Assembly (NCBI GenBank): GCA_020055645.1
Contig: CM034547.1
Location: 12,308,513-12,372,512 of the forward strand
DNA: 64,000 bases
Direction: 5' to 3'
Origin: Tomocerus qinae
Taxonomy: Eukaryota; Arthropoda; Collembola; Entomobryomorpha; Tomoceridae
The translations under genes were made by a program, and so were the position numbers. Below are positions 1-64,000 of the stretch, one piece after another. Position 1 is the first letter of the stretch. The number at the start of each line of letters is the position of its first letter. Under the pieces are notes generated by a model. The model was given only the letters and a program-made list of their open reading frames with translations. It ran no database searches and was not told the DNA's origin.

Positions 1-2495
1 AGAAGGGGCAAGACATTGAATGTGAGTAAATACTAACCGTGTAATTAAAACTTGAACTTGAATTGTCAGCAACGAAGTAGATAGTGGATCGAAAGAAAAT
101 GCGTATAATAAAATAATGATCTAGTTCGCATAAAATGTGCATGGTATGCATACAATAATTGGATACTCATTTCTTCAATTTATATTGGCAATATTCAGGG
201 CATATTATTAATAAGAATGAGTAATTGTAATTACTTTTATATGAAGTATATGTATTTGGGTTGGATATATAAATCTCAACTACTATATACTCTGTGAAAT
301 GAATGAATCGAATGTATCATATCTGCAATCGGCATATTTATTATGTCTACACTCCTTTTCACTATCTTACTAGATTTGCTTACGTAAACGGGTATATAGA
401 CATGCTATAGACATTCTAAATCGTAAATAGAGAACGGTCAGAACAGTAGCTTCAATTCATTAGCAACTATAATGTTAATATATACCTACCACATTGTAAG
501 TTGATATAAATAATGAATGATAAGCGAATTGCATTGATCAGAAAACTCGTGGCTCTACCCTTGGCTGTGATATTCTTAATGTCAAGTTCTCACATGCAAT
601 GACATTACCCTGAAATGATTACACACCTTACCACTTGCTGTAAAGTGCAAACTGCTACATAGTAAATCACAGTAAACAATAAACAAATCAGTACTAATGG
701 TGATTACAGTAAAGATGATGGGCATACAACTGGAAGAATGGCCTAGGTTATGCAAAGAAAACAAAACAACTCAGTTTACACATGATGGGATTCGTGTTAA
801 TATTAAATATCAATCTAATTGAAACTGCTAATCAAATATTTAAATGCATAGCAATTAGCAATACAATAATGCACACCTTTATGGCATACGACGAAACAAA
901 TTCTTTTTCAAAATATTTTTCTTCATTCATTTTTATTTGCCAGTTTAATGATTTTTGCAGTGCAATTGCAAGAAAACATACTACGCTGCATAAATTAGTC
1001 GTGTTTTCGTGTTTGTTTTGATTTAGCAATTTTGGCATTTTATGGTACCTTAACTAAAGTAGAACAAAATTTTTGTTTGCTAGTCTTTAATGTGTAAGGA
1101 CAGGCAAATTGCGTCACTAATTCAATAATAGTCCTCTTTTACAGGATTTCAGTAGCAAGCAAGTAAATCAAAATCTTTTATTCATCCGTGCTTCTGTTCA
1201 ACTTGAAACGGAAGGAAATTAATTACATGAGTGTGTATAGATTTAAGGAGCGACTCTCCAACTTCGACCTGAAGTCGTATCTATTGTATAGTAGGTCATT
1301 TATTTAGTCTTTGAATGTGTATGCAATAGTGATAAGCAATGCAAGTATCAACTTCGTGTGTACATATGTAGTAATGTCGTTTATTGCCTTGGCCGTTGCA
1401 TTGGCGAACTTCTCCAATGTCACACGTGTCGCCAAATGGGTGTAAATGCAGTCGAAAATCTTATAGCATAAGTTTCCTACTCCTACAGAGGAATACAGAC
1501 AGTAGTACAAGTACAGTATTTTCTAAGCAGGTAGACAGACAGAACTCATACTTTTACATAGATGGAAGGAAAAGATACGAGCAATAACGTCAAAGCTTAA
1601 AAAGCATCATTCCCGCAGCCACTCACTCACTACATTACATGAACTATGTCGTGTCATATTATTTGCTTGATCACCACAAGATCTTATTAAAATTTAGATT
1701 TTCGTCATGAGTGAGCATCAGAGTTACTCTGGTACATACTAATAATTGTATAAAATTAAGTACATACCTACATCCCACTATAATAAATCTGTGCAAAATC
1801 AACCTTTTACGATTCTATCAGATAACGTATTGAAAAATATAACATAAAATAGTACTGACGCTAGAAATATGTTCTGTTTCTGTTTGTTGAAAACAATTTA
1901 GATCACCTACTATTTAAAGAATGAAATCTGCTATATAACAGATTAATTTGTAATGTGCATGATTCCTGCAGGGACTAATGGATAAAATGTTCGTTCTGGC
2001 GTTTATTCTACGTCAACATATCCGCAATACCTTCTTATTTTATTCTTAGATGGTCGATGGTCCGTCAACGTGATTATTTATGACAATTACCCAAATAATT
2101 ACTGCCGATTCTATGAAAATTCGTATATGATGTTTCTGACAGTTGTTGTTTCAATTGATATCCTTAACGTTTAAAAAACTGATGGCATTTCTAAAGAAAT
2201 TTGTCAATAAATACAGATTTCTGTGACTTGAAAAATGCTGGTGCTTTTCTATGATTTAACCAAGATTAACGTTTCTTGGCTACCTTCTAAGATATACGAC
2301 CAATAATATTGGTTACTTTACAATAAATTGCAATAATCGTTTTTGAAGTATTTTTCACAATTTTGGTGCACTTACACAAAATAAATTGTAAAAAACAAAA
2401 TAAGCAGCATTGCAAATGTATAACGATCTGATCAGTCGTTGTAAATGTTTATTGAACATTAATCAGTCAAAAACAGCTCATAAATTACATAACTT
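1..2495. other. Gene-free AT-rich flank
   Basis: No open frame here looks like protein: the longest are under 80 codons, AT-biased and without recognisable motifs or paired splice sites. No RNA gene or element end was recognised. It lies beyond the 3' end of the minus-strand Aladin gene and probably contains that gene's 3' flank. Confidence 0.6.
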
Positions 2496-2501
2496 TTTAT
2501 T
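2496..2501 (-). terminator. AAAS: Poly(A) signal of AAAS
   Basis: On the minus strand this reads AATAAA, 69 nt after the Aladin stop codon. A second AATAAA lies at 2448-2453 (minus). Either could direct cleavage; the choice between them is inference. Confidence 0.5.
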
Positions 2502-2569
2502 CATTTTAACGAGCAATTAAAAGCTTTACTAAACGGTATACGAAGGAAGGTATAAGAAAGTACAAAACA

Positions 2570-4940
2570 TTACAACATTGAAGTAGAAAATAGACGAGGA
2601 GGTTCTCCTAGATCCCTTTCTGGATTTTCAACTCCTGTTTCACAATAAGCCTTTTCTATTAATGTAGCGAACTTGTTGGGTAATTCTTTTTCGGACGCAG
2701 AATATCTCGACTGTGTTACTGGGATAGGTAATCGGTAGTTATCCATATGGAAAATATTTTTTTGCATTTTCGGGCTTACAAAGAGTAGTGGTAGGTATTG
2801 AAAACGTCCGCTTACAAACGCCTATTTACACACAATTTCAAATTAATAAATATCGTAAATAGCATCTTCGATTTAAAAATTATGCTTATACGAAAATGTC
2901 TAAAGAAATAATAAAGTTATTCAAATTACAATAGCTAGAATGGCACCATCGTTGAAATTTGTTTGAAAAGAAATTGCAACGGGATAATCTCCAGGATGGC
3001 CTCTGACAAATCCGATAGGGTCAAGAAAGTTTACTGCACGAGGCTGAACACGAAATATCGGTATCAACTCCGAATCGTCAAAAAACAATGCAACCCTTGT
3101 TCCAGTTTTATCCCAAACAAGCTGTCGTACTCTGCCTCCAACCCTAAATAACAATATAGTCTCATTTTATAAATTAACTCGTTTTGCACAGAAACGCTCA
3201 TTTATATAAAAACTCAAAAGTTACGCAATTTGTTTTGAAAGTGGGAATAGCTTACTTGTATTGATACTGATTATCTTCACTACCTACTAAGCACTCCCGT
3301 AAGTCGAAAATTGGAACAATTTTAGATTTGCTATTGGTTTGATTCAAAAATTTATCCAGGTCGTTCATCTCCATGTGCATAATATATAAATATGAATCAC
3401 AGGCAAACATAATCATTGTGGAACAAGGGCTCCAGCAAGCTGCTTCAACAGGCTGCCCACTTGTATTCCAACTACGAGGATGACATTTATTTTCAATATC
3501 CCAAACCCTGTACAGACAATGTAAAATATTAGGAAATCCGTAATCATTGACTACAAACACAGAATTCAAACATTTATTTAAATATGCCTAAAAGTGGACG
3601 TGGGGGTAGTGCTAAAAATTATGGAATCGTCTGGAGACCACATAGCCAGGGGTACGCCCCCACCATTTACACGACTTAAGTATTCATATCCAGAAAATAT
3701 TCTTAACCACACTATAATGGAGTTATCCATAGGTGATGAAGATAGTAATTTATCTCCCTATATCAAATAGAATAAATCTCTGTCAAATCATATATCATAT
3801 TTTTACAATATTGTTATAATTTTACAGATGAGCATAAAAAACTTACAGAATTAGAATAACTAACACAAGACACAGGACTGTGTCCTTTGACAGCATACAA
3901 ATTTGATTGTTTTCTCCTAGGTTTGATTGAATGGCTTGTTTTAATCTCCCATATTAAGACTCCTTTCTCAACAGCTAATGCTATTTCCGTTTGTATATGT
4001 GGTCTGCAATATTCGACATAATTTTAGTAAATCATAAACCTAGAGCAGGATATTTTATAAGCATACTTATGATTGTCGAAAAATAAATAAAATACCGAAA
4101 TGCAATACAAGCAATCATATTTTGATCTTCAGAGCGAACCATAGGCACAGCATCTACTCCATTGGTATATATTCTAACTGTATCATCATGTAAAGCAACA
4201 CCCATTTGTGGGCATGTAGGATGCCATGCTAAAGCCCTAATCCATGAGCTCTTCCAATCACGAATAGGTGCGAATGTTTCTATTAATTCTTGAGGTTCCA
4301 TCTAACAAAAACAAAATCAGTTTAACATTTAGAAAATGCTACTTAAAAACTACTATATTACTGGTGGGCAAAAACAAAAATACATATCAAAGCTAAATAA
4401 AGGCTTTTCAATTTCGTACCTTGTAATGAGGATAAGCGTAAATAGAGGCACGTCTTAACAAGTAGTAATATCCAGATGAAATGATACCCATGAATTCTAA
4501 AATTCGAGCAAAATTATCATTATTGGGAGACCTATGTACTTTATGAACATATTCCTGCATTCCTTGCAATCCATTGTCCATCCTACAGAAGAATAAATTA
4601 TTGTTGATTTAGGCATCTTAATTTGACTTGTAAAATAAAATAAATAATCTTACATTGATGTCCATAGTCCCTTTACAAGACCCAAATCTTCAGGAACGAT
4701 GAACGTTTTTATATTTGTGGTAGTAACATAGTCACTGTGTTTGTACGGAAAGGCAGTTTTCATTCTAGTTCCATTAATTTTGTGATATTCTTTCAAAATA
4801 TCTGTAAGCGGGGTGCAATCTTCTGCTCTTTCGGAATTTGAGGGTACAGCGTGTAACCTTGCCTCTGCTTCGAACAATGAAATTTTTCCTGGAGAAGGAA
4901 CTCTTGGAAATGAATTAAATGCTTGAAGATCTTGTGACAT
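2570..4940 (-). CDS. AAAS: Aladin, WD-repeat nuclear pore protein
   Basis: Aladin is a WD-repeat (beta-propeller) nucleoporin on the cytoplasmic face of the pore, anchored by NDC1. Eight coding exons read on the minus strand: 4940-4654, 4582-4420, 4301-4096, 4003-3847, 3757-3588, 3507-3256, 3143-2930 and 2821-2570. They sum to 1701 nt, 566 aa plus stop, close to the 546 aa of the human protein. Colinear matches to human Aladin include the N-terminal ISLFEAEARL, RALAWHPTCPQMGVALHDD, AVEKGVLIWEI, GDKLLSSSPMDNSIIVW, then GGGVPLAMWSPDDSIIFSTT, FRVWDIENK, ACWSPCSTMIMF, VRQLVWDKTGTRVALFF and VSGRFQYLPLLFV. Intron 5 (3587-3508) appears to be GC-AG, because only a cut after TTTTAG keeps the FRVWD frame. 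The gene lies 243 bp downstream of the KICS2 stop on the same strand, so its promoter must be short or shared. Exon edges are inferred from sequence. Confidence 0.95.
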
Positions 4941-5086
4941 GGTGTCTCAAAAATTCCTAATGACAGAATATTCAAGAATGTACCAATTAGTTAAAATGCA
5001 TTTTCTTCTTTGAACTTATTAAATAAACTAATGTAAATAATCAAGGGAAGCTCTCAATTTGGTCAACATCTCAGAATACCTTGGAG

Positions 5087-5092
5087 TTTATT
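5087..5092 (-). terminator. Poly(A) signal of KICS2
   Basis: Minus-strand AATAAA, 92 nt after the KICS2 stop and about 147 nt upstream of the Aladin start codon. It implies that the KICS2 transcript ends inside the short gap between the two genes. Confidence 0.45.
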
Positions 5093-5183
5093 AAACAACA
5101 TTAGTACAATTAATAACTGTCAAATCGAACGATAGTGAATAAAAAATATTAGAAATATGTGATCATCAGTCATTTCATTAGGC

Positions 5184-7615
5184 TTATTTGACGGATTTCA
5201 GGGCAGAGAAAATCTTTGAGCATTTCAAATCAGTTGCGGTTTCGTTCATAAATTTTTGGGTGTAGTTATCCTTTTCCGATTTTTTTGTGCCGTAAATTAT
5301 TAGCATATACATTCGAATGTCGATTCTTAGCAAGAAATACGTTGACTCGGCCTGTCAAAATATAATAATAAAAGTTTGAAAATAAATTACATATTCATCC
5401 TAACTTATATGTATTTAACTTTTTTGGGACTTACACTTTTATCATAAAACCCTATAAATTTATCACTATTCAATTCTTGCAGTCGGTCGCTTATTATCAT
5501 AACGACGCTGGGCCAGTGACTAACTGGTTTCTGGAGATAAAATCAAATAAATCAGATCCTACATTTTTAATCATGTCAACTAACGTCTGCTGTTGCTCTG
5601 CACTATTCCTACCTCCGGTATAGCCAATATGGCCGGGTAAGAGTCTAAACCTTGAGGAAGAATTATTGGTCGTTGCAAATGTTGATATCCGGACGGGTGA
5701 AAATTAATATCCTTAGCATCAAACACTATGCAAATAAACAGTGCATCAGATTTTTTCTTGAACATTGTTAACCTGTAAAATTGAATACGATTAATAAGTT
5801 ATCTGTTAGTTTGTCTTTCATTAAAATTAATTACACTAATATAGATTGAAATTGAAAGGAAAAATTACTTATAAATATAGTCAATCTGAAGACTAGCACC
5901 AGCTTTAATGACATCGCCAGCGCCTGCACTTTTTGCCAAAACTTCATAAAAATAGATTGTAAATTTTGAAACCAGTGCTCCCTTAAGTCTCAAAATCCAT
6001 AGGTATAGAACTGGATTGGTAACTCCTGCTTTATAAAAGCTTGACTTTTTTGTACTCTGAAATACAACAGGTCAGTTATAATAATGAATTTTAAGTATGA
6101 AAAACTATTCATATTGGTAATTATTAGCTATCAATTCTCGTAGAAGTACTGTCCATCTTTAACCTCTCTCGTGTGTATAAATTCGCCCCATTCTAACAGT
6201 TTACTATTTGCCATCTGAAGCGCTATTGTAGCCTGAAGATATTCCCAAGTTTGCATCATCATATGAGCTCTAAGTAGATTTATTAGAGACTCGCATTCCC
6301 ATCTAAAATAGCAAGCTTTTATAAGAATTTCATCCTCCTAGGACAAAAATTATTGGTTCAGTAACATGAAATCTAAATGCTTACGTTAATGAATTAATTA
6401 TTCCGTCGAGCACGTGAATTCCATCTTTAGCGGCGTTTTTATCGTCATTAAACTTTTCGTAAATAACTTCAACATCACAAAGTAGATCTGAAATCTCAAC
6501 ATTTTTAGCAGTTCCAAGAAGGGACAATTTTTCATAGCTAGCGACAAATTATTCAACAGAAATAAATATAAGCCATTTCAATTATTAGATTTTTGAAAAA
6601 GTAAGGGTACATACAATTCCATTAAATCAAGCCGGAGTGTCACAAAGATCAAAACAGCACTAGCAATTCTAGAATTTTGCAGTCTTGACGGGGAAGAATT
6701 TACAGCTGGTGCCGAATTCGCGATTTTTTTCAAGTCGTGTCGTATTGATTCTAAAGTTGACTTAAGGTTACACTGTGGGGAAATAATATTAAACCATTAT
6801 TTACAACCATAGCGGAACATTTTCTACTGGCCAATTTATGATTACAATTGTGACTAGCTCAGAAAAAAAATCATATCATTTCCTTTAAGGATACAAAGGT
6901 GTCCTAAGATTAGCATCATTGCTGGCATTACAAGACATTACAAATAGTTTCAAAATAATTTAATATCTTACATCTTTCCTAAGAAATCCTTTAGGAGCTA
7001 GGAAGACTAGATTTAGATAGGCTTTCTCCGTTGAAGTGATTTGGCTAAGAGCTGTGGTAATAATAACCCAGGTAAAACCAGGGGACGCAATATTACTTTG
7101 GCCAACATAAGTCTTTAAAGCAGTTTCTTTCTCCTTTTCAGCAATTTCTTTGGCTCGATCAAAACAAAATGACGCAAGTTCGGTCCAATAATTCTCTACA
7201 AAAAAATTTATGCTCAAGTAAGAATCTCTGCCAAAGTGGCAAATGCATAAACCAAAAAGATTATGTAAATTTTTTTCTTTAATTTTAGAGCTCAGAATAA
7301 AATTCATATCATTTCCCTTCTTGGGATACAAAGGTGTCCTAAGATTAGCATCATTGCCCTCAGTTAAGCAGAATTGTGCATCATTATTGTTAATACAGTA
7401 AAATCAAATAGTATTTTATAAAAAATCTCACCAAGAAAAGAATCCTGTTGAATTCGACTTTTGTCAGGGCTTTCAATACCGGCCTCACATGAAACAGCAG
7501 CATGTCCTCCAGAGCTAGACGGAGGTGACGCAGATGAAACCTGAGTATTGTTGACCTGAGAGCTTCCCGAGGAAATTGTGTCACCCGATTTGGTTGACAT
7601 TTTTTCAACTGACAT
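5184..7615 (-). CDS. KICS2: KICSTOR complex subunit 2 (C12orf66 homologue)
   Basis: KICS2 is a subunit of KICSTOR, which in vertebrates tethers GATOR1 to the lysosome so that mTORC1 responds to amino acids. Nine exons on the minus strand: 7615-7432, 7195-6972, 6772-6615, 6537-6385, 6302-6165, 6054-5869, 5772-5613, 5530-5435 and 5351-5184, about 488 aa (human 446). Colinear matches to the human protein: FDRAKEIAEKEKE, TSTEKAYLNLVFL, RLDLMEFYEKLSLL, LYLWILRLKGALVSKF followed by TIYFYEV, LDSYPAILAIPE, KPVSHWPSVVMIISDR, ESTYFLLR and a KKSEKDNY...FMNE tail. The Ser-rich first 60 residues look lineage-specific. The exon 5/6 junction is the least certain: the donor is weak (gttaaa) and only the second AG of CAGAG keeps frame. 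The start is the first Met of MSVEKMSTKS; a second Met five codons on is possible. It is divergent from COX6C. Confidence 0.92.
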
Positions 7616-8535
7616 TAAATTATAAGACAGGAATATCCTACTAGCTTGATTTCATTGCTTTTATCTCTGATCTCGATGGTTTACCAACGGCAAACTACGC
7701 ATGAATATGACTTTTTGGACACTGGACGATTTCCAACATCCAAAATATTTCTCCCTCGCACATCATTATTTCAATAACTCACAAAATTCTCCTACTTTAC
7801 TTGACCTATCTTAAATAAATAGAATCTCTCTTCAATCAATATTGAATATAGTCTAGTCTACAATTTCCGATAAAACTTACCTTAAACCAACCCTATTTAA
7901 TCAAATTTAATGTTATACAGGAATTTGTTATTTTTAATCACAATATAAACAGTCACTCACCAAAATTACGAACTTAAAAAATATGTTTATTTCTTGCATA
8001 AAAAAGAAACACACTTGTTCTTCTCGAATTGGAAAAATTGGCATCACACGCTGCACACAGGAGGGCTATTGCTATTGTGAAAATGTGCACGTTTATTGAC
8101 CCATCCGCTGCAACTATCGCATTTTATTTGTTGAGCTCGCAGCTTTTAATCGGCTTCGGCGGCAATTGCTACCAATGCCAATGAAATTCAACGGCCGTGA
8201 ATTACTTCTCTGCTATGGTGTTAGTTGTGCCATCTCTTGGACAATTCTTGTTAGATATGAAGAATTTCAATAACTTTTATGCCTGTAGATAGATGCACTC
8301 TGTGCTCCAATAATACTTTTCTCATTCACGAATGGGTCGGCCATTAGTTTTGTCTGCATAAGCGACAAAAATTTTAGTAATTTTTCCAGTCAGCCGTTTT
8401 TCGTTTCGTATTGTCGTAGAATTCCTGGAACGGTAATATTCCATTAAGGTAAGCTATCTTATTAATAATAATGCATAGTTTCATAAAATATATTATACAA
8501 TTTTAGTAGCAAAAGTTGTGGCAAATTAGCAAACG
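7616..8535. promoter_or_regulatory. Shared divergent promoter of KICS2 and COX6C
   Basis: These 920 bp separate the KICS2 start codon (minus) from the COX6C start (plus), so both promoters must lie here. No TATA box is obvious. A donor-like AAG/gtaagc at about 8451 followed by TTTTAG at about 8506 suggests that COX6C has an upstream 5'UTR exon. Sequence around 8040-8240 is richer in GC than its surroundings, which would fit a bidirectional housekeeping promoter; that is inference. Confidence 0.55.
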
Positions 8536-9697
8536 ATGAACAAGGTATATTATATTTAAAATTATTATTTTTTTAAATTTTTACTTGTTATTTATGTTAA
8601 AAGGGCTCCGATTGATATGACCCAAATCGGCAGTTAAACATATTATTTTCCGGGTCATTCATAATAGGCACTATTGTTTCTGAATCCCTTAAATGTTAAA
8701 AAGTCCTGTTTTTACAAAAATCCCATGTGGAGGAAATAAGGAATTACTAATGTATCTGGAAAAAATGGATTGATGCTTTATTTTATCAGAGAATGAAGAA
8801 AGCTGAAAGCATTCTTTCAATTCACCATTGTTCTGTATTTTTAATTTGGAATTTTACAAATTTCGATGTACATAATATAGTTATAATAAACATTATTATA
8901 TTTGTACTGATTGTTTTTCTTTTCCTCATAGATGGGTAAGCCACAACTGAGAGGATTTTTGGTGAGTCGGTTCAAGAGGGATATGGTTGTTTCCTTCACA
9001 GCCGGTATTATTGCATCTATTGCATTTAAATATGCATGGGTCGAACCTCACAAACAACGATACGCCGACTTTTACAAGTAATTTGATTTAATATATTTAA
9101 ATATTTTGTAGATGACAGTCAATCATCGGGTATATGGTTTAAGATGGTTTAAGTATAAGCACTGAGCGTGAGCAATAATAGTAATAATGAGGGAAAATAA
9201 AATAGTAATGAGCAGCATAAACTGCAATTAAATAAAATTACTTAAAAAATATAAATTCTAATGAATATACAAACAATGGCCAAGTTTCATTAGTTTAATT
9301 CATTGTATGATTGTATGAATTAGCTTGATATTTAACATGGAATGATGTGTTTATGGTATTGCGTAGTTTATAATGGTTTTTAACTTTTATAATAATTCAT
9401 ATTTTATTACAATATGTTGACGTTGACTGACATGTAGTGGGATGATTTATTAAGAAATGGTTAGTTACTCGCTGCCGTAATATTTCTCCTTTCTCTTTTG
9501 GTGTGTACGTAGAGGGTCGAAGTCAATGGCCAAGGGTCGTCATTAAATTGAAAATGGCAAGGACAGTTTTCTACGAACTTTCTCAGCAATTTATAATTAA
9601 TCTTGATATATATTTGCATTGCAGGACGTACGATGCAAATGCTGACTTTGAGAGGATGAGAAAAGCTGGAGTATTTAATTCAGTTTCTGCTGATTAA
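8536..9697 (+). CDS. COX6C: Cytochrome c oxidase subunit 6C
   Basis: Small nuclear-encoded subunit of respiratory complex IV in the mitochondrial inner membrane. Exons 8536-8544 (ATGAACAAG), 8932-9077 and 9625-9697 give a 75-aa protein, the same length as human COX6C. It begins MNKMGKPQLRGFLVSRFKRD, then a hydrophobic segment MVVSFTAGIIASIAFKYAWV (one membrane helix), then EPHKQRYADFYKTYDANADF and ERMRKAGVFNSVSAD. The RKQxYADFY-like and FERMRKAGVF blocks are diagnostic of the family. The donor after TTTTACAA and the acceptor GCAG/GACG restore TACAAGACG (YKT) in frame. If exon 1 is not coding, translation can start at the second Met (8932), giving 72 aa. It is divergently paired with KICS2 and followed by an AATAAA at 9784. 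Confidence 0.95.
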
Positions 9698-9783
9698 TTT
9701 GCTAACCATCATGAAACTACTAAATTAATTTCATAGTCAAAGTGTGTATATTTCCTCCATCGGATGTTGAATTCTTGGCAAAC

Positions 9784-9789
9784 AATAAA
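9784..9789 (+). terminator. COX6C: Poly(A) signal of COX6C
   Basis: AATAAA 87 nt after the COX6C stop codon; further copies lie at about 9860-9905. Confidence 0.5.
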
Positions 9790-11485
9790 ATGTATGATAT
9801 GGTTATCATATAACTCATTATACAATCCAGTTTAGCCAATTGGAATTGGAAGTGAAAGAATAAATGTACATATACTAGTGAGTACCGTTCTAAATAAATA
9901 ATGAAATAAATCAATAGTAAAAAGTTCTTTCCACACAGGTCTTCCATAGATTTCGTCTAATTATTATTTGCTTGAATCCGGCCAAAAAGACTAAAAAGGC
10001 TCAAACTTAAGTTTTGTAATTATAGGTTTATTAAGCTTATTTAAAAGCGTAATGTTGTGCAAGTATGTGTGTAATACATTGCATCTATCATCACCTATAA
10101 TAGTAATGGATGCTTAAGAATCCTATCTTTTCTATTATTAAGAAAAATTAAATATGTTCTCAAAAATTATTTTAAATGCAATACATCACATTGATCGTGT
10201 TCGTGTAGTGGAAGTGGAAAGCAATTTTTAAGGTGGGTACATTAAAGATTTATTTATATGCCTCCATTACACTCACCGTGGTGTAATTTTAAAATTAAAA
10301 TTACAGTCAGTCTGTATAAATCTAATCGATATTTCAGTGTTGTTATAATTAATTTAAAGCTTTCACTAGGTGAAAGTTTCATTTGGGTTAAAAAGAGAAC
10401 AATAGATCATTTCCACAGTATATGCCAACTGGCTAATTATTGTATCGGTCCCTGTAGACGCGGTGCATATGGATAATGGAGATGCTATTTTCAATAATGT
10501 CCCACAACTCATACCTCCATGAAGGCTCCATGTACTAAATTTAGCATAATAATAATATAAGGTATGCGTATATTTAATCCTAGAATTAAATCTTTGTGTG
10601 CGCTGTTAACTTTCTCTATCACATTCGCATGCTACTCACCAGTGATGGGCTACGTAACATCATACTGGTTGTGTATTATAATATGGAGTTTGTGGAGAAA
10701 GTACTGTGTGATGTGAAGTGTCGGTAATGGCTCACCCTTGCTAATTTGCTATTTAGGGAGCTATGGTGTTCATTTATATAAAAATTAATAATGTATGAAT
10801 TATGTACTATTGGGCTGAATGAAAGACGAAGTTAATAGTACACCAGTAAACGTCACAGACATTATTTATTTTGCATGGATTGACTTCATTTCATCGAAAT
10901 ATGGTAGAAAATCAGAGAATGGAATACGTCGTCCTGTCCTACACCGGTTACTCCTATTTTCCATTAATTTTCTAGCCTATAAAAAAAATACCCAGGTCGT
11001 CTCCGTCATCGACGGAGACATCATCGTTGTAAATTAGAAGCAATAGAATGGAAGGATGTACATTTAAGTATTTAATATTAAACATATATCGCCAGTTGGA
11101 GTTTCTATTTCCATAATAAAATATGATCCATAATTTCATAATTCAAGTATTTCAAATACGATGACATAATAACTTTATAAATTAAAAGCTGCTACCGCTG
11201 TACTATTATAATATTATTGCACTTTCCTTCATTTTCATCAGAGTGGCATACAGAATCATGAATAATTGTTTTGTATTTGAAAAATGCCCCTGATTGGTTT
11301 GTTGACATAAGGTTGTTTGTTGTCAGTTGTTGTCCAGCATCAGAATTCATAATAATATTCATATAGATTTGAGTGTTTGAGAGTCGGCGGGTGTTGGAGG
11401 GGTGGTGTAGGAGGTGGCCAATAAAAGAGCGAATGAGCTGAAGCCCATGAATTGATTTACGCATGTATCCATCCCTCTCCTCTCG
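9790..11485. other. Intergenic region COX6C to NCOA6
   Basis: AT-rich sequence with no supported gene. Short open frames (for example 10258-10476, 10819-11037, and 11192-11464 on the minus strand) have no splice partners or recognisable motifs. The right end presumably contains the NCOA6 promoter. Confidence 0.55.
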
Positions 11486-11575
11486 TCAGCAGACATTGCA
11501 AATGGCAGCGGTTGTTATTGTTCCATGGCTAGTTTGAGCAAGTGCATATTATGCACAAATTCCCCTTATGTGGTG
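11486..11575 (+). promoter_or_regulatory. NCOA6: Probable NCOA6 transcription start and 5'UTR exon with uORF
   Basis: A pyrimidine-rich TCGTCAGCAGAC initiator-like stretch is followed by GCAAATGGCAGCGG, reminiscent of a YY1-type start-site motif. A strong donor GTG/gtaagt lies at 11575/11576. The matching acceptor is tttttaattag at 12469, two nt before the NCOA6 ATG, so an 894-bp intron would sit in the 5'UTR. The exon carries a 12-codon upstream ORF (11502-11537, ATG to TGA) that could dampen translation. Transcription from here is inferred. Confidence 0.5.
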
Positions 11576-12471
11576 GTAAGTTAGCATTTTGACCTTTGTA
11601 CGAGTGTTTTCCGCCTAAAGGATAATCATAGTGTTGCGATTGTCATTTCCCCGTTCCAGGACAATTTGCTAATATTTTGATATTGCCGTTTCTCAGCCCC
11701 ATCTTCCATCAAACACTTTCATTCAAAAGCTCGTCTTTTCGAAATACCCACTTTTTTGAAAAATTTACCCCTTTTTTGTTGACTTTATAATTTGTGTGAC
11801 ACCTAATCTACAATTTTAAATGTTTAATCTACATTCTTCTTCAGTTTTCGGGTAACAGAAACATCATTAATTTATTGTTTTTTGCCTTTGACTTCTGCCT
11901 CCAAATATAAAAATATTGTTGTTGATGTTTATTATTGTGTATTATCATTGGGATTTTTAAGTAAATAAGCTTCTCTATGTAGATCTGTTCACGATTTATA
12001 AAAATTATATGATGAGTTTAATAGTGTGTCTACTATTAATTAGCCATTTATGTTGTTCAAGCAAGTGACAGTTATCAGTGTAACAATCAACACATGCAAA
12101 ATCTATAGTCAATTTGTATCGTTGTTTGTATTATAACATTGGACATTTAAAATAATTTAATATGTGTTCATGAATTGTGTTCTTTCAGTTGACTTTTCCA
12201 ATTCAATACTCTAGTTGTCTAGTTATAGATTTGCACAAAAATCAGAATCGTGAGTTGGTGAATAGTTTAGTGCGTTCTTATTATTGATTATGTCATAAAA
12301 TGTTCATTTGTTCAGAAAATAGCGGAAGAGCAGAAAGTTAACTAAACATTGCTCTGAACAGCTGTAATATTGTGATTTATTGATTCTATCATTTTAGGAA
12401 ATCGTGAATGTAATTGTCATTTATGTAAATGCAAAGTTGTTATACAAGTTTTTGTGGTTTTTTAATTAGAA

Positions 12472-15400
12472 ATGGCCCCAGATGATGAACGGGACCTAAT
12501 AGAGGCCGTGGTAACATGTGAAGGTAACCTTCATGATCCAGACTTTTCCGAACGGTTCCAAACTTTGGTTAACAAGCTTAAAACCGTTTTATATACAAGT
12601 ACGACAATCAATAAGTTAATTTTATTCATTCGTTATTGAGATTGAGATTTTGTTTGACTTCTTTATAAAATATATTTTTTATTTTTTAGAAGAGGAACCT
12701 TTCAAAATTAGAAAAGTTGAACCATGGAATTCAGTGCGAGTGACGATCAGTATTCCAAAAGAAGCAGCCCAACGGCTGAGGGTGTTAGCCCAACAAGGAT
12801 CCCATGTACTTCGACAGTTGGGCATACTTTCTGTGCAAGTAGAAGGCGACCAGGTATTAATTATTTATAAATTTAAAAAGTGCTCTAACTTTTGAACAGG
12901 TTTTTTAAAATGGTTTTTTAAACGATAAGGTGATCTCGTTGACATTGGCTGGGCGCTATAATAATGAACCTCAAGAAGTGATTTTACGACCGAGCGATGC
13001 GCCAATTCCTTCGACACCGTTGGCGGCATCGGCAGCCTCCTCTTCCTCCTCGTTGCCGTCAACAACAACAGTCCCCTTGCCGGTGGCAGCCATTGCAGCA
13101 GCGCCAGTTGCTGGCCCCAGTGGAGTGACATTAGACATTCTATCCTCATCAAGTTCTTCAGCGTTTAGGAGTCCTAATGTAGTCGCTCCTAGCGGTGAAG
13201 CAATCCCCTTGCCTCCAAAAAATGCTTCGGGGGCGCCACGACCTCCGCTTGGGGGACCCTTTCCCTTTGCGAGCATGACCCATGCCGCACAAGCTATGCA
13301 AAGAAACGAGAGTAGCAACCCACTGATAAACACAGCCAATAGTACAAACAACAGTCCCAGTCCTTCAATATCTCCCGCACCGTCTGGAGCACTGTCAACT
13401 CCAACGACACCAAATCCTACAGTGAATGCCGTTCCGCCGGTCAACAACAATAATAGTATTGCTCCAGTGAACTCGTCAGTGGGTGCCTCTCAACAAACAA
13501 CTGTGACAATACCTGTGCTAGTGCAGACACAGACTGCAAACCACACAGCTCCTGTTTCGGTTGGCTTATCAGTACAGGGTGTTCCTCTAACTAATATCAA
13601 TCTGACTAATGTAACAGTTAAAAGTGACCAAGTGACAAGGTACATTTTGAACAGCAGTAGTAATGTGAATACGAATGCCATTAGTCAGGCCAGCCCAAGT
13701 CAGAGCTTACAACTTCAACTTGTGAATGTGAATGTTCCACCGCCTTATCCTGGTGTGAATAGTAATAGTAGTAGTAGTAGTAATGTTAATAATAATAATA
13801 ATAACAACACTAACTCCAGTAATCATCTTGTTCATCATCATCATCTGAAACAGCAGGGAACTCTAAGTTCACCCAGGGTCCCTGTTACGTCTAGTTCTAA
13901 TTCCTCGGCCACTGTGACAATGGTTGGTGCTGCGGCTGCCGGTGTCAGTGTAGGACAGTCTTGCAGTCAGTCGAGTGGAGGGAAAAACAACGGTAATTTC
14001 ATCACGCCTTCCGAACCTGTACGACTTAGTGGCACTGGAACATTGAAAGCTAGAACTGTTGGTCAAGTTCAAGGTGAAGCCAAATCTAAACCTAGTCAAC
14101 CGCCGCCTCATGCCGTCCTTAAGTCTTTGCTTGCCCAAGGGAAGGAGCCCTCGACGCATCCGCATACTTCTCAAGCTCCGCCTCAGTTGACCTCTTCCGG
14201 AAAGCCCCGTCAATTTTTAATCAATCCCCTGACGGGTCACTTGGAGCCGATGCCCAGCGAGAGTAGCTCAGAGAGCGAAGCGAGTGAGGACGACGATGAG
14301 ACCGAAGTCGTCCAACCAACAAGAGGCAAAGGAAGTCGTCTTCATTTCACGACTCAAAAGAAATCTAACCTGCACAATCTGCCTCCAAACTTACAAATGT
14401 CCGATACTGCCAAAGCAATTGCCTCGATTGAGTCTGCCCAATCTTCTCTCATGCAAAAAATCAATGCTAGTTTACATCCTGGAAGAATTGTTCGCCCTGG
14501 CTCGCCTGCATCGTCATCTGGGAGAAAGTCGAGGGATGAGTCCATGAATCCTTCCTTATCCACAAAAGACATAAAAGAAAAAGACACTCCTCCGGTGGTT
14601 GTCAATAGTGTTCCAGGGGAGAAAATCAAACTAAGGCTTAAGTTAGAGAAGAGTGAACCTGTCATGTCCTCTGCATATAAAGTTGAATTTATGAAGAAGT
14701 CAGAAAAGAGTTCATTGTCATCATCCTCTGGCGGATTATCGTCATCAGGCGGTGGAACTTCACCTGCTCCTGGCGAACAACCCAGAGTTCCCCCACTTCA
14801 CATTTCCCTTCGAGGTAAAAATGCTGCAGTCGTCGTGAGTCCCCGCAGAGAGGATAAAGATAAAGATTTCAGTAAGTCAATGTTGGAACAATCCCTCGGG
14901 ACGATTCCTTCTGTCGTTAGCGAGAAAGTCTTGAACTCATATAAACTCAACAATAGCAAAAGAGCCAAATCCCGAATAAAAAGTAACGATAGTACGAACA
15001 GCAATGACAGCGACAAATTCTCTGGTAGCAAGAAGGCTACCAAAATATCCCGTCCAAGATTGTCTAAAGACAATAGTAGTGGTAGTAGTTGGAGTGACAG
15101 CACGTCAGTGCTCAGTGGGAATCTGGATGGGATTTCAGAAGATCCGTTGAAAAGTCGCTTGTACAATTTAGAAGACAAAAACCTCGTTTCGAGCCAGAGT
15201 CAGAATCAAAGTTTAGATTGTAATCATGCCAGTGCTGTCGTAGATAAAGTTTCCATCGTTCCTTCTAAAGTGCAACCAGGAGGGCTCGTAGATCTCATCT
15301 CAGGGAATAGTTCGATGACAAATATTGTAGGAAAAGTTAAAAAGAGTCGGCGAAAATCCGAATTGCTCACGGGTCGAACGACAGAAAACTTGAGTAGTAT

Positions 15401-18400
15401 CAGTAGCAATCTTCCATTGAATGTGACCTCACAATCAGCTGAAATAGCCCATGCTCAAGGTACGCAATTGATGAAACATCTGTCACAGTCACAATCCGCA
15501 GTCATGAACGATTTCCCTGTTCATGAAACGAATGTCGGGACTTGTAGAACTCCTCCCATCCCTATTTCCTGTGATATTGACAGCAAAGAAACAAGCAAGG
15601 TTCCAGAGAAAGTCTCTGTGTCTACTAGTACTCCAGGGGGATTGGTCCCATTAGGGACTCCTAGCACTCTGATAGCCAAAGATTCTTTACATAATGCTCC
15701 GAAGGCTACTCCAAAACCTCCAGACATTCCAAAACTTCACAAAGGTTTGTTTCATCAATTGTAGTAATAATACTTAGTAGTGCGTCATTTACAGGTAAAA
15801 AGTATTTCTGATCATGCATAAACGTTTCATTTTAATTGTTGCAGGTCCCGTGCCGAAGGAGCTAGAGATTATGTCGGTACAGGCCAACACAGTCATTCCA
15901 GAGGCAAAAGTGTCGAAAAGCCCGAAGCCGATGCCGGAGCTTTTGGCTCTTCCCCTATCTTCGCCGGACAAATCAACCGACCACTCGCATTTTTCTATAT
16001 CGTCAAATCCTCATCATCCGCTTACTCAATTCCACCTTCAATCCCCACAGTCAAAAGAACCGAAATCCTCCCACCCTGGAACGTCTGGCAATCCTGGCAG
16101 TGCAGGTGCAAGTCCCACATCCAACAGTGCAATATTATCTCGATCGCTTATGATGACAGAGATGGTAAATGCTCTGCGAACGTCTCAGTCGTCTGTATCT
16201 CCTTCACTACTTTCCCAACAACAATCTCAGTCTCAGCAATCATCTCAAAGTCAGCTGTTAAACAAATTACTTTCCGACCGGCAGAAGCACAAGGAAAAAG
16301 ACGCAATCCCTAGTTCTCCTTTTATACCGTCGGGGAGTACACTTCCAGTACTGAGAGAAAAGGAGCGTGATCAATCAAGCAAACCGACTCCTGCTGGAGT
16401 TTCTATCAGTACTGTATCTTCTGCCCCTCCCTCCACTTCCGCCTCCACCCCCAGCAACTTGAGTAATCGGGTGAAAGGAAACACACCTACAATTCTTCGC
16501 TCCAGAGTACAAAGTAGTTCAAGTCCCCGAATATCCACTGGTACGTCAACGGATAAGGAGCAAACGCCTGTGCCAATGCCAACTTTGACCCCTTCACCTG
16601 CTCTGAAAAGTCTCTTGGAGAAAAGAAAGCAGCAAATTCCTTCATCTAGTATTTTACCTGTACCTCCTATCCAAATTTCAACTCAGTCTCAGAAGAGTTC
16701 TCAAGAAACGGCGGAAGAGATGGAGGCAGAAGTGGCCAAAGTGCAGAAGCGTCTGAATCAAATCGGTGGGGTGGAGATTGAGGTGAGGAAAGTGTGCACG
16801 GAGGACGTGGCGATGCCCAGCAAAGGCCTGCGTGATAAGGTGGAGGTAGAAGTTCAGCTCTGTATACCATCGTCATCTTCGCCGCCAACTTGTGACCCGA
16901 AAGGGGAACCTCAACCTGCAAATGGTAGTACTCCCTCTATCCCTCCTTCGTTAGACCCCTCTACACCGACATCAGCATTAAGATCAGAGCTTGTGACAAT
17001 GGGTGCTCCCGTTCTTGATGGTTCTGGAAGCACATCTTCGTCAGGCAATACAAATCTTCATGCAAACGCATTATCTCTTCCATTGGCCGTTGCCTTACCG
17101 CCTATAACCAAAGCAGAAGATCCGAGTGGTGCCCCTGGAGAGGATTCTGGGATCGACTCAATGGATGCTCTCTCCGAGAAAAGCCCGAATCAAGGAGAGA
17201 GTCCTGCGAGAAAGGAAAGCGATCAGTTCTGTGATAGTTCGTCTGTGACGACGACGAAAAGTTCTCATTTTGTGGACACGACTAATACAAATATAATTGT
17301 TAGTAGTAATTGTAATAATATAAGTAGTATCGATGCCGCGGATCCCCTACCTCCCAATTTACTTTTGCAGCCAGCTGAGCGAGAGTCAGAATCAGATCTA
17401 GAGAAAGACCTAGGTGAAGATGATAAAACCAACGAGAATGATGCCGTTTTGACAATAACGTGCTCTTCTATACGTCCCCCAACTCCAATGGACATAACGG
17501 AAGAGAAAGATGCTGGCTTGGAAGAGGCATCTGTGAATGTAAATGACAGGGAGGAAGGAGTTAGTGATGGCATTGTGCAAAGGGTTGACAGCCCTGTCAG
17601 GAATCAAGTGCCTTGTGAATCAATTGACATAACCATGAACAAAAACCAATCTATGCAAATGGAAGAAATGCCGACCAATTCAACTCCTTCAACTACACCA
17701 CAGATCATTAGTATGGAAATTGACCCAATTTCCAATTCAGATCAATTGACCCAAACAGCTGTTTTATCAGAACCATGCCACCCACCCATTACAGCGACGC
17801 AGACGTTAGCACAAGTCCCAACTTTACCTTTGCCAGCAACAGAATTGCCAGATAAAGCCCAAAGTATCAAATTACTGGAGACACCCTCAATAGAAAAGCA
17901 ACCTGAGTTATCAGAAATCCCAGAATCCTTGCTTATGAACAAAGAATCAGAGACAACCCTAACAGCTGGGGAACAAGAACAAATTCAGATAGAGAAAGAG
18001 AAGATACAAGAGCCAACCGTATTCAAGGCGGAGGTAACAGAATCGACGTCAGTCCTAAATGCTACACCAGAATTGATAAAAGTTACTGAGCTGGAAACCA
18101 AACATACGAATGAACCGGAATTAATCAACACCTCTGTACCAGAACCAACACAAATTATTGCGTCTCCGGAATTAACAAAAATTATACTGGAATCTACAAA
18201 AATCGTATCAGAGAAATCAGCAAAAAGCGAGATAGTGGAATTAACCAAAATTGCGACCATACCAGAAACAACAGATATATCGATACCGGAAGCAAATATG
18301 ATTACGATACCAGAAACCACAAACAAAGCGATTCTGGAAGTAAATAATATTAAGATACCCGAAACGACAAAAATTTCGATACCCGAAATGACAAAAATTT

Positions 18401-21400
18401 CGATACCCGAAATGACAAAAATTTCGATACCCGATATGACAAAAATTTCGGTACCAGAGACAACAAAAACTTCGACACCAGAGTCAATAAAAATTTTGAT
18501 ACCAGAAACAACAAAAATTTCGACACCAGAATTTACAAGAATATCGACACCAGAAACAACAAAACTTTCAACAACAGAAGAAACAAAATTTTCTTCAACA
18601 AAAGTGATAAAAACTCTGACACCAGATACTACAGAAATTTCGAATCCAGAAGCAACTGACGGTTTGCCTTTGGACGCAATAAAAATTTCGAAACCAGACG
18701 CTACAAAAATTTCGACATCAGGAGTGTCAAAAACTACAGCCCCCGAAGCAAAAAAGACAACTTCAACTGAGGCCACGTTAATTACAACACCGGGGACAAT
18801 ATTTGCTAAATCAGAGTTTAGCAAAATTAATTTGGAGAAAACAAAAATTACTGTACTCGAACCCCCACAAATTTCAACGCCAAAACAAATGACAGTTCAA
18901 GAAATGAAGCGAAATATTCCACCAATCGAACCAATTCAGAAGACGATGCCAGAACCTAGCCAAATTACTGTACAAGGCTCAGCCAATTTATCCACATCTG
19001 TCAAATTGACTGTCGCATCAGAAATTGTCACTATTCCATCTAAAATAAATGTAGCGGAGCAAGAAAAGAAAACCCCTAAAGAACTCTCAAATGCTTTGGA
19101 AAGAACCAATATCACCATCAAAAGAACTGACGGTGAAACACCTCCCGCCAAGTTAAAGTTGGTTTTTGAGAAAAAGAAAACTGTAAAAAATACTGCACCA
19201 GTACCGAAAACAGAACGAAACCTACAATCAATAGCAGCAGTAGTACCACAAAAAGACGGTTTTGTAGATATTCCTGTTACAAAAGTTTTACCGGAAACTC
19301 CTGTGATTGCAAAAAAGCAACCAATTCCAAAGCTAAAAGAAATGGCACCGACCACATCTACCACCGCTAATGCTACAGTAAAAGCTCCTATGAAAGACAA
19401 GCAGACTGAAATTGGAAAGACAATAAAGGATACAATAGTCAAACCACAAAACGTAGTTAAATCAGTGAAAGTGGATAAAGTGAGTGGAAGTCCTCGTTTT
19501 ACTAAATCCCCTATAAAAATTCAAACGGTGAAAGTTGACGTGGAGAAAGTAACTACTCCAACTCAGACAGAGATTCAAGGAGTGCCAAGGCATTATAGTT
19601 TAATCACACCTAGACCATATGTATCCGTGTTGGAACAGAGGCCTGAGTCTAAAGATACCATTTTATCTCCCACTCCTCAAGTTAAACCAAAAGCAACTAT
19701 TGTAATTGAGGCTACCAAACCTGTGAAAAGTGAGAACCTCAACAAGGACAGTTCTAGTACCCAACTTCTGACAGTAAATTCTAATGAAAAGATACCCAGT
19801 GTAGTTGATATGGAATGTGACACTGTAACAGCAGCATCCCTTCATTCCTCGTCCTCGGTCATATCTGTGACCCCTCAAAATGCAGGAAATGAAGTAAAGC
19901 CTATTTCGGGACAAAAAGACGACCGGACGTGCCTGTCAGAAAAGGCTGGCGTTAGTGCTACGTCATCGGATAAACCTGTCAAACTTGGCATTGAAGCAAT
20001 TTCTGCTGCATTGAAAGGACGAGCGGCGGCTTCGATGATGCAGCCTAAAGTAAACACTGTAGTACAAACTATCCCTGTTTCGAAAGCGTCTGGTCCAGTA
20101 CCACTAACAATACCTATCTTACCTAAGAATGTACAAATAAATGTCCCAAAAGAACCAGTTGTTAAAGTAGAAAAAGAAATTCAAACGGCAAAATACATAC
20201 CTATGAGAAAACAAATGGAAATGTTGGAGGCTCAAAAGGCAGCTCTAGCTACTCAAATTGCTCAACGAGCGGGAATTTCTGCAAGCAAAGAGGTTGCGAA
20301 AACTACAGCACATATTGGTACGAAGAGCCAGCCTTCACTAAATAAAGAAGAGTTAATGAAAGAAACAGGTGAGAAAAAGCCAGTTACTGAAGTTGGAAAA
20401 CTAGAAAAAGTAGGTGTGCCAATTGTTCAAGATACTAAACCAAAAGAAAAAGCTACTACACCTGAGCCTGTGAAAGTGGAGTGTAAAAGTGGCCTCGTTA
20501 AAGATATATCTGGGTTGCAGCCCCTTGCCGATAAATCAAAAGAGGATGTTGCGGTTCCTGGAGTGAAGGAGCAAATTGCAGAAATAACAGCAGTAAAAAA
20601 GGTAGAGGAGGGAAGTAAAGGAGCGAATACGAATAGAGTCACCCATAACTCTTCCAGTAGTAGAGTTATGCCCACGCAAGAGAATCCAATGCCAAAACCG
20701 GAGGAAACCATTGGAACACCCGAAAAGTCAAAAGATAAATGTGAAGCAAAAAGTGGCGAATCTATGGAGCTCGGTGAGTCGGCAGTTGCAACTCCAACGG
20801 AAAATATACCAAAGGAAATTGAAGAAAAGGAGTCGGAAGCAGTAAAACCATCGGAACGACCGTTACCACCAGTTCTTTCAGTGGCTAAGGATCCTATTGT
20901 TGCCAATCCTAACTCTGCTGTTGAGAAAGAAAAAATCAACATTCCTCCAATGCCAACAACAACGAAAAGTGAAGGAACGAGGGAAGAGATTCCTGTTCAA
21001 GCCACTGTCGAGGCAAAACAATCAGAAGTAATTGAAACAGATGACACAGAGAAGAAAAAAGAGAAAGTAAGTCTGCATCCTAAAGACACACAGGCTACAG
21101 AATTTGAACGGGTGCCAGGGAAGATAATTGAGGCAAGACCGAGTTTCAATCTACAAGTCAGTGCCCAAGAAGAAGTGGATGAACTCAAGTTACAATTGGC
21201 AAGAAAGAATAATAGTCCGATGCAGCCAACGCCAGCTCATAATCCGACAAAAGACATTAAGCTCGATGGAACGGTTATGTTGACTCCTCGTCTACCTGAA
21301 ACTCCTGTCGAAACAAAGTTAACGAATCCTATGGCTAACGTACCACCTCCTAATGCTTCTAGCACTCAGCCAACCACTAGATCCCATTCTAAGGAATTGT

Positions 21401-24400
21401 CCTCAACCCTTTTGAAGGAATCTTTAAAAGAAAGGGCTGGAAATGTTTCTATTAAAATGAAAACTCCTTTGGTTGAACCGTCGGAAAATCCACCAGCTTT
21501 GGAGCCTGCTGTCTCAATTACTACAAATGCCCCAACTATTTCTATGACTTCCCACCATCCATCTAAGTCCGTTTCTTGCTCTCCTCCAAAGTTGCACAAA
21601 GCAGAGCCAGTGCAAATTAATTTGTCCCCAGACTCTGCTAATTCTTCTAATCGAGTATTTCAAGATAAACCACCGAAATTATCAAAAGCCACCGAAACAG
21701 ATAGATCTGTTGTTGTTCCGGAGCAAAGAAAAGTCGAAGAAAAGGACAAAGAACGACCGAAAACCGAATTAAAAACGCAGATGAACCTAATAGCTCCTGG
21801 TGGGAAAATTCAGTTCCCAGGGTTGAATCCTAATCAAAGTATTTTGACGAATATTAATATGTTCCAGTTGTCAAAGAGTGGCACTCTTGCAACGAAAATT
21901 CCACTTGTCTCTGGCACATCTCAATGTGTCACGACGAAAGTGAATCCAATGGTGACAATAGGCCCCATTTCCGTTCCACATCATAGCGGATCGACAACTA
22001 CAGCTGCAGGGGCGGGTCATCAACATCAAACAGTTATTGCTATTCATCCAAACGTAAGCCTACCAGCTAATATATCCCAACATCTACAACACCACCACCC
22101 AAGAGCAGTCACTCTTTCAGTCAATCCAAATATGGTACCAATTAAGCTAGTTACTCTTCCTAAACAAACACAAACTCAATTACAGTCTATGCCGAATCTC
22201 AATCGATCCTCTCCTTTACTGGAAGCCGTAATGACAAACACATCTGGACGAGCAGGGTCACCAAATCCAAAGGGAAGTCCTGTACAAAATACTCCTTTAA
22301 ACCTCGGTTCTGGAAATAACATTCAACTTGGGCCAATTTCCGTCGCTTCTGCCGCAGGAGGAACGGCTAACCCTGTCAAAGTTTTAGTTTCTCCTGTGAA
22401 AATGATGCCGCCAATGTTACTCAAATCTGTTATGATGGCAAATCCCCAAATCAGAATGGTCAGACCAGATTTAAGGCCTCCAGTTCCAGTACAACAGGAA
22501 GTAAAGAAAATCGAAACAGCGCCACCACAGAAGCTTGAACCTACCAAGTCTTCTGAAAAAGATAACCCAGAGTTGAAGAAAGATGCACCCAGGACGAAAT
22601 CTTCAACTTCGGATTCAATATACGAAGATGTAGATGGAGTAGAAATTCTTGATACGGGGTCGCCGGGAGCCAATGAAGAAGATTTACCATTTGAAGCGGA
22701 TATTATACATGATGAGAAAGACTTAGCGGATGTTCTCGCAGGAGAAATTATTGACACGGAAGTTATAGAAAACGGAATGAGTTGTTTGGATGGTCCTTAT
22801 GATTTTGGCAAAGACGGAGAAGATTCCCCTGGTCGCAGTGAATCCATCGACTCTCCTGATTTCCAAAGATTTTCTGCTTCCTCTAAAGGCTTTAAATCCA
22901 GTTGGCATTCTACCGCGACCAAAGAAGAATCCAAAGCACATTTGAATTCTATGCCAGACTCTCCCATTCCTGTCATGAGGTCATCCTCGCCTCTATACAC
23001 ATACTCTAATTCAAATCGCTCTGCTCGGAATTCTCGATCTCGAAGTCCTTCACCACCTGAACCAGATGTCCATGGAGAAGACCAAGAGATTATCGACTGT
23101 CTCTCCAGATCACCTTCACAGCCCAAATTAAGCCCTCAGAATAAGCCACCTCCAATTTTAGAACGGGAGAATAATGAATACGGAAGTCCTGTAAAACCAG
23201 AACTGATAGCAGACCATACGTCAGCTTCAACAGGAGATACGAAAGGAAAGTTAGATCAAGAATTGTCTATCGAAATACCGCCTGTTGATAGTCCTGCATC
23301 TGTAAATCAAGCTACCGATGAAAGAAAGTCTACACGAAGTACACGATCTAATACTCGGCTAGTGAGCCCTGATATTACGGCTTTCAGAAGTGACACGCCA
23401 AAGCCTCAAAAGTTTACTTCCAAGCCAGACTCATCTCTTTTGAAGAATAGTCCAAAGCCAAGTCCCACTGGAAGCTTGAAAATGCTTAGTCCGACAGTTG
23501 CAGGAACTCCATCATCATCTACAAGATCTAGCCCAGTTTCTAATCAGCTTTTGATTTCCACACCGGCAACTACAACGGCGAATTCCAGTTCGAGAGGGAA
23601 AATGCCCGTGACAAACAAAAGGAAGCGACAGGAGTCAGATAGTAGCAGTGCATCCAAAGATGAAAACATGGAAGAAAAAGCCGAAATTGATTTAAATTCC
23701 AGACCTGGGAAGAGAAGGTGCTCTGAAAATGCTGCAGAACTTATTAAAGCATGTATAGGAGTAGAAGACACGCCAAAAAGAAATAGTTCTCTTATTAAAA
23801 AGATGGAAGAATCCAAAGGAAAAGATCTCAAAGGAAAAATGGCAATGAGTAAGATCATTACAATAATTTGCTAATAATAATATGCCAATTTTGTCTATTT
23901 TCATTAAATAAACTCATTTAATTGTTTTTGTTTACAGTGACTGTTGTAGAAGAGACTGAAGACCAGCTAGATTTACTAATAGGAGATCCGACGTTAAGGG
24001 GGAGAGGTGGCAGATCAAGTAGAGGGTCATCTGAAGATAGGTCATCAAGTCGAGGTAGTAGTGTTCACCGCAATACAGTCCCATCTCGAGCGGTTACCAA
24101 AGATGACGAACAAAGAGAAGTCAAGTAAGGAGAAATAATTGTCATACCTAATTCTCTTTAATGGCATTTTCTTTTATGCAATCTCTAAATTCTGTCTAAT
24201 TGGATATTTCTAAAATAGGACTAACAGCAGAGTAAACAACCGTGTGAAGGATAATGCAACCAAATCCAAAACTTCTGGAAATGAAAGTGCACATGTGAAT
24301 TCTACTCCACAAAACAAAAAATCGGCTGGCAGACGTTCGAATAGATCGGCATTGGCAAAAGAAAAATCACCTTTGACTCCTGCTAAAACGAGAACTAATG

Positions 24401-24693
24401 TACGAAAAGATCCCGTAGTTATTTCTGGTGGAAGTACGGACAAATCATCCACTCCCAGTACAAGTCCAGAAAATGAAAATCCTCGTAGGAAGACCAGAAG
24501 TAGCGTTGCAGGTACTTACTTTTATGTCTTACCAACCAATCGGTGGACAAATAGTTGTCATTTATTTCATATAAACAGTATTTTGTAGTTTTATTACATC
24601 TTTGTGGTTGTAATTTTGTTAATAGTAGGGATGCCAGAGTCGGATATGCAGTCATTCAAGAGAAGAAGAATATCTAAAGACACTAAAAGCTAG
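12472..24693 (+). CDS. NCOA6: Nuclear receptor coactivator 6 homologue, very large
   Basis: NCOA6 (ASC-2/TRBP) is a nuclear coactivator that binds ligand-bound receptors through LXXLL motifs and belongs to MLL3/MLL4 H3K4 methyltransferase complexes. Coding exons 12472-12598, 12690-12853, 12930-15744, 15845-23848, 23938-24124, 24219-24511 and 24629-24693 sum to 11655 nt, 3884 aa (human 2063). The N-terminal ~100 residues carry the conserved NCOA6 domain: KVEPWNSVRVTISIPKEAAQ, then RLRVLAQ and LGILSVQVEGD match human almost residue for residue. The rest is low-complexity: Ser/Pro/Asn/Gln-rich in exon 3, Thr/Lys/Glu/Pro-rich in exon 4, with an octapeptide repeat (18259-18798). LXXLL motifs lie at about residues 494 (LKSLL, 14118), 1174 (LNKLL, 16258) and 1289 (LKSLL, 16603). 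The basic C terminus (FKRRRISKDTKS) resembles the human KRRKSK end. Start: first ATG after the acceptor. The family call is firm; alternative splicing of the tail is possible. Confidence 0.93.
13762..13815 (+). repeat. NCOA6: Ser/Asn codon repeats in NCOA6 exon 3
   Basis: Runs of AGT and AAT codons encode a polyserine tract followed by a polyasparagine tract inside the disordered region. These are trinucleotide microsatellites in frame with the coding sequence, so length changes would preserve the frame. Confidence 0.8.
18259..18798 (+). repeat. NCOA6: Octapeptide tandem repeat within NCOA6 (24-bp unit)
   Basis: About 22 consecutive eight-residue units follow the pattern (I/T)PE-T-T-K-I-S; the central units IPEMTKIS, IPEMTKIS and IPDMTKIS are almost identical at DNA level (18361-18460), and the flanks are progressively diverged. 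The array stays in frame and rich in Thr, Ser, Lys and Glu. Strong similarity in the centre and decay at the edges fits repeated unequal exchange within the exon. I know of no such array in vertebrate NCOA6. Confidence 0.9.
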
Positions 24694-24768
24694 TATGCGG
24701 ATTGTGACCTTAATCGTGCGATTCTGTCGCCGAAGAGAATAGCATCGAAAATGTACTGCTGACACCAA

Positions 24769-24774
24769 AATAAA
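24769..24774 (+). terminator. NCOA6: Proximal poly(A) signal of NCOA6
   Basis: AATAAA 76 nt after the NCOA6 stop codon. More AATAAA copies follow over the next kilobases, so a longer 3'UTR is possible. Confidence 0.45.
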
Positions 24775-27700
24775 TGGAATACTTAACAAGACGCCGGTGA
24801 ATGAGAAGTACCTATACTATGCTTAGTGAAAAATATCAATTACCTAAAGTAGTTAAGGAACGGTAAGGTAATTAGAAAGATTTAATATGATTTTATCAAC
24901 TACCTATGTGCAATGAGATAGTGGATTAATTTAATGGTAGAAAGAAGTGTCTGTTATGCTTTTTAAGAGGGTTTATTCACAGTTAAAATGCAGGTCATCC
25001 AGAGTTTTATCTTTGGTTTAAAGATTTTCTCTCGATTTTACCTTATAAGTCAAGATAGTGGGAATACAATGGGATATTATGATATTAATATATTATCAGT
25101 AGGCTATTTTTAGTTAGGTTTATTTAATCAAACACATTATTAATAATTTAAACCCTGAGTGTTCAGTAGGCAAGTAGTTTAGCAATCACGCTATCATAAC
25201 CATTAAAGCCGTTCTATTTCCTTTTATTTTTTATATGTAGAAGAGCATTTTAAAAGTCTTGCAATCCAAGGAAAGTGCCTAATGAAAATACCAGTAATGT
25301 TATATAAATCATATAATATGCTTTCCACATGTCCAAATCGACTATCAAAAGTGTTTGAGAATTGGAACTTTTGATCTACCCTTGAGTATTTAGAAACTTT
25401 TGTTTTTCATTTCATTTCTTTGGTTACGTTTTAATTATTCATTCATTCACTGGCCTCTCGTGTCCTAATGAATTCAACTCCCTTTATAGCTGAGCTGTTT
25501 GAACATAATCGCAAGTTTTTGCGTCGGTCACTCCCCTAACCAACTACGCCTTTTTGTTAGTCCACGTATATTTGTGATGTTATGTATTGTTTATAACTCA
25601 ATTATTAATTTGGTTCAAGAAGATCAATACTTTAGCATTAAAAACGTATTATTGTTATTGTATTCTGAGTTTATCGGATCGGAGACATGACGGACAAGAT
25701 ATTATACCTAGTTATTTTGAACCCTACTCAATCACATTTATAAAACGAGTATAAATTCAATGTATTCCTTTTTCTCTTCCCACTTAAGATAGAGACCGAG
25801 AAGATTTATTTATTGAATACAATATTCATAAGTTAGTAAATTATGTAGTGCAATGAACAGGAAAAGTGACTAAACATTTAACATTCGAAAAGGCATTTCA
25901 ATGTTTACCCTCTTCATACTCTATGATTATACCTTAGTAGGTATGCTCAGTTATATGTTGTTGTTTAACCTGTCCCATACCTTTAGCACACTGTTTTATA
26001 AGGCTTCCTGATTCCTGATAGCTGTCTAAGCTATTTGTAATTAATTAATGAAGAATATTCCCTAGAAGAAACTGAACTTTGTAGTCAGTCGAAATAGCAA
26101 TAAATATTTAATGACTGTAGGGACATGTGGAAAGGGTTTTATATTGTAGCTTGGTAAAAAAGGAACAAGTAGCGGTAATCATATTTGTAAATTCTTATTA
26201 GTCAGCACTGTTTATTGATGTATAACCCACCAATGATTGTGTATTACTTACTTTAAAGGCTAAAGTCAGTAGGTAGACTTTCCCTACAAGTTAGCCATGC
26301 GAGAAGCTGAAACTTTGTGATACGAATACGAATACTAAAGTAAATGTTGTACTCTAAAGTTAGGAGCATTTGTTGGGGACATATTTACAATATTTAGATT
26401 TTACACCTTATAATTACTTAGATGCACCAGTCAATAGTCTCTTCTTTTTAATGTGGTTTTATGTGTTAAAAATAAGGTTAAAATCGAGGGAAAATTATGA
26501 AATGGTACTTACATGGTTTTTATTTATCCGGAAACTGGTATCTTTTTTTGGATGTTTCGAATAATGGGGGGTTGCAATGTAGAATTGGGATAAAACCCGA
26601 GATGGGAATGGATAAGTACTATGAAATGTACACTGTAAACAGTACAATGAAAAATATCAACTGATTATGAATATCTGATGGTCTGTACTCTGTAGTACTG
26701 TCGTGTACTTTTGCAAGAAATGACAACACGATCATATAATAATCTACAATTACCATAAAATAGGAATTAATGTAATGTTCTAAGCCTATTTACTTACAAT
26801 AGTTATGTTACAGTCTCTTATATATGATAAAACAAGTCCAATCGGGCGGACTTGTGAAAAAAGTAAAAAATAACCATCAAGATTTTGATTTTGTGACTAT
26901 ATAGAAGAAGAAAGAATAGTAATACCATTTTAGGCATTGATTGCTCTATACTCTATAAAGTATAAATAAACACTATACATAGAATAGCAAAAAAGAATAG
27001 CTATTTTAAGAATAACTACTATTATATAAAGAACCTACCGGCTGCACGTGTGCTGTAGTCTAATAATTATTATTAGTTACTTATTCAGAGACAGAGATGA
27101 TGATGATGAACACAAATACAAATAAGGTCCTTAATAAAATGATGTGCACATTTGTAGCTATAATTGATAGTGTAAATTGTTGGTTGGCCGTGTACAGAGT
27201 AAAACAATAATAATGTGTAGAGAGGAGCCTGCTGTTATATTTGATTATTGCTACTTAATTAAATACATTACACTACAATGCTAAAGATTAAAGTGAACGT
27301 TACACGTTACAATATAAATACGTCAGCGTATAAGCGTACTGTAAATATTGTAAATTCTAAGATGCTCTTAATAACTATTAAGAATTGCTAGACTAATCAA
27401 GCTACTACTACATATTATTATTATATTATGATGATGTACTAAACTTGTATTGAAATGTAAGGAATCAAATGTAAACCCATAGTTAATTAAGATCCTATAG
27501 TTTAAAATAAATATTGTAGTGATTAAGAATCATTGTAATACGATTATATTATAGTGTACATACGAATCAATAATATTTCCCTTGCTATAATAATTATACG
27601 TAAATAGTATAGTAAAGTACAGCTAGTTAAGTATATTATGAGAGAGTGTGTGGAAACTCTGCCCACGAGACACAACAGCAACAATAATAATAATCTTTTA

Positions 27701-29966
27701 GATCACGTCAGGTCAGGCTAGATCATGTCGAGGATTTTGTCTTATACCTAACAATGGCTGAAGTAATAATTTAATTTTAAAGGTAATGAGTCGAAGAATC
27801 TGTATTTCAGTTGTATGGGAATCATTATCATGGATAACTTTAACAATAAAATATTTGCAGTGTCTACTATATTACCACTATACCATAGGAAGTGATATGA
27901 ACGAACTCCTGTTTGGATTTTCTAGAAATGAACATTATTACCTTTATTATTACACTACATACATGAAATACATACCTACTACCTATACCTACATGCATTA
28001 ACCATGTGCGTTGGTCGACTAATTAATTATTAATAAAGGAGGAATAAGAACATGAGCTAGTTTCTTATTCGTGCATGAATTCGTATTTCGTAAAGAATCA
28101 ATAGAGATGTAGCATGTCTTTTACAATGGGAAATCAAATCACAATCGGAAATTTTTTATCGTGCTGATTGCTATTAGTATATTAATATTGATATGAATTT
28201 ATTAAAGGAGTACGTTACACTTACGATTAAATAAGTAATAGCGATTTTCTTCCTTTCTGTACGCTTCTTCGGTCGGATAAATTATAAGAAGAGTATGGTG
28301 GAAAATGCCTTTTGATGTCTGTCTTATTAACTTACCCTTATTTACGGTATAAACACAACCTCCTGCCTACTCTGTTGTACTGTAGTGAAATATTTAATTT
28401 TTGTTTGTTATTTAGTGGATATTCTATTCGTATTTACGTTATCTAATGGTTTCGTCAGTCTTAATTATTATACGTAATACTGAAGCATGTAATATTATTG
28501 CTACTTAAATAGTTTATGAAGATTCGAAATGTAGTTTTATTAATTTTATGGTAGTAGATTTATTCAACTGGACAAATCTTATAATTTGTTATTTGTAAAC
28601 TGTAAGTTATACTATTTATAAGTTAAATTATGTATGTATATGTCAGCATATACATACAGTTGGTACGTACATTATTTCATAGATTAGACAGTGGTTATCT
28701 ATCGTTTACATAACATTAACTATCCTAGTAGTGAATTAATTATACGAACATGTTAATTTATATGCTCAAAATAGCTTTTGCAATTTCATTTTTCTTAAAT
28801 ATGTGTTTTGTGTTTTTCTTGGTTTTTCAATGTTGTTTCGTACTTTAATGTATTTTGTGTTAAATGGGCATGATTATTAGCTGCTACGTGTAATTATGTA
28901 TTGAAAGAGAAAATGGATTGCAGATTAGCATATTATTATTACTGCTATAAACTATTACTATTGTTGTTGCATTATATTGACGATTAGTAATACTACCGCG
29001 TACCCGTAACGTCGTAACGTGTATACATACAGACATGAACTATATGATGATAATAATAATCGTATAATTACAATTTGAGATATAACAATAGTCATCTCTT
29101 TTTTTATTTTTAATCATACTTCAGAAAATATAGGCCTATTTAAACATTTTTTAATGCCTTATTAGTCAATAGATTTCGGACGTAACTACCACTCTTTCTT
29201 GTTTTACCCAGTAACTTTCACCGTCCTTTCACCAAAAGTGTTACCAAAGACGCTTAAATACCGTACTATGCAGACTGAGTTAAAACTGGGAATATGCTAT
29301 GCTCAGTATCCCATTCAGTATTTTAGCCAAGCATTTTAATGATAAACCTTTGCTTGTGACTTGTTCAGCTCATTAATAATTATATTGGTTATACCATATT
29401 AGACTACATCTCACAGAAGCATACATACCTTCCATAAGGATTACTTTCTCTTACTTTCTCCTTGTAAAATCAAATATTGATAATAGAATTTACTTACTCT
29501 ATCATACAGTTGCAATCATAGTCTAATTGGGATGTTTAGACCTGCTTCCTACTGTATTGGATAGTGCATATCTCATATTATAAAGACCCGTGCTATTCCG
29601 AACTGACGACAGTCCAAGATTTTCTCTTTCGACATGCAATCTCTTGTTAAGCTTTCACGGGCGTAGGGTAAACCTCAGGGGAGGGTAAGGTAAATGAATT
29701 TTGGTGCGCAACAAACTCGTAGAAATCTTGCTTATGGTTTAGGAATCTGCAAAGAGACCCTTAATTATTTATTATGCAATGCAGGCATGTATCTGTGCTG
29801 TACTTCAGGATAATAATTTTGATGGACAGATGCATTTTGACTTCTTAGAATAAAAATGTTTAATAATATTCACTGAAACTGCCGCCGATCCGTTGACAAG
29901 AAAGAACTCAAGGCTTTTGCGATCATTACAGACTTTATTGGTCTTTATATATATTTAATTATATAA
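24775..29966. other. Gene-free region downstream of NCOA6
   Basis: Very AT-rich sequence (many TAATAATATTA-type stretches) with no credible coding frame. Small hairpins are present, including 28631-28658 (perfect 12-bp arms TGTATGTATATG) and 26833-26854 (arms CAAGTCC/GGACTTG). Part may be NCOA6 3'UTR; I see no other feature. Confidence 0.5.
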
Positions 29967-30186
29967 TCTCTATATAATAAAAATGTAAGCCGAAAAGCTT
30001 GTCTGTCTAGGACTGGCTTCGCCACCAGGCACGCATACATAGGGGTGTGATGGTGGCATGGCGTGATTATGCTGGATACCTACCTTTCGAAATTTAGTCA
30101 CTTATGCCGCGGGCTACTATAGTTCACCCAAGAAAATTAGTCAGTCCCTTGTGGCATTTTACATTTCAACTATTTTGAAATCCTAG
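29967..30186 (+). mobile_element. Possible short non-autonomous Helitron
   Basis: The left end TCTCTATATAATAAAAATG, placed after an A, resembles 5' ends of insect Helitrons. The right end has a small hairpin (TTTCAA/TTGAAA, 30164-30180) followed after two bases by CTAG and then T, the Helitron 3' signature, though the hairpin is short and closer than usual. No coding capacity. Part of the interior recurs at about 30737-30800. Confidence 0.35.
30061..30115 (+). repeat. Direct repeat segment, copy 1
   Basis: The block around GGATACCTACCTTTCGAAAT (followed by TTAGTCAC and TATGC) recurs at 30737-30800 in the same orientation. The similarity covers about 55 bp, with scattered differences, and indicates a dispersed repeat or a local duplication. 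Confidence 0.6.
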
Positions 30187-30611
30187 TTCACTAGTAAATT
30201 TTTCTGCACTGGAGACAAAAACCCAATTAACAATGTAAAATTTAAGTATGCCAAATAACCTTTCAGAATTTGGACTGCCTAATTTTCTTGGATTAACAGT
30301 AGTATTTATATATATTTTTAAAATTATAATTTTAACGTTTGATAGATATCAATGCATTTTTTTAAGTTTAATTTTCTAAAGAAGAAATATAGGGAACATA
30401 TAGCAATTAATTGAAAAGAGGTGCATTAAATTCTGCTTTTTACTCTACTGCTAGTATAATGTTTTGTTAAATTAAATAACAGTAGTGGGTGCCTAACAGT
30501 ACTGGGAGCCTAGTTATAATTAAGAAATGTATAAATTGTTACTATCTTTATATTATAATTATATATTTACCTGCCTATATATGTTTGTAACTATGTGTGG
30601 TAGGGCTAGCT

Positions 30612-30721
30612 CAGGCACGTAACCAGGAATTTGGGTAAGGGTGGTCGCAACAAATAGTTATGGTAAAAACTGAGCTGAGCAGGGTAGGGGGGCCCTACAA
30701 CCTCTTCTGTGTACGTGCTTG
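30612..30721. mobile_element. Short MITE with CAGGCACGTA termini
   Basis: Ends CAGGCACGTAACCAGG and (complement) CAAGCACGTACACAG are imperfect inverted repeats of the same type as the 39240-39422 element. Length is 110 bp, with no coding capacity. The eight flanking bases on each side (ggctagct and gccactgt) do not match, so the copy is old or its ends have drifted. Confidence 0.5.
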
Positions 30722-30736
30722 GCCACTGTATCCAAT

Positions 30737-30800
30737 ACGCATGATTACTCTGGATACCTACCTTTCGAAATTTAGTCACATATGCTGGAGGCTACTACTA
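30737..30800 (+). repeat. Direct repeat segment, copy 2
   Basis: Second copy of the block seen at 30061-30115, immediately after the 110-bp MITE. Confidence 0.55.
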
Positions 30801-30879
30801 TCAAACAATCATCTAGTAGGGTGAACAAAAATGTATAAGCCTATTCAATGCATACTGCTTTAAACAATGAATTATAATC

Positions 30880-31045
30880 CGGATTGGGAAATCTCGCTAT
30901 GATGTGATGAGATACGCATTTTGGATAAGCTTACAGGTGTGCGGATGCGGAGCACCTTATTCGAAAGCCCTTAGGAAGTACTAGTGGACTTGGAAGTTCT
31001 TTGTTCCAATTTAAAGTTGGAAATAGAAAAATAAATACACACTTC
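30880..31045 (+). repeat. Interspersed repeat family, copy A (partial)
   Basis: Shares GATGAGATACGCATTTTGGA, TATTCGAAAG, AAGTACTAG and GTTGGAAATAGAAA-type blocks, in order, with the reverse complement of 55255-55430 and partly with 50590-50665. The copy holds only the left half of the family's full sequence. Confidence 0.6.
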
Positions 31046-34000
31046 AGATGGCTGCTTAATGTCAATTCCTATTCAAATTATTTTTTGAAAAACTGATTTT
31101 CTGGACTTAACACTATTTCATGATACAATTGTTACAAATCTATTAGTTGACCCTTAAGTGACCTGTACTCAGCCAAAAGTGGGAATCAAGGTTTGCCACT
31201 AGTAATAATATATTTTTCCCCCATTTTTACTTTTACGGTACTACCGTAAAATTTTAAAACCCTTTACCTAATTACACTACAATATTATGCATTATTTTGT
31301 TTGCTTTAAAGTGTACAATACATGTACCTTATCTATCACCATATTATCATTCGTATTGGATGTCTATAAATATATGTACTCTACGTACTATCCTATTTTT
31401 AAATACAACACAATAACACAAAATATATCTACTGCCTATGTAAAAATTCCCACTCCCTGGGAAAATTCATTATAAAAATATTGTTGGTTAGGGGGTGTTT
31501 TTTCAATGTTTAACTTTGTTATCTAGAATCTGGAATAGACTGCAGACAATACTCAACAATGTTACATCAATACAAGTCTAAAAGAGATACAAGGAAAATG
31601 GATGTGAAATTATTGGCAATGAGTAAGAACCACAATTTCCTTTTTGTATAAATTCATTGTACAAATCGAATTTATAGTATTATAATCTATATATGTGTTT
31701 AGATTTCGTTTGCAATTATTTGGTTTCCGTCTTGGTGAGGAAAACAATACTATATTTTTTTTCTGCAATTTTCCGGATAACATTGTGGTAATTTCTAGGA
31801 AAACATTTGCTAAATTAGTAATGGCTGTTATTACTGGTAAAATTAACATACAAACAGCTAAATATAGCTTTAGGGTGAAGGCCAAAATGATTTACTCGAC
31901 TCATTAAAATATTAGATTGTTCTTTGCATATCACTATATTAATAGCTACATGATTTTTCATTCAACTGATCTCTGCTGCCACATTTTTCTATATCTACAG
32001 GCTATAACTTCTATTAGCTCGACTCCAGAATTAATGAGTTGGAGTATAATTGACAAATTAAACCAACGGTTTTACAATTTTGTTATCTTTTCCATTTCCA
32101 TCATAACCATTGTAAGCCTTTCTCGGCCGTTGTAATCCAAAAAATTTTGAAAATATTTTTGAGACAAGTTGATCAGACAAACCCCAGGTAGGGTAGAACC
32201 GCCAGACATCATGACCGAGCATAACCAATTAGTACATTCGATAATAACAATATTATTTAAATTTAAAACAGTGAGGTGTATTTATTTAACTAAAGTAAAG
32301 CGGAATAAATATTTAAAGTAACGGAAAGTGTATTTGCTAAACTAATCATTTCTATAGTTTAAACGTGTCATTGGCACATATGCATTGGACTTTGAATGAA
32401 AACGTCAATTCGCCAGTCGTATTTATGTTTCAAAACAACGATTACAAATTGCAACATTTTTCTTAGCACACTGTACGTGCTAGATTTCAACTAGTAATAA
32501 AATATCACTACTTCTCCCTTCAGTATCCCCTTTTCTCCACGACTGCGACCGTCCGTAGGACGGACTAAATACTAATTACAATAACTTTTGATGGAGATGA
32601 TAATTTGATCGGATAAGAAATGCTAACATAATAATAATATAATTGTACAATACATAACTAAGTCGTATAGGTAGGTATATTTTATGTATTAATGAAACAG
32701 AACAAAAGTCTCAAGGGAATGTTTTACAAAAACAGTTTAGCTTGACTTGAGACTTGGACCTAAAGGATGTGAGTTTGAACAGAGTACACGTTGGAAGTAT
32801 AGAGTCAGTCAATTCTTGCCGACATCAACATCATCATGAAGTATATTCATGCACATTCGTGTGAATCAGCAGGGTAAACAAGAAGTTGATTGAACATTGA
32901 ACGTTACTTTATCTTTGTGAAGGAAAGCGTTAGATGTAGCTTCAAATGTTTTGAGTGGATATCGGTTAGAGGAAATCTATCTCCAGCCTCAGAAGAATCA
33001 ATTTTTACACGAAATCTCTTTTAATTCCTTGTCAATCTGACATTTTATCGCATGTATTTGAATACTATAATTTTTAAGAAGTTATCTCCAAATTCCATGA
33101 ATATGTAATTTTTTCCATTTTTACTAAGGCCAAAAGTCGATATGTATTTGCAGCTTAAAAAACTAAGATGAATAAAAATAAGTGATTGATACTATGGCCA
33201 TGACTTTTCATCATGCCTGGAGTAATTATTATAGGTAATAATATAATTGCTAAATGTTGGACTAAGTACCAGTTAATAAACAATAATTTTCCAAAACCAT
33301 TTACCATTCACCTTTTTTTGTTACAGGCATCACTCACTCATACACGCATAGGCAATTAAACCCTTTTTTGTTCCGTGATGGCTGTACGAAAGGAAATGAT
33401 ATTCAAATGTTGTAGTGGATCGAGGTGCAATTGCAACACACACATGAGGTGCAAATACTAGTGGAGGTAGAAGATAGATGAAGATGTGCAGGTGCAACCC
33501 ATAATTCTAATCATAGAAATATTCGCCCTTGCATTGCGTGCATTGCATATTATGTACTTGCTACAAATCATACATTATAATTATTCGCAATTTGCAACTG
33601 CTACAATCAAATTGCGTGTTATTTCACAGTACCTGCACAGGTAAGACAATATCAATAATAATCGCTTTATTTATGATTTACTACAATATTACAAATGAAT
33701 GAATTGTTTCTTTCCAGCTATTAATATTAATCAGCTCATTGTCACAATGAACAGATTTTCAAACTACATCGTTGTCCAGCGTAGATTCATGAGGCCAAAC
33801 CGAAGTTATTGACATTTTTATGACTTTCTGGATTCCATACTCCAGATTTAATACCTGGCATTCAGAGACATGCAGTCTAGTACAAAATTTCACATTTACG
33901 ATGACATTTTTACTGATGCAACCAGTTGTTAATTACAATAAACATGCAATGAAATTGACATACAATACTAAATAGAAACAGAAACAGCTTTTTAGTCAAA

Positions 34001-37000
34001 GATATTTTTAGGATTAAGTAATTTATGCAGATATATCATAAATAATATATGTATTAAATTAATTAATTCTGTACATAAAAGTAACCCCATTCATTATGAT
34101 CATAGCCATTAAATGCACGCAAAAGTAATTGCATGTTTTGTGGAGGAATAATTATAATAATTAAAGGTTTGAGTTACAAAAGCAATAAATTGTTTAAGCC
34201 ACATGCTACACCACCCATCAGATTCGTGGCTTGAATTCGTGGCAATTCGTGGCATCCGTTTTGAACGACTTCGTAAAAAAAACAACAAAATCCACTATAT
34301 CCACAGGAGCAATAATGTTTTCCAACATTTTGAGAGTTCAAAGATGAATTCCTTAGCATTTGCTTTTTACACTTTTGCTATATAACTATTATTCCGATTT
34401 TATTACGTATAATAAAACAGTTCTGGTCTCATGAATTGCCTATTTTTATAGCAAAGTTTTATGTCATGGGCCTAGTGATGTTATTTACGCTCCTGAACAT
34501 AAATTATATGTTGAGGTATGTGATTAGATCTTATCTGATATAAATTGCCCCCGGAAGGCAGAAAGAGGGGTTTTAACGATTCGATTTAACATGGAAAGAG
34601 TATTAGCCATTTTATGGTACTGAAGGGGAATATAATTTTGTGCAGGATGTGACAGAGAGAAAATCCATTATTTGGAAGTGAGTCATCGTAAAAGTTTTTC
34701 CATTTCATGCAGCACGGCAGGAGCCTGAGGAGTCTCTAGACAATAAAAAATGTTATATGGGAGTTGGGCACAGGATCAAATTTTGTAGATAAAAAGGGGT
34801 CTTGTGGAGCTTATCGACTTACTATAAGCCTATCTGCAGAATAAGGATTCTCATCCAAATCCCTATATAAGTAGTAGCCAAAATATCGATCTCAATGTGT
34901 TTTCATAAGCCTGTATAAGTATATACGTCGTAAAATCTGTCTGCAGAGATCGGGGGTCTGAAGTTCAGCGATGCGGAGAAAAGGGAACTTTCTCTGGTCA
35001 GGCGGATATGTTGGAAATTTTAGCCCACTTCCTCTCAGCCCCTTTCCGGTACAAAAGTTTTTGTTGGACTAGACTCTTCCCTACGATAAAAGTTTTATTC
35101 GCTAAAATTGCTGACTCCTGTTTTGTGTGCATGGTCGACCGAGCTTCTTATCGTTTGTCTGGTCTTATATATAGCAGTTCATTTTACGTAGGGCTCGATG
35201 GAGATATTCATGTGTCTGCATGCCCATTTCATTTAAAAATTGGGCTAGGCTAATTATAAGAATGGGAAAAAAATCTGATTTGATAACGAATTTTAGTCTG
35301 AGTACAGTTCTCATACAACTTTCACGTGACCCATGAACTTAGATAAGAAATCCTTCAGGATTAAAGCCTGTTGTTCATTTTTATGAAGTAATAAACTATC
35401 ATATTACATGATTATGTACACTCTATAGCATTAAAAGAACCCCACGTTTTCATTCCCATAATAATACCCATACTTAATTCCTTGAAACATAAAAGTTAAT
35501 TACAAAAACAATTTAGTATCGTATTACAGTCGTTTTAAGTCAGAGTATATACATTAGTATATTAAATATAGGATATATATTATGCTTGAGCACGTAAATT
35601 ATAGATGACTTTGAGTTTGGAAGGTATATAGGCATATCCTGAGTGTAATAAACTTTTATGTATTTTGTCCACGTAGAGATATCGATCCAAAGTTTCGCTT
35701 AGGGTGTTTGGGTCTTGTCTAATATGGTATATACAACGTTCATTTCCAGAAAAACCCCTCCATGTCTACACTATATTGAATTTCTGTCCCATAATTTTGA
35801 TTGATGTGGTATAATATTACTGTAGAGTCGGCGCAATTCTACCAGACGCTACAAATCTTTTCCTACGAAGTAATCTGACGCCAGATGTTGAATCTAGGAT
35901 TTCACTTTCCTCTTGATGACTTACTAATGCTATTAAGTGTATTCTACGGTCTTCGATCATATTATGGTGCTATACAGATTGGATTATTTATTATGCTTCC
36001 AAAACCATATACACTAGGGACTATATGTATCATGAATCATGTCATAATCCGGTTTTCTTTAAAATTTAATTATCCAGCCTAGACTATTAACTTTTACTTT
36101 ATGCTCCAACCCAAGCAAAATAGAAAATCGGAGACACGACAAAACTACGTATAGACTTTACCAGTTGCATATTTCAAATATTAAGAACTACATCAATATT
36201 TCACTGCATTTTTCATTTCTCCAGTCAAGACAAACTACAGAAACTAGAAATCATTGATTAATGCATGACCACGTCATCGTTTGACTCTCAATTTTATGGA
36301 AATTGCTTTTCGAAGGCTTCAAAATAAAAATTCGAGTCACGGACATTCATCGTTACAACTTAAATATGCATGTACATAGTATGTAACAACGTCGCTATAC
36401 AGATCACTAAAATATCAAACTTATTTCGTGGGATATTTTAATATTTAGTAATACTATACGTCACAGGCCAAATCACTACAAGTCTTAACATTGTAATTAA
36501 TTATTGATATGCGACGACCACTCAGCTAGAGCTACCTCTCATATCTGCCAATTCTGTGTGGATACAAAATCTAACAGAGTTTCAAGTTCCAAGGACCTCA
36601 ACATGACCTTATATTCTATCCAATAAACTACTTCCCATCATATTCTAAAATTGATATGCTGATTGAATGTTATTGTTTCATACAAATAAAACAAATTCAA
36701 GAGAAAATAGTATTTGAAAGTTGTTCTCTGAGAATATAAAAGAATATTTTTCGCTTTTAAATACATATTTCTAGAAGTTAGATTTTTATCAGCTGCGCTT
36801 TCCTACTTTTTCAAAATTAAATAAATGTAATAGATGGATGGATGGCCTTGAATAATCCTGAGAAGTGCAGTGTCTGTGATTAGTTTTGCAGATGTAATTA
36901 AAACCAGTGCAGTATTTAGAAACCAGGGTGCCGAAATTTCCATACAATATTCATTGAATGCGTAATAAATCTTCTTGGCTTACGTAGGAGGTATTGGCAC

Positions 37001-37219
37001 CACACCCAAAGCTTTCCTCCATCTCCTCAATACAGCATTGATGAAAGCATTGCCATATAGAAGTACATTTGGCCTTTGACATTTAGGAAAATTGTAGTAT
37101 CCATCTTTGGGTTCTGAAGTGTGTTTCTCCACTATCTAATGCACTCATCGTTAGAATTTCAAAGGATTCCAGTCATTATTTTATTAAAATTTTCCTTGTA
37201 AACTGTCTTCTGGAATTTC
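31046..37219. other. Gene-poor AT-rich region
   Basis: No supported gene. Open frames such as 31695-31907, 34203-34385, 35008-35253 and 35885-36082 are short, biased to aromatic and hydrophobic codons of AT-rich DNA, and lack motifs. I see no tRNA-like cloverleaf or clear element boundary. Confidence 0.5.
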
Positions 37220-37234
37220 TGGTTACGCCCCTGA
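37220..37234. mobile_element. Terminus of a decayed MITE
   Basis: CTGGTTACGCCCCTG is the complement of CAGGGGCGTAACCAG, the same terminal pattern (CAGGNNCGTANCCAG) as the elements at 30612 and 39240. It would be the right end of an element extending left; no convincing left end was found. Confidence 0.35.
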
Positions 37235-39231
37235 ATTTTACTGCAGTTATACATGCCATGCAGGCAGATGCAAGCAGTTGTAGTATAGGTGTACATATTC
37301 CCTTTTCTCACAGAATATTAGAAAAAATTCTGTTTTCACAATAATAATGTGTTATCGACATTTATTTATCATTTTTACCAACCATGCATGATGTAATGTG
37401 TTTACACTTTTGTACAGGTATAACATCCCATTTTCCCATCAAGCATTAGTAGAATTTATATTTATATATTACTCACAAGGAGTGTGACCGTGAATGGCAA
37501 AACCTGTTTTTCACCATAAAAATTACTAATTAAAGTTTTCAATAAAGACAAACAACATGTCATATTCAGAATGTTGTCCTGATTCCTTTTTAAGTGGTTG
37601 ATGAGGCACAAGGGAGCGCGGGTGAAGTGGCTAACAACTTCAACTTGGTCTTGGTCAACATTACTCCAGCTTCTATAGGTAAATATGCACAGCCAACGTC
37701 AGGATCAAAAATCAATGCATTATCTGGCAACAATATACAATTTTCTAAGGATCTAACATTCCCAACTTAACGATTCAACCGATTTATAAAAAATCAAAAA
37801 GCACTACTTTATTTAAAACGATTTTTTTTTACTTTTTTGTTTAGTACATGTAAATGGGGCAAATTGCTACTGGGAAAAAGGCAAAAAAGGACTTGCTTTT
37901 TTAAAAACTTACTCCTAGCTTTTTTATAAAAAAGGCAAAAAAGCAAAAGACAAAAAAGGTCTTTTTTTGTTCCATGAATTTGGCTATACTGTATGTTAAC
38001 TGCTGGAGAGTCTGGCTTCCAAATTCAAATGCATTCCAACTTGGAAGCTATTGACAAAAAACAACTCGCTTCTTGGCATTGATGAATGTTCGTACTAAGA
38101 TTGGGTCAGCTGCCGCAGAAGTATGTTCTTATCAGCCATCTGCACTTGAGATAAAATCTAACAAGCCCAGGAGACGAAGCTTCTAGGGTTCCTTGTAGGG
38201 ACTCTACTCTACTCTCCATTTGCACACAATCAACCCTTGATAGCTATAGCTACAACGATGTCATTAAAATTCTTTCTGAAACGAGTTGGTCGTTAATCAA
38301 GGCTGTAGTGACGTTACGGCTAAAGCTGCACCACCCCATGCAATGCACCCAACATGAAATGAAACCACCACCACCACCCGGTGCAGTTCTATACACCAGA
38401 GAGTAGATTTTGGAAACGACAACAACGTAGTAACTTCACATCCTACACGCGTTTATGCTATTCTGTATTTTATGCGTTTCATACTGTGCATTGGTATGTT
38501 ACCCACGCATATCTTGTCGTCTTTTTTGTAGGTATGAGTATATAGAGGTTCTAATGGGAAGAAGGACATAATATCAGTATTGGTATGTATAGAGGTCGAG
38601 GTTGAGAGGGTTGATGGAGATAAACTTGTTTTATGGTGAATGAGAATCCTATTGGAAGAGATGGAATAGAGAACATCATAAATATAATTATTACACCCGT
38701 ATGTTATACGTATGGGTTAATATTCCTGTGTGGGCACAGAAAACATGAATGCTGATTGAATATGGAAAACAGAAAATCCTTCCTACGTTCAGAATATCCT
38801 ATACCAATATCCTTATAAGAATTAATACCCTATATGCAATATGAGATCCTAATGTACCCCATCGTAGTATATTGGGATTGGGAGGCTTAGTATACCATCG
38901 AGCTGGAATATTTTTGTTCTAGCATTTACTAAACAATTTTTAAGCCAAGCACTATTTTTAACCTTGAGACAACTGCATATTAGTATGACCATTTTTGATA
39001 CCTAGAAATCATAGTAGATCCTGTTCAACAATCAAGGATTAGCTGCCCATATGAAATAAAATTAATTATATTGAAGCCCCAAACAAGGGGATGATTTTGG
39101 GGTTTTCCTTATGGCTTACAGGCTTTAATTTTTATTATTTATGATCGAATATGTAAGTGGCTTTGGCATTTGATATCGATATTGCTGTTTATGTTTATAT
39201 CTGTTATAAGTGTAATTATGTGTAATGGAAG
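37235..39231. other. Gene-free region with A/T-run block
   Basis: Nothing coding is supported. At 37790-37980 there is a cluster of GGCAAAAAAGG and CTTTTTT runs in both orientations, possibly a low-complexity fragment of an element. Confidence 0.45.
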
Positions 39232-39239
39232 CTTATTGA

Positions 39240-39422
39240 CAGGCACGTATCCAGAAATTTGGTCAAGGGGGGCGCAACCAAGAATAATGTTAAAAATGTG
39301 ACACATTCGCGCGAGGCGCGAAACTTTTTTGAAATTTTTGGCCAATTTTGGAAAAAAAATCTTCTCTTTTTCTCAAAAGGGGGGCGCTGCGCCCCCCCGG
39401 CCCCCTACTGGATACGTGCTTG
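39240..39422. mobile_element. hAT-type MITE with perfect 8-bp target duplication
   Basis: The 183-bp element starts CAGGCACGTATCCAG and ends CTGGATACGTGCTTG, an inverted pair with one mismatch. It is flanked by CTTATTGA at 39232-39239 and again at 39423-39430. Eight-base duplications and CA-starting termini are typical of hAT transposons. The interior is GC-rich near the ends (GGGGGGCGC...GCGCCCCCCC) and has no coding capacity, so it would need transposase from elsewhere. The perfect duplication suggests fairly recent insertion. Confidence 0.88.
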
Positions 39423-39430
39423 CTTATTGA

Positions 39431-40338
39431 TGTAACTGTAGGAGATACCATAACTATTTATGACCAATCTTTAAAATTGCAAATGCATGATGAATTATGA
39501 CTATATATATTACCTTGCTTGTCACATAAACTCTTATCTGACAAAACATTTTTTATACTTTAAAAGTTGATAAGTAGTTCATGGTCGACCGAACGTCAAT
39601 CCTATTACGCAATGTCGCGAATGAGGTTGCAAATTATGCGCAGAAATCAAAATTTGATTTGTTATTTAAAGTAACTTAGCTATAAGTTCATTCTTCATTA
39701 AATTACATACTTTTACACGTGTATGTACGCCCTTATGCATTGCATGACCTTTCGAATTGTTTAAGAATGTACATAATGCAGGATCATTGTAGGATATTCA
39801 TCTGTGCGTAGATACTTCACTCTGCCACATAAAATCAATTACTTTAACTAGCCTCTAGTGCACTAGCAGCTTGCAGCATGGAACACAAAACATGTTATAA
39901 GTAAAAAATGCACAAAAAGGTGAATGTTCGCATTATTGGTTTGTTGCAGCGTAATTGGCCACGTTTTTTATGGGTTTCTGCACCAAACCGGTTATTTTCA
40001 TATGATTATATTTCACGAATCCCTATTGCCTAATTAAAAATTGTTGTACCATTTTAGGTGAGCCAATATGGATTTTGGATGGATACAGCAGCATTGCAGC
40101 GTTTTCATAACATGCTTGTTTGTATATTTGCATTCTACTCTACACTGTATCTGTACTCTGTACACAGTACACTAATGTCCACTAACATTACTTCAGGTTC
40201 ATTTTTAACTGAAACTAATGCTAATTGTGTATTAATTATATTCGTGAACACGAACACTTGGAATTTGTAGTATATGTACATTTTGTACATACCAATGGTT
40301 ATAATTTATGGTTTTTATGAGTGATGCATTTGATATCT
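39431..40338. other. Gene-free spacer
   Basis: AT-rich sequence between the hAT MITE and the minisatellite. The open frame at 40058-40270 has no motif support; nothing else was recognised. Confidence 0.5.
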
Positions 40339-40727
40339 GAATCTCAAGATTGGTTTTATGAATCTCAAGATTAGTTTTATGAATCTCAAGATTGGTTTTA
40401 TGAATCTCAAGATTGGTTTTATGAATCTCAAGATTGGTTTTATGAATCTCAAGATTGGTTTTATGAATCTCAAGATTAGTTTTATGAATCTCAAGATTGG
40501 TTTTATGAATCTCAAGATTGGTTTTATGAATCTCAAGATTGGTTTTATGAATCTCAAGATTGGTTTTATGAATCTCAAGATTGGTTTTATGAATCTAAAG
40601 ATTGGTTTTATGAATTTCAAGATTGGTTTTATGAATCTCAAGATTGGTTTTATGAATCTCAAGAATGGTTTTATGAATCTCAAGATTGGTTTTATGAATC
40701 TCAAGAATGGTTTTATGAATCTCAAGA
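40339..40727. repeat. 21-bp minisatellite, about 18.5 copies
   Basis: Near-perfect tandem copies of a 21-bp unit (TTTTATGAATCTCAAGATTGG read from one phase) with only a few point differences. Because 21 is a multiple of three and the unit lacks stops in some frames, the array produces long artificial open frames on both strands (MNLKIGF and RFIKPIL heptads). It directly abuts the GC-rich MITE end at 40728. Confidence 0.95.
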
Positions 40728-40873
40728 TGGGGGAGGGGAGGGGGCCAGCGGGCCCGCCCTCTCCCCGAAATTGAAGAAAAGAAAGGAATTATTACCTTAA
40801 AACCCAAAAATTTTTCATTTTCACTTATAATTCGTCGGGCCCCCTCCGAAATTTTCTTCTGGCTGCGGCCCTG
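40728..40873. mobile_element. MITE right part abutting the minisatellite
   Basis: GC-rich stretch ending CTGGCTGCGGCCCTG, the complement of CAGGGCCGCAGCCAG, which fits the local terminal pattern. G/C runs at 40729-40765 and 40837-40852 mirror each other as in a short palindromic element. The expected left terminus is absent; the 21-bp array begins where it should lie. Confidence 0.45.
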
Positions 40874-43375
40874 CGTACTTGCACATCTTTAGAAAAGATT
40901 AGATTATGATAAGTTAGGTTAGTATACGGTGGGGCGGGTGGCTTCCCCCACCCTAGGATCTGCCTTTTAGTCTGGCTAGAGTTAAAACGGTTGCTTTGAT
41001 CGGTTGTCGGTACAGTGCAGGGCAGGGGTATTGATACACTAATTATTTACCTTTGTCCATGGTCATGGTATTATCCTGGCACTTCCAACCGCCCCAAATA
41101 TTGCCAGCTGCATGTATATTATTTAGCAATAGAAGCTGTCTGTTCTGTTTACTGTATATAAAAGTAAGGCTATTATTTTAAGAACAAAAATTTTTGTAGT
41201 ATCTAAATTATTTATTTAAGCCTCAATAAATGGATTCACAACAATAGCAATTGTTCGACTTTACGAAATACAATAAATAATTTATTATGTATGGCATGTT
41301 TCGTTTATATGCTAATGCAGAGTGTATATAGCTATTAGTAAATCAGTTGCCAGGTGCTTATGTAATTATTGACGTCATCGTACTCGAATCTACAGATTTA
41401 GGGGTCAGTGTAGATGGTCCAGACAATATAATATGCAGATACCCCACCATCCTAAGATGCCACACCATAAAAACCTAACCAAATAAGACCAAATTAAAGG
41501 TAATCTTACCTAACCAATGTCAATGGGTGTGGTCTTTATTTTCTTTCCATGTGTCCCATTCTTATGATTACATTACATCAATTATTATTATTACTATGCA
41601 TAAATTTATTTCCTCCTATGTTCCCTATTTCGCATAGTATGTCAGTATGTGTGTCGCTGTCTACCTATCTATGCCATGGACAATGCGGCTTTTTGTTGCA
41701 ATGCACATGCGCGTAACACATGCGAGATTAAATCACGTGACTCTAGACCTCTGATGACTAACATCGGTATACTTAGAAATGTTACATAATTTGTTAGCTT
41801 TCGAGCGATTTATTATTACACGACCTTGTACGACGAATCGAACTGGAGTTACATCGATTTTCAGCTATTTTTAAGTTTTTTACCAACTTCCCCTATCAGG
41901 GGAAGGTTGTAATCGATCTAGTAGTAGTATAGTACGTAGACCCTAATAATCGGATGCAGCCAAGGCCTGGCGTAGCCTCTTTGTCATACCTTTTTAGTTT
42001 CTCTTATTACTCCTATTAGTACCATACATTCTCCCCTGAATCCCATACAATCTCATACAACTTTCTATAACACACCATACAAAGCGCCACAATTCACAAA
42101 AATATCTTGCCATACAAAAGTCTCATGTGTGCCATACAAATTCCTTTTTCCCAACATTAACAATTAATGTGGCCATGTCGTGTTATACTGAGTCTGGATT
42201 TACCATCCACCCACTTCAAGCAAGGAATTTTTCTATATACACATTCTACCAAAGTAACACTAATTAATGTCTTGTTTTGAAAAAATAGGACTCGTAAAAA
42301 TGATGATACAATGGGTATCGTGATATTACTACTAGTTCAGGGCCGCTATTTTACTTGTAGTAATTAAAAATACCCCTTATGTATGTACAGTGCTCGTTTG
42401 CAAAAAATATGTGGTTATTGTTTTCAATGAAAAGCAATTCTTTTTTGAAGGATGACTAGTACTAGTTTGACTGCTAAATATTCACAGTAAATAAATATAT
42501 AATAATAATATGTAGTGTAATAGCTGATAGCATGTAATAATAATATTGTAATATTTTTGCAAATTAGTCGACAGAGCTAATGGGAATGAAAAGTGAGAAT
42601 TTTTGTCTCAATGTAGAAGAGTTAGCAATTTCTTTGCTTGTATTTGAGTAGAAGTTCTCAGGTTATCGAGAAGAAGTATCGACGAATCTCATTAATTTCT
42701 CATGGTAACTCTTGCATTCAAACAACAATTTCAATCGTGGGTGAAAAATGTCTTTGAAATAGAGCCAAATGCTGTGTAGCATATAAGTATGAGATTTTTG
42801 CAGAATGCAATTGCATCAATGATATAAGATATTTTTGTATTGCATACTGTCTATAGCTGGATCAAGGTTTCTTCATCAGATAAAGCTTATTATCAAGGTC
42901 CACTAGTTACTACAACTTTTATGTACATTAACATTACGCATGCAGCTACTTACTGTAAAGTACCAAAACAAAATTAACATTTAATGACTCTCCTTTGCAG
43001 TTGTAAAACGCATGGAAGCCTTTGAATCTTCGCACTTTTGACAGCAGACAACTTCCTGTTCTATTCGGAGTCGAATACGTAGCTTTTGATACATTTTTCA
43101 GAATTCAAGGATCCACATAATATAGAAAACCTTTTCGGCAGGACAGTATCTATACAGGATAAGTTATAATAGCATGCAATTACAAACAAGATATCAGCAA
43201 AAGTCTAAGGTCATGGGAAGCTTTATTCTGGAATCCATTAATAACTATTACTTTAGGTAGTCTGAAACTCTCTTCTATATTAAATTTATCATGAATGATG
43301 TAAACCAGGGATAATTAATAATTTACACTATATACTTGTTTCATTTTGTTACTATATTGTTTCCACGAAGGGAAT
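40874..43375. other. Gene-poor region with small palindromes and a motif cluster
   Basis: No coding frame is supported. Items seen: a ~75-bp block at 41625-41705 that recurs inverted at 60515-60590; a palindrome at 41883-41909 (CAACTTCCCC/GGGGAAGGTTG); and a cluster of CCATACAA motifs at 42043, 42075, 42110 and 42132 with near-matches at 42022 and 42053. Confidence 0.5.
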
Positions 43376-43408
43376 TATAAAAACAGAAGTTCGCTTATCA
43401 CTATCAGA
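43376..43408 (+). promoter_or_regulatory. TATA/initiator core promoter of the unrecognised gene
   Basis: TATAAAA at 43376-43382 and an initiator TATCAGA whose A is at 43406, 30 bp downstream: the canonical spacing. The first ATG after this start (43507) opens an 86-codon frame, which supports function. Confidence 0.55.
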
Positions 43409-43506
43409 ATACGGGGAAATACCAATTCTAAGACTTTCCTTGAGATTCTGTATTGCTCGTGAGGATATCCACAGAGTCTGTGGTTACAATTCCCAAGAGG
43501 CGAGCA

Positions 43507-43765
43507 ATGAACAAGATAGAACGACAAGTCCATTTAAAACTGAAGTATCCCAAAAACCTAGTACACTGTATGGACACGAAATCCTACGCCATATCTGCTA
43601 GACAAACAGTTCTACGGGCTGTAGATGATACATGGGCGGATGATCCTAAAGATCCTTTTATGAATGTTAGCAGAACTTATGTACAGTTAATGACGGATTC
43701 TGAGATTCACAGTTGTAACACTGAAACGATCATTAACAGAGTCGTAAATTCTCTTCCTTCTTGTG
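43507..43765 (+). CDS. Unrecognised protein, first coding exon
   Basis: I do not recognise this protein. The first ATG after the putative start site opens 86 codons (MNKIERQVHLKLKYPKNLVH, then C, ...TWADDPKDPFMNVSRTYVQL...NRVVNSLPSC) ending at a consensus donor TGTG/gtaagt. Composition is balanced and charged, unlike chance frames nearby. The exon ends in phase 1, but the next strong coding exon (44018) has a usable acceptor (ctgcaag) only directly before its ATG. Joining there would run exon 1 into a stop 62 nt later (44079). Options are a missing small exon, an acceptor at 43883 giving a separate ~125-aa protein ending near 44005, overlapping reading frames on one mRNA, or a sequence error. 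Confidence 0.5.
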
Positions 43766-44017
43766 GTAAGTACTGAGATAATACTAATGCTAAGTTTTCA
43801 TGACTGATTTACTACAACGTCAAAGAGTTTGTAATAAAACATTGCATGTATCACATGTAATAAGTGCATTAGTTACACTAAAGATTTTGAAGATGCACGA
43901 GGATATTGTGCAATATTTACCAAATTTCATATGCAACAATGCAACTGTACTTTTTTACATCTACTAATACCGTTGCAACTTTTACGGCTGCCACCACCGT
44001 AAAGTGTTGGCTGCAAG

Positions 44018-45122
44018 ATGGCAAAATCTTTAAGGCGAATATTTTTACAAATTGTAGATTGGTGGACAAGAAAAGATAAAGAAGAAGTGGCCGGGAAAAG
44101 TAGCAGTTCAACAAGTGAAAATAAAATACTACAGTCTCCAATTGATGAGTCTATAAATTTTATTTACCGACGCAGTCAAGATTCCGAAGACAGTGAAACA
44201 GATTCTGAAGATATCAGTAGTCAGCAAAAATTTAGAGCTTGCTATGAAAATTGTCTTAGAAGGAAAGGAGTTCCTATCAAAAAGTTTGATATTAGTCAGG
44301 ATACTAACGAAGAAAACAATTTTTATCCTGATGAAAAATTCTTAACTTCTGTCGACTTAGTAGATCATCCAGAATGTCATAGGTACTGGGTCTTCTACCA
44401 TTTACGTAATGAATGTCCTGAGTATACCCCTGAAGAGGATGAACAAAGGGAGTAAGTTTCAAAATTCAAATTATTATGATTGGTGCTTTTTCTGACATAG
44501 TTATCAATTTTATGACTTTTCTTGGAAGATGGGAAGAATTTACAGCATCCAATGAAATAACGATTCAACATAGTCTACACTGTCGGGATTCGTCAGCCAA
44601 TAGAATTCTATATCAGTCACTTTCAGATTCCAGCAACTCTTTAGACGAGAGTGTGCCAGAGATAAACTCTTCCGATGAATATTCTAGTGACGAAGATTTA
44701 TTCTCAGATGTAACTGATCTTGACGTGGTGGAAACAAAAAAGTATTGCCACAATACAATACATTTGTAACATATAACATTAAGCGTATCCATAATGTGAA
44801 ATAATTATATTGGATTATTAGGGAGGAAGACAAACATTTGAACAGTCAATTTCTATCGTGTTCAATTTGCCAAGATCTTATAAACAGTATAAGGATAACG
44901 TTTCTAACTCATTGTGACGCATGTCTTTATCTCAAAATATCTTGTAGCCAAAATATTAGCTGCCAAAAATGTTTAAGGCAGATTATGGAAATACAAAACA
45001 TTCAAAAACAACATTGCTTTCAATGGCATTCACCATCCATAGTAAATAGTTGTGGTTCGGGTGGTAGGCGGAAACCGAATTATAGCGGTTACGTTACTAA
45101 AATAGAAAATTCAACGACATAA
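44018..45122 (+). CDS. Unrecognised acidic protein with Cys-rich C terminus
   Basis: Three exons, 44018-44451, 44529-44741 and 44822-45122, join in frame at good sites (GA/gtaagt, ggaag/A, AAAAAA/gtattg, attag/G) to give about 315 aa. The protein begins MAKSLRRIFLQIVDWWTRKD, has a Ser/Glu/Asp-rich segment (DSEDSETDSEDISS), a middle block with FRACYENCLRRKGVPIKKFD and HPECHRYWVFYHLRNECPEY, a second acidic Ser block (NSSDEYSSDEDLFSD), and a C-terminal cluster C-x2-C-x13-H-C-x2-C-x6-C-x5-C-x2-C that could bind zinc. No family recognised; an orphan nuclear or regulatory factor is a guess. An in-frame TAA lies just upstream of the ATG, so exon 1 (43507-43765) cannot simply extend it. ATTAAA follows at 45205. 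Confidence 0.65.
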
Positions 45123-45210
45123 CGGCAAATTATGTGATGATTTTATATTTAGGAACTCTTAATTGAGTAATTTAGAAATATAAATGTGTATCATTTTAAG
45201 AAACATTAAA

Positions 45211-48200
45211 TATACCGACACAGATTATATCATTTTTGTATTCGTTTCAAATGTAGTACTTAGTAGTTATTTCGTAAATATTATTATTATACATACGAGA
45301 GTTCTATAAAATGTTAGTAAAAATTAGATTTTTTAAACCCATTTAGTGCTTCTGCTTCATAATTTAAAATGTTTTCTGTGCAATTTTCTATGCTTTTAAT
45401 ATAACAATATATGCCTTTACCAAGTGCATATAATATTACTTTTCATACACAAAAACTCCCCACCTGAACTTGGGAAATGAAAGTCTTAAAAATTATGTCT
45501 ACCAACCCGACCAACACAAAAGGTGTGTATTTCTTGAATATTGTAAACTATAAACTTGCTGGTATTTCTGTCAACATAAGTTTGGCTAAACTATTGCAGC
45601 AGCGTACCAGCAGCGTAGCGGGACGATTAGTTCATATTAAGCAAATGTAGTTGAAATTCTGCTTTGAATTGAGCTGCTATTGCGTGGTTTAAGCCATCGA
45701 AATTGAAGCATTTAACATCGTGGCTATGTTTCACAACTAATCGTGGCTAATTTATAAAAATATTATGAATATGAAAATAAGAGTTGCACATTGTACAATA
45801 TGTTCTAGGTCCTTTGATTAAGACCCATAAACTAAGCAATAACTCCAGAAAGTTTCGAAATGTAATTAATTTCGACATAAAATGCCAGTACCGGTTTAAG
45901 CTTTTGTGGGGCCCTAGTTAAACATTGTGAGACATATTTCGCTCTCATAGCCGTCGGCCGTAATTAAGAAATGCTTCTGATAAAAATTATAAATCTATAC
46001 TATTTCTTAAATTTTAATTTTGCCTTTATGACTGGAGATCATCGCGGACAGTAAGATGGTCATGGATGTCCAGTACGTAAAGAAAAAAGTGTAAATAATT
46101 TATCACAATATTTCATTGTAGCGGAAGAATGCAGAGTTCTCTAGAATTCTTTTCCAAGATTTTCCGATACATTTTTTATTATTGTTTCAGTTTGAAAGTC
46201 ACACGAGTCCGGAAACGAATTTTCAAATGTGAACGTTTTTCTACCTACAAGCATGAAGTAACATGCATAATAATACATACTAATTAAATAGGTCTGTATA
46301 TAGTATAATTATTCCATCATCTATGGCTATATAATTATTGCCACTTAGATCAAGAATTATTACCAAAGTATTATACTTCAGACCGTGGGTATCTAATAAG
46401 GTCTATTTGCCATGAACAAATTATTCACACAATAATAGGAGTATGAGACATATACAAATAAATCCCTAAGAATTTTTCGCCCTTGAATTGAAAAGAGTAT
46501 AAAATTTAAAAAAACAATTCTTTAAAGAACTTGTTTATTAATGTAGGCTAATTTGCTTATAATTAACATGAAAAGCATTTCATAAGTATTATAAGATAAT
46601 AAAATGCTTGCTAACATAACTGGCCTTTCCCAACAACTACCACATGCCGACTCGTTAATATTTAGTGGTAGAAAGACTCATAGCAAATATTGGTACTAAT
46701 ATCCCAAAATTCCTGTAGGGCAAAGTATTTGCATTTAATATTTTATATGAAAGTGAAGGATTTACGCCGATATATCAAATTATGTCTATTGATTATCAAA
46801 CAGTTCGTAGGACATATTTAAACCATATTATCAAACTATTTTAGGAATAACACGAAAAAAAGAAATATGTTTATTTTTTATCAAACATGCATTAAAAGCC
46901 ATCCTGAAGTGAATTAATTACAAGAGTTAACCAAACAGGTTGTTTGATACTGAACCTCGCCCACATCGCACTTATTTCCAAAACTGAAGGAATTTATTTT
47001 GAATTGTTTATGCAAAGCATTTCTAGGTAATCCCCATCACCTTGATTTCTCCATTTCTAGGTATATCTATGTAGTATAAAATATGCGTCACCCAAAATCA
47101 TCATTCAGTGACAACGACAACAACAGATTCGGATTCTCAGAATTGTGGCGTAGATATTGCGTAGTATCTATTATTCAAGTGTTATCGTCCACATAGTAGG
47201 TTCCTGCTGATTGTGATATGACTATGACTGTGATTTCGCAAACAAACATTTTATCTGTCTTACTCGTTACGTCTTACTTGTTTGTCATTCATACTATTGT
47301 CCATATGCAATGCAGTCCTAGCATTCCTATAGTATTCTATTTCAAACTTCAAAGGTCAATAGTTCCATCTTTGTAAATTGATTCCTACCATTTCTTCAGA
47401 AGCATATTATTGAACCTTGATCTATTCAACCATTCACAGCGGTCTCAGCCAATTCAAAGAATGCCAGTAGACCTAGCTATCGCATCTGTCTCACTCACAT
47501 CCGCTCATTATGTTACAATTTACAAGCTAATCACAAAAAACTGTCATTAAAATATTCAAATCTTCCCTAATCAAACTAACCATAAATGGATATAATGTGT
47601 GATTTCCACCAATTGGAGTTTGCTACTTAGATAAAAAATAATCTTATCAAAAAGTGTTTGGAATTTTTTATTTCGACATGTTTGTAGGTGACCTGATTAC
47701 ATTGTATTTGAGTTGTATACACTACTGGGGTTTTTTGGGGCCATGCCATAATGAACAATTATCTAGTATACAACGAAAATTATTATAGCCCTCCAATCCA
47801 ATGCAATCGAATGTATCCATTTGACGGTTAGTCGAGGCTATTCAATCCCAATTTTGTCCTATTTTTTATCTAACCGACGGCTCAAAACCCTTGCCTATAG
47901 TAGTACCAGCAGCAGGGGGAATGTGACACTATTGTATCCTTAGAAAAACAATACTATTTACATTATTGCAACTTATCGATTTTATTGGCCGTTGTGTGTA
48001 TTTACTTTGCTATTTAATAATAACTAGACATATTTATTGATTCAATTTACATTCGTGTCTTAATTAATGTCTTTCAATTAAAAGGTAAACAATGCCTAGC
48101 TGAAACTGAATGAGAAAAATAAAGGTCAAGCCGAGACGCCGTAGTAAGACCAGAGAATACTTATTCGTTGTAGTAAGACGAATGCTTAGGGTGAAAATCC

Positions 48201-50583
48201 CCCACCATCTTTCAAATTTAGATTTAATTTAATAAAAAATGTACACTAATCCGATATTGGGGTGCCCCCGCCCTAGAAAGTGGACTTTTAGTATTTCTGC
48301 AGACAGCTGTTCCTAAACTGTGGCCATGATTTTCATTTCATTACATATTGTGTATTAACTATTACCCTTAAAGTTTCTATTGCCGAATTATTCTGCAGTT
48401 TTAATATCACTTTCGCTTGCTTTCACTCATCACAAAAGACAACTATCAAAGAAAACTTTTGGTATCAAAAGTACGATGTCTCTACTTCCGTTCCTTTGTG
48501 AGTCCAACAGTCCAACTCCCATCATTCAGTTTCTAACAGGTAAATGTAGCACATAGCCCCAAAAATATTTGTAAGGAATAATCACTATCACCATGAATGA
48601 ATTTACATTTTAGTAAATAAATTATCTCAATTTCGGACGACTATATTATAGGATAGTTGTAGTCTAGTGGTAGCAGGAGGGGCCAACATTATAATATGGG
48701 TATCATTCGCCGTCTGCCGTCTAGTCTCATCATAATCAGAAGAGCAAACTGATTTTCTGTCCGTGTCAATCATTTATTTATTGCTGTATACTTACCATGG
48801 ATCCAATTTTTTAACAACCCGTTGTAACCCAAGGCCAACCGTTGCAACTGTTGGGTAGCGATTTTACATTGTAAGTGCTAAAAAAGGGTGTCAAGTTTTA
48901 CCTCCCCAACATTTTTGTTCGATCCGCTACTTTACAAATAATTCAAGTTAACAAGGTATGGAATAATTCGAATAATCCATTTGACTTGGAAAAAGTTTGT
49001 TTTTCTGTAATAGTGTTCTAAATAATGCTTATTATTATAATATTGTCAAATATCGTATCACATAAATAATCAGGTGGGTAGATAAATATTTTTTCAATGG
49101 TCTAGATTCATAAAAAGTTATTTGTATCATCTGCTGATTGTGGACTTCTGTACCGTATTCCGCTCACAAGCATTATTATCAATTTTGTACTCTACTTTTT
49201 ATTCACCGAAACATTGTGTTTATTTATTAATGTAAGTATTTAATTTACCGTCCGATAACAGAGTCATGTTCGGAACGTTAACTAGAGACACGTAGCTCTA
49301 GATAAAGAAATTGTAGAAATACTGTAAATAGTCATTGATTCTTTGCTACTTATTATGTCTGCACGATTCGTGATTTAGCTCCAATTCGTTTGCACAAGAT
49401 AACATAGTAACATGTACAGTATGCTGATAAATAAGGACTTATCCCTATTTAATTTTCCTTTAACACCTTGAGAAAGTATCGTTTACATCATATGATTCCT
49501 TGAGGGAAGCAGTTAATTTTATTGCACTTGTAAATATTTAAGAAATGAAACGTGCTAGTACGAGAATATAATATTTTTATATTAATTAGCGTATAAGTAC
49601 AAAATGGGCACTTGTAATTTTCACCGATGAAAGCCATATGACTTTCACCGTGTCAATACGTAACAGTTTATATGAAATTTAGGCCTTAGAAATTAAATCT
49701 CATTTATATGGTTGAATTCATTAAACAACTTCACATCACGCTCACTGCGTAGAGTTGGTCAGATTGATCGCAATTCCTACATCAACGTTGATCAATTTTC
49801 CAACTATTTTGAGGATCATTAATTTAAACTTTAATTAAAATTGTTCCTCAAATTGATGTAATTAGGCTCAATGGTTCTCTATATTTATTTGAGAGAGGAG
49901 AGGGCGGACAAGGGAGACAGTAAGTGATCTCCCGCATCTGCTCTTTGCTTGATATTATGTTGCTTCAATTTTCCTTTCGTTGTGTAGTGTGCCTGGATTT
50001 CCTTAAATCTATGGACTATGGGCATAACAGGATACCGCATACCCCAACTATCAGCGCACACGAATGAGACGATGAAAGTAAAGCCATAAAGTTACATATC
50101 CTTACATTCAATATACCTATAGCTATAAGCACGGGAATAAGCTAATACTTTAATACGCTGCTGTGAGCATAAATGGTAGCAGCATGGTAGCAGCAGAGCT
50201 GCGTCTCATCATCCCCAGTTCTGCTTTCATTCATAGGTTAAAGGTTAGTATATGGAAAAGTGAAAGCATGTTAATAATGCTATTATGATGTCTTACTGTA
50301 TATTATTAGCATCAGCATTTATTCTATTTTGGTAAGCATAATAGTATTTTAAATGTAGGTATTGAATTAGATATATTTTATTCGCGGATACGTATTTCAT
50401 AGTTCGTTTCATTTTCCAACGTATTAACTTCTCATGCTTTCACTTTTCCAGGGCCGTTCGTTCAAATAGTCAATTCAGATAGTGATAGGACACTATACAC
50501 TGCAACCTGAACGTTAATAATAACGTCAATATAGCCTGGAAGTACATTCTTAATATTCATTATAAATAAGCCTGCTGCTTTCA
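45211..50583. other. Gene-poor region
   Basis: No protein-coding evidence. A possible inverted pair at 45615-45632 and 45735-45750 (AACTAATCG core) may mark a small decayed element. One core-promoter-like site is listed separately. The rest is AT-rich with nothing recognised. Confidence 0.45.
47075..47109 (+). promoter_or_regulatory. Core-promoter-like TATA plus TCAGT
   Basis: TATAAAAT at 47075 and TCAGT at 47105-47109, with 32 bp from the first T to the initiator A: the spacing and initiator typical of arthropod promoters. The following ~80 bp are CA-rich, 5'UTR-like, but no coding exon was found downstream in reach. Confidence 0.4.
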
Positions 50584-50822
50584 CTATTTTGTTGAGCCCT
50601 CTGAAAGTACTAGGAGCTGTACGAAAGCCATTTTCAATTTAAAATTAGAAATAAGAAAACAAACACTACCTACTCATGGGAAATTCCCTATTTATTTTTT
50701 TAAACTGCCCTTCATGCGTTCCATAAACGTCTTCTGTACTTCCAGAGTATAATTGCCTCAAAACTGTAAGTTGAGCATGCGGCCTGTTCTCGCCGCAGAA
50801 AGTGCGAAGCCACCCTTAAAGC
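50584..50822 (+). repeat. Interspersed repeat family, copy B
   Basis: Matches the reverse complement of 55065-55330 in order: GAAAGTACTAGG, TTTAAAATTAGAAATA, CCAGAGTATAA, TGTAAGTTGA, CCTGTTCTCGCCGCAG and AAGCCACCCTTAA. The middle is shorter than in copy C. Confidence 0.65.
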
Positions 50823-53800
50823 CTATAACCACAAATCTCAGTGGCCGTTATTTCGTATTTAAATCAATGAGGTAGTTCGGATTTCTTTCTAGGTCTATCA
50901 ATTACAATTATTCGCTTTTGTTGGCAACATAGAAATGTTTAAAAACTTAACGAGTAACTTTTAGTGGCAACTTTTAAAGCTATAAATCAATTATGTTTAA
51001 AACTTTCATGCAATTTTATTCATTAACTACAGGAAGTGCCTAGATTTTCTCACTTTCTCTATTCTGGACAAGTGCTAATTCAGAAAAGTCGATAGCAACT
51101 TCATAAAGTGTTATTTTACAGAGGAGAGCAGTTCTATTCTAGTAGATACATCACTGTATGAACCAGTTTTTATTTACCTCTTATAAATAAAGGTTGGCTA
51201 ACATCAACCACTAAAATTACTTCATTATGTATAAGCATTTCTACGCTTATCTATCACGCTTTCACGGCTTGATCGTATTTAGTGTACTAGAGAAAATACT
51301 ATTAATTTACGGCGAAAACTAGTTGCCACATTTGAGTTTTGCCATTTTGGATGTCTTTCGTTCATTGCCAAATTGCAATTGCAAAGTGCAACAGTTCCAA
51401 ATTTCATGTTAAGATAAGGATTTAAAAAAATGGTGCAATGAAAGACAAAGTAGACTATTTTCAACTCGAGCGGTTGCATTTATTACATCATTTACCTTAA
51501 AGTTTCAACCAAACATAAATGTATAGATTAGATTGCCCCTTCCCATAAATTGAATGAATATATAGCTTTGAGAGGAGTTTTCTAGGAATCACGAGAACAT
51601 TCCTACCTAATAAACGTTATCTATCTATACTTGCAAAATTGTGGTCGCATTGCAGCAGAGGAAATAGTATTACCCTATCTATACATTTGTGTTTACTTCA
51701 AAAGGGTAGGGCAAATTGTTTGGTAACAAAGTTATAGATCCTTCGTCCATGTAGATTAGGCATATAAAATGATAAAAGTTATTTAACCACGAGGCAGGTA
51801 TTAAGTTAGCACGTGATTTTGTTCAACGTTAAAATGGTCCGCACTCAGGTATCAAGACACCAATAATGCTTTCTAAATTCCTAAATTTGTTTCCTTATAC
51901 TTTCTTATAACTATTGCTTTTTAGTCTCAGCTTTCTACAAGCTCATCTTATGACTTTAACGCATAATGCTTGAAATTGCATAAATTAAAACGAATTTCAT
52001 TTCAGGACTTTCACCTACTTAAACAATGATTTTTTGTTCATCAGCCATTTTACTGATAATTGTAAGTAGCTCCAATAGTCCAATAAGAGACTAATTGCAA
52101 ATCGAAAAGCATCGAGATCTTTATGCTTTAATTTTCCATTTAATAGGTCTGCGTAGGTATATTGTGCAGTAAAAGACGACATGATCGAATTACATATCAC
52201 ATAGACATTATCTGGTGCCAAATGCAAATGATGCCAATATTACTACTCCCGAAGAATATCTAAATTATATGCATTGAAATGAACATGTAATCTGATTTAT
52301 TGCTGAATCACAATAAATGTCGACCAACCGACGCGACAATTCCTACACAGAGTACAATGCAGACAGTCTGATCGTGTTAGGATTTATCTCTGACTGTATC
52401 TCTAGTTTATGAATTGTAATCTACTGTGATGGTGATTGACGAGGATGGTTATAATGTGGTGGAGTATAGAGAACTGACATCTGCTATGTGTATATAAAAG
52501 ACGGGATCATTCCACCGACGGGCCTATTCGACAAATACAGTTGAAGGTGAGGTAATTATTTCAAGTTGGATAATTTAGTTTAGACTGTACGCAAAACAAG
52601 TATTTGCAACTATTTTAAAGCATTTCATATCATTGGAGTATTAAACTCAGTAGTTCAAGATCTGTTTCTCATGTTTTTCTGTATTGTATGTGAGACTATT
52701 TTCTATTTCTGGTGTTCCTAAACAAAGTAGATAACAGTAATCCAATTTTAAAGAAACTGATACCTCAGAACCAAATTACCCTGATTTTGTACTTCTGACT
52801 TGATACAAGTAGTTTGCCTGTGATTGTGATTATTAGATTATCAGTGCAGTCCATTCAAAATTACTACCAAAAGCTGCTTGCAGTATCTTACCTGCCACAT
52901 CAGTTTAATTCACGAAGCCTATAATTAGTATACCTAATGTGACTGTTTTTGGACAGCTATTACTTCTAGACTATTCAAATATCAACAGGATGAATATTAT
53001 TCACTATGTTGTGTCATCAATAACATGTTTTTCTATGATTGTACTTTGTACTGTATGTTTACAATAGTGGCCTGCCTGCGTGACAATAACAAGCAAATCA
53101 ATACACATTAAATCTACGTACTTGTTGCACAAGGAGGTTCAAGAAGCAATTAATTCTCGATCATAATATAAACAACCATGAGAAAAGCAGCAGCTCTAAC
53201 ATCTATAAAAAGTGAATGATATATAGCCGATATTTTAAGTCCATTTACATTTGACATTTATACAATTTAGATTTTAATTTGAAGTGACTATCATTTGTTG
53301 TGGTGGTATAGTATTTATATTATGAACACGTATTGCTGCTATATTGTACTACAGAACTTGTATCAAAATTATTGTTGTTATTTGTACAATTAGCTGATGC
53401 AAGAAACAGTTCTAATGATAATGGGAGAAAATTACTTTCGTATGGAGCTATTCTTATTCGCGATTGAATTTGCTATCAAATAGACACATTTGCAGACTTA
53501 AAAAGTTTATACATGACTGCATGATCAATATCGTAATCGGCCACAGACCAACGTCAGCTTATAAAAGGTGATGATATTTGCTAATCTTTCTGTTTCCTTA
53601 AATAAAGTATATGTATCTATATAGCTAGAACGAGATAGTTAAGTTTCCATGCTTCATTGGTAAGTATCAGGTAATAGATGCTGCACTAGAATACATTTAC
53701 CATGTGGAAATGGAACTGTTTTTCTGATTTGTTAGTGATAAAGTACTACCTCTACTTTTGACATGGAATATATTTAATATAATATGTATTGCACATACTA

Positions 53801-55060
53801 TAGCCTATTTTCCATCACGCAGAATGGCATTCATGGGAAAATTAGCTTTATTAATTCTAATTTTTGATCGATTTCATTCCAAAAAAATAAAGACATAAAG
53901 ACAATAACAATTCAGTTAACGCATGATCAAACTGCAGCTGCTTTTAAAGCAAGAACTGTCTGAGAGACCTTACATGACTTGTTTGTGATTTTCTTGTTCG
54001 TTTCGTCTAGTCTCGTCTTCAAATGCCAAAGTATGATGCTCTGCTTTGCACTGTGCATAATATAATCAGTCTGCCGAAACTGTAACTAAACCTGACCGTA
54101 GGTATAATATCATTACATCTACGCAAATTATATAAAGTATCATGTTTATATGGTTTTGTGAGGGGAAAGGAGACTATGAACATTATTGAACATAGAGAGA
54201 TGTTAGAAATCATCGGCACCATAGATCATTTCACCAGGCTTTTCATTCCGTGGTAAAGCTTTCACTTGTTTGAAGTGAGGCGTTGAGAAAATGATGTACT
54301 TGGAAAGTATTGACTATAGAATTGTATTGCCGTTCCGTGTTATAATTCTAGTCTATGGGTGAATAGGGGTAGCCGAATGATTGATTTGGACACGCACTTA
54401 CGCACATAATAATAGGTTACATTCTCATAGCTTATTTCTGGTTACTACTATCTATTATGTTGTAGTATAATTTAAAGCAACAGATAAGAAATCATTGCTG
54501 TCAGAACCAGAAACAGTATTTTACCATATCATTTACAGAATACAGAAATGCAATACTGTAAAATTAATGCTCAGTGAATTCCAATTCTGAAGGAATAGTA
54601 GAAGAAATATTTACACGAAATATTTCCTTGTTGTAGTCGTGATTATGCCCAGAAGCAGGTTGTGTATCAAGCATTATTTATGAAAAATTGGTACATTTAC
54701 TAAATAATTATCATTATATTATCAATTTGTGCCCCCATAGTATTTCCGGTGCGTCCAATTATAACCCATTTCCTTTTCCTGTCTTCCAGTGAATAGATAG
54801 GAGGTTTCCGGTTTTCATTCCAGGGGTTTTGACTCGGAATTTCTGAACCCAATGTATTTACAAAGACTTTGGAAATTAATAGTTTTGTTTGTATATTTTG
54901 ACTTTGTACATCAGATGCGCAAGATTATTACATGCCATTGAGATGAGAAATGTGGCTCGTGGCTGGCACTAGGTTTTCTTGAACAAGTACCAAGAAAGCC
55001 TAGGAATTTATGCAAATTTACGTTTATGAATATATGTATAGCAGAGAGAAAATGAAAATA
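50823..55060. other. Gene-poor region
   Basis: Only short AT-rich frames (for example 51279-51479, 52015-52227 and 54019-54222, all minus) without motif or splice support. A possible TATA promoter is listed separately. Confidence 0.45.
52491..52546 (+). promoter_or_regulatory. Possible TATA promoter with short first exon
   Basis: TATATAAAAG at 52491-52500 followed by a GC-richer 45 bp and a donor TTGAAG/gtgagg at 52546/52547. This arrangement (TATA, short leader, early donor) is common in arthropod genes such as cuticle genes, but no downstream exon was identified. Confidence 0.35.
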
Positions 55061-55430
55061 GCTTAAGGGTGGCTTCCCCCTTTTGCCTGCGATGAGAACA
55101 GGTCACAGGGTCAACTTATAGCTTTGAAACAGTTATATTCTGAAAGTTCCAGTTTTTGCCTAGGGCACCTGAAGGCCGGAATTTTGAAAAAAAAATTTTA
55201 AGTATTTTTAATCTTTTTTTGAAAATAAAAAAATTGAGTACGAATTTACATTGAGCTGCGAAATATGGTGTCTTTTTTCCTATTTCTAATTTTAAATCGG
55301 AAAAAGGGCTGTCAAGTGCCCTAGTACTTTTTGCGGTCTTTCGAATAAGCTACTACACGCTTCTGTACGCTTATCCAAAACGCTTATCTCATCGCAGGGA
55401 GATTTCCCTACTCATAATGCATTGCCGAGA
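55061..55430 (-). repeat. Interspersed repeat family, copy C (longest)
   Basis: About 370 bp; in minus orientation it begins GGGAAATCTCCCTGCGATGA and ends CCACCCTTAAGC. It aligns in order with copies A (30880) and B (50584). CCTGCGATGAGA near its left and TCTCATCGCAGG near its right form a 12-bp inverted pair, suggesting a MITE-like fold. No coding capacity. Confidence 0.65.
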
Positions 55431-57097
55431 AAGTTGAGGGTTCATTCATAAGTAACAATCATCAGCTCATATTATCTCATATCTCCTTGCCCCAAACCAC
55501 CAAATTCTCATTCCTGGTTAATCCCGCATTACATCCTAAATACGCCAACCTTGCGTTGCAGCGGCTTCGTTCATAGATTGACCAACTATGTGAACGGCCC
55601 GTTGCGAAGCTGTGTTCAAAGGGTTAAGAGGGAAGTAGTCCTTAAATAGTTCGATGAAAATAAAGATATGTATATATTCAGCAAAAATCTATAGCAAAAT
55701 GTACTTGGTCACAGACTCAATAATATATACATGATAATAATATTCCTTTTCTCAATCCCCAACAAACATTTCCAAGAACTGGATAATATATTTATTTAGA
55801 GCTTATTATAACCAGAAATATGATTTAAATATGCACCAATTGCAATTATAACAAAGGCTAGGTATTATCATTTGACGTTTACCTAACACAATTTTAATCA
55901 CAGTATGTAATTATCAATCTGTCTGTCGTCTGTCTGTCCGTCCGTCTCACTGTAAACAAAATTTTGTTGGATAGGCAGAGAATAAATTGTGTCTGAAGTC
56001 TGAGTGAGTGTATGTCGTCCGTCGTGTGTATTCAAAATGGAATAGGAATAATTAATACAATGCAATGTAGTTTTATTCGTTCATTGATATTCTTATTCTC
56101 ACAATGCCCATCAGAACACCTCCTTCGTTATTTTGAACTTTAGTTTTAGCCACAGAAATAGATGAGTATATATATAGCTTTTAGCATAAGCAGCATTAAA
56201 TAAGCGCTTTTATATACCATCTACTAAGATGAAAGTGTTGGTGATCCACCGTCTAAAATATCTAGCAGTTTTGCACTATCGATGATATAGAAAAAGTGAA
56301 CTTGTGTGAAAAAACGTAATATGGCAAGTTGGCAAGTACCTATGAACTTGCACTACCACTGTGTGTTCTGTGCCGTTCGTACCTGTATAAGTATCTGTTT
56401 CGTATAACAATGTACAACATAATACAACCAGAGAGTTGGCAACGCAGGTTGTAAAGTAGAGTCAAAACCGTAATGCCTTTCAATGGTACAAAAATCAATC
56501 CCTATTGTCTTCGATTATGCATCAGTAGGTATGGTAAAAATTTCGCGCCGTTTTACGGCGGAAGTTGTCGGATGTATTAGTAGGTATCGGTAAATTTTCG
56601 CGCCGTTTAACGGCGGAGCTATTCATCAATGTTATAAAAAAAATATTCTCCACTTTTGCTCTATTTCCCTGTGTATTATTAGAAGCTCTTTGAATACAAC
56701 TGTGTATATAAAAAGTACATTGCTGGAATGTTACAATTACATAGCTATATTCACGCACAGATTTATGTGGTGATGGTTGAGTAACTCAAGTTATACAAGG
56801 AGTGGTAGCGAACACACCAACTGCCAATCTTCCTTACCTCTTACCTAACCTACGTCAAAATTACTGGACTGGTAATCAAGAAGCAACTTTTCATTCACAC
56901 ACAACTATTTTATTCTCCACCTCTTTGGAATTTGTTTACTCCATCCCTTACCTTCCTCACATATAATATACATCATCCTGCTCCTAGCAGTATCCCTTTT
57001 TATACGTCAAGATTATGGTAATACGCATAAACTGAATCGCTGTTCGGTTGACTTAGGTTAGTAATAGCAAAGAAAGGATAGTTAGTTTATCTGTTTT
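55431..57097. other. Gene-poor flank with simple repeats
   Basis: No gene seen. Contains CTGTCTGTC/CCGTCCGTC simple repeats at about 55921-55947 and the 55-bp duplication at 56522-56631. Confidence 0.5.
56522..56631. repeat. 55-bp tandem duplication with CGCCG palindromes
   Basis: Two adjacent 55-bp units beginning TCAGTAGGTAT and TTAGTAGGTAT, each containing CGCGCCGTTTTACGGCGG or its near-copy, a perfect GC hairpin with a TTTTA/TTTAA loop. GC content is much higher than the flanks. Confidence 0.7.
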
Positions 57098-57420
57098 TAG
57101 CTCGCCTGATAAAGCGAGCTTATAGAATCGCACAGTCCGTCCGTACGTCCGTCCGTCCGTCCGTCCCCACGCTAACTTTCGAAAGCAATGACGGATATTG
57201 ACCAAACTTGGCAAAAACAATGCCTACGGACCACTGACGATCCCTATTGAATTGGGGGTAAATCGGTCCATTGGTTACCGAGATACCGCGCGCTCACTTT
57301 GTCTTCATTTTGATAGTCAAAGTGATAATTTGCCATTAAATGGACATTGGAAAGTTCAAAGGCGTTTCCTATAAATTGTTAGCGTGATAGTATAAAATAT
57401 TTAAATCCGCTTCTACCAAA

Positions 57421-57860
57421 TTTTAATTTTCTGTAGATTTTCATAGTCAACATTAATCAATTTTGATTTTCTGTTGATTTTCATAGTCCACATTAATCAA
57501 TTGTGATTTTCTGTTGATTTTCATAGTCAACATTAATCAATTTTGATTTTCTGTTGATTTTCATAGTCAACATTAATCAATTGTGATTTTCTGTTGATTT
57601 TCATAGTCAACATTAATCAATTTTGATTTTCTGTTGATTTTCATAGTCAACATTAATCAATTTTGATTTTCTGTTGATTTTCATAGTCAACATTAATCAA
57701 TTTTGATTTTCTGTTGATTTTCATAGTCAACATTAATCAATTTTGATTTTCTGTTGATTTTCATAGTCAACATTAATCAATTTTTATTTTCTGTTGATTT
57801 TCATAGTCAACATTAATCAATTTTGATTTTCTGTTGATTTTCATAGTCAACATTAATCAA
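57421..57860 (+). repeat. 40-bp satellite, left arm, 11 copies
   Basis: Exactly periodic 40-bp units, each ending CATTAATCAA and containing TTTTCTGTTGATTTTCATAG and GTCAAC. The unit itself can pair (GTTGA/TCAAC). Copies differ by only a few bases. Confidence 0.95.
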
Positions 57861-57987
57861 TTTTGTTTTTCTATTGATTTTTCAAATAATATAGCTTCGT
57901 TTCCTTATAATATCAATATCTGAGTTTTTAATATGTCATAGCTACATATATAAAGACCCAATTCTGAAAGTTTGATCAACATCCGTA

Positions 57988-58431
57988 CGCTCGGTTTTGT
58001 GCTACGTGGTAGTACTTTTCGTCTATCAAAATGTGTACACGCTAACCCTTTAATCAGGCGAGCTTCTGTTACGGCTTGCTGTAGGTTTTTTTCTGACTAG
58101 AAAGAGGTTCGTAACAGGGAGGGAGAGACCCGGTATTCTCACATTAGTATAATTATTGCATTGCAAATTATCTCCATTTCATAAGATTTTTTCACAGAGA
58201 CCAACTCTACTGACTATAAAAAGTACCTTGTTCATTTTTTTGTGGTAGGTCAAGGCTACTGAAATGGACTGTAGGCGTCATCTCATCACGTCAAATCAAA
58301 TTCTCAATGTTTGCTGGAGTCAAATATGTAAAAACCTACAGCAAGCCGTAACAGAAGCTCGCCTGATTAAAGGTTAACGTGTACACATTTTGGTAGACGA
58401 AAAGATCTCGCACGTAGCACAAAACCGAGCG
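57988..58431. mobile_element. 444-bp TA-flanked MITE nested in the left arm
   Basis: Begins CGCTCGGTTTTGTGCTACGT, ends with its complement, and has inverted repeats of about 105 bp, flanked by TA on each side. The opposite arm of the host palindrome shows the uninserted sequence (CCGTACTGATAG at about 59470 in complement), so the boundary and the TA duplication are read directly. No coding capacity; a Tc1/mariner-type non-autonomous element. Internal to its repeats is AATCAGGCGAGCTTCTGTTA, which resembles the host element's own end. Confidence 0.88.
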
Positions 58432-59600
58432 TACTGATAGTTTCAGTCAGCCGTGAAACCGCTATTTGGGAGTTGCACCTGGATACGCATTCTGATTGGT
58501 CGAAATTTTTTGAATCCAGCGATCTGATTGGTTATTGCAGTAATGAATATTCTATAGATTCCCCAGATGGGGGAATTTTAACAACATGTTTCAATTACTA
58601 CAAAATACAATACAAGTCCATGAATATTATACACAATGTACACAAAGTTTAAACGTTGCAATATATAACAACGAAGTCGAATCATTATGAATCATTTACC
58701 CATATTAATAATATAAACATTCGTTTTGCAAAACACCAGCTATAAACAGAAGCACAAATCGATGTGATGGGCTAAAAAACGTTGATGTTGAACTGCGAAT
58801 TCAATAATACATTTCTTCATTTGGTTACAACTGATCACATACATTTACTAAACTGATAATAGCAAAATAGCAATAACAACTTACAACAACATCAGGAAGA
58901 GTTCGGCTGAAATTAGGCAGCAGTACTTCGTTGCCGCCGTTGCCGTTGGGAGGTATCGGGGATTAGCGGGAACGAAGTACCGCTGTTTAAATTCAGCCGA
59001 AGAGTTCTACAGAGTTCTGTCTGATGTTATTGGGATTGCTATGTTATCAATTTAGTAAATATATGTGATCTTTCGTCACCAAATAGTAAAATTATATTGA
59101 ATTCGCATTTTAACAACAAGGTTTTAAATTAATGTTCATAATATAACATCGATTTGTACTTCTGTTTATAGCTGGTGTTTTGCAAAACGAATGTTTATAT
59201 TACTATGGGTAAATGATTCATAATGATTCGACTTCGTTGTTATATATTGCAACGTTTAAACTTTGTGTACATTGTGTATAATATTCATGGACTTGTATTG
59301 TATTTTGTAGTAATTGAAACATGTTGTTAAAATTCCCCCATCTGGGGAATCTATAGAATATTCATTACTGCAATAACCAATCAGATCGCTGGATTCAAAA
59401 AATTTCGACCAATCAGAATGCGTATCCAGGTGCAACTCCCAAATAGCGGTTTCACGGACTACTGAAACTATCAGTACGGATTTTGACTTTCAGACTTTCA
59501 GAATTGGGTCTTTATATACGTAGCTATGACATATTAAAAATTCAGACATTGATATTATAAGGAAACGAAGCTATATTAATTTTTTCTTAAATCTACGGCA

Positions 59601-59800
59601 AATCAAAATTGATTAATGTTGACTATGAAAATCAACAGAAAATCAAAATTGATTAATGTTGACTATGAAAATCAACAGAAAATCAAAATTGATTAATGTG
59701 ACTATGAAAATCAACAGAAAATCAAAATTGATTAATGTTGACTATGAAAATCAACAGAAAATCAAAATTGATTGATTGTGAGTATTAAAATCTACAGAAA
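59601..59800 (-). repeat. 40-bp satellite, right arm, about 4-5 copies
   Basis: The same 40-bp unit in inverted orientation; four good copies, then degenerate ones to about 59880. Fewer copies than the left arm, so the arrays have changed length independently. Confidence 0.9.
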
Positions 59801-60514
59801 ATTAAAATCGGTTAATAATGATTATTTAAATTTAAAGGAAATCAAAAATAAGAAATTTGACTATAAAATTGAATAAAAATCCAAAATAGATTTTTTTCCA
59901 TCGTTTAATAGTTATTTTCTGGTTTAATTTGCCTTATTATAAAATCTCAAATTTGGTAGAAGCGGATTGAAATATTTTATACTATCACGCTAACAATTTA
60001 TAGGAAACGCCATTTAACTTTTTTATGTCCATTTTATGCCAAATTTTCACTTTGACTATCAAAATGAAGGCAAAGTGAGCGCGCGTTATCTCAGCAACCA
60101 ATAGACCGATTAACCCCCAATTCAATAGGGATCGTCAATGGTTCATAGGCATTGTTTTTGCCAAGTTTGGTCAATATCCGTCATTGCTTTCGAAAGTTAT
60201 CGTGGGGACGGACGGACGTACGGACGGACGTACGGACGGACGTACGGACAGACTGTGCGGTTCTATAAGCTCGCTTACTCAGGCGAGCTAAAAAGTCATT
60301 TCCATTCCAATTTGTCTAGAATTATAGCATCATGTCAATAAATAATCTCCTCTTTTCTTATATTAGTTTTACAGATACATACAACACTATAGGCCCCCAG
60401 TACTAATGCTGAATTTCAAAATGATTAGGCATACTAACACTGTTTAATTTTCGAAATAAGCTAATGTTCATTCATATTGGACTACCTTGTTTTATGAAAT
60501 ATGCATTGTATATA

Positions 60515-60590
60515 CGCGCATGTGCATTGCAACAAAAAGCATCATTTCCCATGGCATAGATAGATACTTGCGGTTGCGACATAGGAGTAA
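60515..60590 (-). repeat. Dispersed repeat shared with 41625-41705
   Basis: In complement it contains CTATCTATGCCATGG and CTTTTTGTTGCAATGCACAT followed by GCGCG, matching 41665-41715 almost base for base. Family and ends are not recognised. Confidence 0.6.
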
Positions 60591-60613
60591 ACATTTTTGT
60601 TTAGATAGAAGAT

Positions 60614-60717
60614 AACATCTAGGACATTGGAAACAATGGAACAATGAATCGCCATCACTAATATCCAATTAGTGATAGTGTTTCATTGTTTCCTTTGTTT
60701 CCATTGTCCTTGATGTT
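60614..60717. other. Long imperfect hairpin, precursor-miRNA-like
   Basis: Arms of about 48 nt (AACATCTAGGACATTGGAAA... against ...TTTCCATTGTCCTTGATGTT) separated by a 7-nt loop, with scattered mismatches and one-base bulges. The size and shape resemble an animal pre-miRNA, but a tiny foldback element would look the same. Confidence 0.45.
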
Positions 60718-61627
60718 AGTTTGTAATAGTAATAGCTATATAGATCATACATGAATATAACTAATGCACACAACAGGCTTTTTATATTAATGCTGCTTTC
60801 ATAACACCCGAACCGAGCGACTATTTTAAGCAACCAAGATCAGCTTTCCGTGGATTCGAGGGAGGGGGGGGGAAATAAACGTAAGTCTTATATTTTCGAT
60901 TTTTTGGGAGAGGGCAGGTGCCCCTCCCTCCCCTCATTGCTGTCAGTACTACGAAACTGATTAAGCATTTTTTTCAGTGCTTGGCGAATTCTGATCAATC
61001 TTTTGTTCCTTAAAATAATTTTATATTGAGTAATCATATTGAGATAAGAGTCCAAGATATATGATACAATACAATAAAAGTGCCTGTCAATAAGTCAGTA
61101 AGTGCATTAAAAAACTAGAAACTTAGGGCAAATATAAGAATACTGGGGTAATGGTTGGGTCAACTTAATTGAAATCTGTTGTATGGTAACACAGAAAGCA
61201 TACCGATACGTATAGAACAAATGGATTATTGATTAGCTTTTTGGCTAAATCAGACACATCTGATATGGACAGAAGTTCAGAAACGAGATAGAGGTCAAGG
61301 GCCAAAGTTATTTCATTAAAGGATTAGGTTAAAGTGAATCGGATAGTGGTGTGCCTGTAGGTATAGTATGGTTTGTATACATTTGTCCATGCAAAGGGTC
61401 TCAGGGACTCTTACAGGTACTAGAACACTAAGATGATCTCGTATCTTGGAATATTTAGACGTAATATCCCTTCAAATGTTTCGGATAAGTGTCGTACATG
61501 ACCCGTAGGCGGAGGATCTAATCTTGGCTGGGTGAAATGGCCGATGGTTATTTAAGCCGAATGTTTTAGATTGGCGCGGGCGTTTGAACCAGGCACATCT
61601 GGGTTTTTACCGTGTCCGTCGATTGAA

Positions 61628-61673
61628 GAAAATGCCTGGAAATTCCTATTTTTAGGATTTTCCAGGCATTTTC
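61628..61673. repeat. Near-perfect 21-bp-arm hairpin
   Basis: GAAAATGCCTGGAAATTCCT plus A pairs with TAGGATTTTCCAGGCATTTT plus C across a TTTT loop with a single mismatch. It lies near the left end of the LINE-derived insertion. Confidence 0.75.
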
Positions 61674-62752
61674 AAAAGTGTAAAACTGTAAGGCTGTACC
61701 TCAGGTAAGTGGTCCAACTTGTGGTTTTACTTTATCGTATTTAATTTACCATTAATTGTGCAGTGAAGAAAACAAAATTTTTCGTTTTATTAGGTTCATG
61801 GTCATTGCTGGGAACTTCGGCACTGCGCCATCTCGGGGGGCACTCAGAGTAATGTGCTACTTGTTGACAGTGACCACAAGATGTCGCAGGGCCGCCTTTC
61901 TGGAATGAAACATAACCAACATTTTTCTCAAGTTGTTCATGTATCAACATCATGAACTCGAGACTGTGTTGTGTGTGTGATGTTGGGCATGAGACGATGA
62001 TGCATTGCGCCACTGCACTCTGCCCATAATTCATACACCCAACCTCATGCACGGTAAAAATTTTATTCGTTTTTAATTGATGCGGGTGGATTTTAATGGG
62101 GGTGTCGGGTGGTGCTGCTCGGGATTGTGGGCGTGGTCATGCGGGGGGGACTGCCGCGGATTGGGGAGTCTGTACCGGGGGTCTCACATTGGCTCTTTCC
62201 CCGGGGTGCCTTACCATACCGCCGTGTATAGCCGCCGCCTGGCCTCTCTCTTGGTTTCGGGTGGGGCTATTTGATGGCTCCCATTGAAATCCTAGGACAC
62301 ATGTCAACCGTGTCCAGGAATCAGTACTCAGAAATGAGGACTGCATGAAAGAGATGGGGAGCTGCAGAGCCAACCTGTCTCAACGTACTCCATTTACGTG
62401 CGTAAGTGGGGATCATATTTTATGAGTAACCACTTCCCAAAGCAGCAGGTATACTGCCGACGTGGCAGCAAGAACTGCCAGAACCGGAGAATAGGGGGCT
62501 AAAAGGAACCCTAGAATCCCAATCCCCCTGGACCGCAAGATGAGGTAGGTGGGGCGGGGTGCCCAATTTCGTTCTTTTCTTATTTTATTTTGTGGTGGCA
62601 GGTGCTGCTGCTAAAACGCCATATCTAAGCACTGGTATGGTGTGGCAGAGCCTGCCGGGAATCAAAGTTGTCGCCAGGGGAGTTGGCAATAGGCCCGTAC
62701 AGGCGGCCTGCGCCCTTGTCGTCAGTTCTACTCAATAGGCTGATGACAACCC

Positions 62753-62776
62753 CTTATAATACATACATACATACAT
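62753..62776 (+). repeat. (ATAC)n microsatellite, LINE tail
   Basis: Five to six ATAC units between the GATGACAACCCC end of the LINE and the target duplication. Confidence 0.85.
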
Positions 62777-62889
62777 ACAAGCCGAATGTTTGAGTTGTGA
62801 AAGTGGAAACATATAGACAAAGGTTATCAGAACCAGCAAATATTGGTGGACGGTCATTAAAGTACCACAACAATGACTCTTAATGACTA

Positions 62890-63040
62890 CTGACAGCCTT
62901 AGGCTCCCCTGGCATTAAAACGACAATCTCAGTGTTGAGGGAGTTGGCAATGGGCCGTAAATGTGGCTTACGCCTACGCCCAGTACTATCATTCTCTAGT
63001 AAATCAGTAGGCAGTATACCCCATGCATACATGTACACAC
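62890..63040 (+). mobile_element. Older fragment of the same LINE 3' end
   Basis: GGGAGTTGGCAATGGGCC, then ...GGCTTACGCC... and CAGTAGGCAGTATACCCC, parallels the 62690-62755 end (GGAGTTGGCAATAGGCCCGT). It is clearly more diverged, with a decayed CATACATG tail. Confidence 0.55.
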
Positions 63041-63590
63041 ACTCTCAACCTCCTGGGTGGTCAGGGGCAACGTGAGGTTTTCATCTTAGATTTACTATTT
63101 TTGACCAATCTCCCAATTTTTGACTGTTCCACCTCCCAGCAAAATTCCATCATTCTCCTCTCCACCAGCCCCAAACAATATTAATATTTTATATTCAATA
63201 AAAGTGCCCTACCTCAAGAAAATGCCAGGGAATCATAATATTTTAAAGGGTTCTTATTGTGCCTCGGGAATTGGCATTGAATGCGATGTATGGGTATGAA
63301 TGGGGTATTTTTACAAACCCTATGTAAAGCATAATCCTAGATCCTGCATCCATCCTTAATTTATTTGGATACTTCGATTCTATGTATGCCTGTTTACCAA
63401 CTAGCAACTTCAGTGCATTTTATACTAACATATTCTATCAACACACAGTATTCAATGTATTAGAGAGTATTGATATAATATCAATATTATACTAGTGAAA
63501 ACCAACTATTTTTATTGCTTTAATTTTAAACACAGCGTTTTCTATTATTATTCGGTTGGACTCAAATCTGGAGGGAATGATTTTGATTGT
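63041..63590. other. Non-coding flank
   Basis: AT-rich sequence with no supported gene or element between the LINE fragments and the putative promoter at the window's right end. Confidence 0.5.
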
Positions 63591-63649
63591 GTGTAATGTG
63601 TACCCGACAGCCACCCTCCGCAGATCAGACCGCGAAACATAATGTCCCT

Positions 63650-63932
63650 GTAAAGTGAAAGAGCTGCGCGAGTTGGTTGCGTGTTATAGACGAGACTTCG
63701 TTTACTTTGGACAGAACTCCTACTAGAGTAGACTACACACTGAGAGGAGAGCTGCAGTTTGCTTTTTGGTTGCTTGATTGTCTGTGTGTTACTTGATTTG
63801 ATGGTAAAAATTGGTAAATGTAAAGGTCCTGGCCTGTTTAAAGGTGTTGTTATTATTATGTAATGTAGTGATGTAAACATACGACTAAATAACAACTACC
63901 ACCACTTAAGTTTTTTTGTGAACTCAATCAAG
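63650..63932 (+). promoter_or_regulatory. Putative 5' non-coding exon of a gene leaving the window
   Basis: A GC-richer start (GTAAAGTGAAAGAGCTGCGC) passes into a leader with several short upstream frames and ends at a consensus donor ATCAAG/gtgaga (63932/63933). No long plus-strand frame is present, so it would be a 5'UTR exon with the coding part beyond 64000. This is inferred from composition and donor only. Confidence 0.35.
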
Positions 63933-64000
63933 GTGAGAATTTTGAATTATGTTTGTTAGCAATATATACTTATGACCTTTAAAATATTGAAATGGTGATG

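What the first reader, a model, noticed from the sequence alone, without database searches (positions are those of the whole stretch)
57100..60288. 3.2-kb near-complete palindrome with satellite arms
Almost the entire element is its own reverse complement down to a centre near 58950: outer ends, CCGTCCGT tracts, a 40-bp satellite, a 340-bp block and the central GTACTTCGTT...AACGAAGTAC core. Arms of this length are rare in assemblies because they tend to be deleted. If transcribed, the RNA would fold into a hairpin of more than 1 kb, a natural Dicer substrate, so it could act as a hairpin-siRNA locus.
Basis: partly seen in the sequence, partly recalled or inferred. Interest (0 to 1): 0.8.

Follow-up and report, generated by a model that had tools for sequence, protein, structure and literature searches.

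The report
Foldback-type DNA transposon with satellite arms
A 3.2-kb mirror-image stretch of probably animal DNA is most likely an immobile-by-itself jumping element of the 'foldback' type, with a second small element sitting in one arm; it is real and well preserved but of a broadly known kind.

Summary
The palindrome is real. 57100-60288 pairs with its own reverse complement nearly end to end about a centre at ~58951. A mirror artefact is very unlikely: arm divergence ranges from 0 of 254 to 29 of 216 bases, and one arm alone carries a 444-bp inverted-repeat insertion (57988-58431) whose empty site survives in the other arm. Per arm: terminal mini-hairpin, GTCC tract, about 250 bp of unique flank, 40-bp satellite array, inner block, diverged core. 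No Pfam match in six frames. This is the flank/tandem-repeat/inner/middle layout of foldback transposons such as Tetris (PMC4079207, passages); even the resemblance of the tandem unit to the flanking domain recurs (left flank tested; 1 of 500 shuffles as good). It lacks the 8-9 bp target duplication of Tetris: TA at the exact ends, or a palindromic AGCT, is what was found. Superfamily and copy number are open; no host genome is held. An RNA would fold into a long hairpin, but transcription, siRNAs and targets are untested, and a foldback transposon explains the locus without them. New member of a known kind; modest interest.

The parts
57094..60294 (.). whole inverted-repeat element with its symmetric flanks (TTTTTA ... 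TAAAAA); element proper 57100-60288
57100..57119 (+). left terminal mini-hairpin GCTCGC-8 nt-GCGAGC
   Evidence: sequence
60269..60288 (-). right terminal mini-hairpin, inverted copy
   Evidence: sequence
57135..57166 (+). GTCC microsatellite, left arm
60206..60253 (-). GGAC microsatellite, right arm (also read as 12-bp ACGGACGGACGT units)
57164..57417 (+). left flanking-domain unique part; a stretch of it resembles the 40-bp unit over 36 bp
   Evidence: 235 of 254 aligned bases identical to the other arm; unit resemblance, 1 of 500 shuffles as good
59954..60209 (-). right flanking-domain unique part
57419..57881 (+). 40-bp satellite, 11.6 copies, homogeneous
59589..59892 (-). 40-bp satellite, about 7.7 copies, outer units degenerate
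57886..57971 (+). inner domain between satellite and nested insertion, left
   Evidence: 82 of 85 aligned bases identical to the other arm
59494..59578 (-). inner domain, right
57988..58431 (.). nested 444-bp inverted-repeat element (ends CGCTCGGTTTTGTG), present in the left arm only; flanks TA/TA (GTAC, CGTA, CGTAC also fit)
   Evidence: arms and empty site; flanks
58430..58710 (+). near-identical block, left (perfect 58451-58704)
59198..59478 (-). near-identical block, right (perfect 59204-59457)
58492..58533 (-). two CCAAT-box-like sites 32 bp apart (58492-58501, 58524-58533), left
   Evidence: pattern RRCCAATSRS; that this is the NF-Y consensus is recalled
59375..59416 (+). the same two sites in the right arm (59375-59384, 59407-59416)
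58711..59197 (.). diverged core (middle domain) with a 28-nt unmatched centre 58938-58965
   Evidence: 187 of 216 aligned, 14 gaps, I24

Best explanation
A non-autonomous foldback-type (long terminal inverted repeat) DNA transposon. Shown: nearly the whole element is inverted repeat; its ends are sharp and the symmetry stops a few bases outside them; it has no protein-family match; its arms hold a microsatellite, a satellite array and, on one side only, a nested inverted-repeat element. Inferred: a transposase made elsewhere recognised the GCTCGCCTGA ends and moved the element by cut and paste into an AT-rich palindromic site (TTTTTAAAAA if TA is the duplication). The 40-bp array grew from a piece of the flanking domain by slippage or unequal exchange. 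The arms extended inward until only a short core separated them. After the palindrome existed, a 444-bp element inserted into the left arm. A recent arm-to-arm conversion then probably reset the 254-281 bp block next to that insertion. Any RNA crossing the centre would fold into a long hairpin, but that is most likely a by-product.
For: Terminal inverted repeat ending at GCTCGCC/GGCGAGC with TA on both sides. Domain order as in foldback elements: flank, tandem repeats, inner, middle (compare Tetris passages, and the longest Galileo copy, with tandem repeats and TE fragments in its TIRs). The doubled tandem unit aligns with the left flanking domain over 36 bp, 1 of 500 dinucleotide shuffles as good; Tetris passages report the same kind of relation (37 bp, ~80%). 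No Pfam family up to E 1 in 6 of 6 frames of 57.0-60.4 kb. One-sided nested insertion with the empty site in the other arm. Mismatch rates heterogeneous among the five chosen blocks, chi-square 37.2, 4 d.f., p 1.6e-7; near-identical block against unique outer part p 4e-5, against core p 5e-9. A 254-bp perfect run is unlikely at 92.5% identity (2.5e-9).
Against: Only one copy was seen: none elsewhere in the window, and no genome of this organism can be searched, so mobility of the outer element is not shown. A 2-bp duplication is weak evidence (two random flanking 2-mers agree 7% of the time; TA on both sides 0.8%), and AGCT on both sides is an alternative. No 7-11 bp duplication, as in the foldback families read about, was found. 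No transposase was found, so the superfamily is open. The conversion step is weaker: the near-identical block does not differ significantly from the short inner stretch just outside it (p 0.06; run probability 1e-4 at 96.5%), and the blocks were chosen after seeing the alignment.
Confidence: 0.83

Rival explanations
1. Hairpin-RNA (hpRNA) endo-siRNA locus: transcribed across the centre, diced into about 21-nt siRNAs that silence a target matching the arms.
For: A very stable fold; a 254-bp perfect stem; CCAAT-like pairs in both arms, 4 of the 6 RRCCAATSRS matches in the window. Passages of PMC10317233 describe an hpRNA whose arms come from a transposable element.
Against: No transcript, small-RNA or target data. 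No target-like match in the rest of the window at E 1e-3. The main features are accounted for by a foldback transposon; satellite arrays, a nested insertion and a diverged core are not needed for an hpRNA.
Confidence: 0.06
2. Nested series: the inner palindrome (about 58434-59477, ends CTGATAGTTTCAGT) is itself a TA-flanked element inserted into the centre of an outer palindrome, and the 444-bp element landed at the same TA.
For: Arm identity rises from 82/85 outside to 279/280 inside this junction, and the joined left arm and the right arm both read CCG-TA-CTGATAG there.
Against: It needs an outer palindrome with no spacer at all as the target. The rise from 82/85 to 279/280 is not significant on its own (p 0.06). 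The inner core is the most diverged part, not the youngest.
Confidence: 0.08
3. In-place inverted duplication of ordinary sequence (palindrome formed by template switching), not a mobile element.
For: Near-total symmetry; a 28-nt asymmetric centre of the kind expected for long palindromes (recalled).
Against: Sharp ends bearing a terminal mini-hairpin and TA, a simple-repeat tract and satellite arrays; the 10-bp end motif GCTCGCCTGA recurs in both arms of the nested element (4 exact matches in the window, all in these two elements).
Confidence: 0.05
4. Assembly or library artefact (mirror chimera).
For: Long palindromes are a known source of misassembly (recalled).
Against: Aligned arm bases differ by 7.5% in the unique outer part and 13% in the core, arrays differ in length, and one arm has a private insertion.
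Confidence: 0.02

Closest known systems
Tetris foldback transposon of Drosophila virilis/americana (PMC4079207, passages read)
   Same: Non-autonomous; long TIRs in flanking, tandem-repeat (outer) and inner domains around a middle without apparent coding capacity; the tandem unit resembles part of the flanking domain.
   Different: Tetris has ~220-bp units and 8-9 bp target duplications; here the unit is 40 bp, no 7-11 bp duplication was found, and the arms nearly meet. No sequence comparison with Tetris was made.
Galileo, P superfamily, long-TIR copies (PMC4168063, passages read)
   Same: TIR extension by internal tandem repeats, recruitment of non-TIR sequence into the TIR and TE insertions within the TIRs; palindromic target motif.
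   Different: 7-8 bp target duplications; sequences not compared here.
Tm1 Mutator/foldback family of root-knot nematodes (PMC3169594, passages read)
   Same: Composite TIRs of varying length, mean TIR identity within an element 93%, close to the unique outer part here; one copy has a nested inverted-repeat element.
   Different: Mostly 9-bp target duplications; some members encode a putative transposase or carry other sequence; sequences not compared here.
Drosophila hpRNA loci (PMC10317233, passages read)
   Same: Long inverted repeat able to form extended dsRNA; one described hpRNA has arms from a TE.
   Different: Recognised by Dcr-2-dependent small RNAs (biased to 21 nt in the example shown) and a primary transcript that rises in dcr-2 mutants, neither of which could be tested here.

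Membership tests
Foldback-type DNA transposon (structural class) | Long inverted repeats making up most of the element | tested here: met
Foldback-type DNA transposon (structural class) | Tandem repeats inside both TIRs | tested here: met
   40-bp arrays at 57419-57881 and 59589-59892
Foldback-type DNA transposon (structural class) | Middle domain without a transposase in non-autonomous copies | tested here: met
   no Pfam family to E 1 in 6 of 6 frames
Foldback-type DNA transposon (structural class) | Target-site duplication | tested here: inconclusive
   TA or AGCT at both ends; too short to prove
Foldback-type DNA transposon (structural class) | Dispersed copies with the same ends | tested here: inconclusive
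   none in the 64-kb window; no host genome held; pattern scans of viral and prokaryote collections gave one hit in seven scans, judged chance (L001)
Mutator- or P-type foldbacks (Tetris, Tm1, Galileo) | 7-10 bp target-site duplication | tested here: not met
   none of 7-11 bp with up to 1 mismatch, boundaries shifted up to 8 bp at either end
Mutator- or P-type foldbacks (Tetris, Tm1, Galileo) | Related transposase or ends | not tested
   no transposase in the element; family end sequences were not fetched
TA-target elements (Tc1/mariner/IS630 type; the type is recalled) | TA duplication | tested here: inconclusive
   TA fits both elements, but GTAC, CGTA or CGTAC (nested) and AGCT (outer) fit as well
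hpRNA locus | Transcript able to form long dsRNA | tested here: inconclusive
   the fold is strong; no evidence of a transcript
hpRNA locus | Dicer-dependent siRNAs (~21 nt in Drosophila) and a target | not testable with these tools
   no RNA data; no other match in the window

The most novel reading that the evidence does not exclude
A foldback transposon that has become its own silencing source: its arms are kept identical by arm-to-arm conversion over the 254-bp stretch that holds the paired CCAAT-like sites, it is transcribed across the centre, and the resulting hairpin feeds siRNAs against the family.
Probability: 0.05. Interest if true: 0.6.

Novelty: new member of a known kind. Interest (0 to 1): 0.3.

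Why it matters
The element is an unusually complete example of foldback structure. One copy suggests how a tandem unit can arise from the flanking domain, how an array is homogeneous inside and decayed at its edges, and how palindrome arms may be partly reset by conversion, while an insertion in one arm marks the order of events. If copies exist genome-wide they could seed satellite DNA, as argued for Tetris. If it is transcribed, it would be a ready source of double-stranded RNA.

Tried and rejected
Looked for the host genome: none held. Looked for copies by exact patterns in viral contigs (1 hit in 5 scans, L001, whose surroundings at 2300-2500 do not resemble the element by eye) and in prokaryote genome contigs (none). 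These collections are not expected to hold an animal transposon, so the misses mean little. Four sequence strings searched in papers matched 36 papers, 20 listed; by their titles these are on other subjects, and only the listing was seen. Six-frame Pfam search of the element (E 1) and of 60.3-64.0 kb (E 0.1): nothing; 2 of 6 frames of 46.0-57.0 kb (E 0.01): nothing. Rejected: mirror artefact (unequal arms); membership in foldback families with 7-10 bp duplications. I first took the nested element's duplication as certainly TA; one search showed that GTAC, CGTA or CGTAC fit the flanks as well, so TA is only the simplest reading. The right satellite array was tiled out of phase and redone. Searches for a TA-target foldback in print: 0 papers held all five terms; 2 papers held three of four terms, listing only. 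That is weak evidence of absence. Paper searches were used as listings; six papers were read in passages, none whole. (bivalve satellite papers) showed no element of this layout in the passages seen.

Full report
Observation. The window holds a real long inverted repeat at 57100-60288. Symmetry runs a few bases beyond, to 57094 and 60294, around a centre at ~58951 with 28 unmatched nt. It is far beyond chance: the longest perfect inverted match within it is 254 bp, against 20 bp in window positions 1-57000.

Anatomy. From the outside in, each arm has a 20-nt terminal mini-hairpin (GCTCGC...GCGAGC), a GTCC tract, about 250 bp of unique flank, a 40-bp satellite array, an inner block and a core. 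Arm identity over aligned bases is uneven: 40/44, 235/254, 82/85, 279/280 and 187/216 from outside to core, gaps not counted; chi-square 37.2, 4 d.f., p 1.6e-7, for blocks chosen after seeing the alignment. The left array has eleven full units, each within 2 differences of the consensus, plus one degenerate inner unit. The right has four clean units (0-1 difference) with degenerate ones on both sides. The first left unit shares its variants with the right unit at 59809 (TTTTAATTTTCTGTAGATTTT), so the left array may have lost its oldest outer units (inference).

Nested element. 57988-58431 (444 bp) is itself an inverted-repeat element: a 114-column inverted alignment at 92%, which takes in some 10 flanking bases. 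It is present only in the left arm; the right arm keeps the empty site. The insertion therefore came after the palindrome existed, unless the element was later lost cleanly from the other arm, which is less likely. The flanks allow TA as the duplication, but GTAC, CGTA or CGTAC as well. Its arms carry GCTCGCCTGATTAAAG, closely like the outer element's ends; GCTCGCCTGA has 4 exact matches in the window, the two outer ends and the two nested arms, and 2 further places with one mismatch. This is unexplained, but suggests related end signals.

Ends of the outer element. TA lies on both sides (0.8% by chance for TA twice), and the target with one TA removed would read TTTTTAAAAA, a palindrome. Galileo passages note that TE target motifs are palindromes extending beyond the duplication. 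AGCT on both sides is an alternative. No duplication of 7-11 bp with up to one mismatch was found with boundaries shifted by up to 8 bp.

Coding. No Pfam family was found in 6 of 6 frames of 57.0-60.4 kb at E up to 1, and the longest stop-to-stop frame overlapping the element is 93 aa. The host is probably an animal: stretches matching KICSTOR C12orf66 and Aladin (the latter below Pfam's cut-off, as expected for split exons), and a SNORD58-like RNA, lie at the left of the window. The species is unknown.

What it is. The combination fits a non-autonomous foldback-type DNA transposon. Tetris has the same domain order and the same trait that its tandem unit resembles a stretch of the flanking domain. 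Here the doubled 40-bp unit aligns with the left flanking domain over 36 bp, with 1 of 500 shuffles as good (the right flank was not tested). Galileo copies show TIR extension by tandem repeats, inward recruitment and TE insertion. The Tm1 passages report 93% mean TIR identity and one copy with a nested inverted-repeat element. The target duplication differs from all three, so I file the locus under the structural class and not under any of these families.

How it works (inferred). An unlinked transposase acts on the ends; tandem repeats may be extra binding sites, as the Tetris passages report for Galileo. The near-perfect block beside the nested insertion looks like recent arm-to-arm conversion that stopped near the heterology. 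A 254-bp perfect run has probability 2.5e-9 at the unique outer part's 92.5% and 1e-4 at 96.5%. Against this, the block does not differ significantly from the 85 bases just outside the insertion (p 0.06). Selection on that block, or a separate inner element, remain possible.

The hairpin-siRNA idea. A transcript crossing the centre would fold strongly: inner 1049 nt -717 kcal/mol against -225 +/- 8 for 20 shuffles. That is a property of any long palindrome. Two CCAAT-like sites 32 bp apart occur in each arm, 4 of the 6 window matches of RRCCAATSRS. Whether they drive transcription, and in which direction, is unknown. The marks of hpRNA loci, Dicer-dependent siRNAs and a primary transcript that accumulates without Dicer (passages), could not be tested. 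The idea stays open at low probability.

Verdict. Observation confirmed; a natural but ordinary kind of object, in good condition, with an informative nested insertion and an uneven divergence profile.

Noticed in passing
window 7287-7359 (-) and 6856-6922: SNORD58-like C/D snoRNA above the Rfam gathering score, with a direct second copy about 91% identical some 430 bp away.
   Followed up: partly
window about 1-9000 (-): Exon-like matches to KICSTOR C12orf66 (KICS2; 2 of 3 minus frames) and to Aladin (AAAS; 3 of 3 minus frames, below Pfam's curated cut-off).
   Followed up: partly
window 12909-15764 and 15799-23874 (+): Two very long open frames (951 and 2691 aa); the second, which was translated, looks low-complexity and rich in Ser, Thr and Pro, with a 24-bp repeat at 18259-18593. 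No Pfam match at E 0.01 and no PDB sequence match.
   Followed up: partly
window 40338-40728: 21-bp tandem array, 18.6 copies at 96%, open in one frame on each strand over about 150 codons.
   Followed up: no
window 57988-58431: The arms of the nested element carry GCTCGCCTGATTAAAG, closely like the outer element's ends but set inside the element.
   Followed up: partly
window 30865-31118 / 55190-55424 and 41662-41779 / 60449-60566: Inverted pairs of diverged similar stretches (70% and 74%), perhaps other dispersed repeats.
   Followed up: no
window 56517-56562 and 56572-56617: Two 46-nt direct repeats, 85% alike, each with a small hairpin-like motif (CGCCGTTTTACGGCG in the first), just left of the element.
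   Followed up: no
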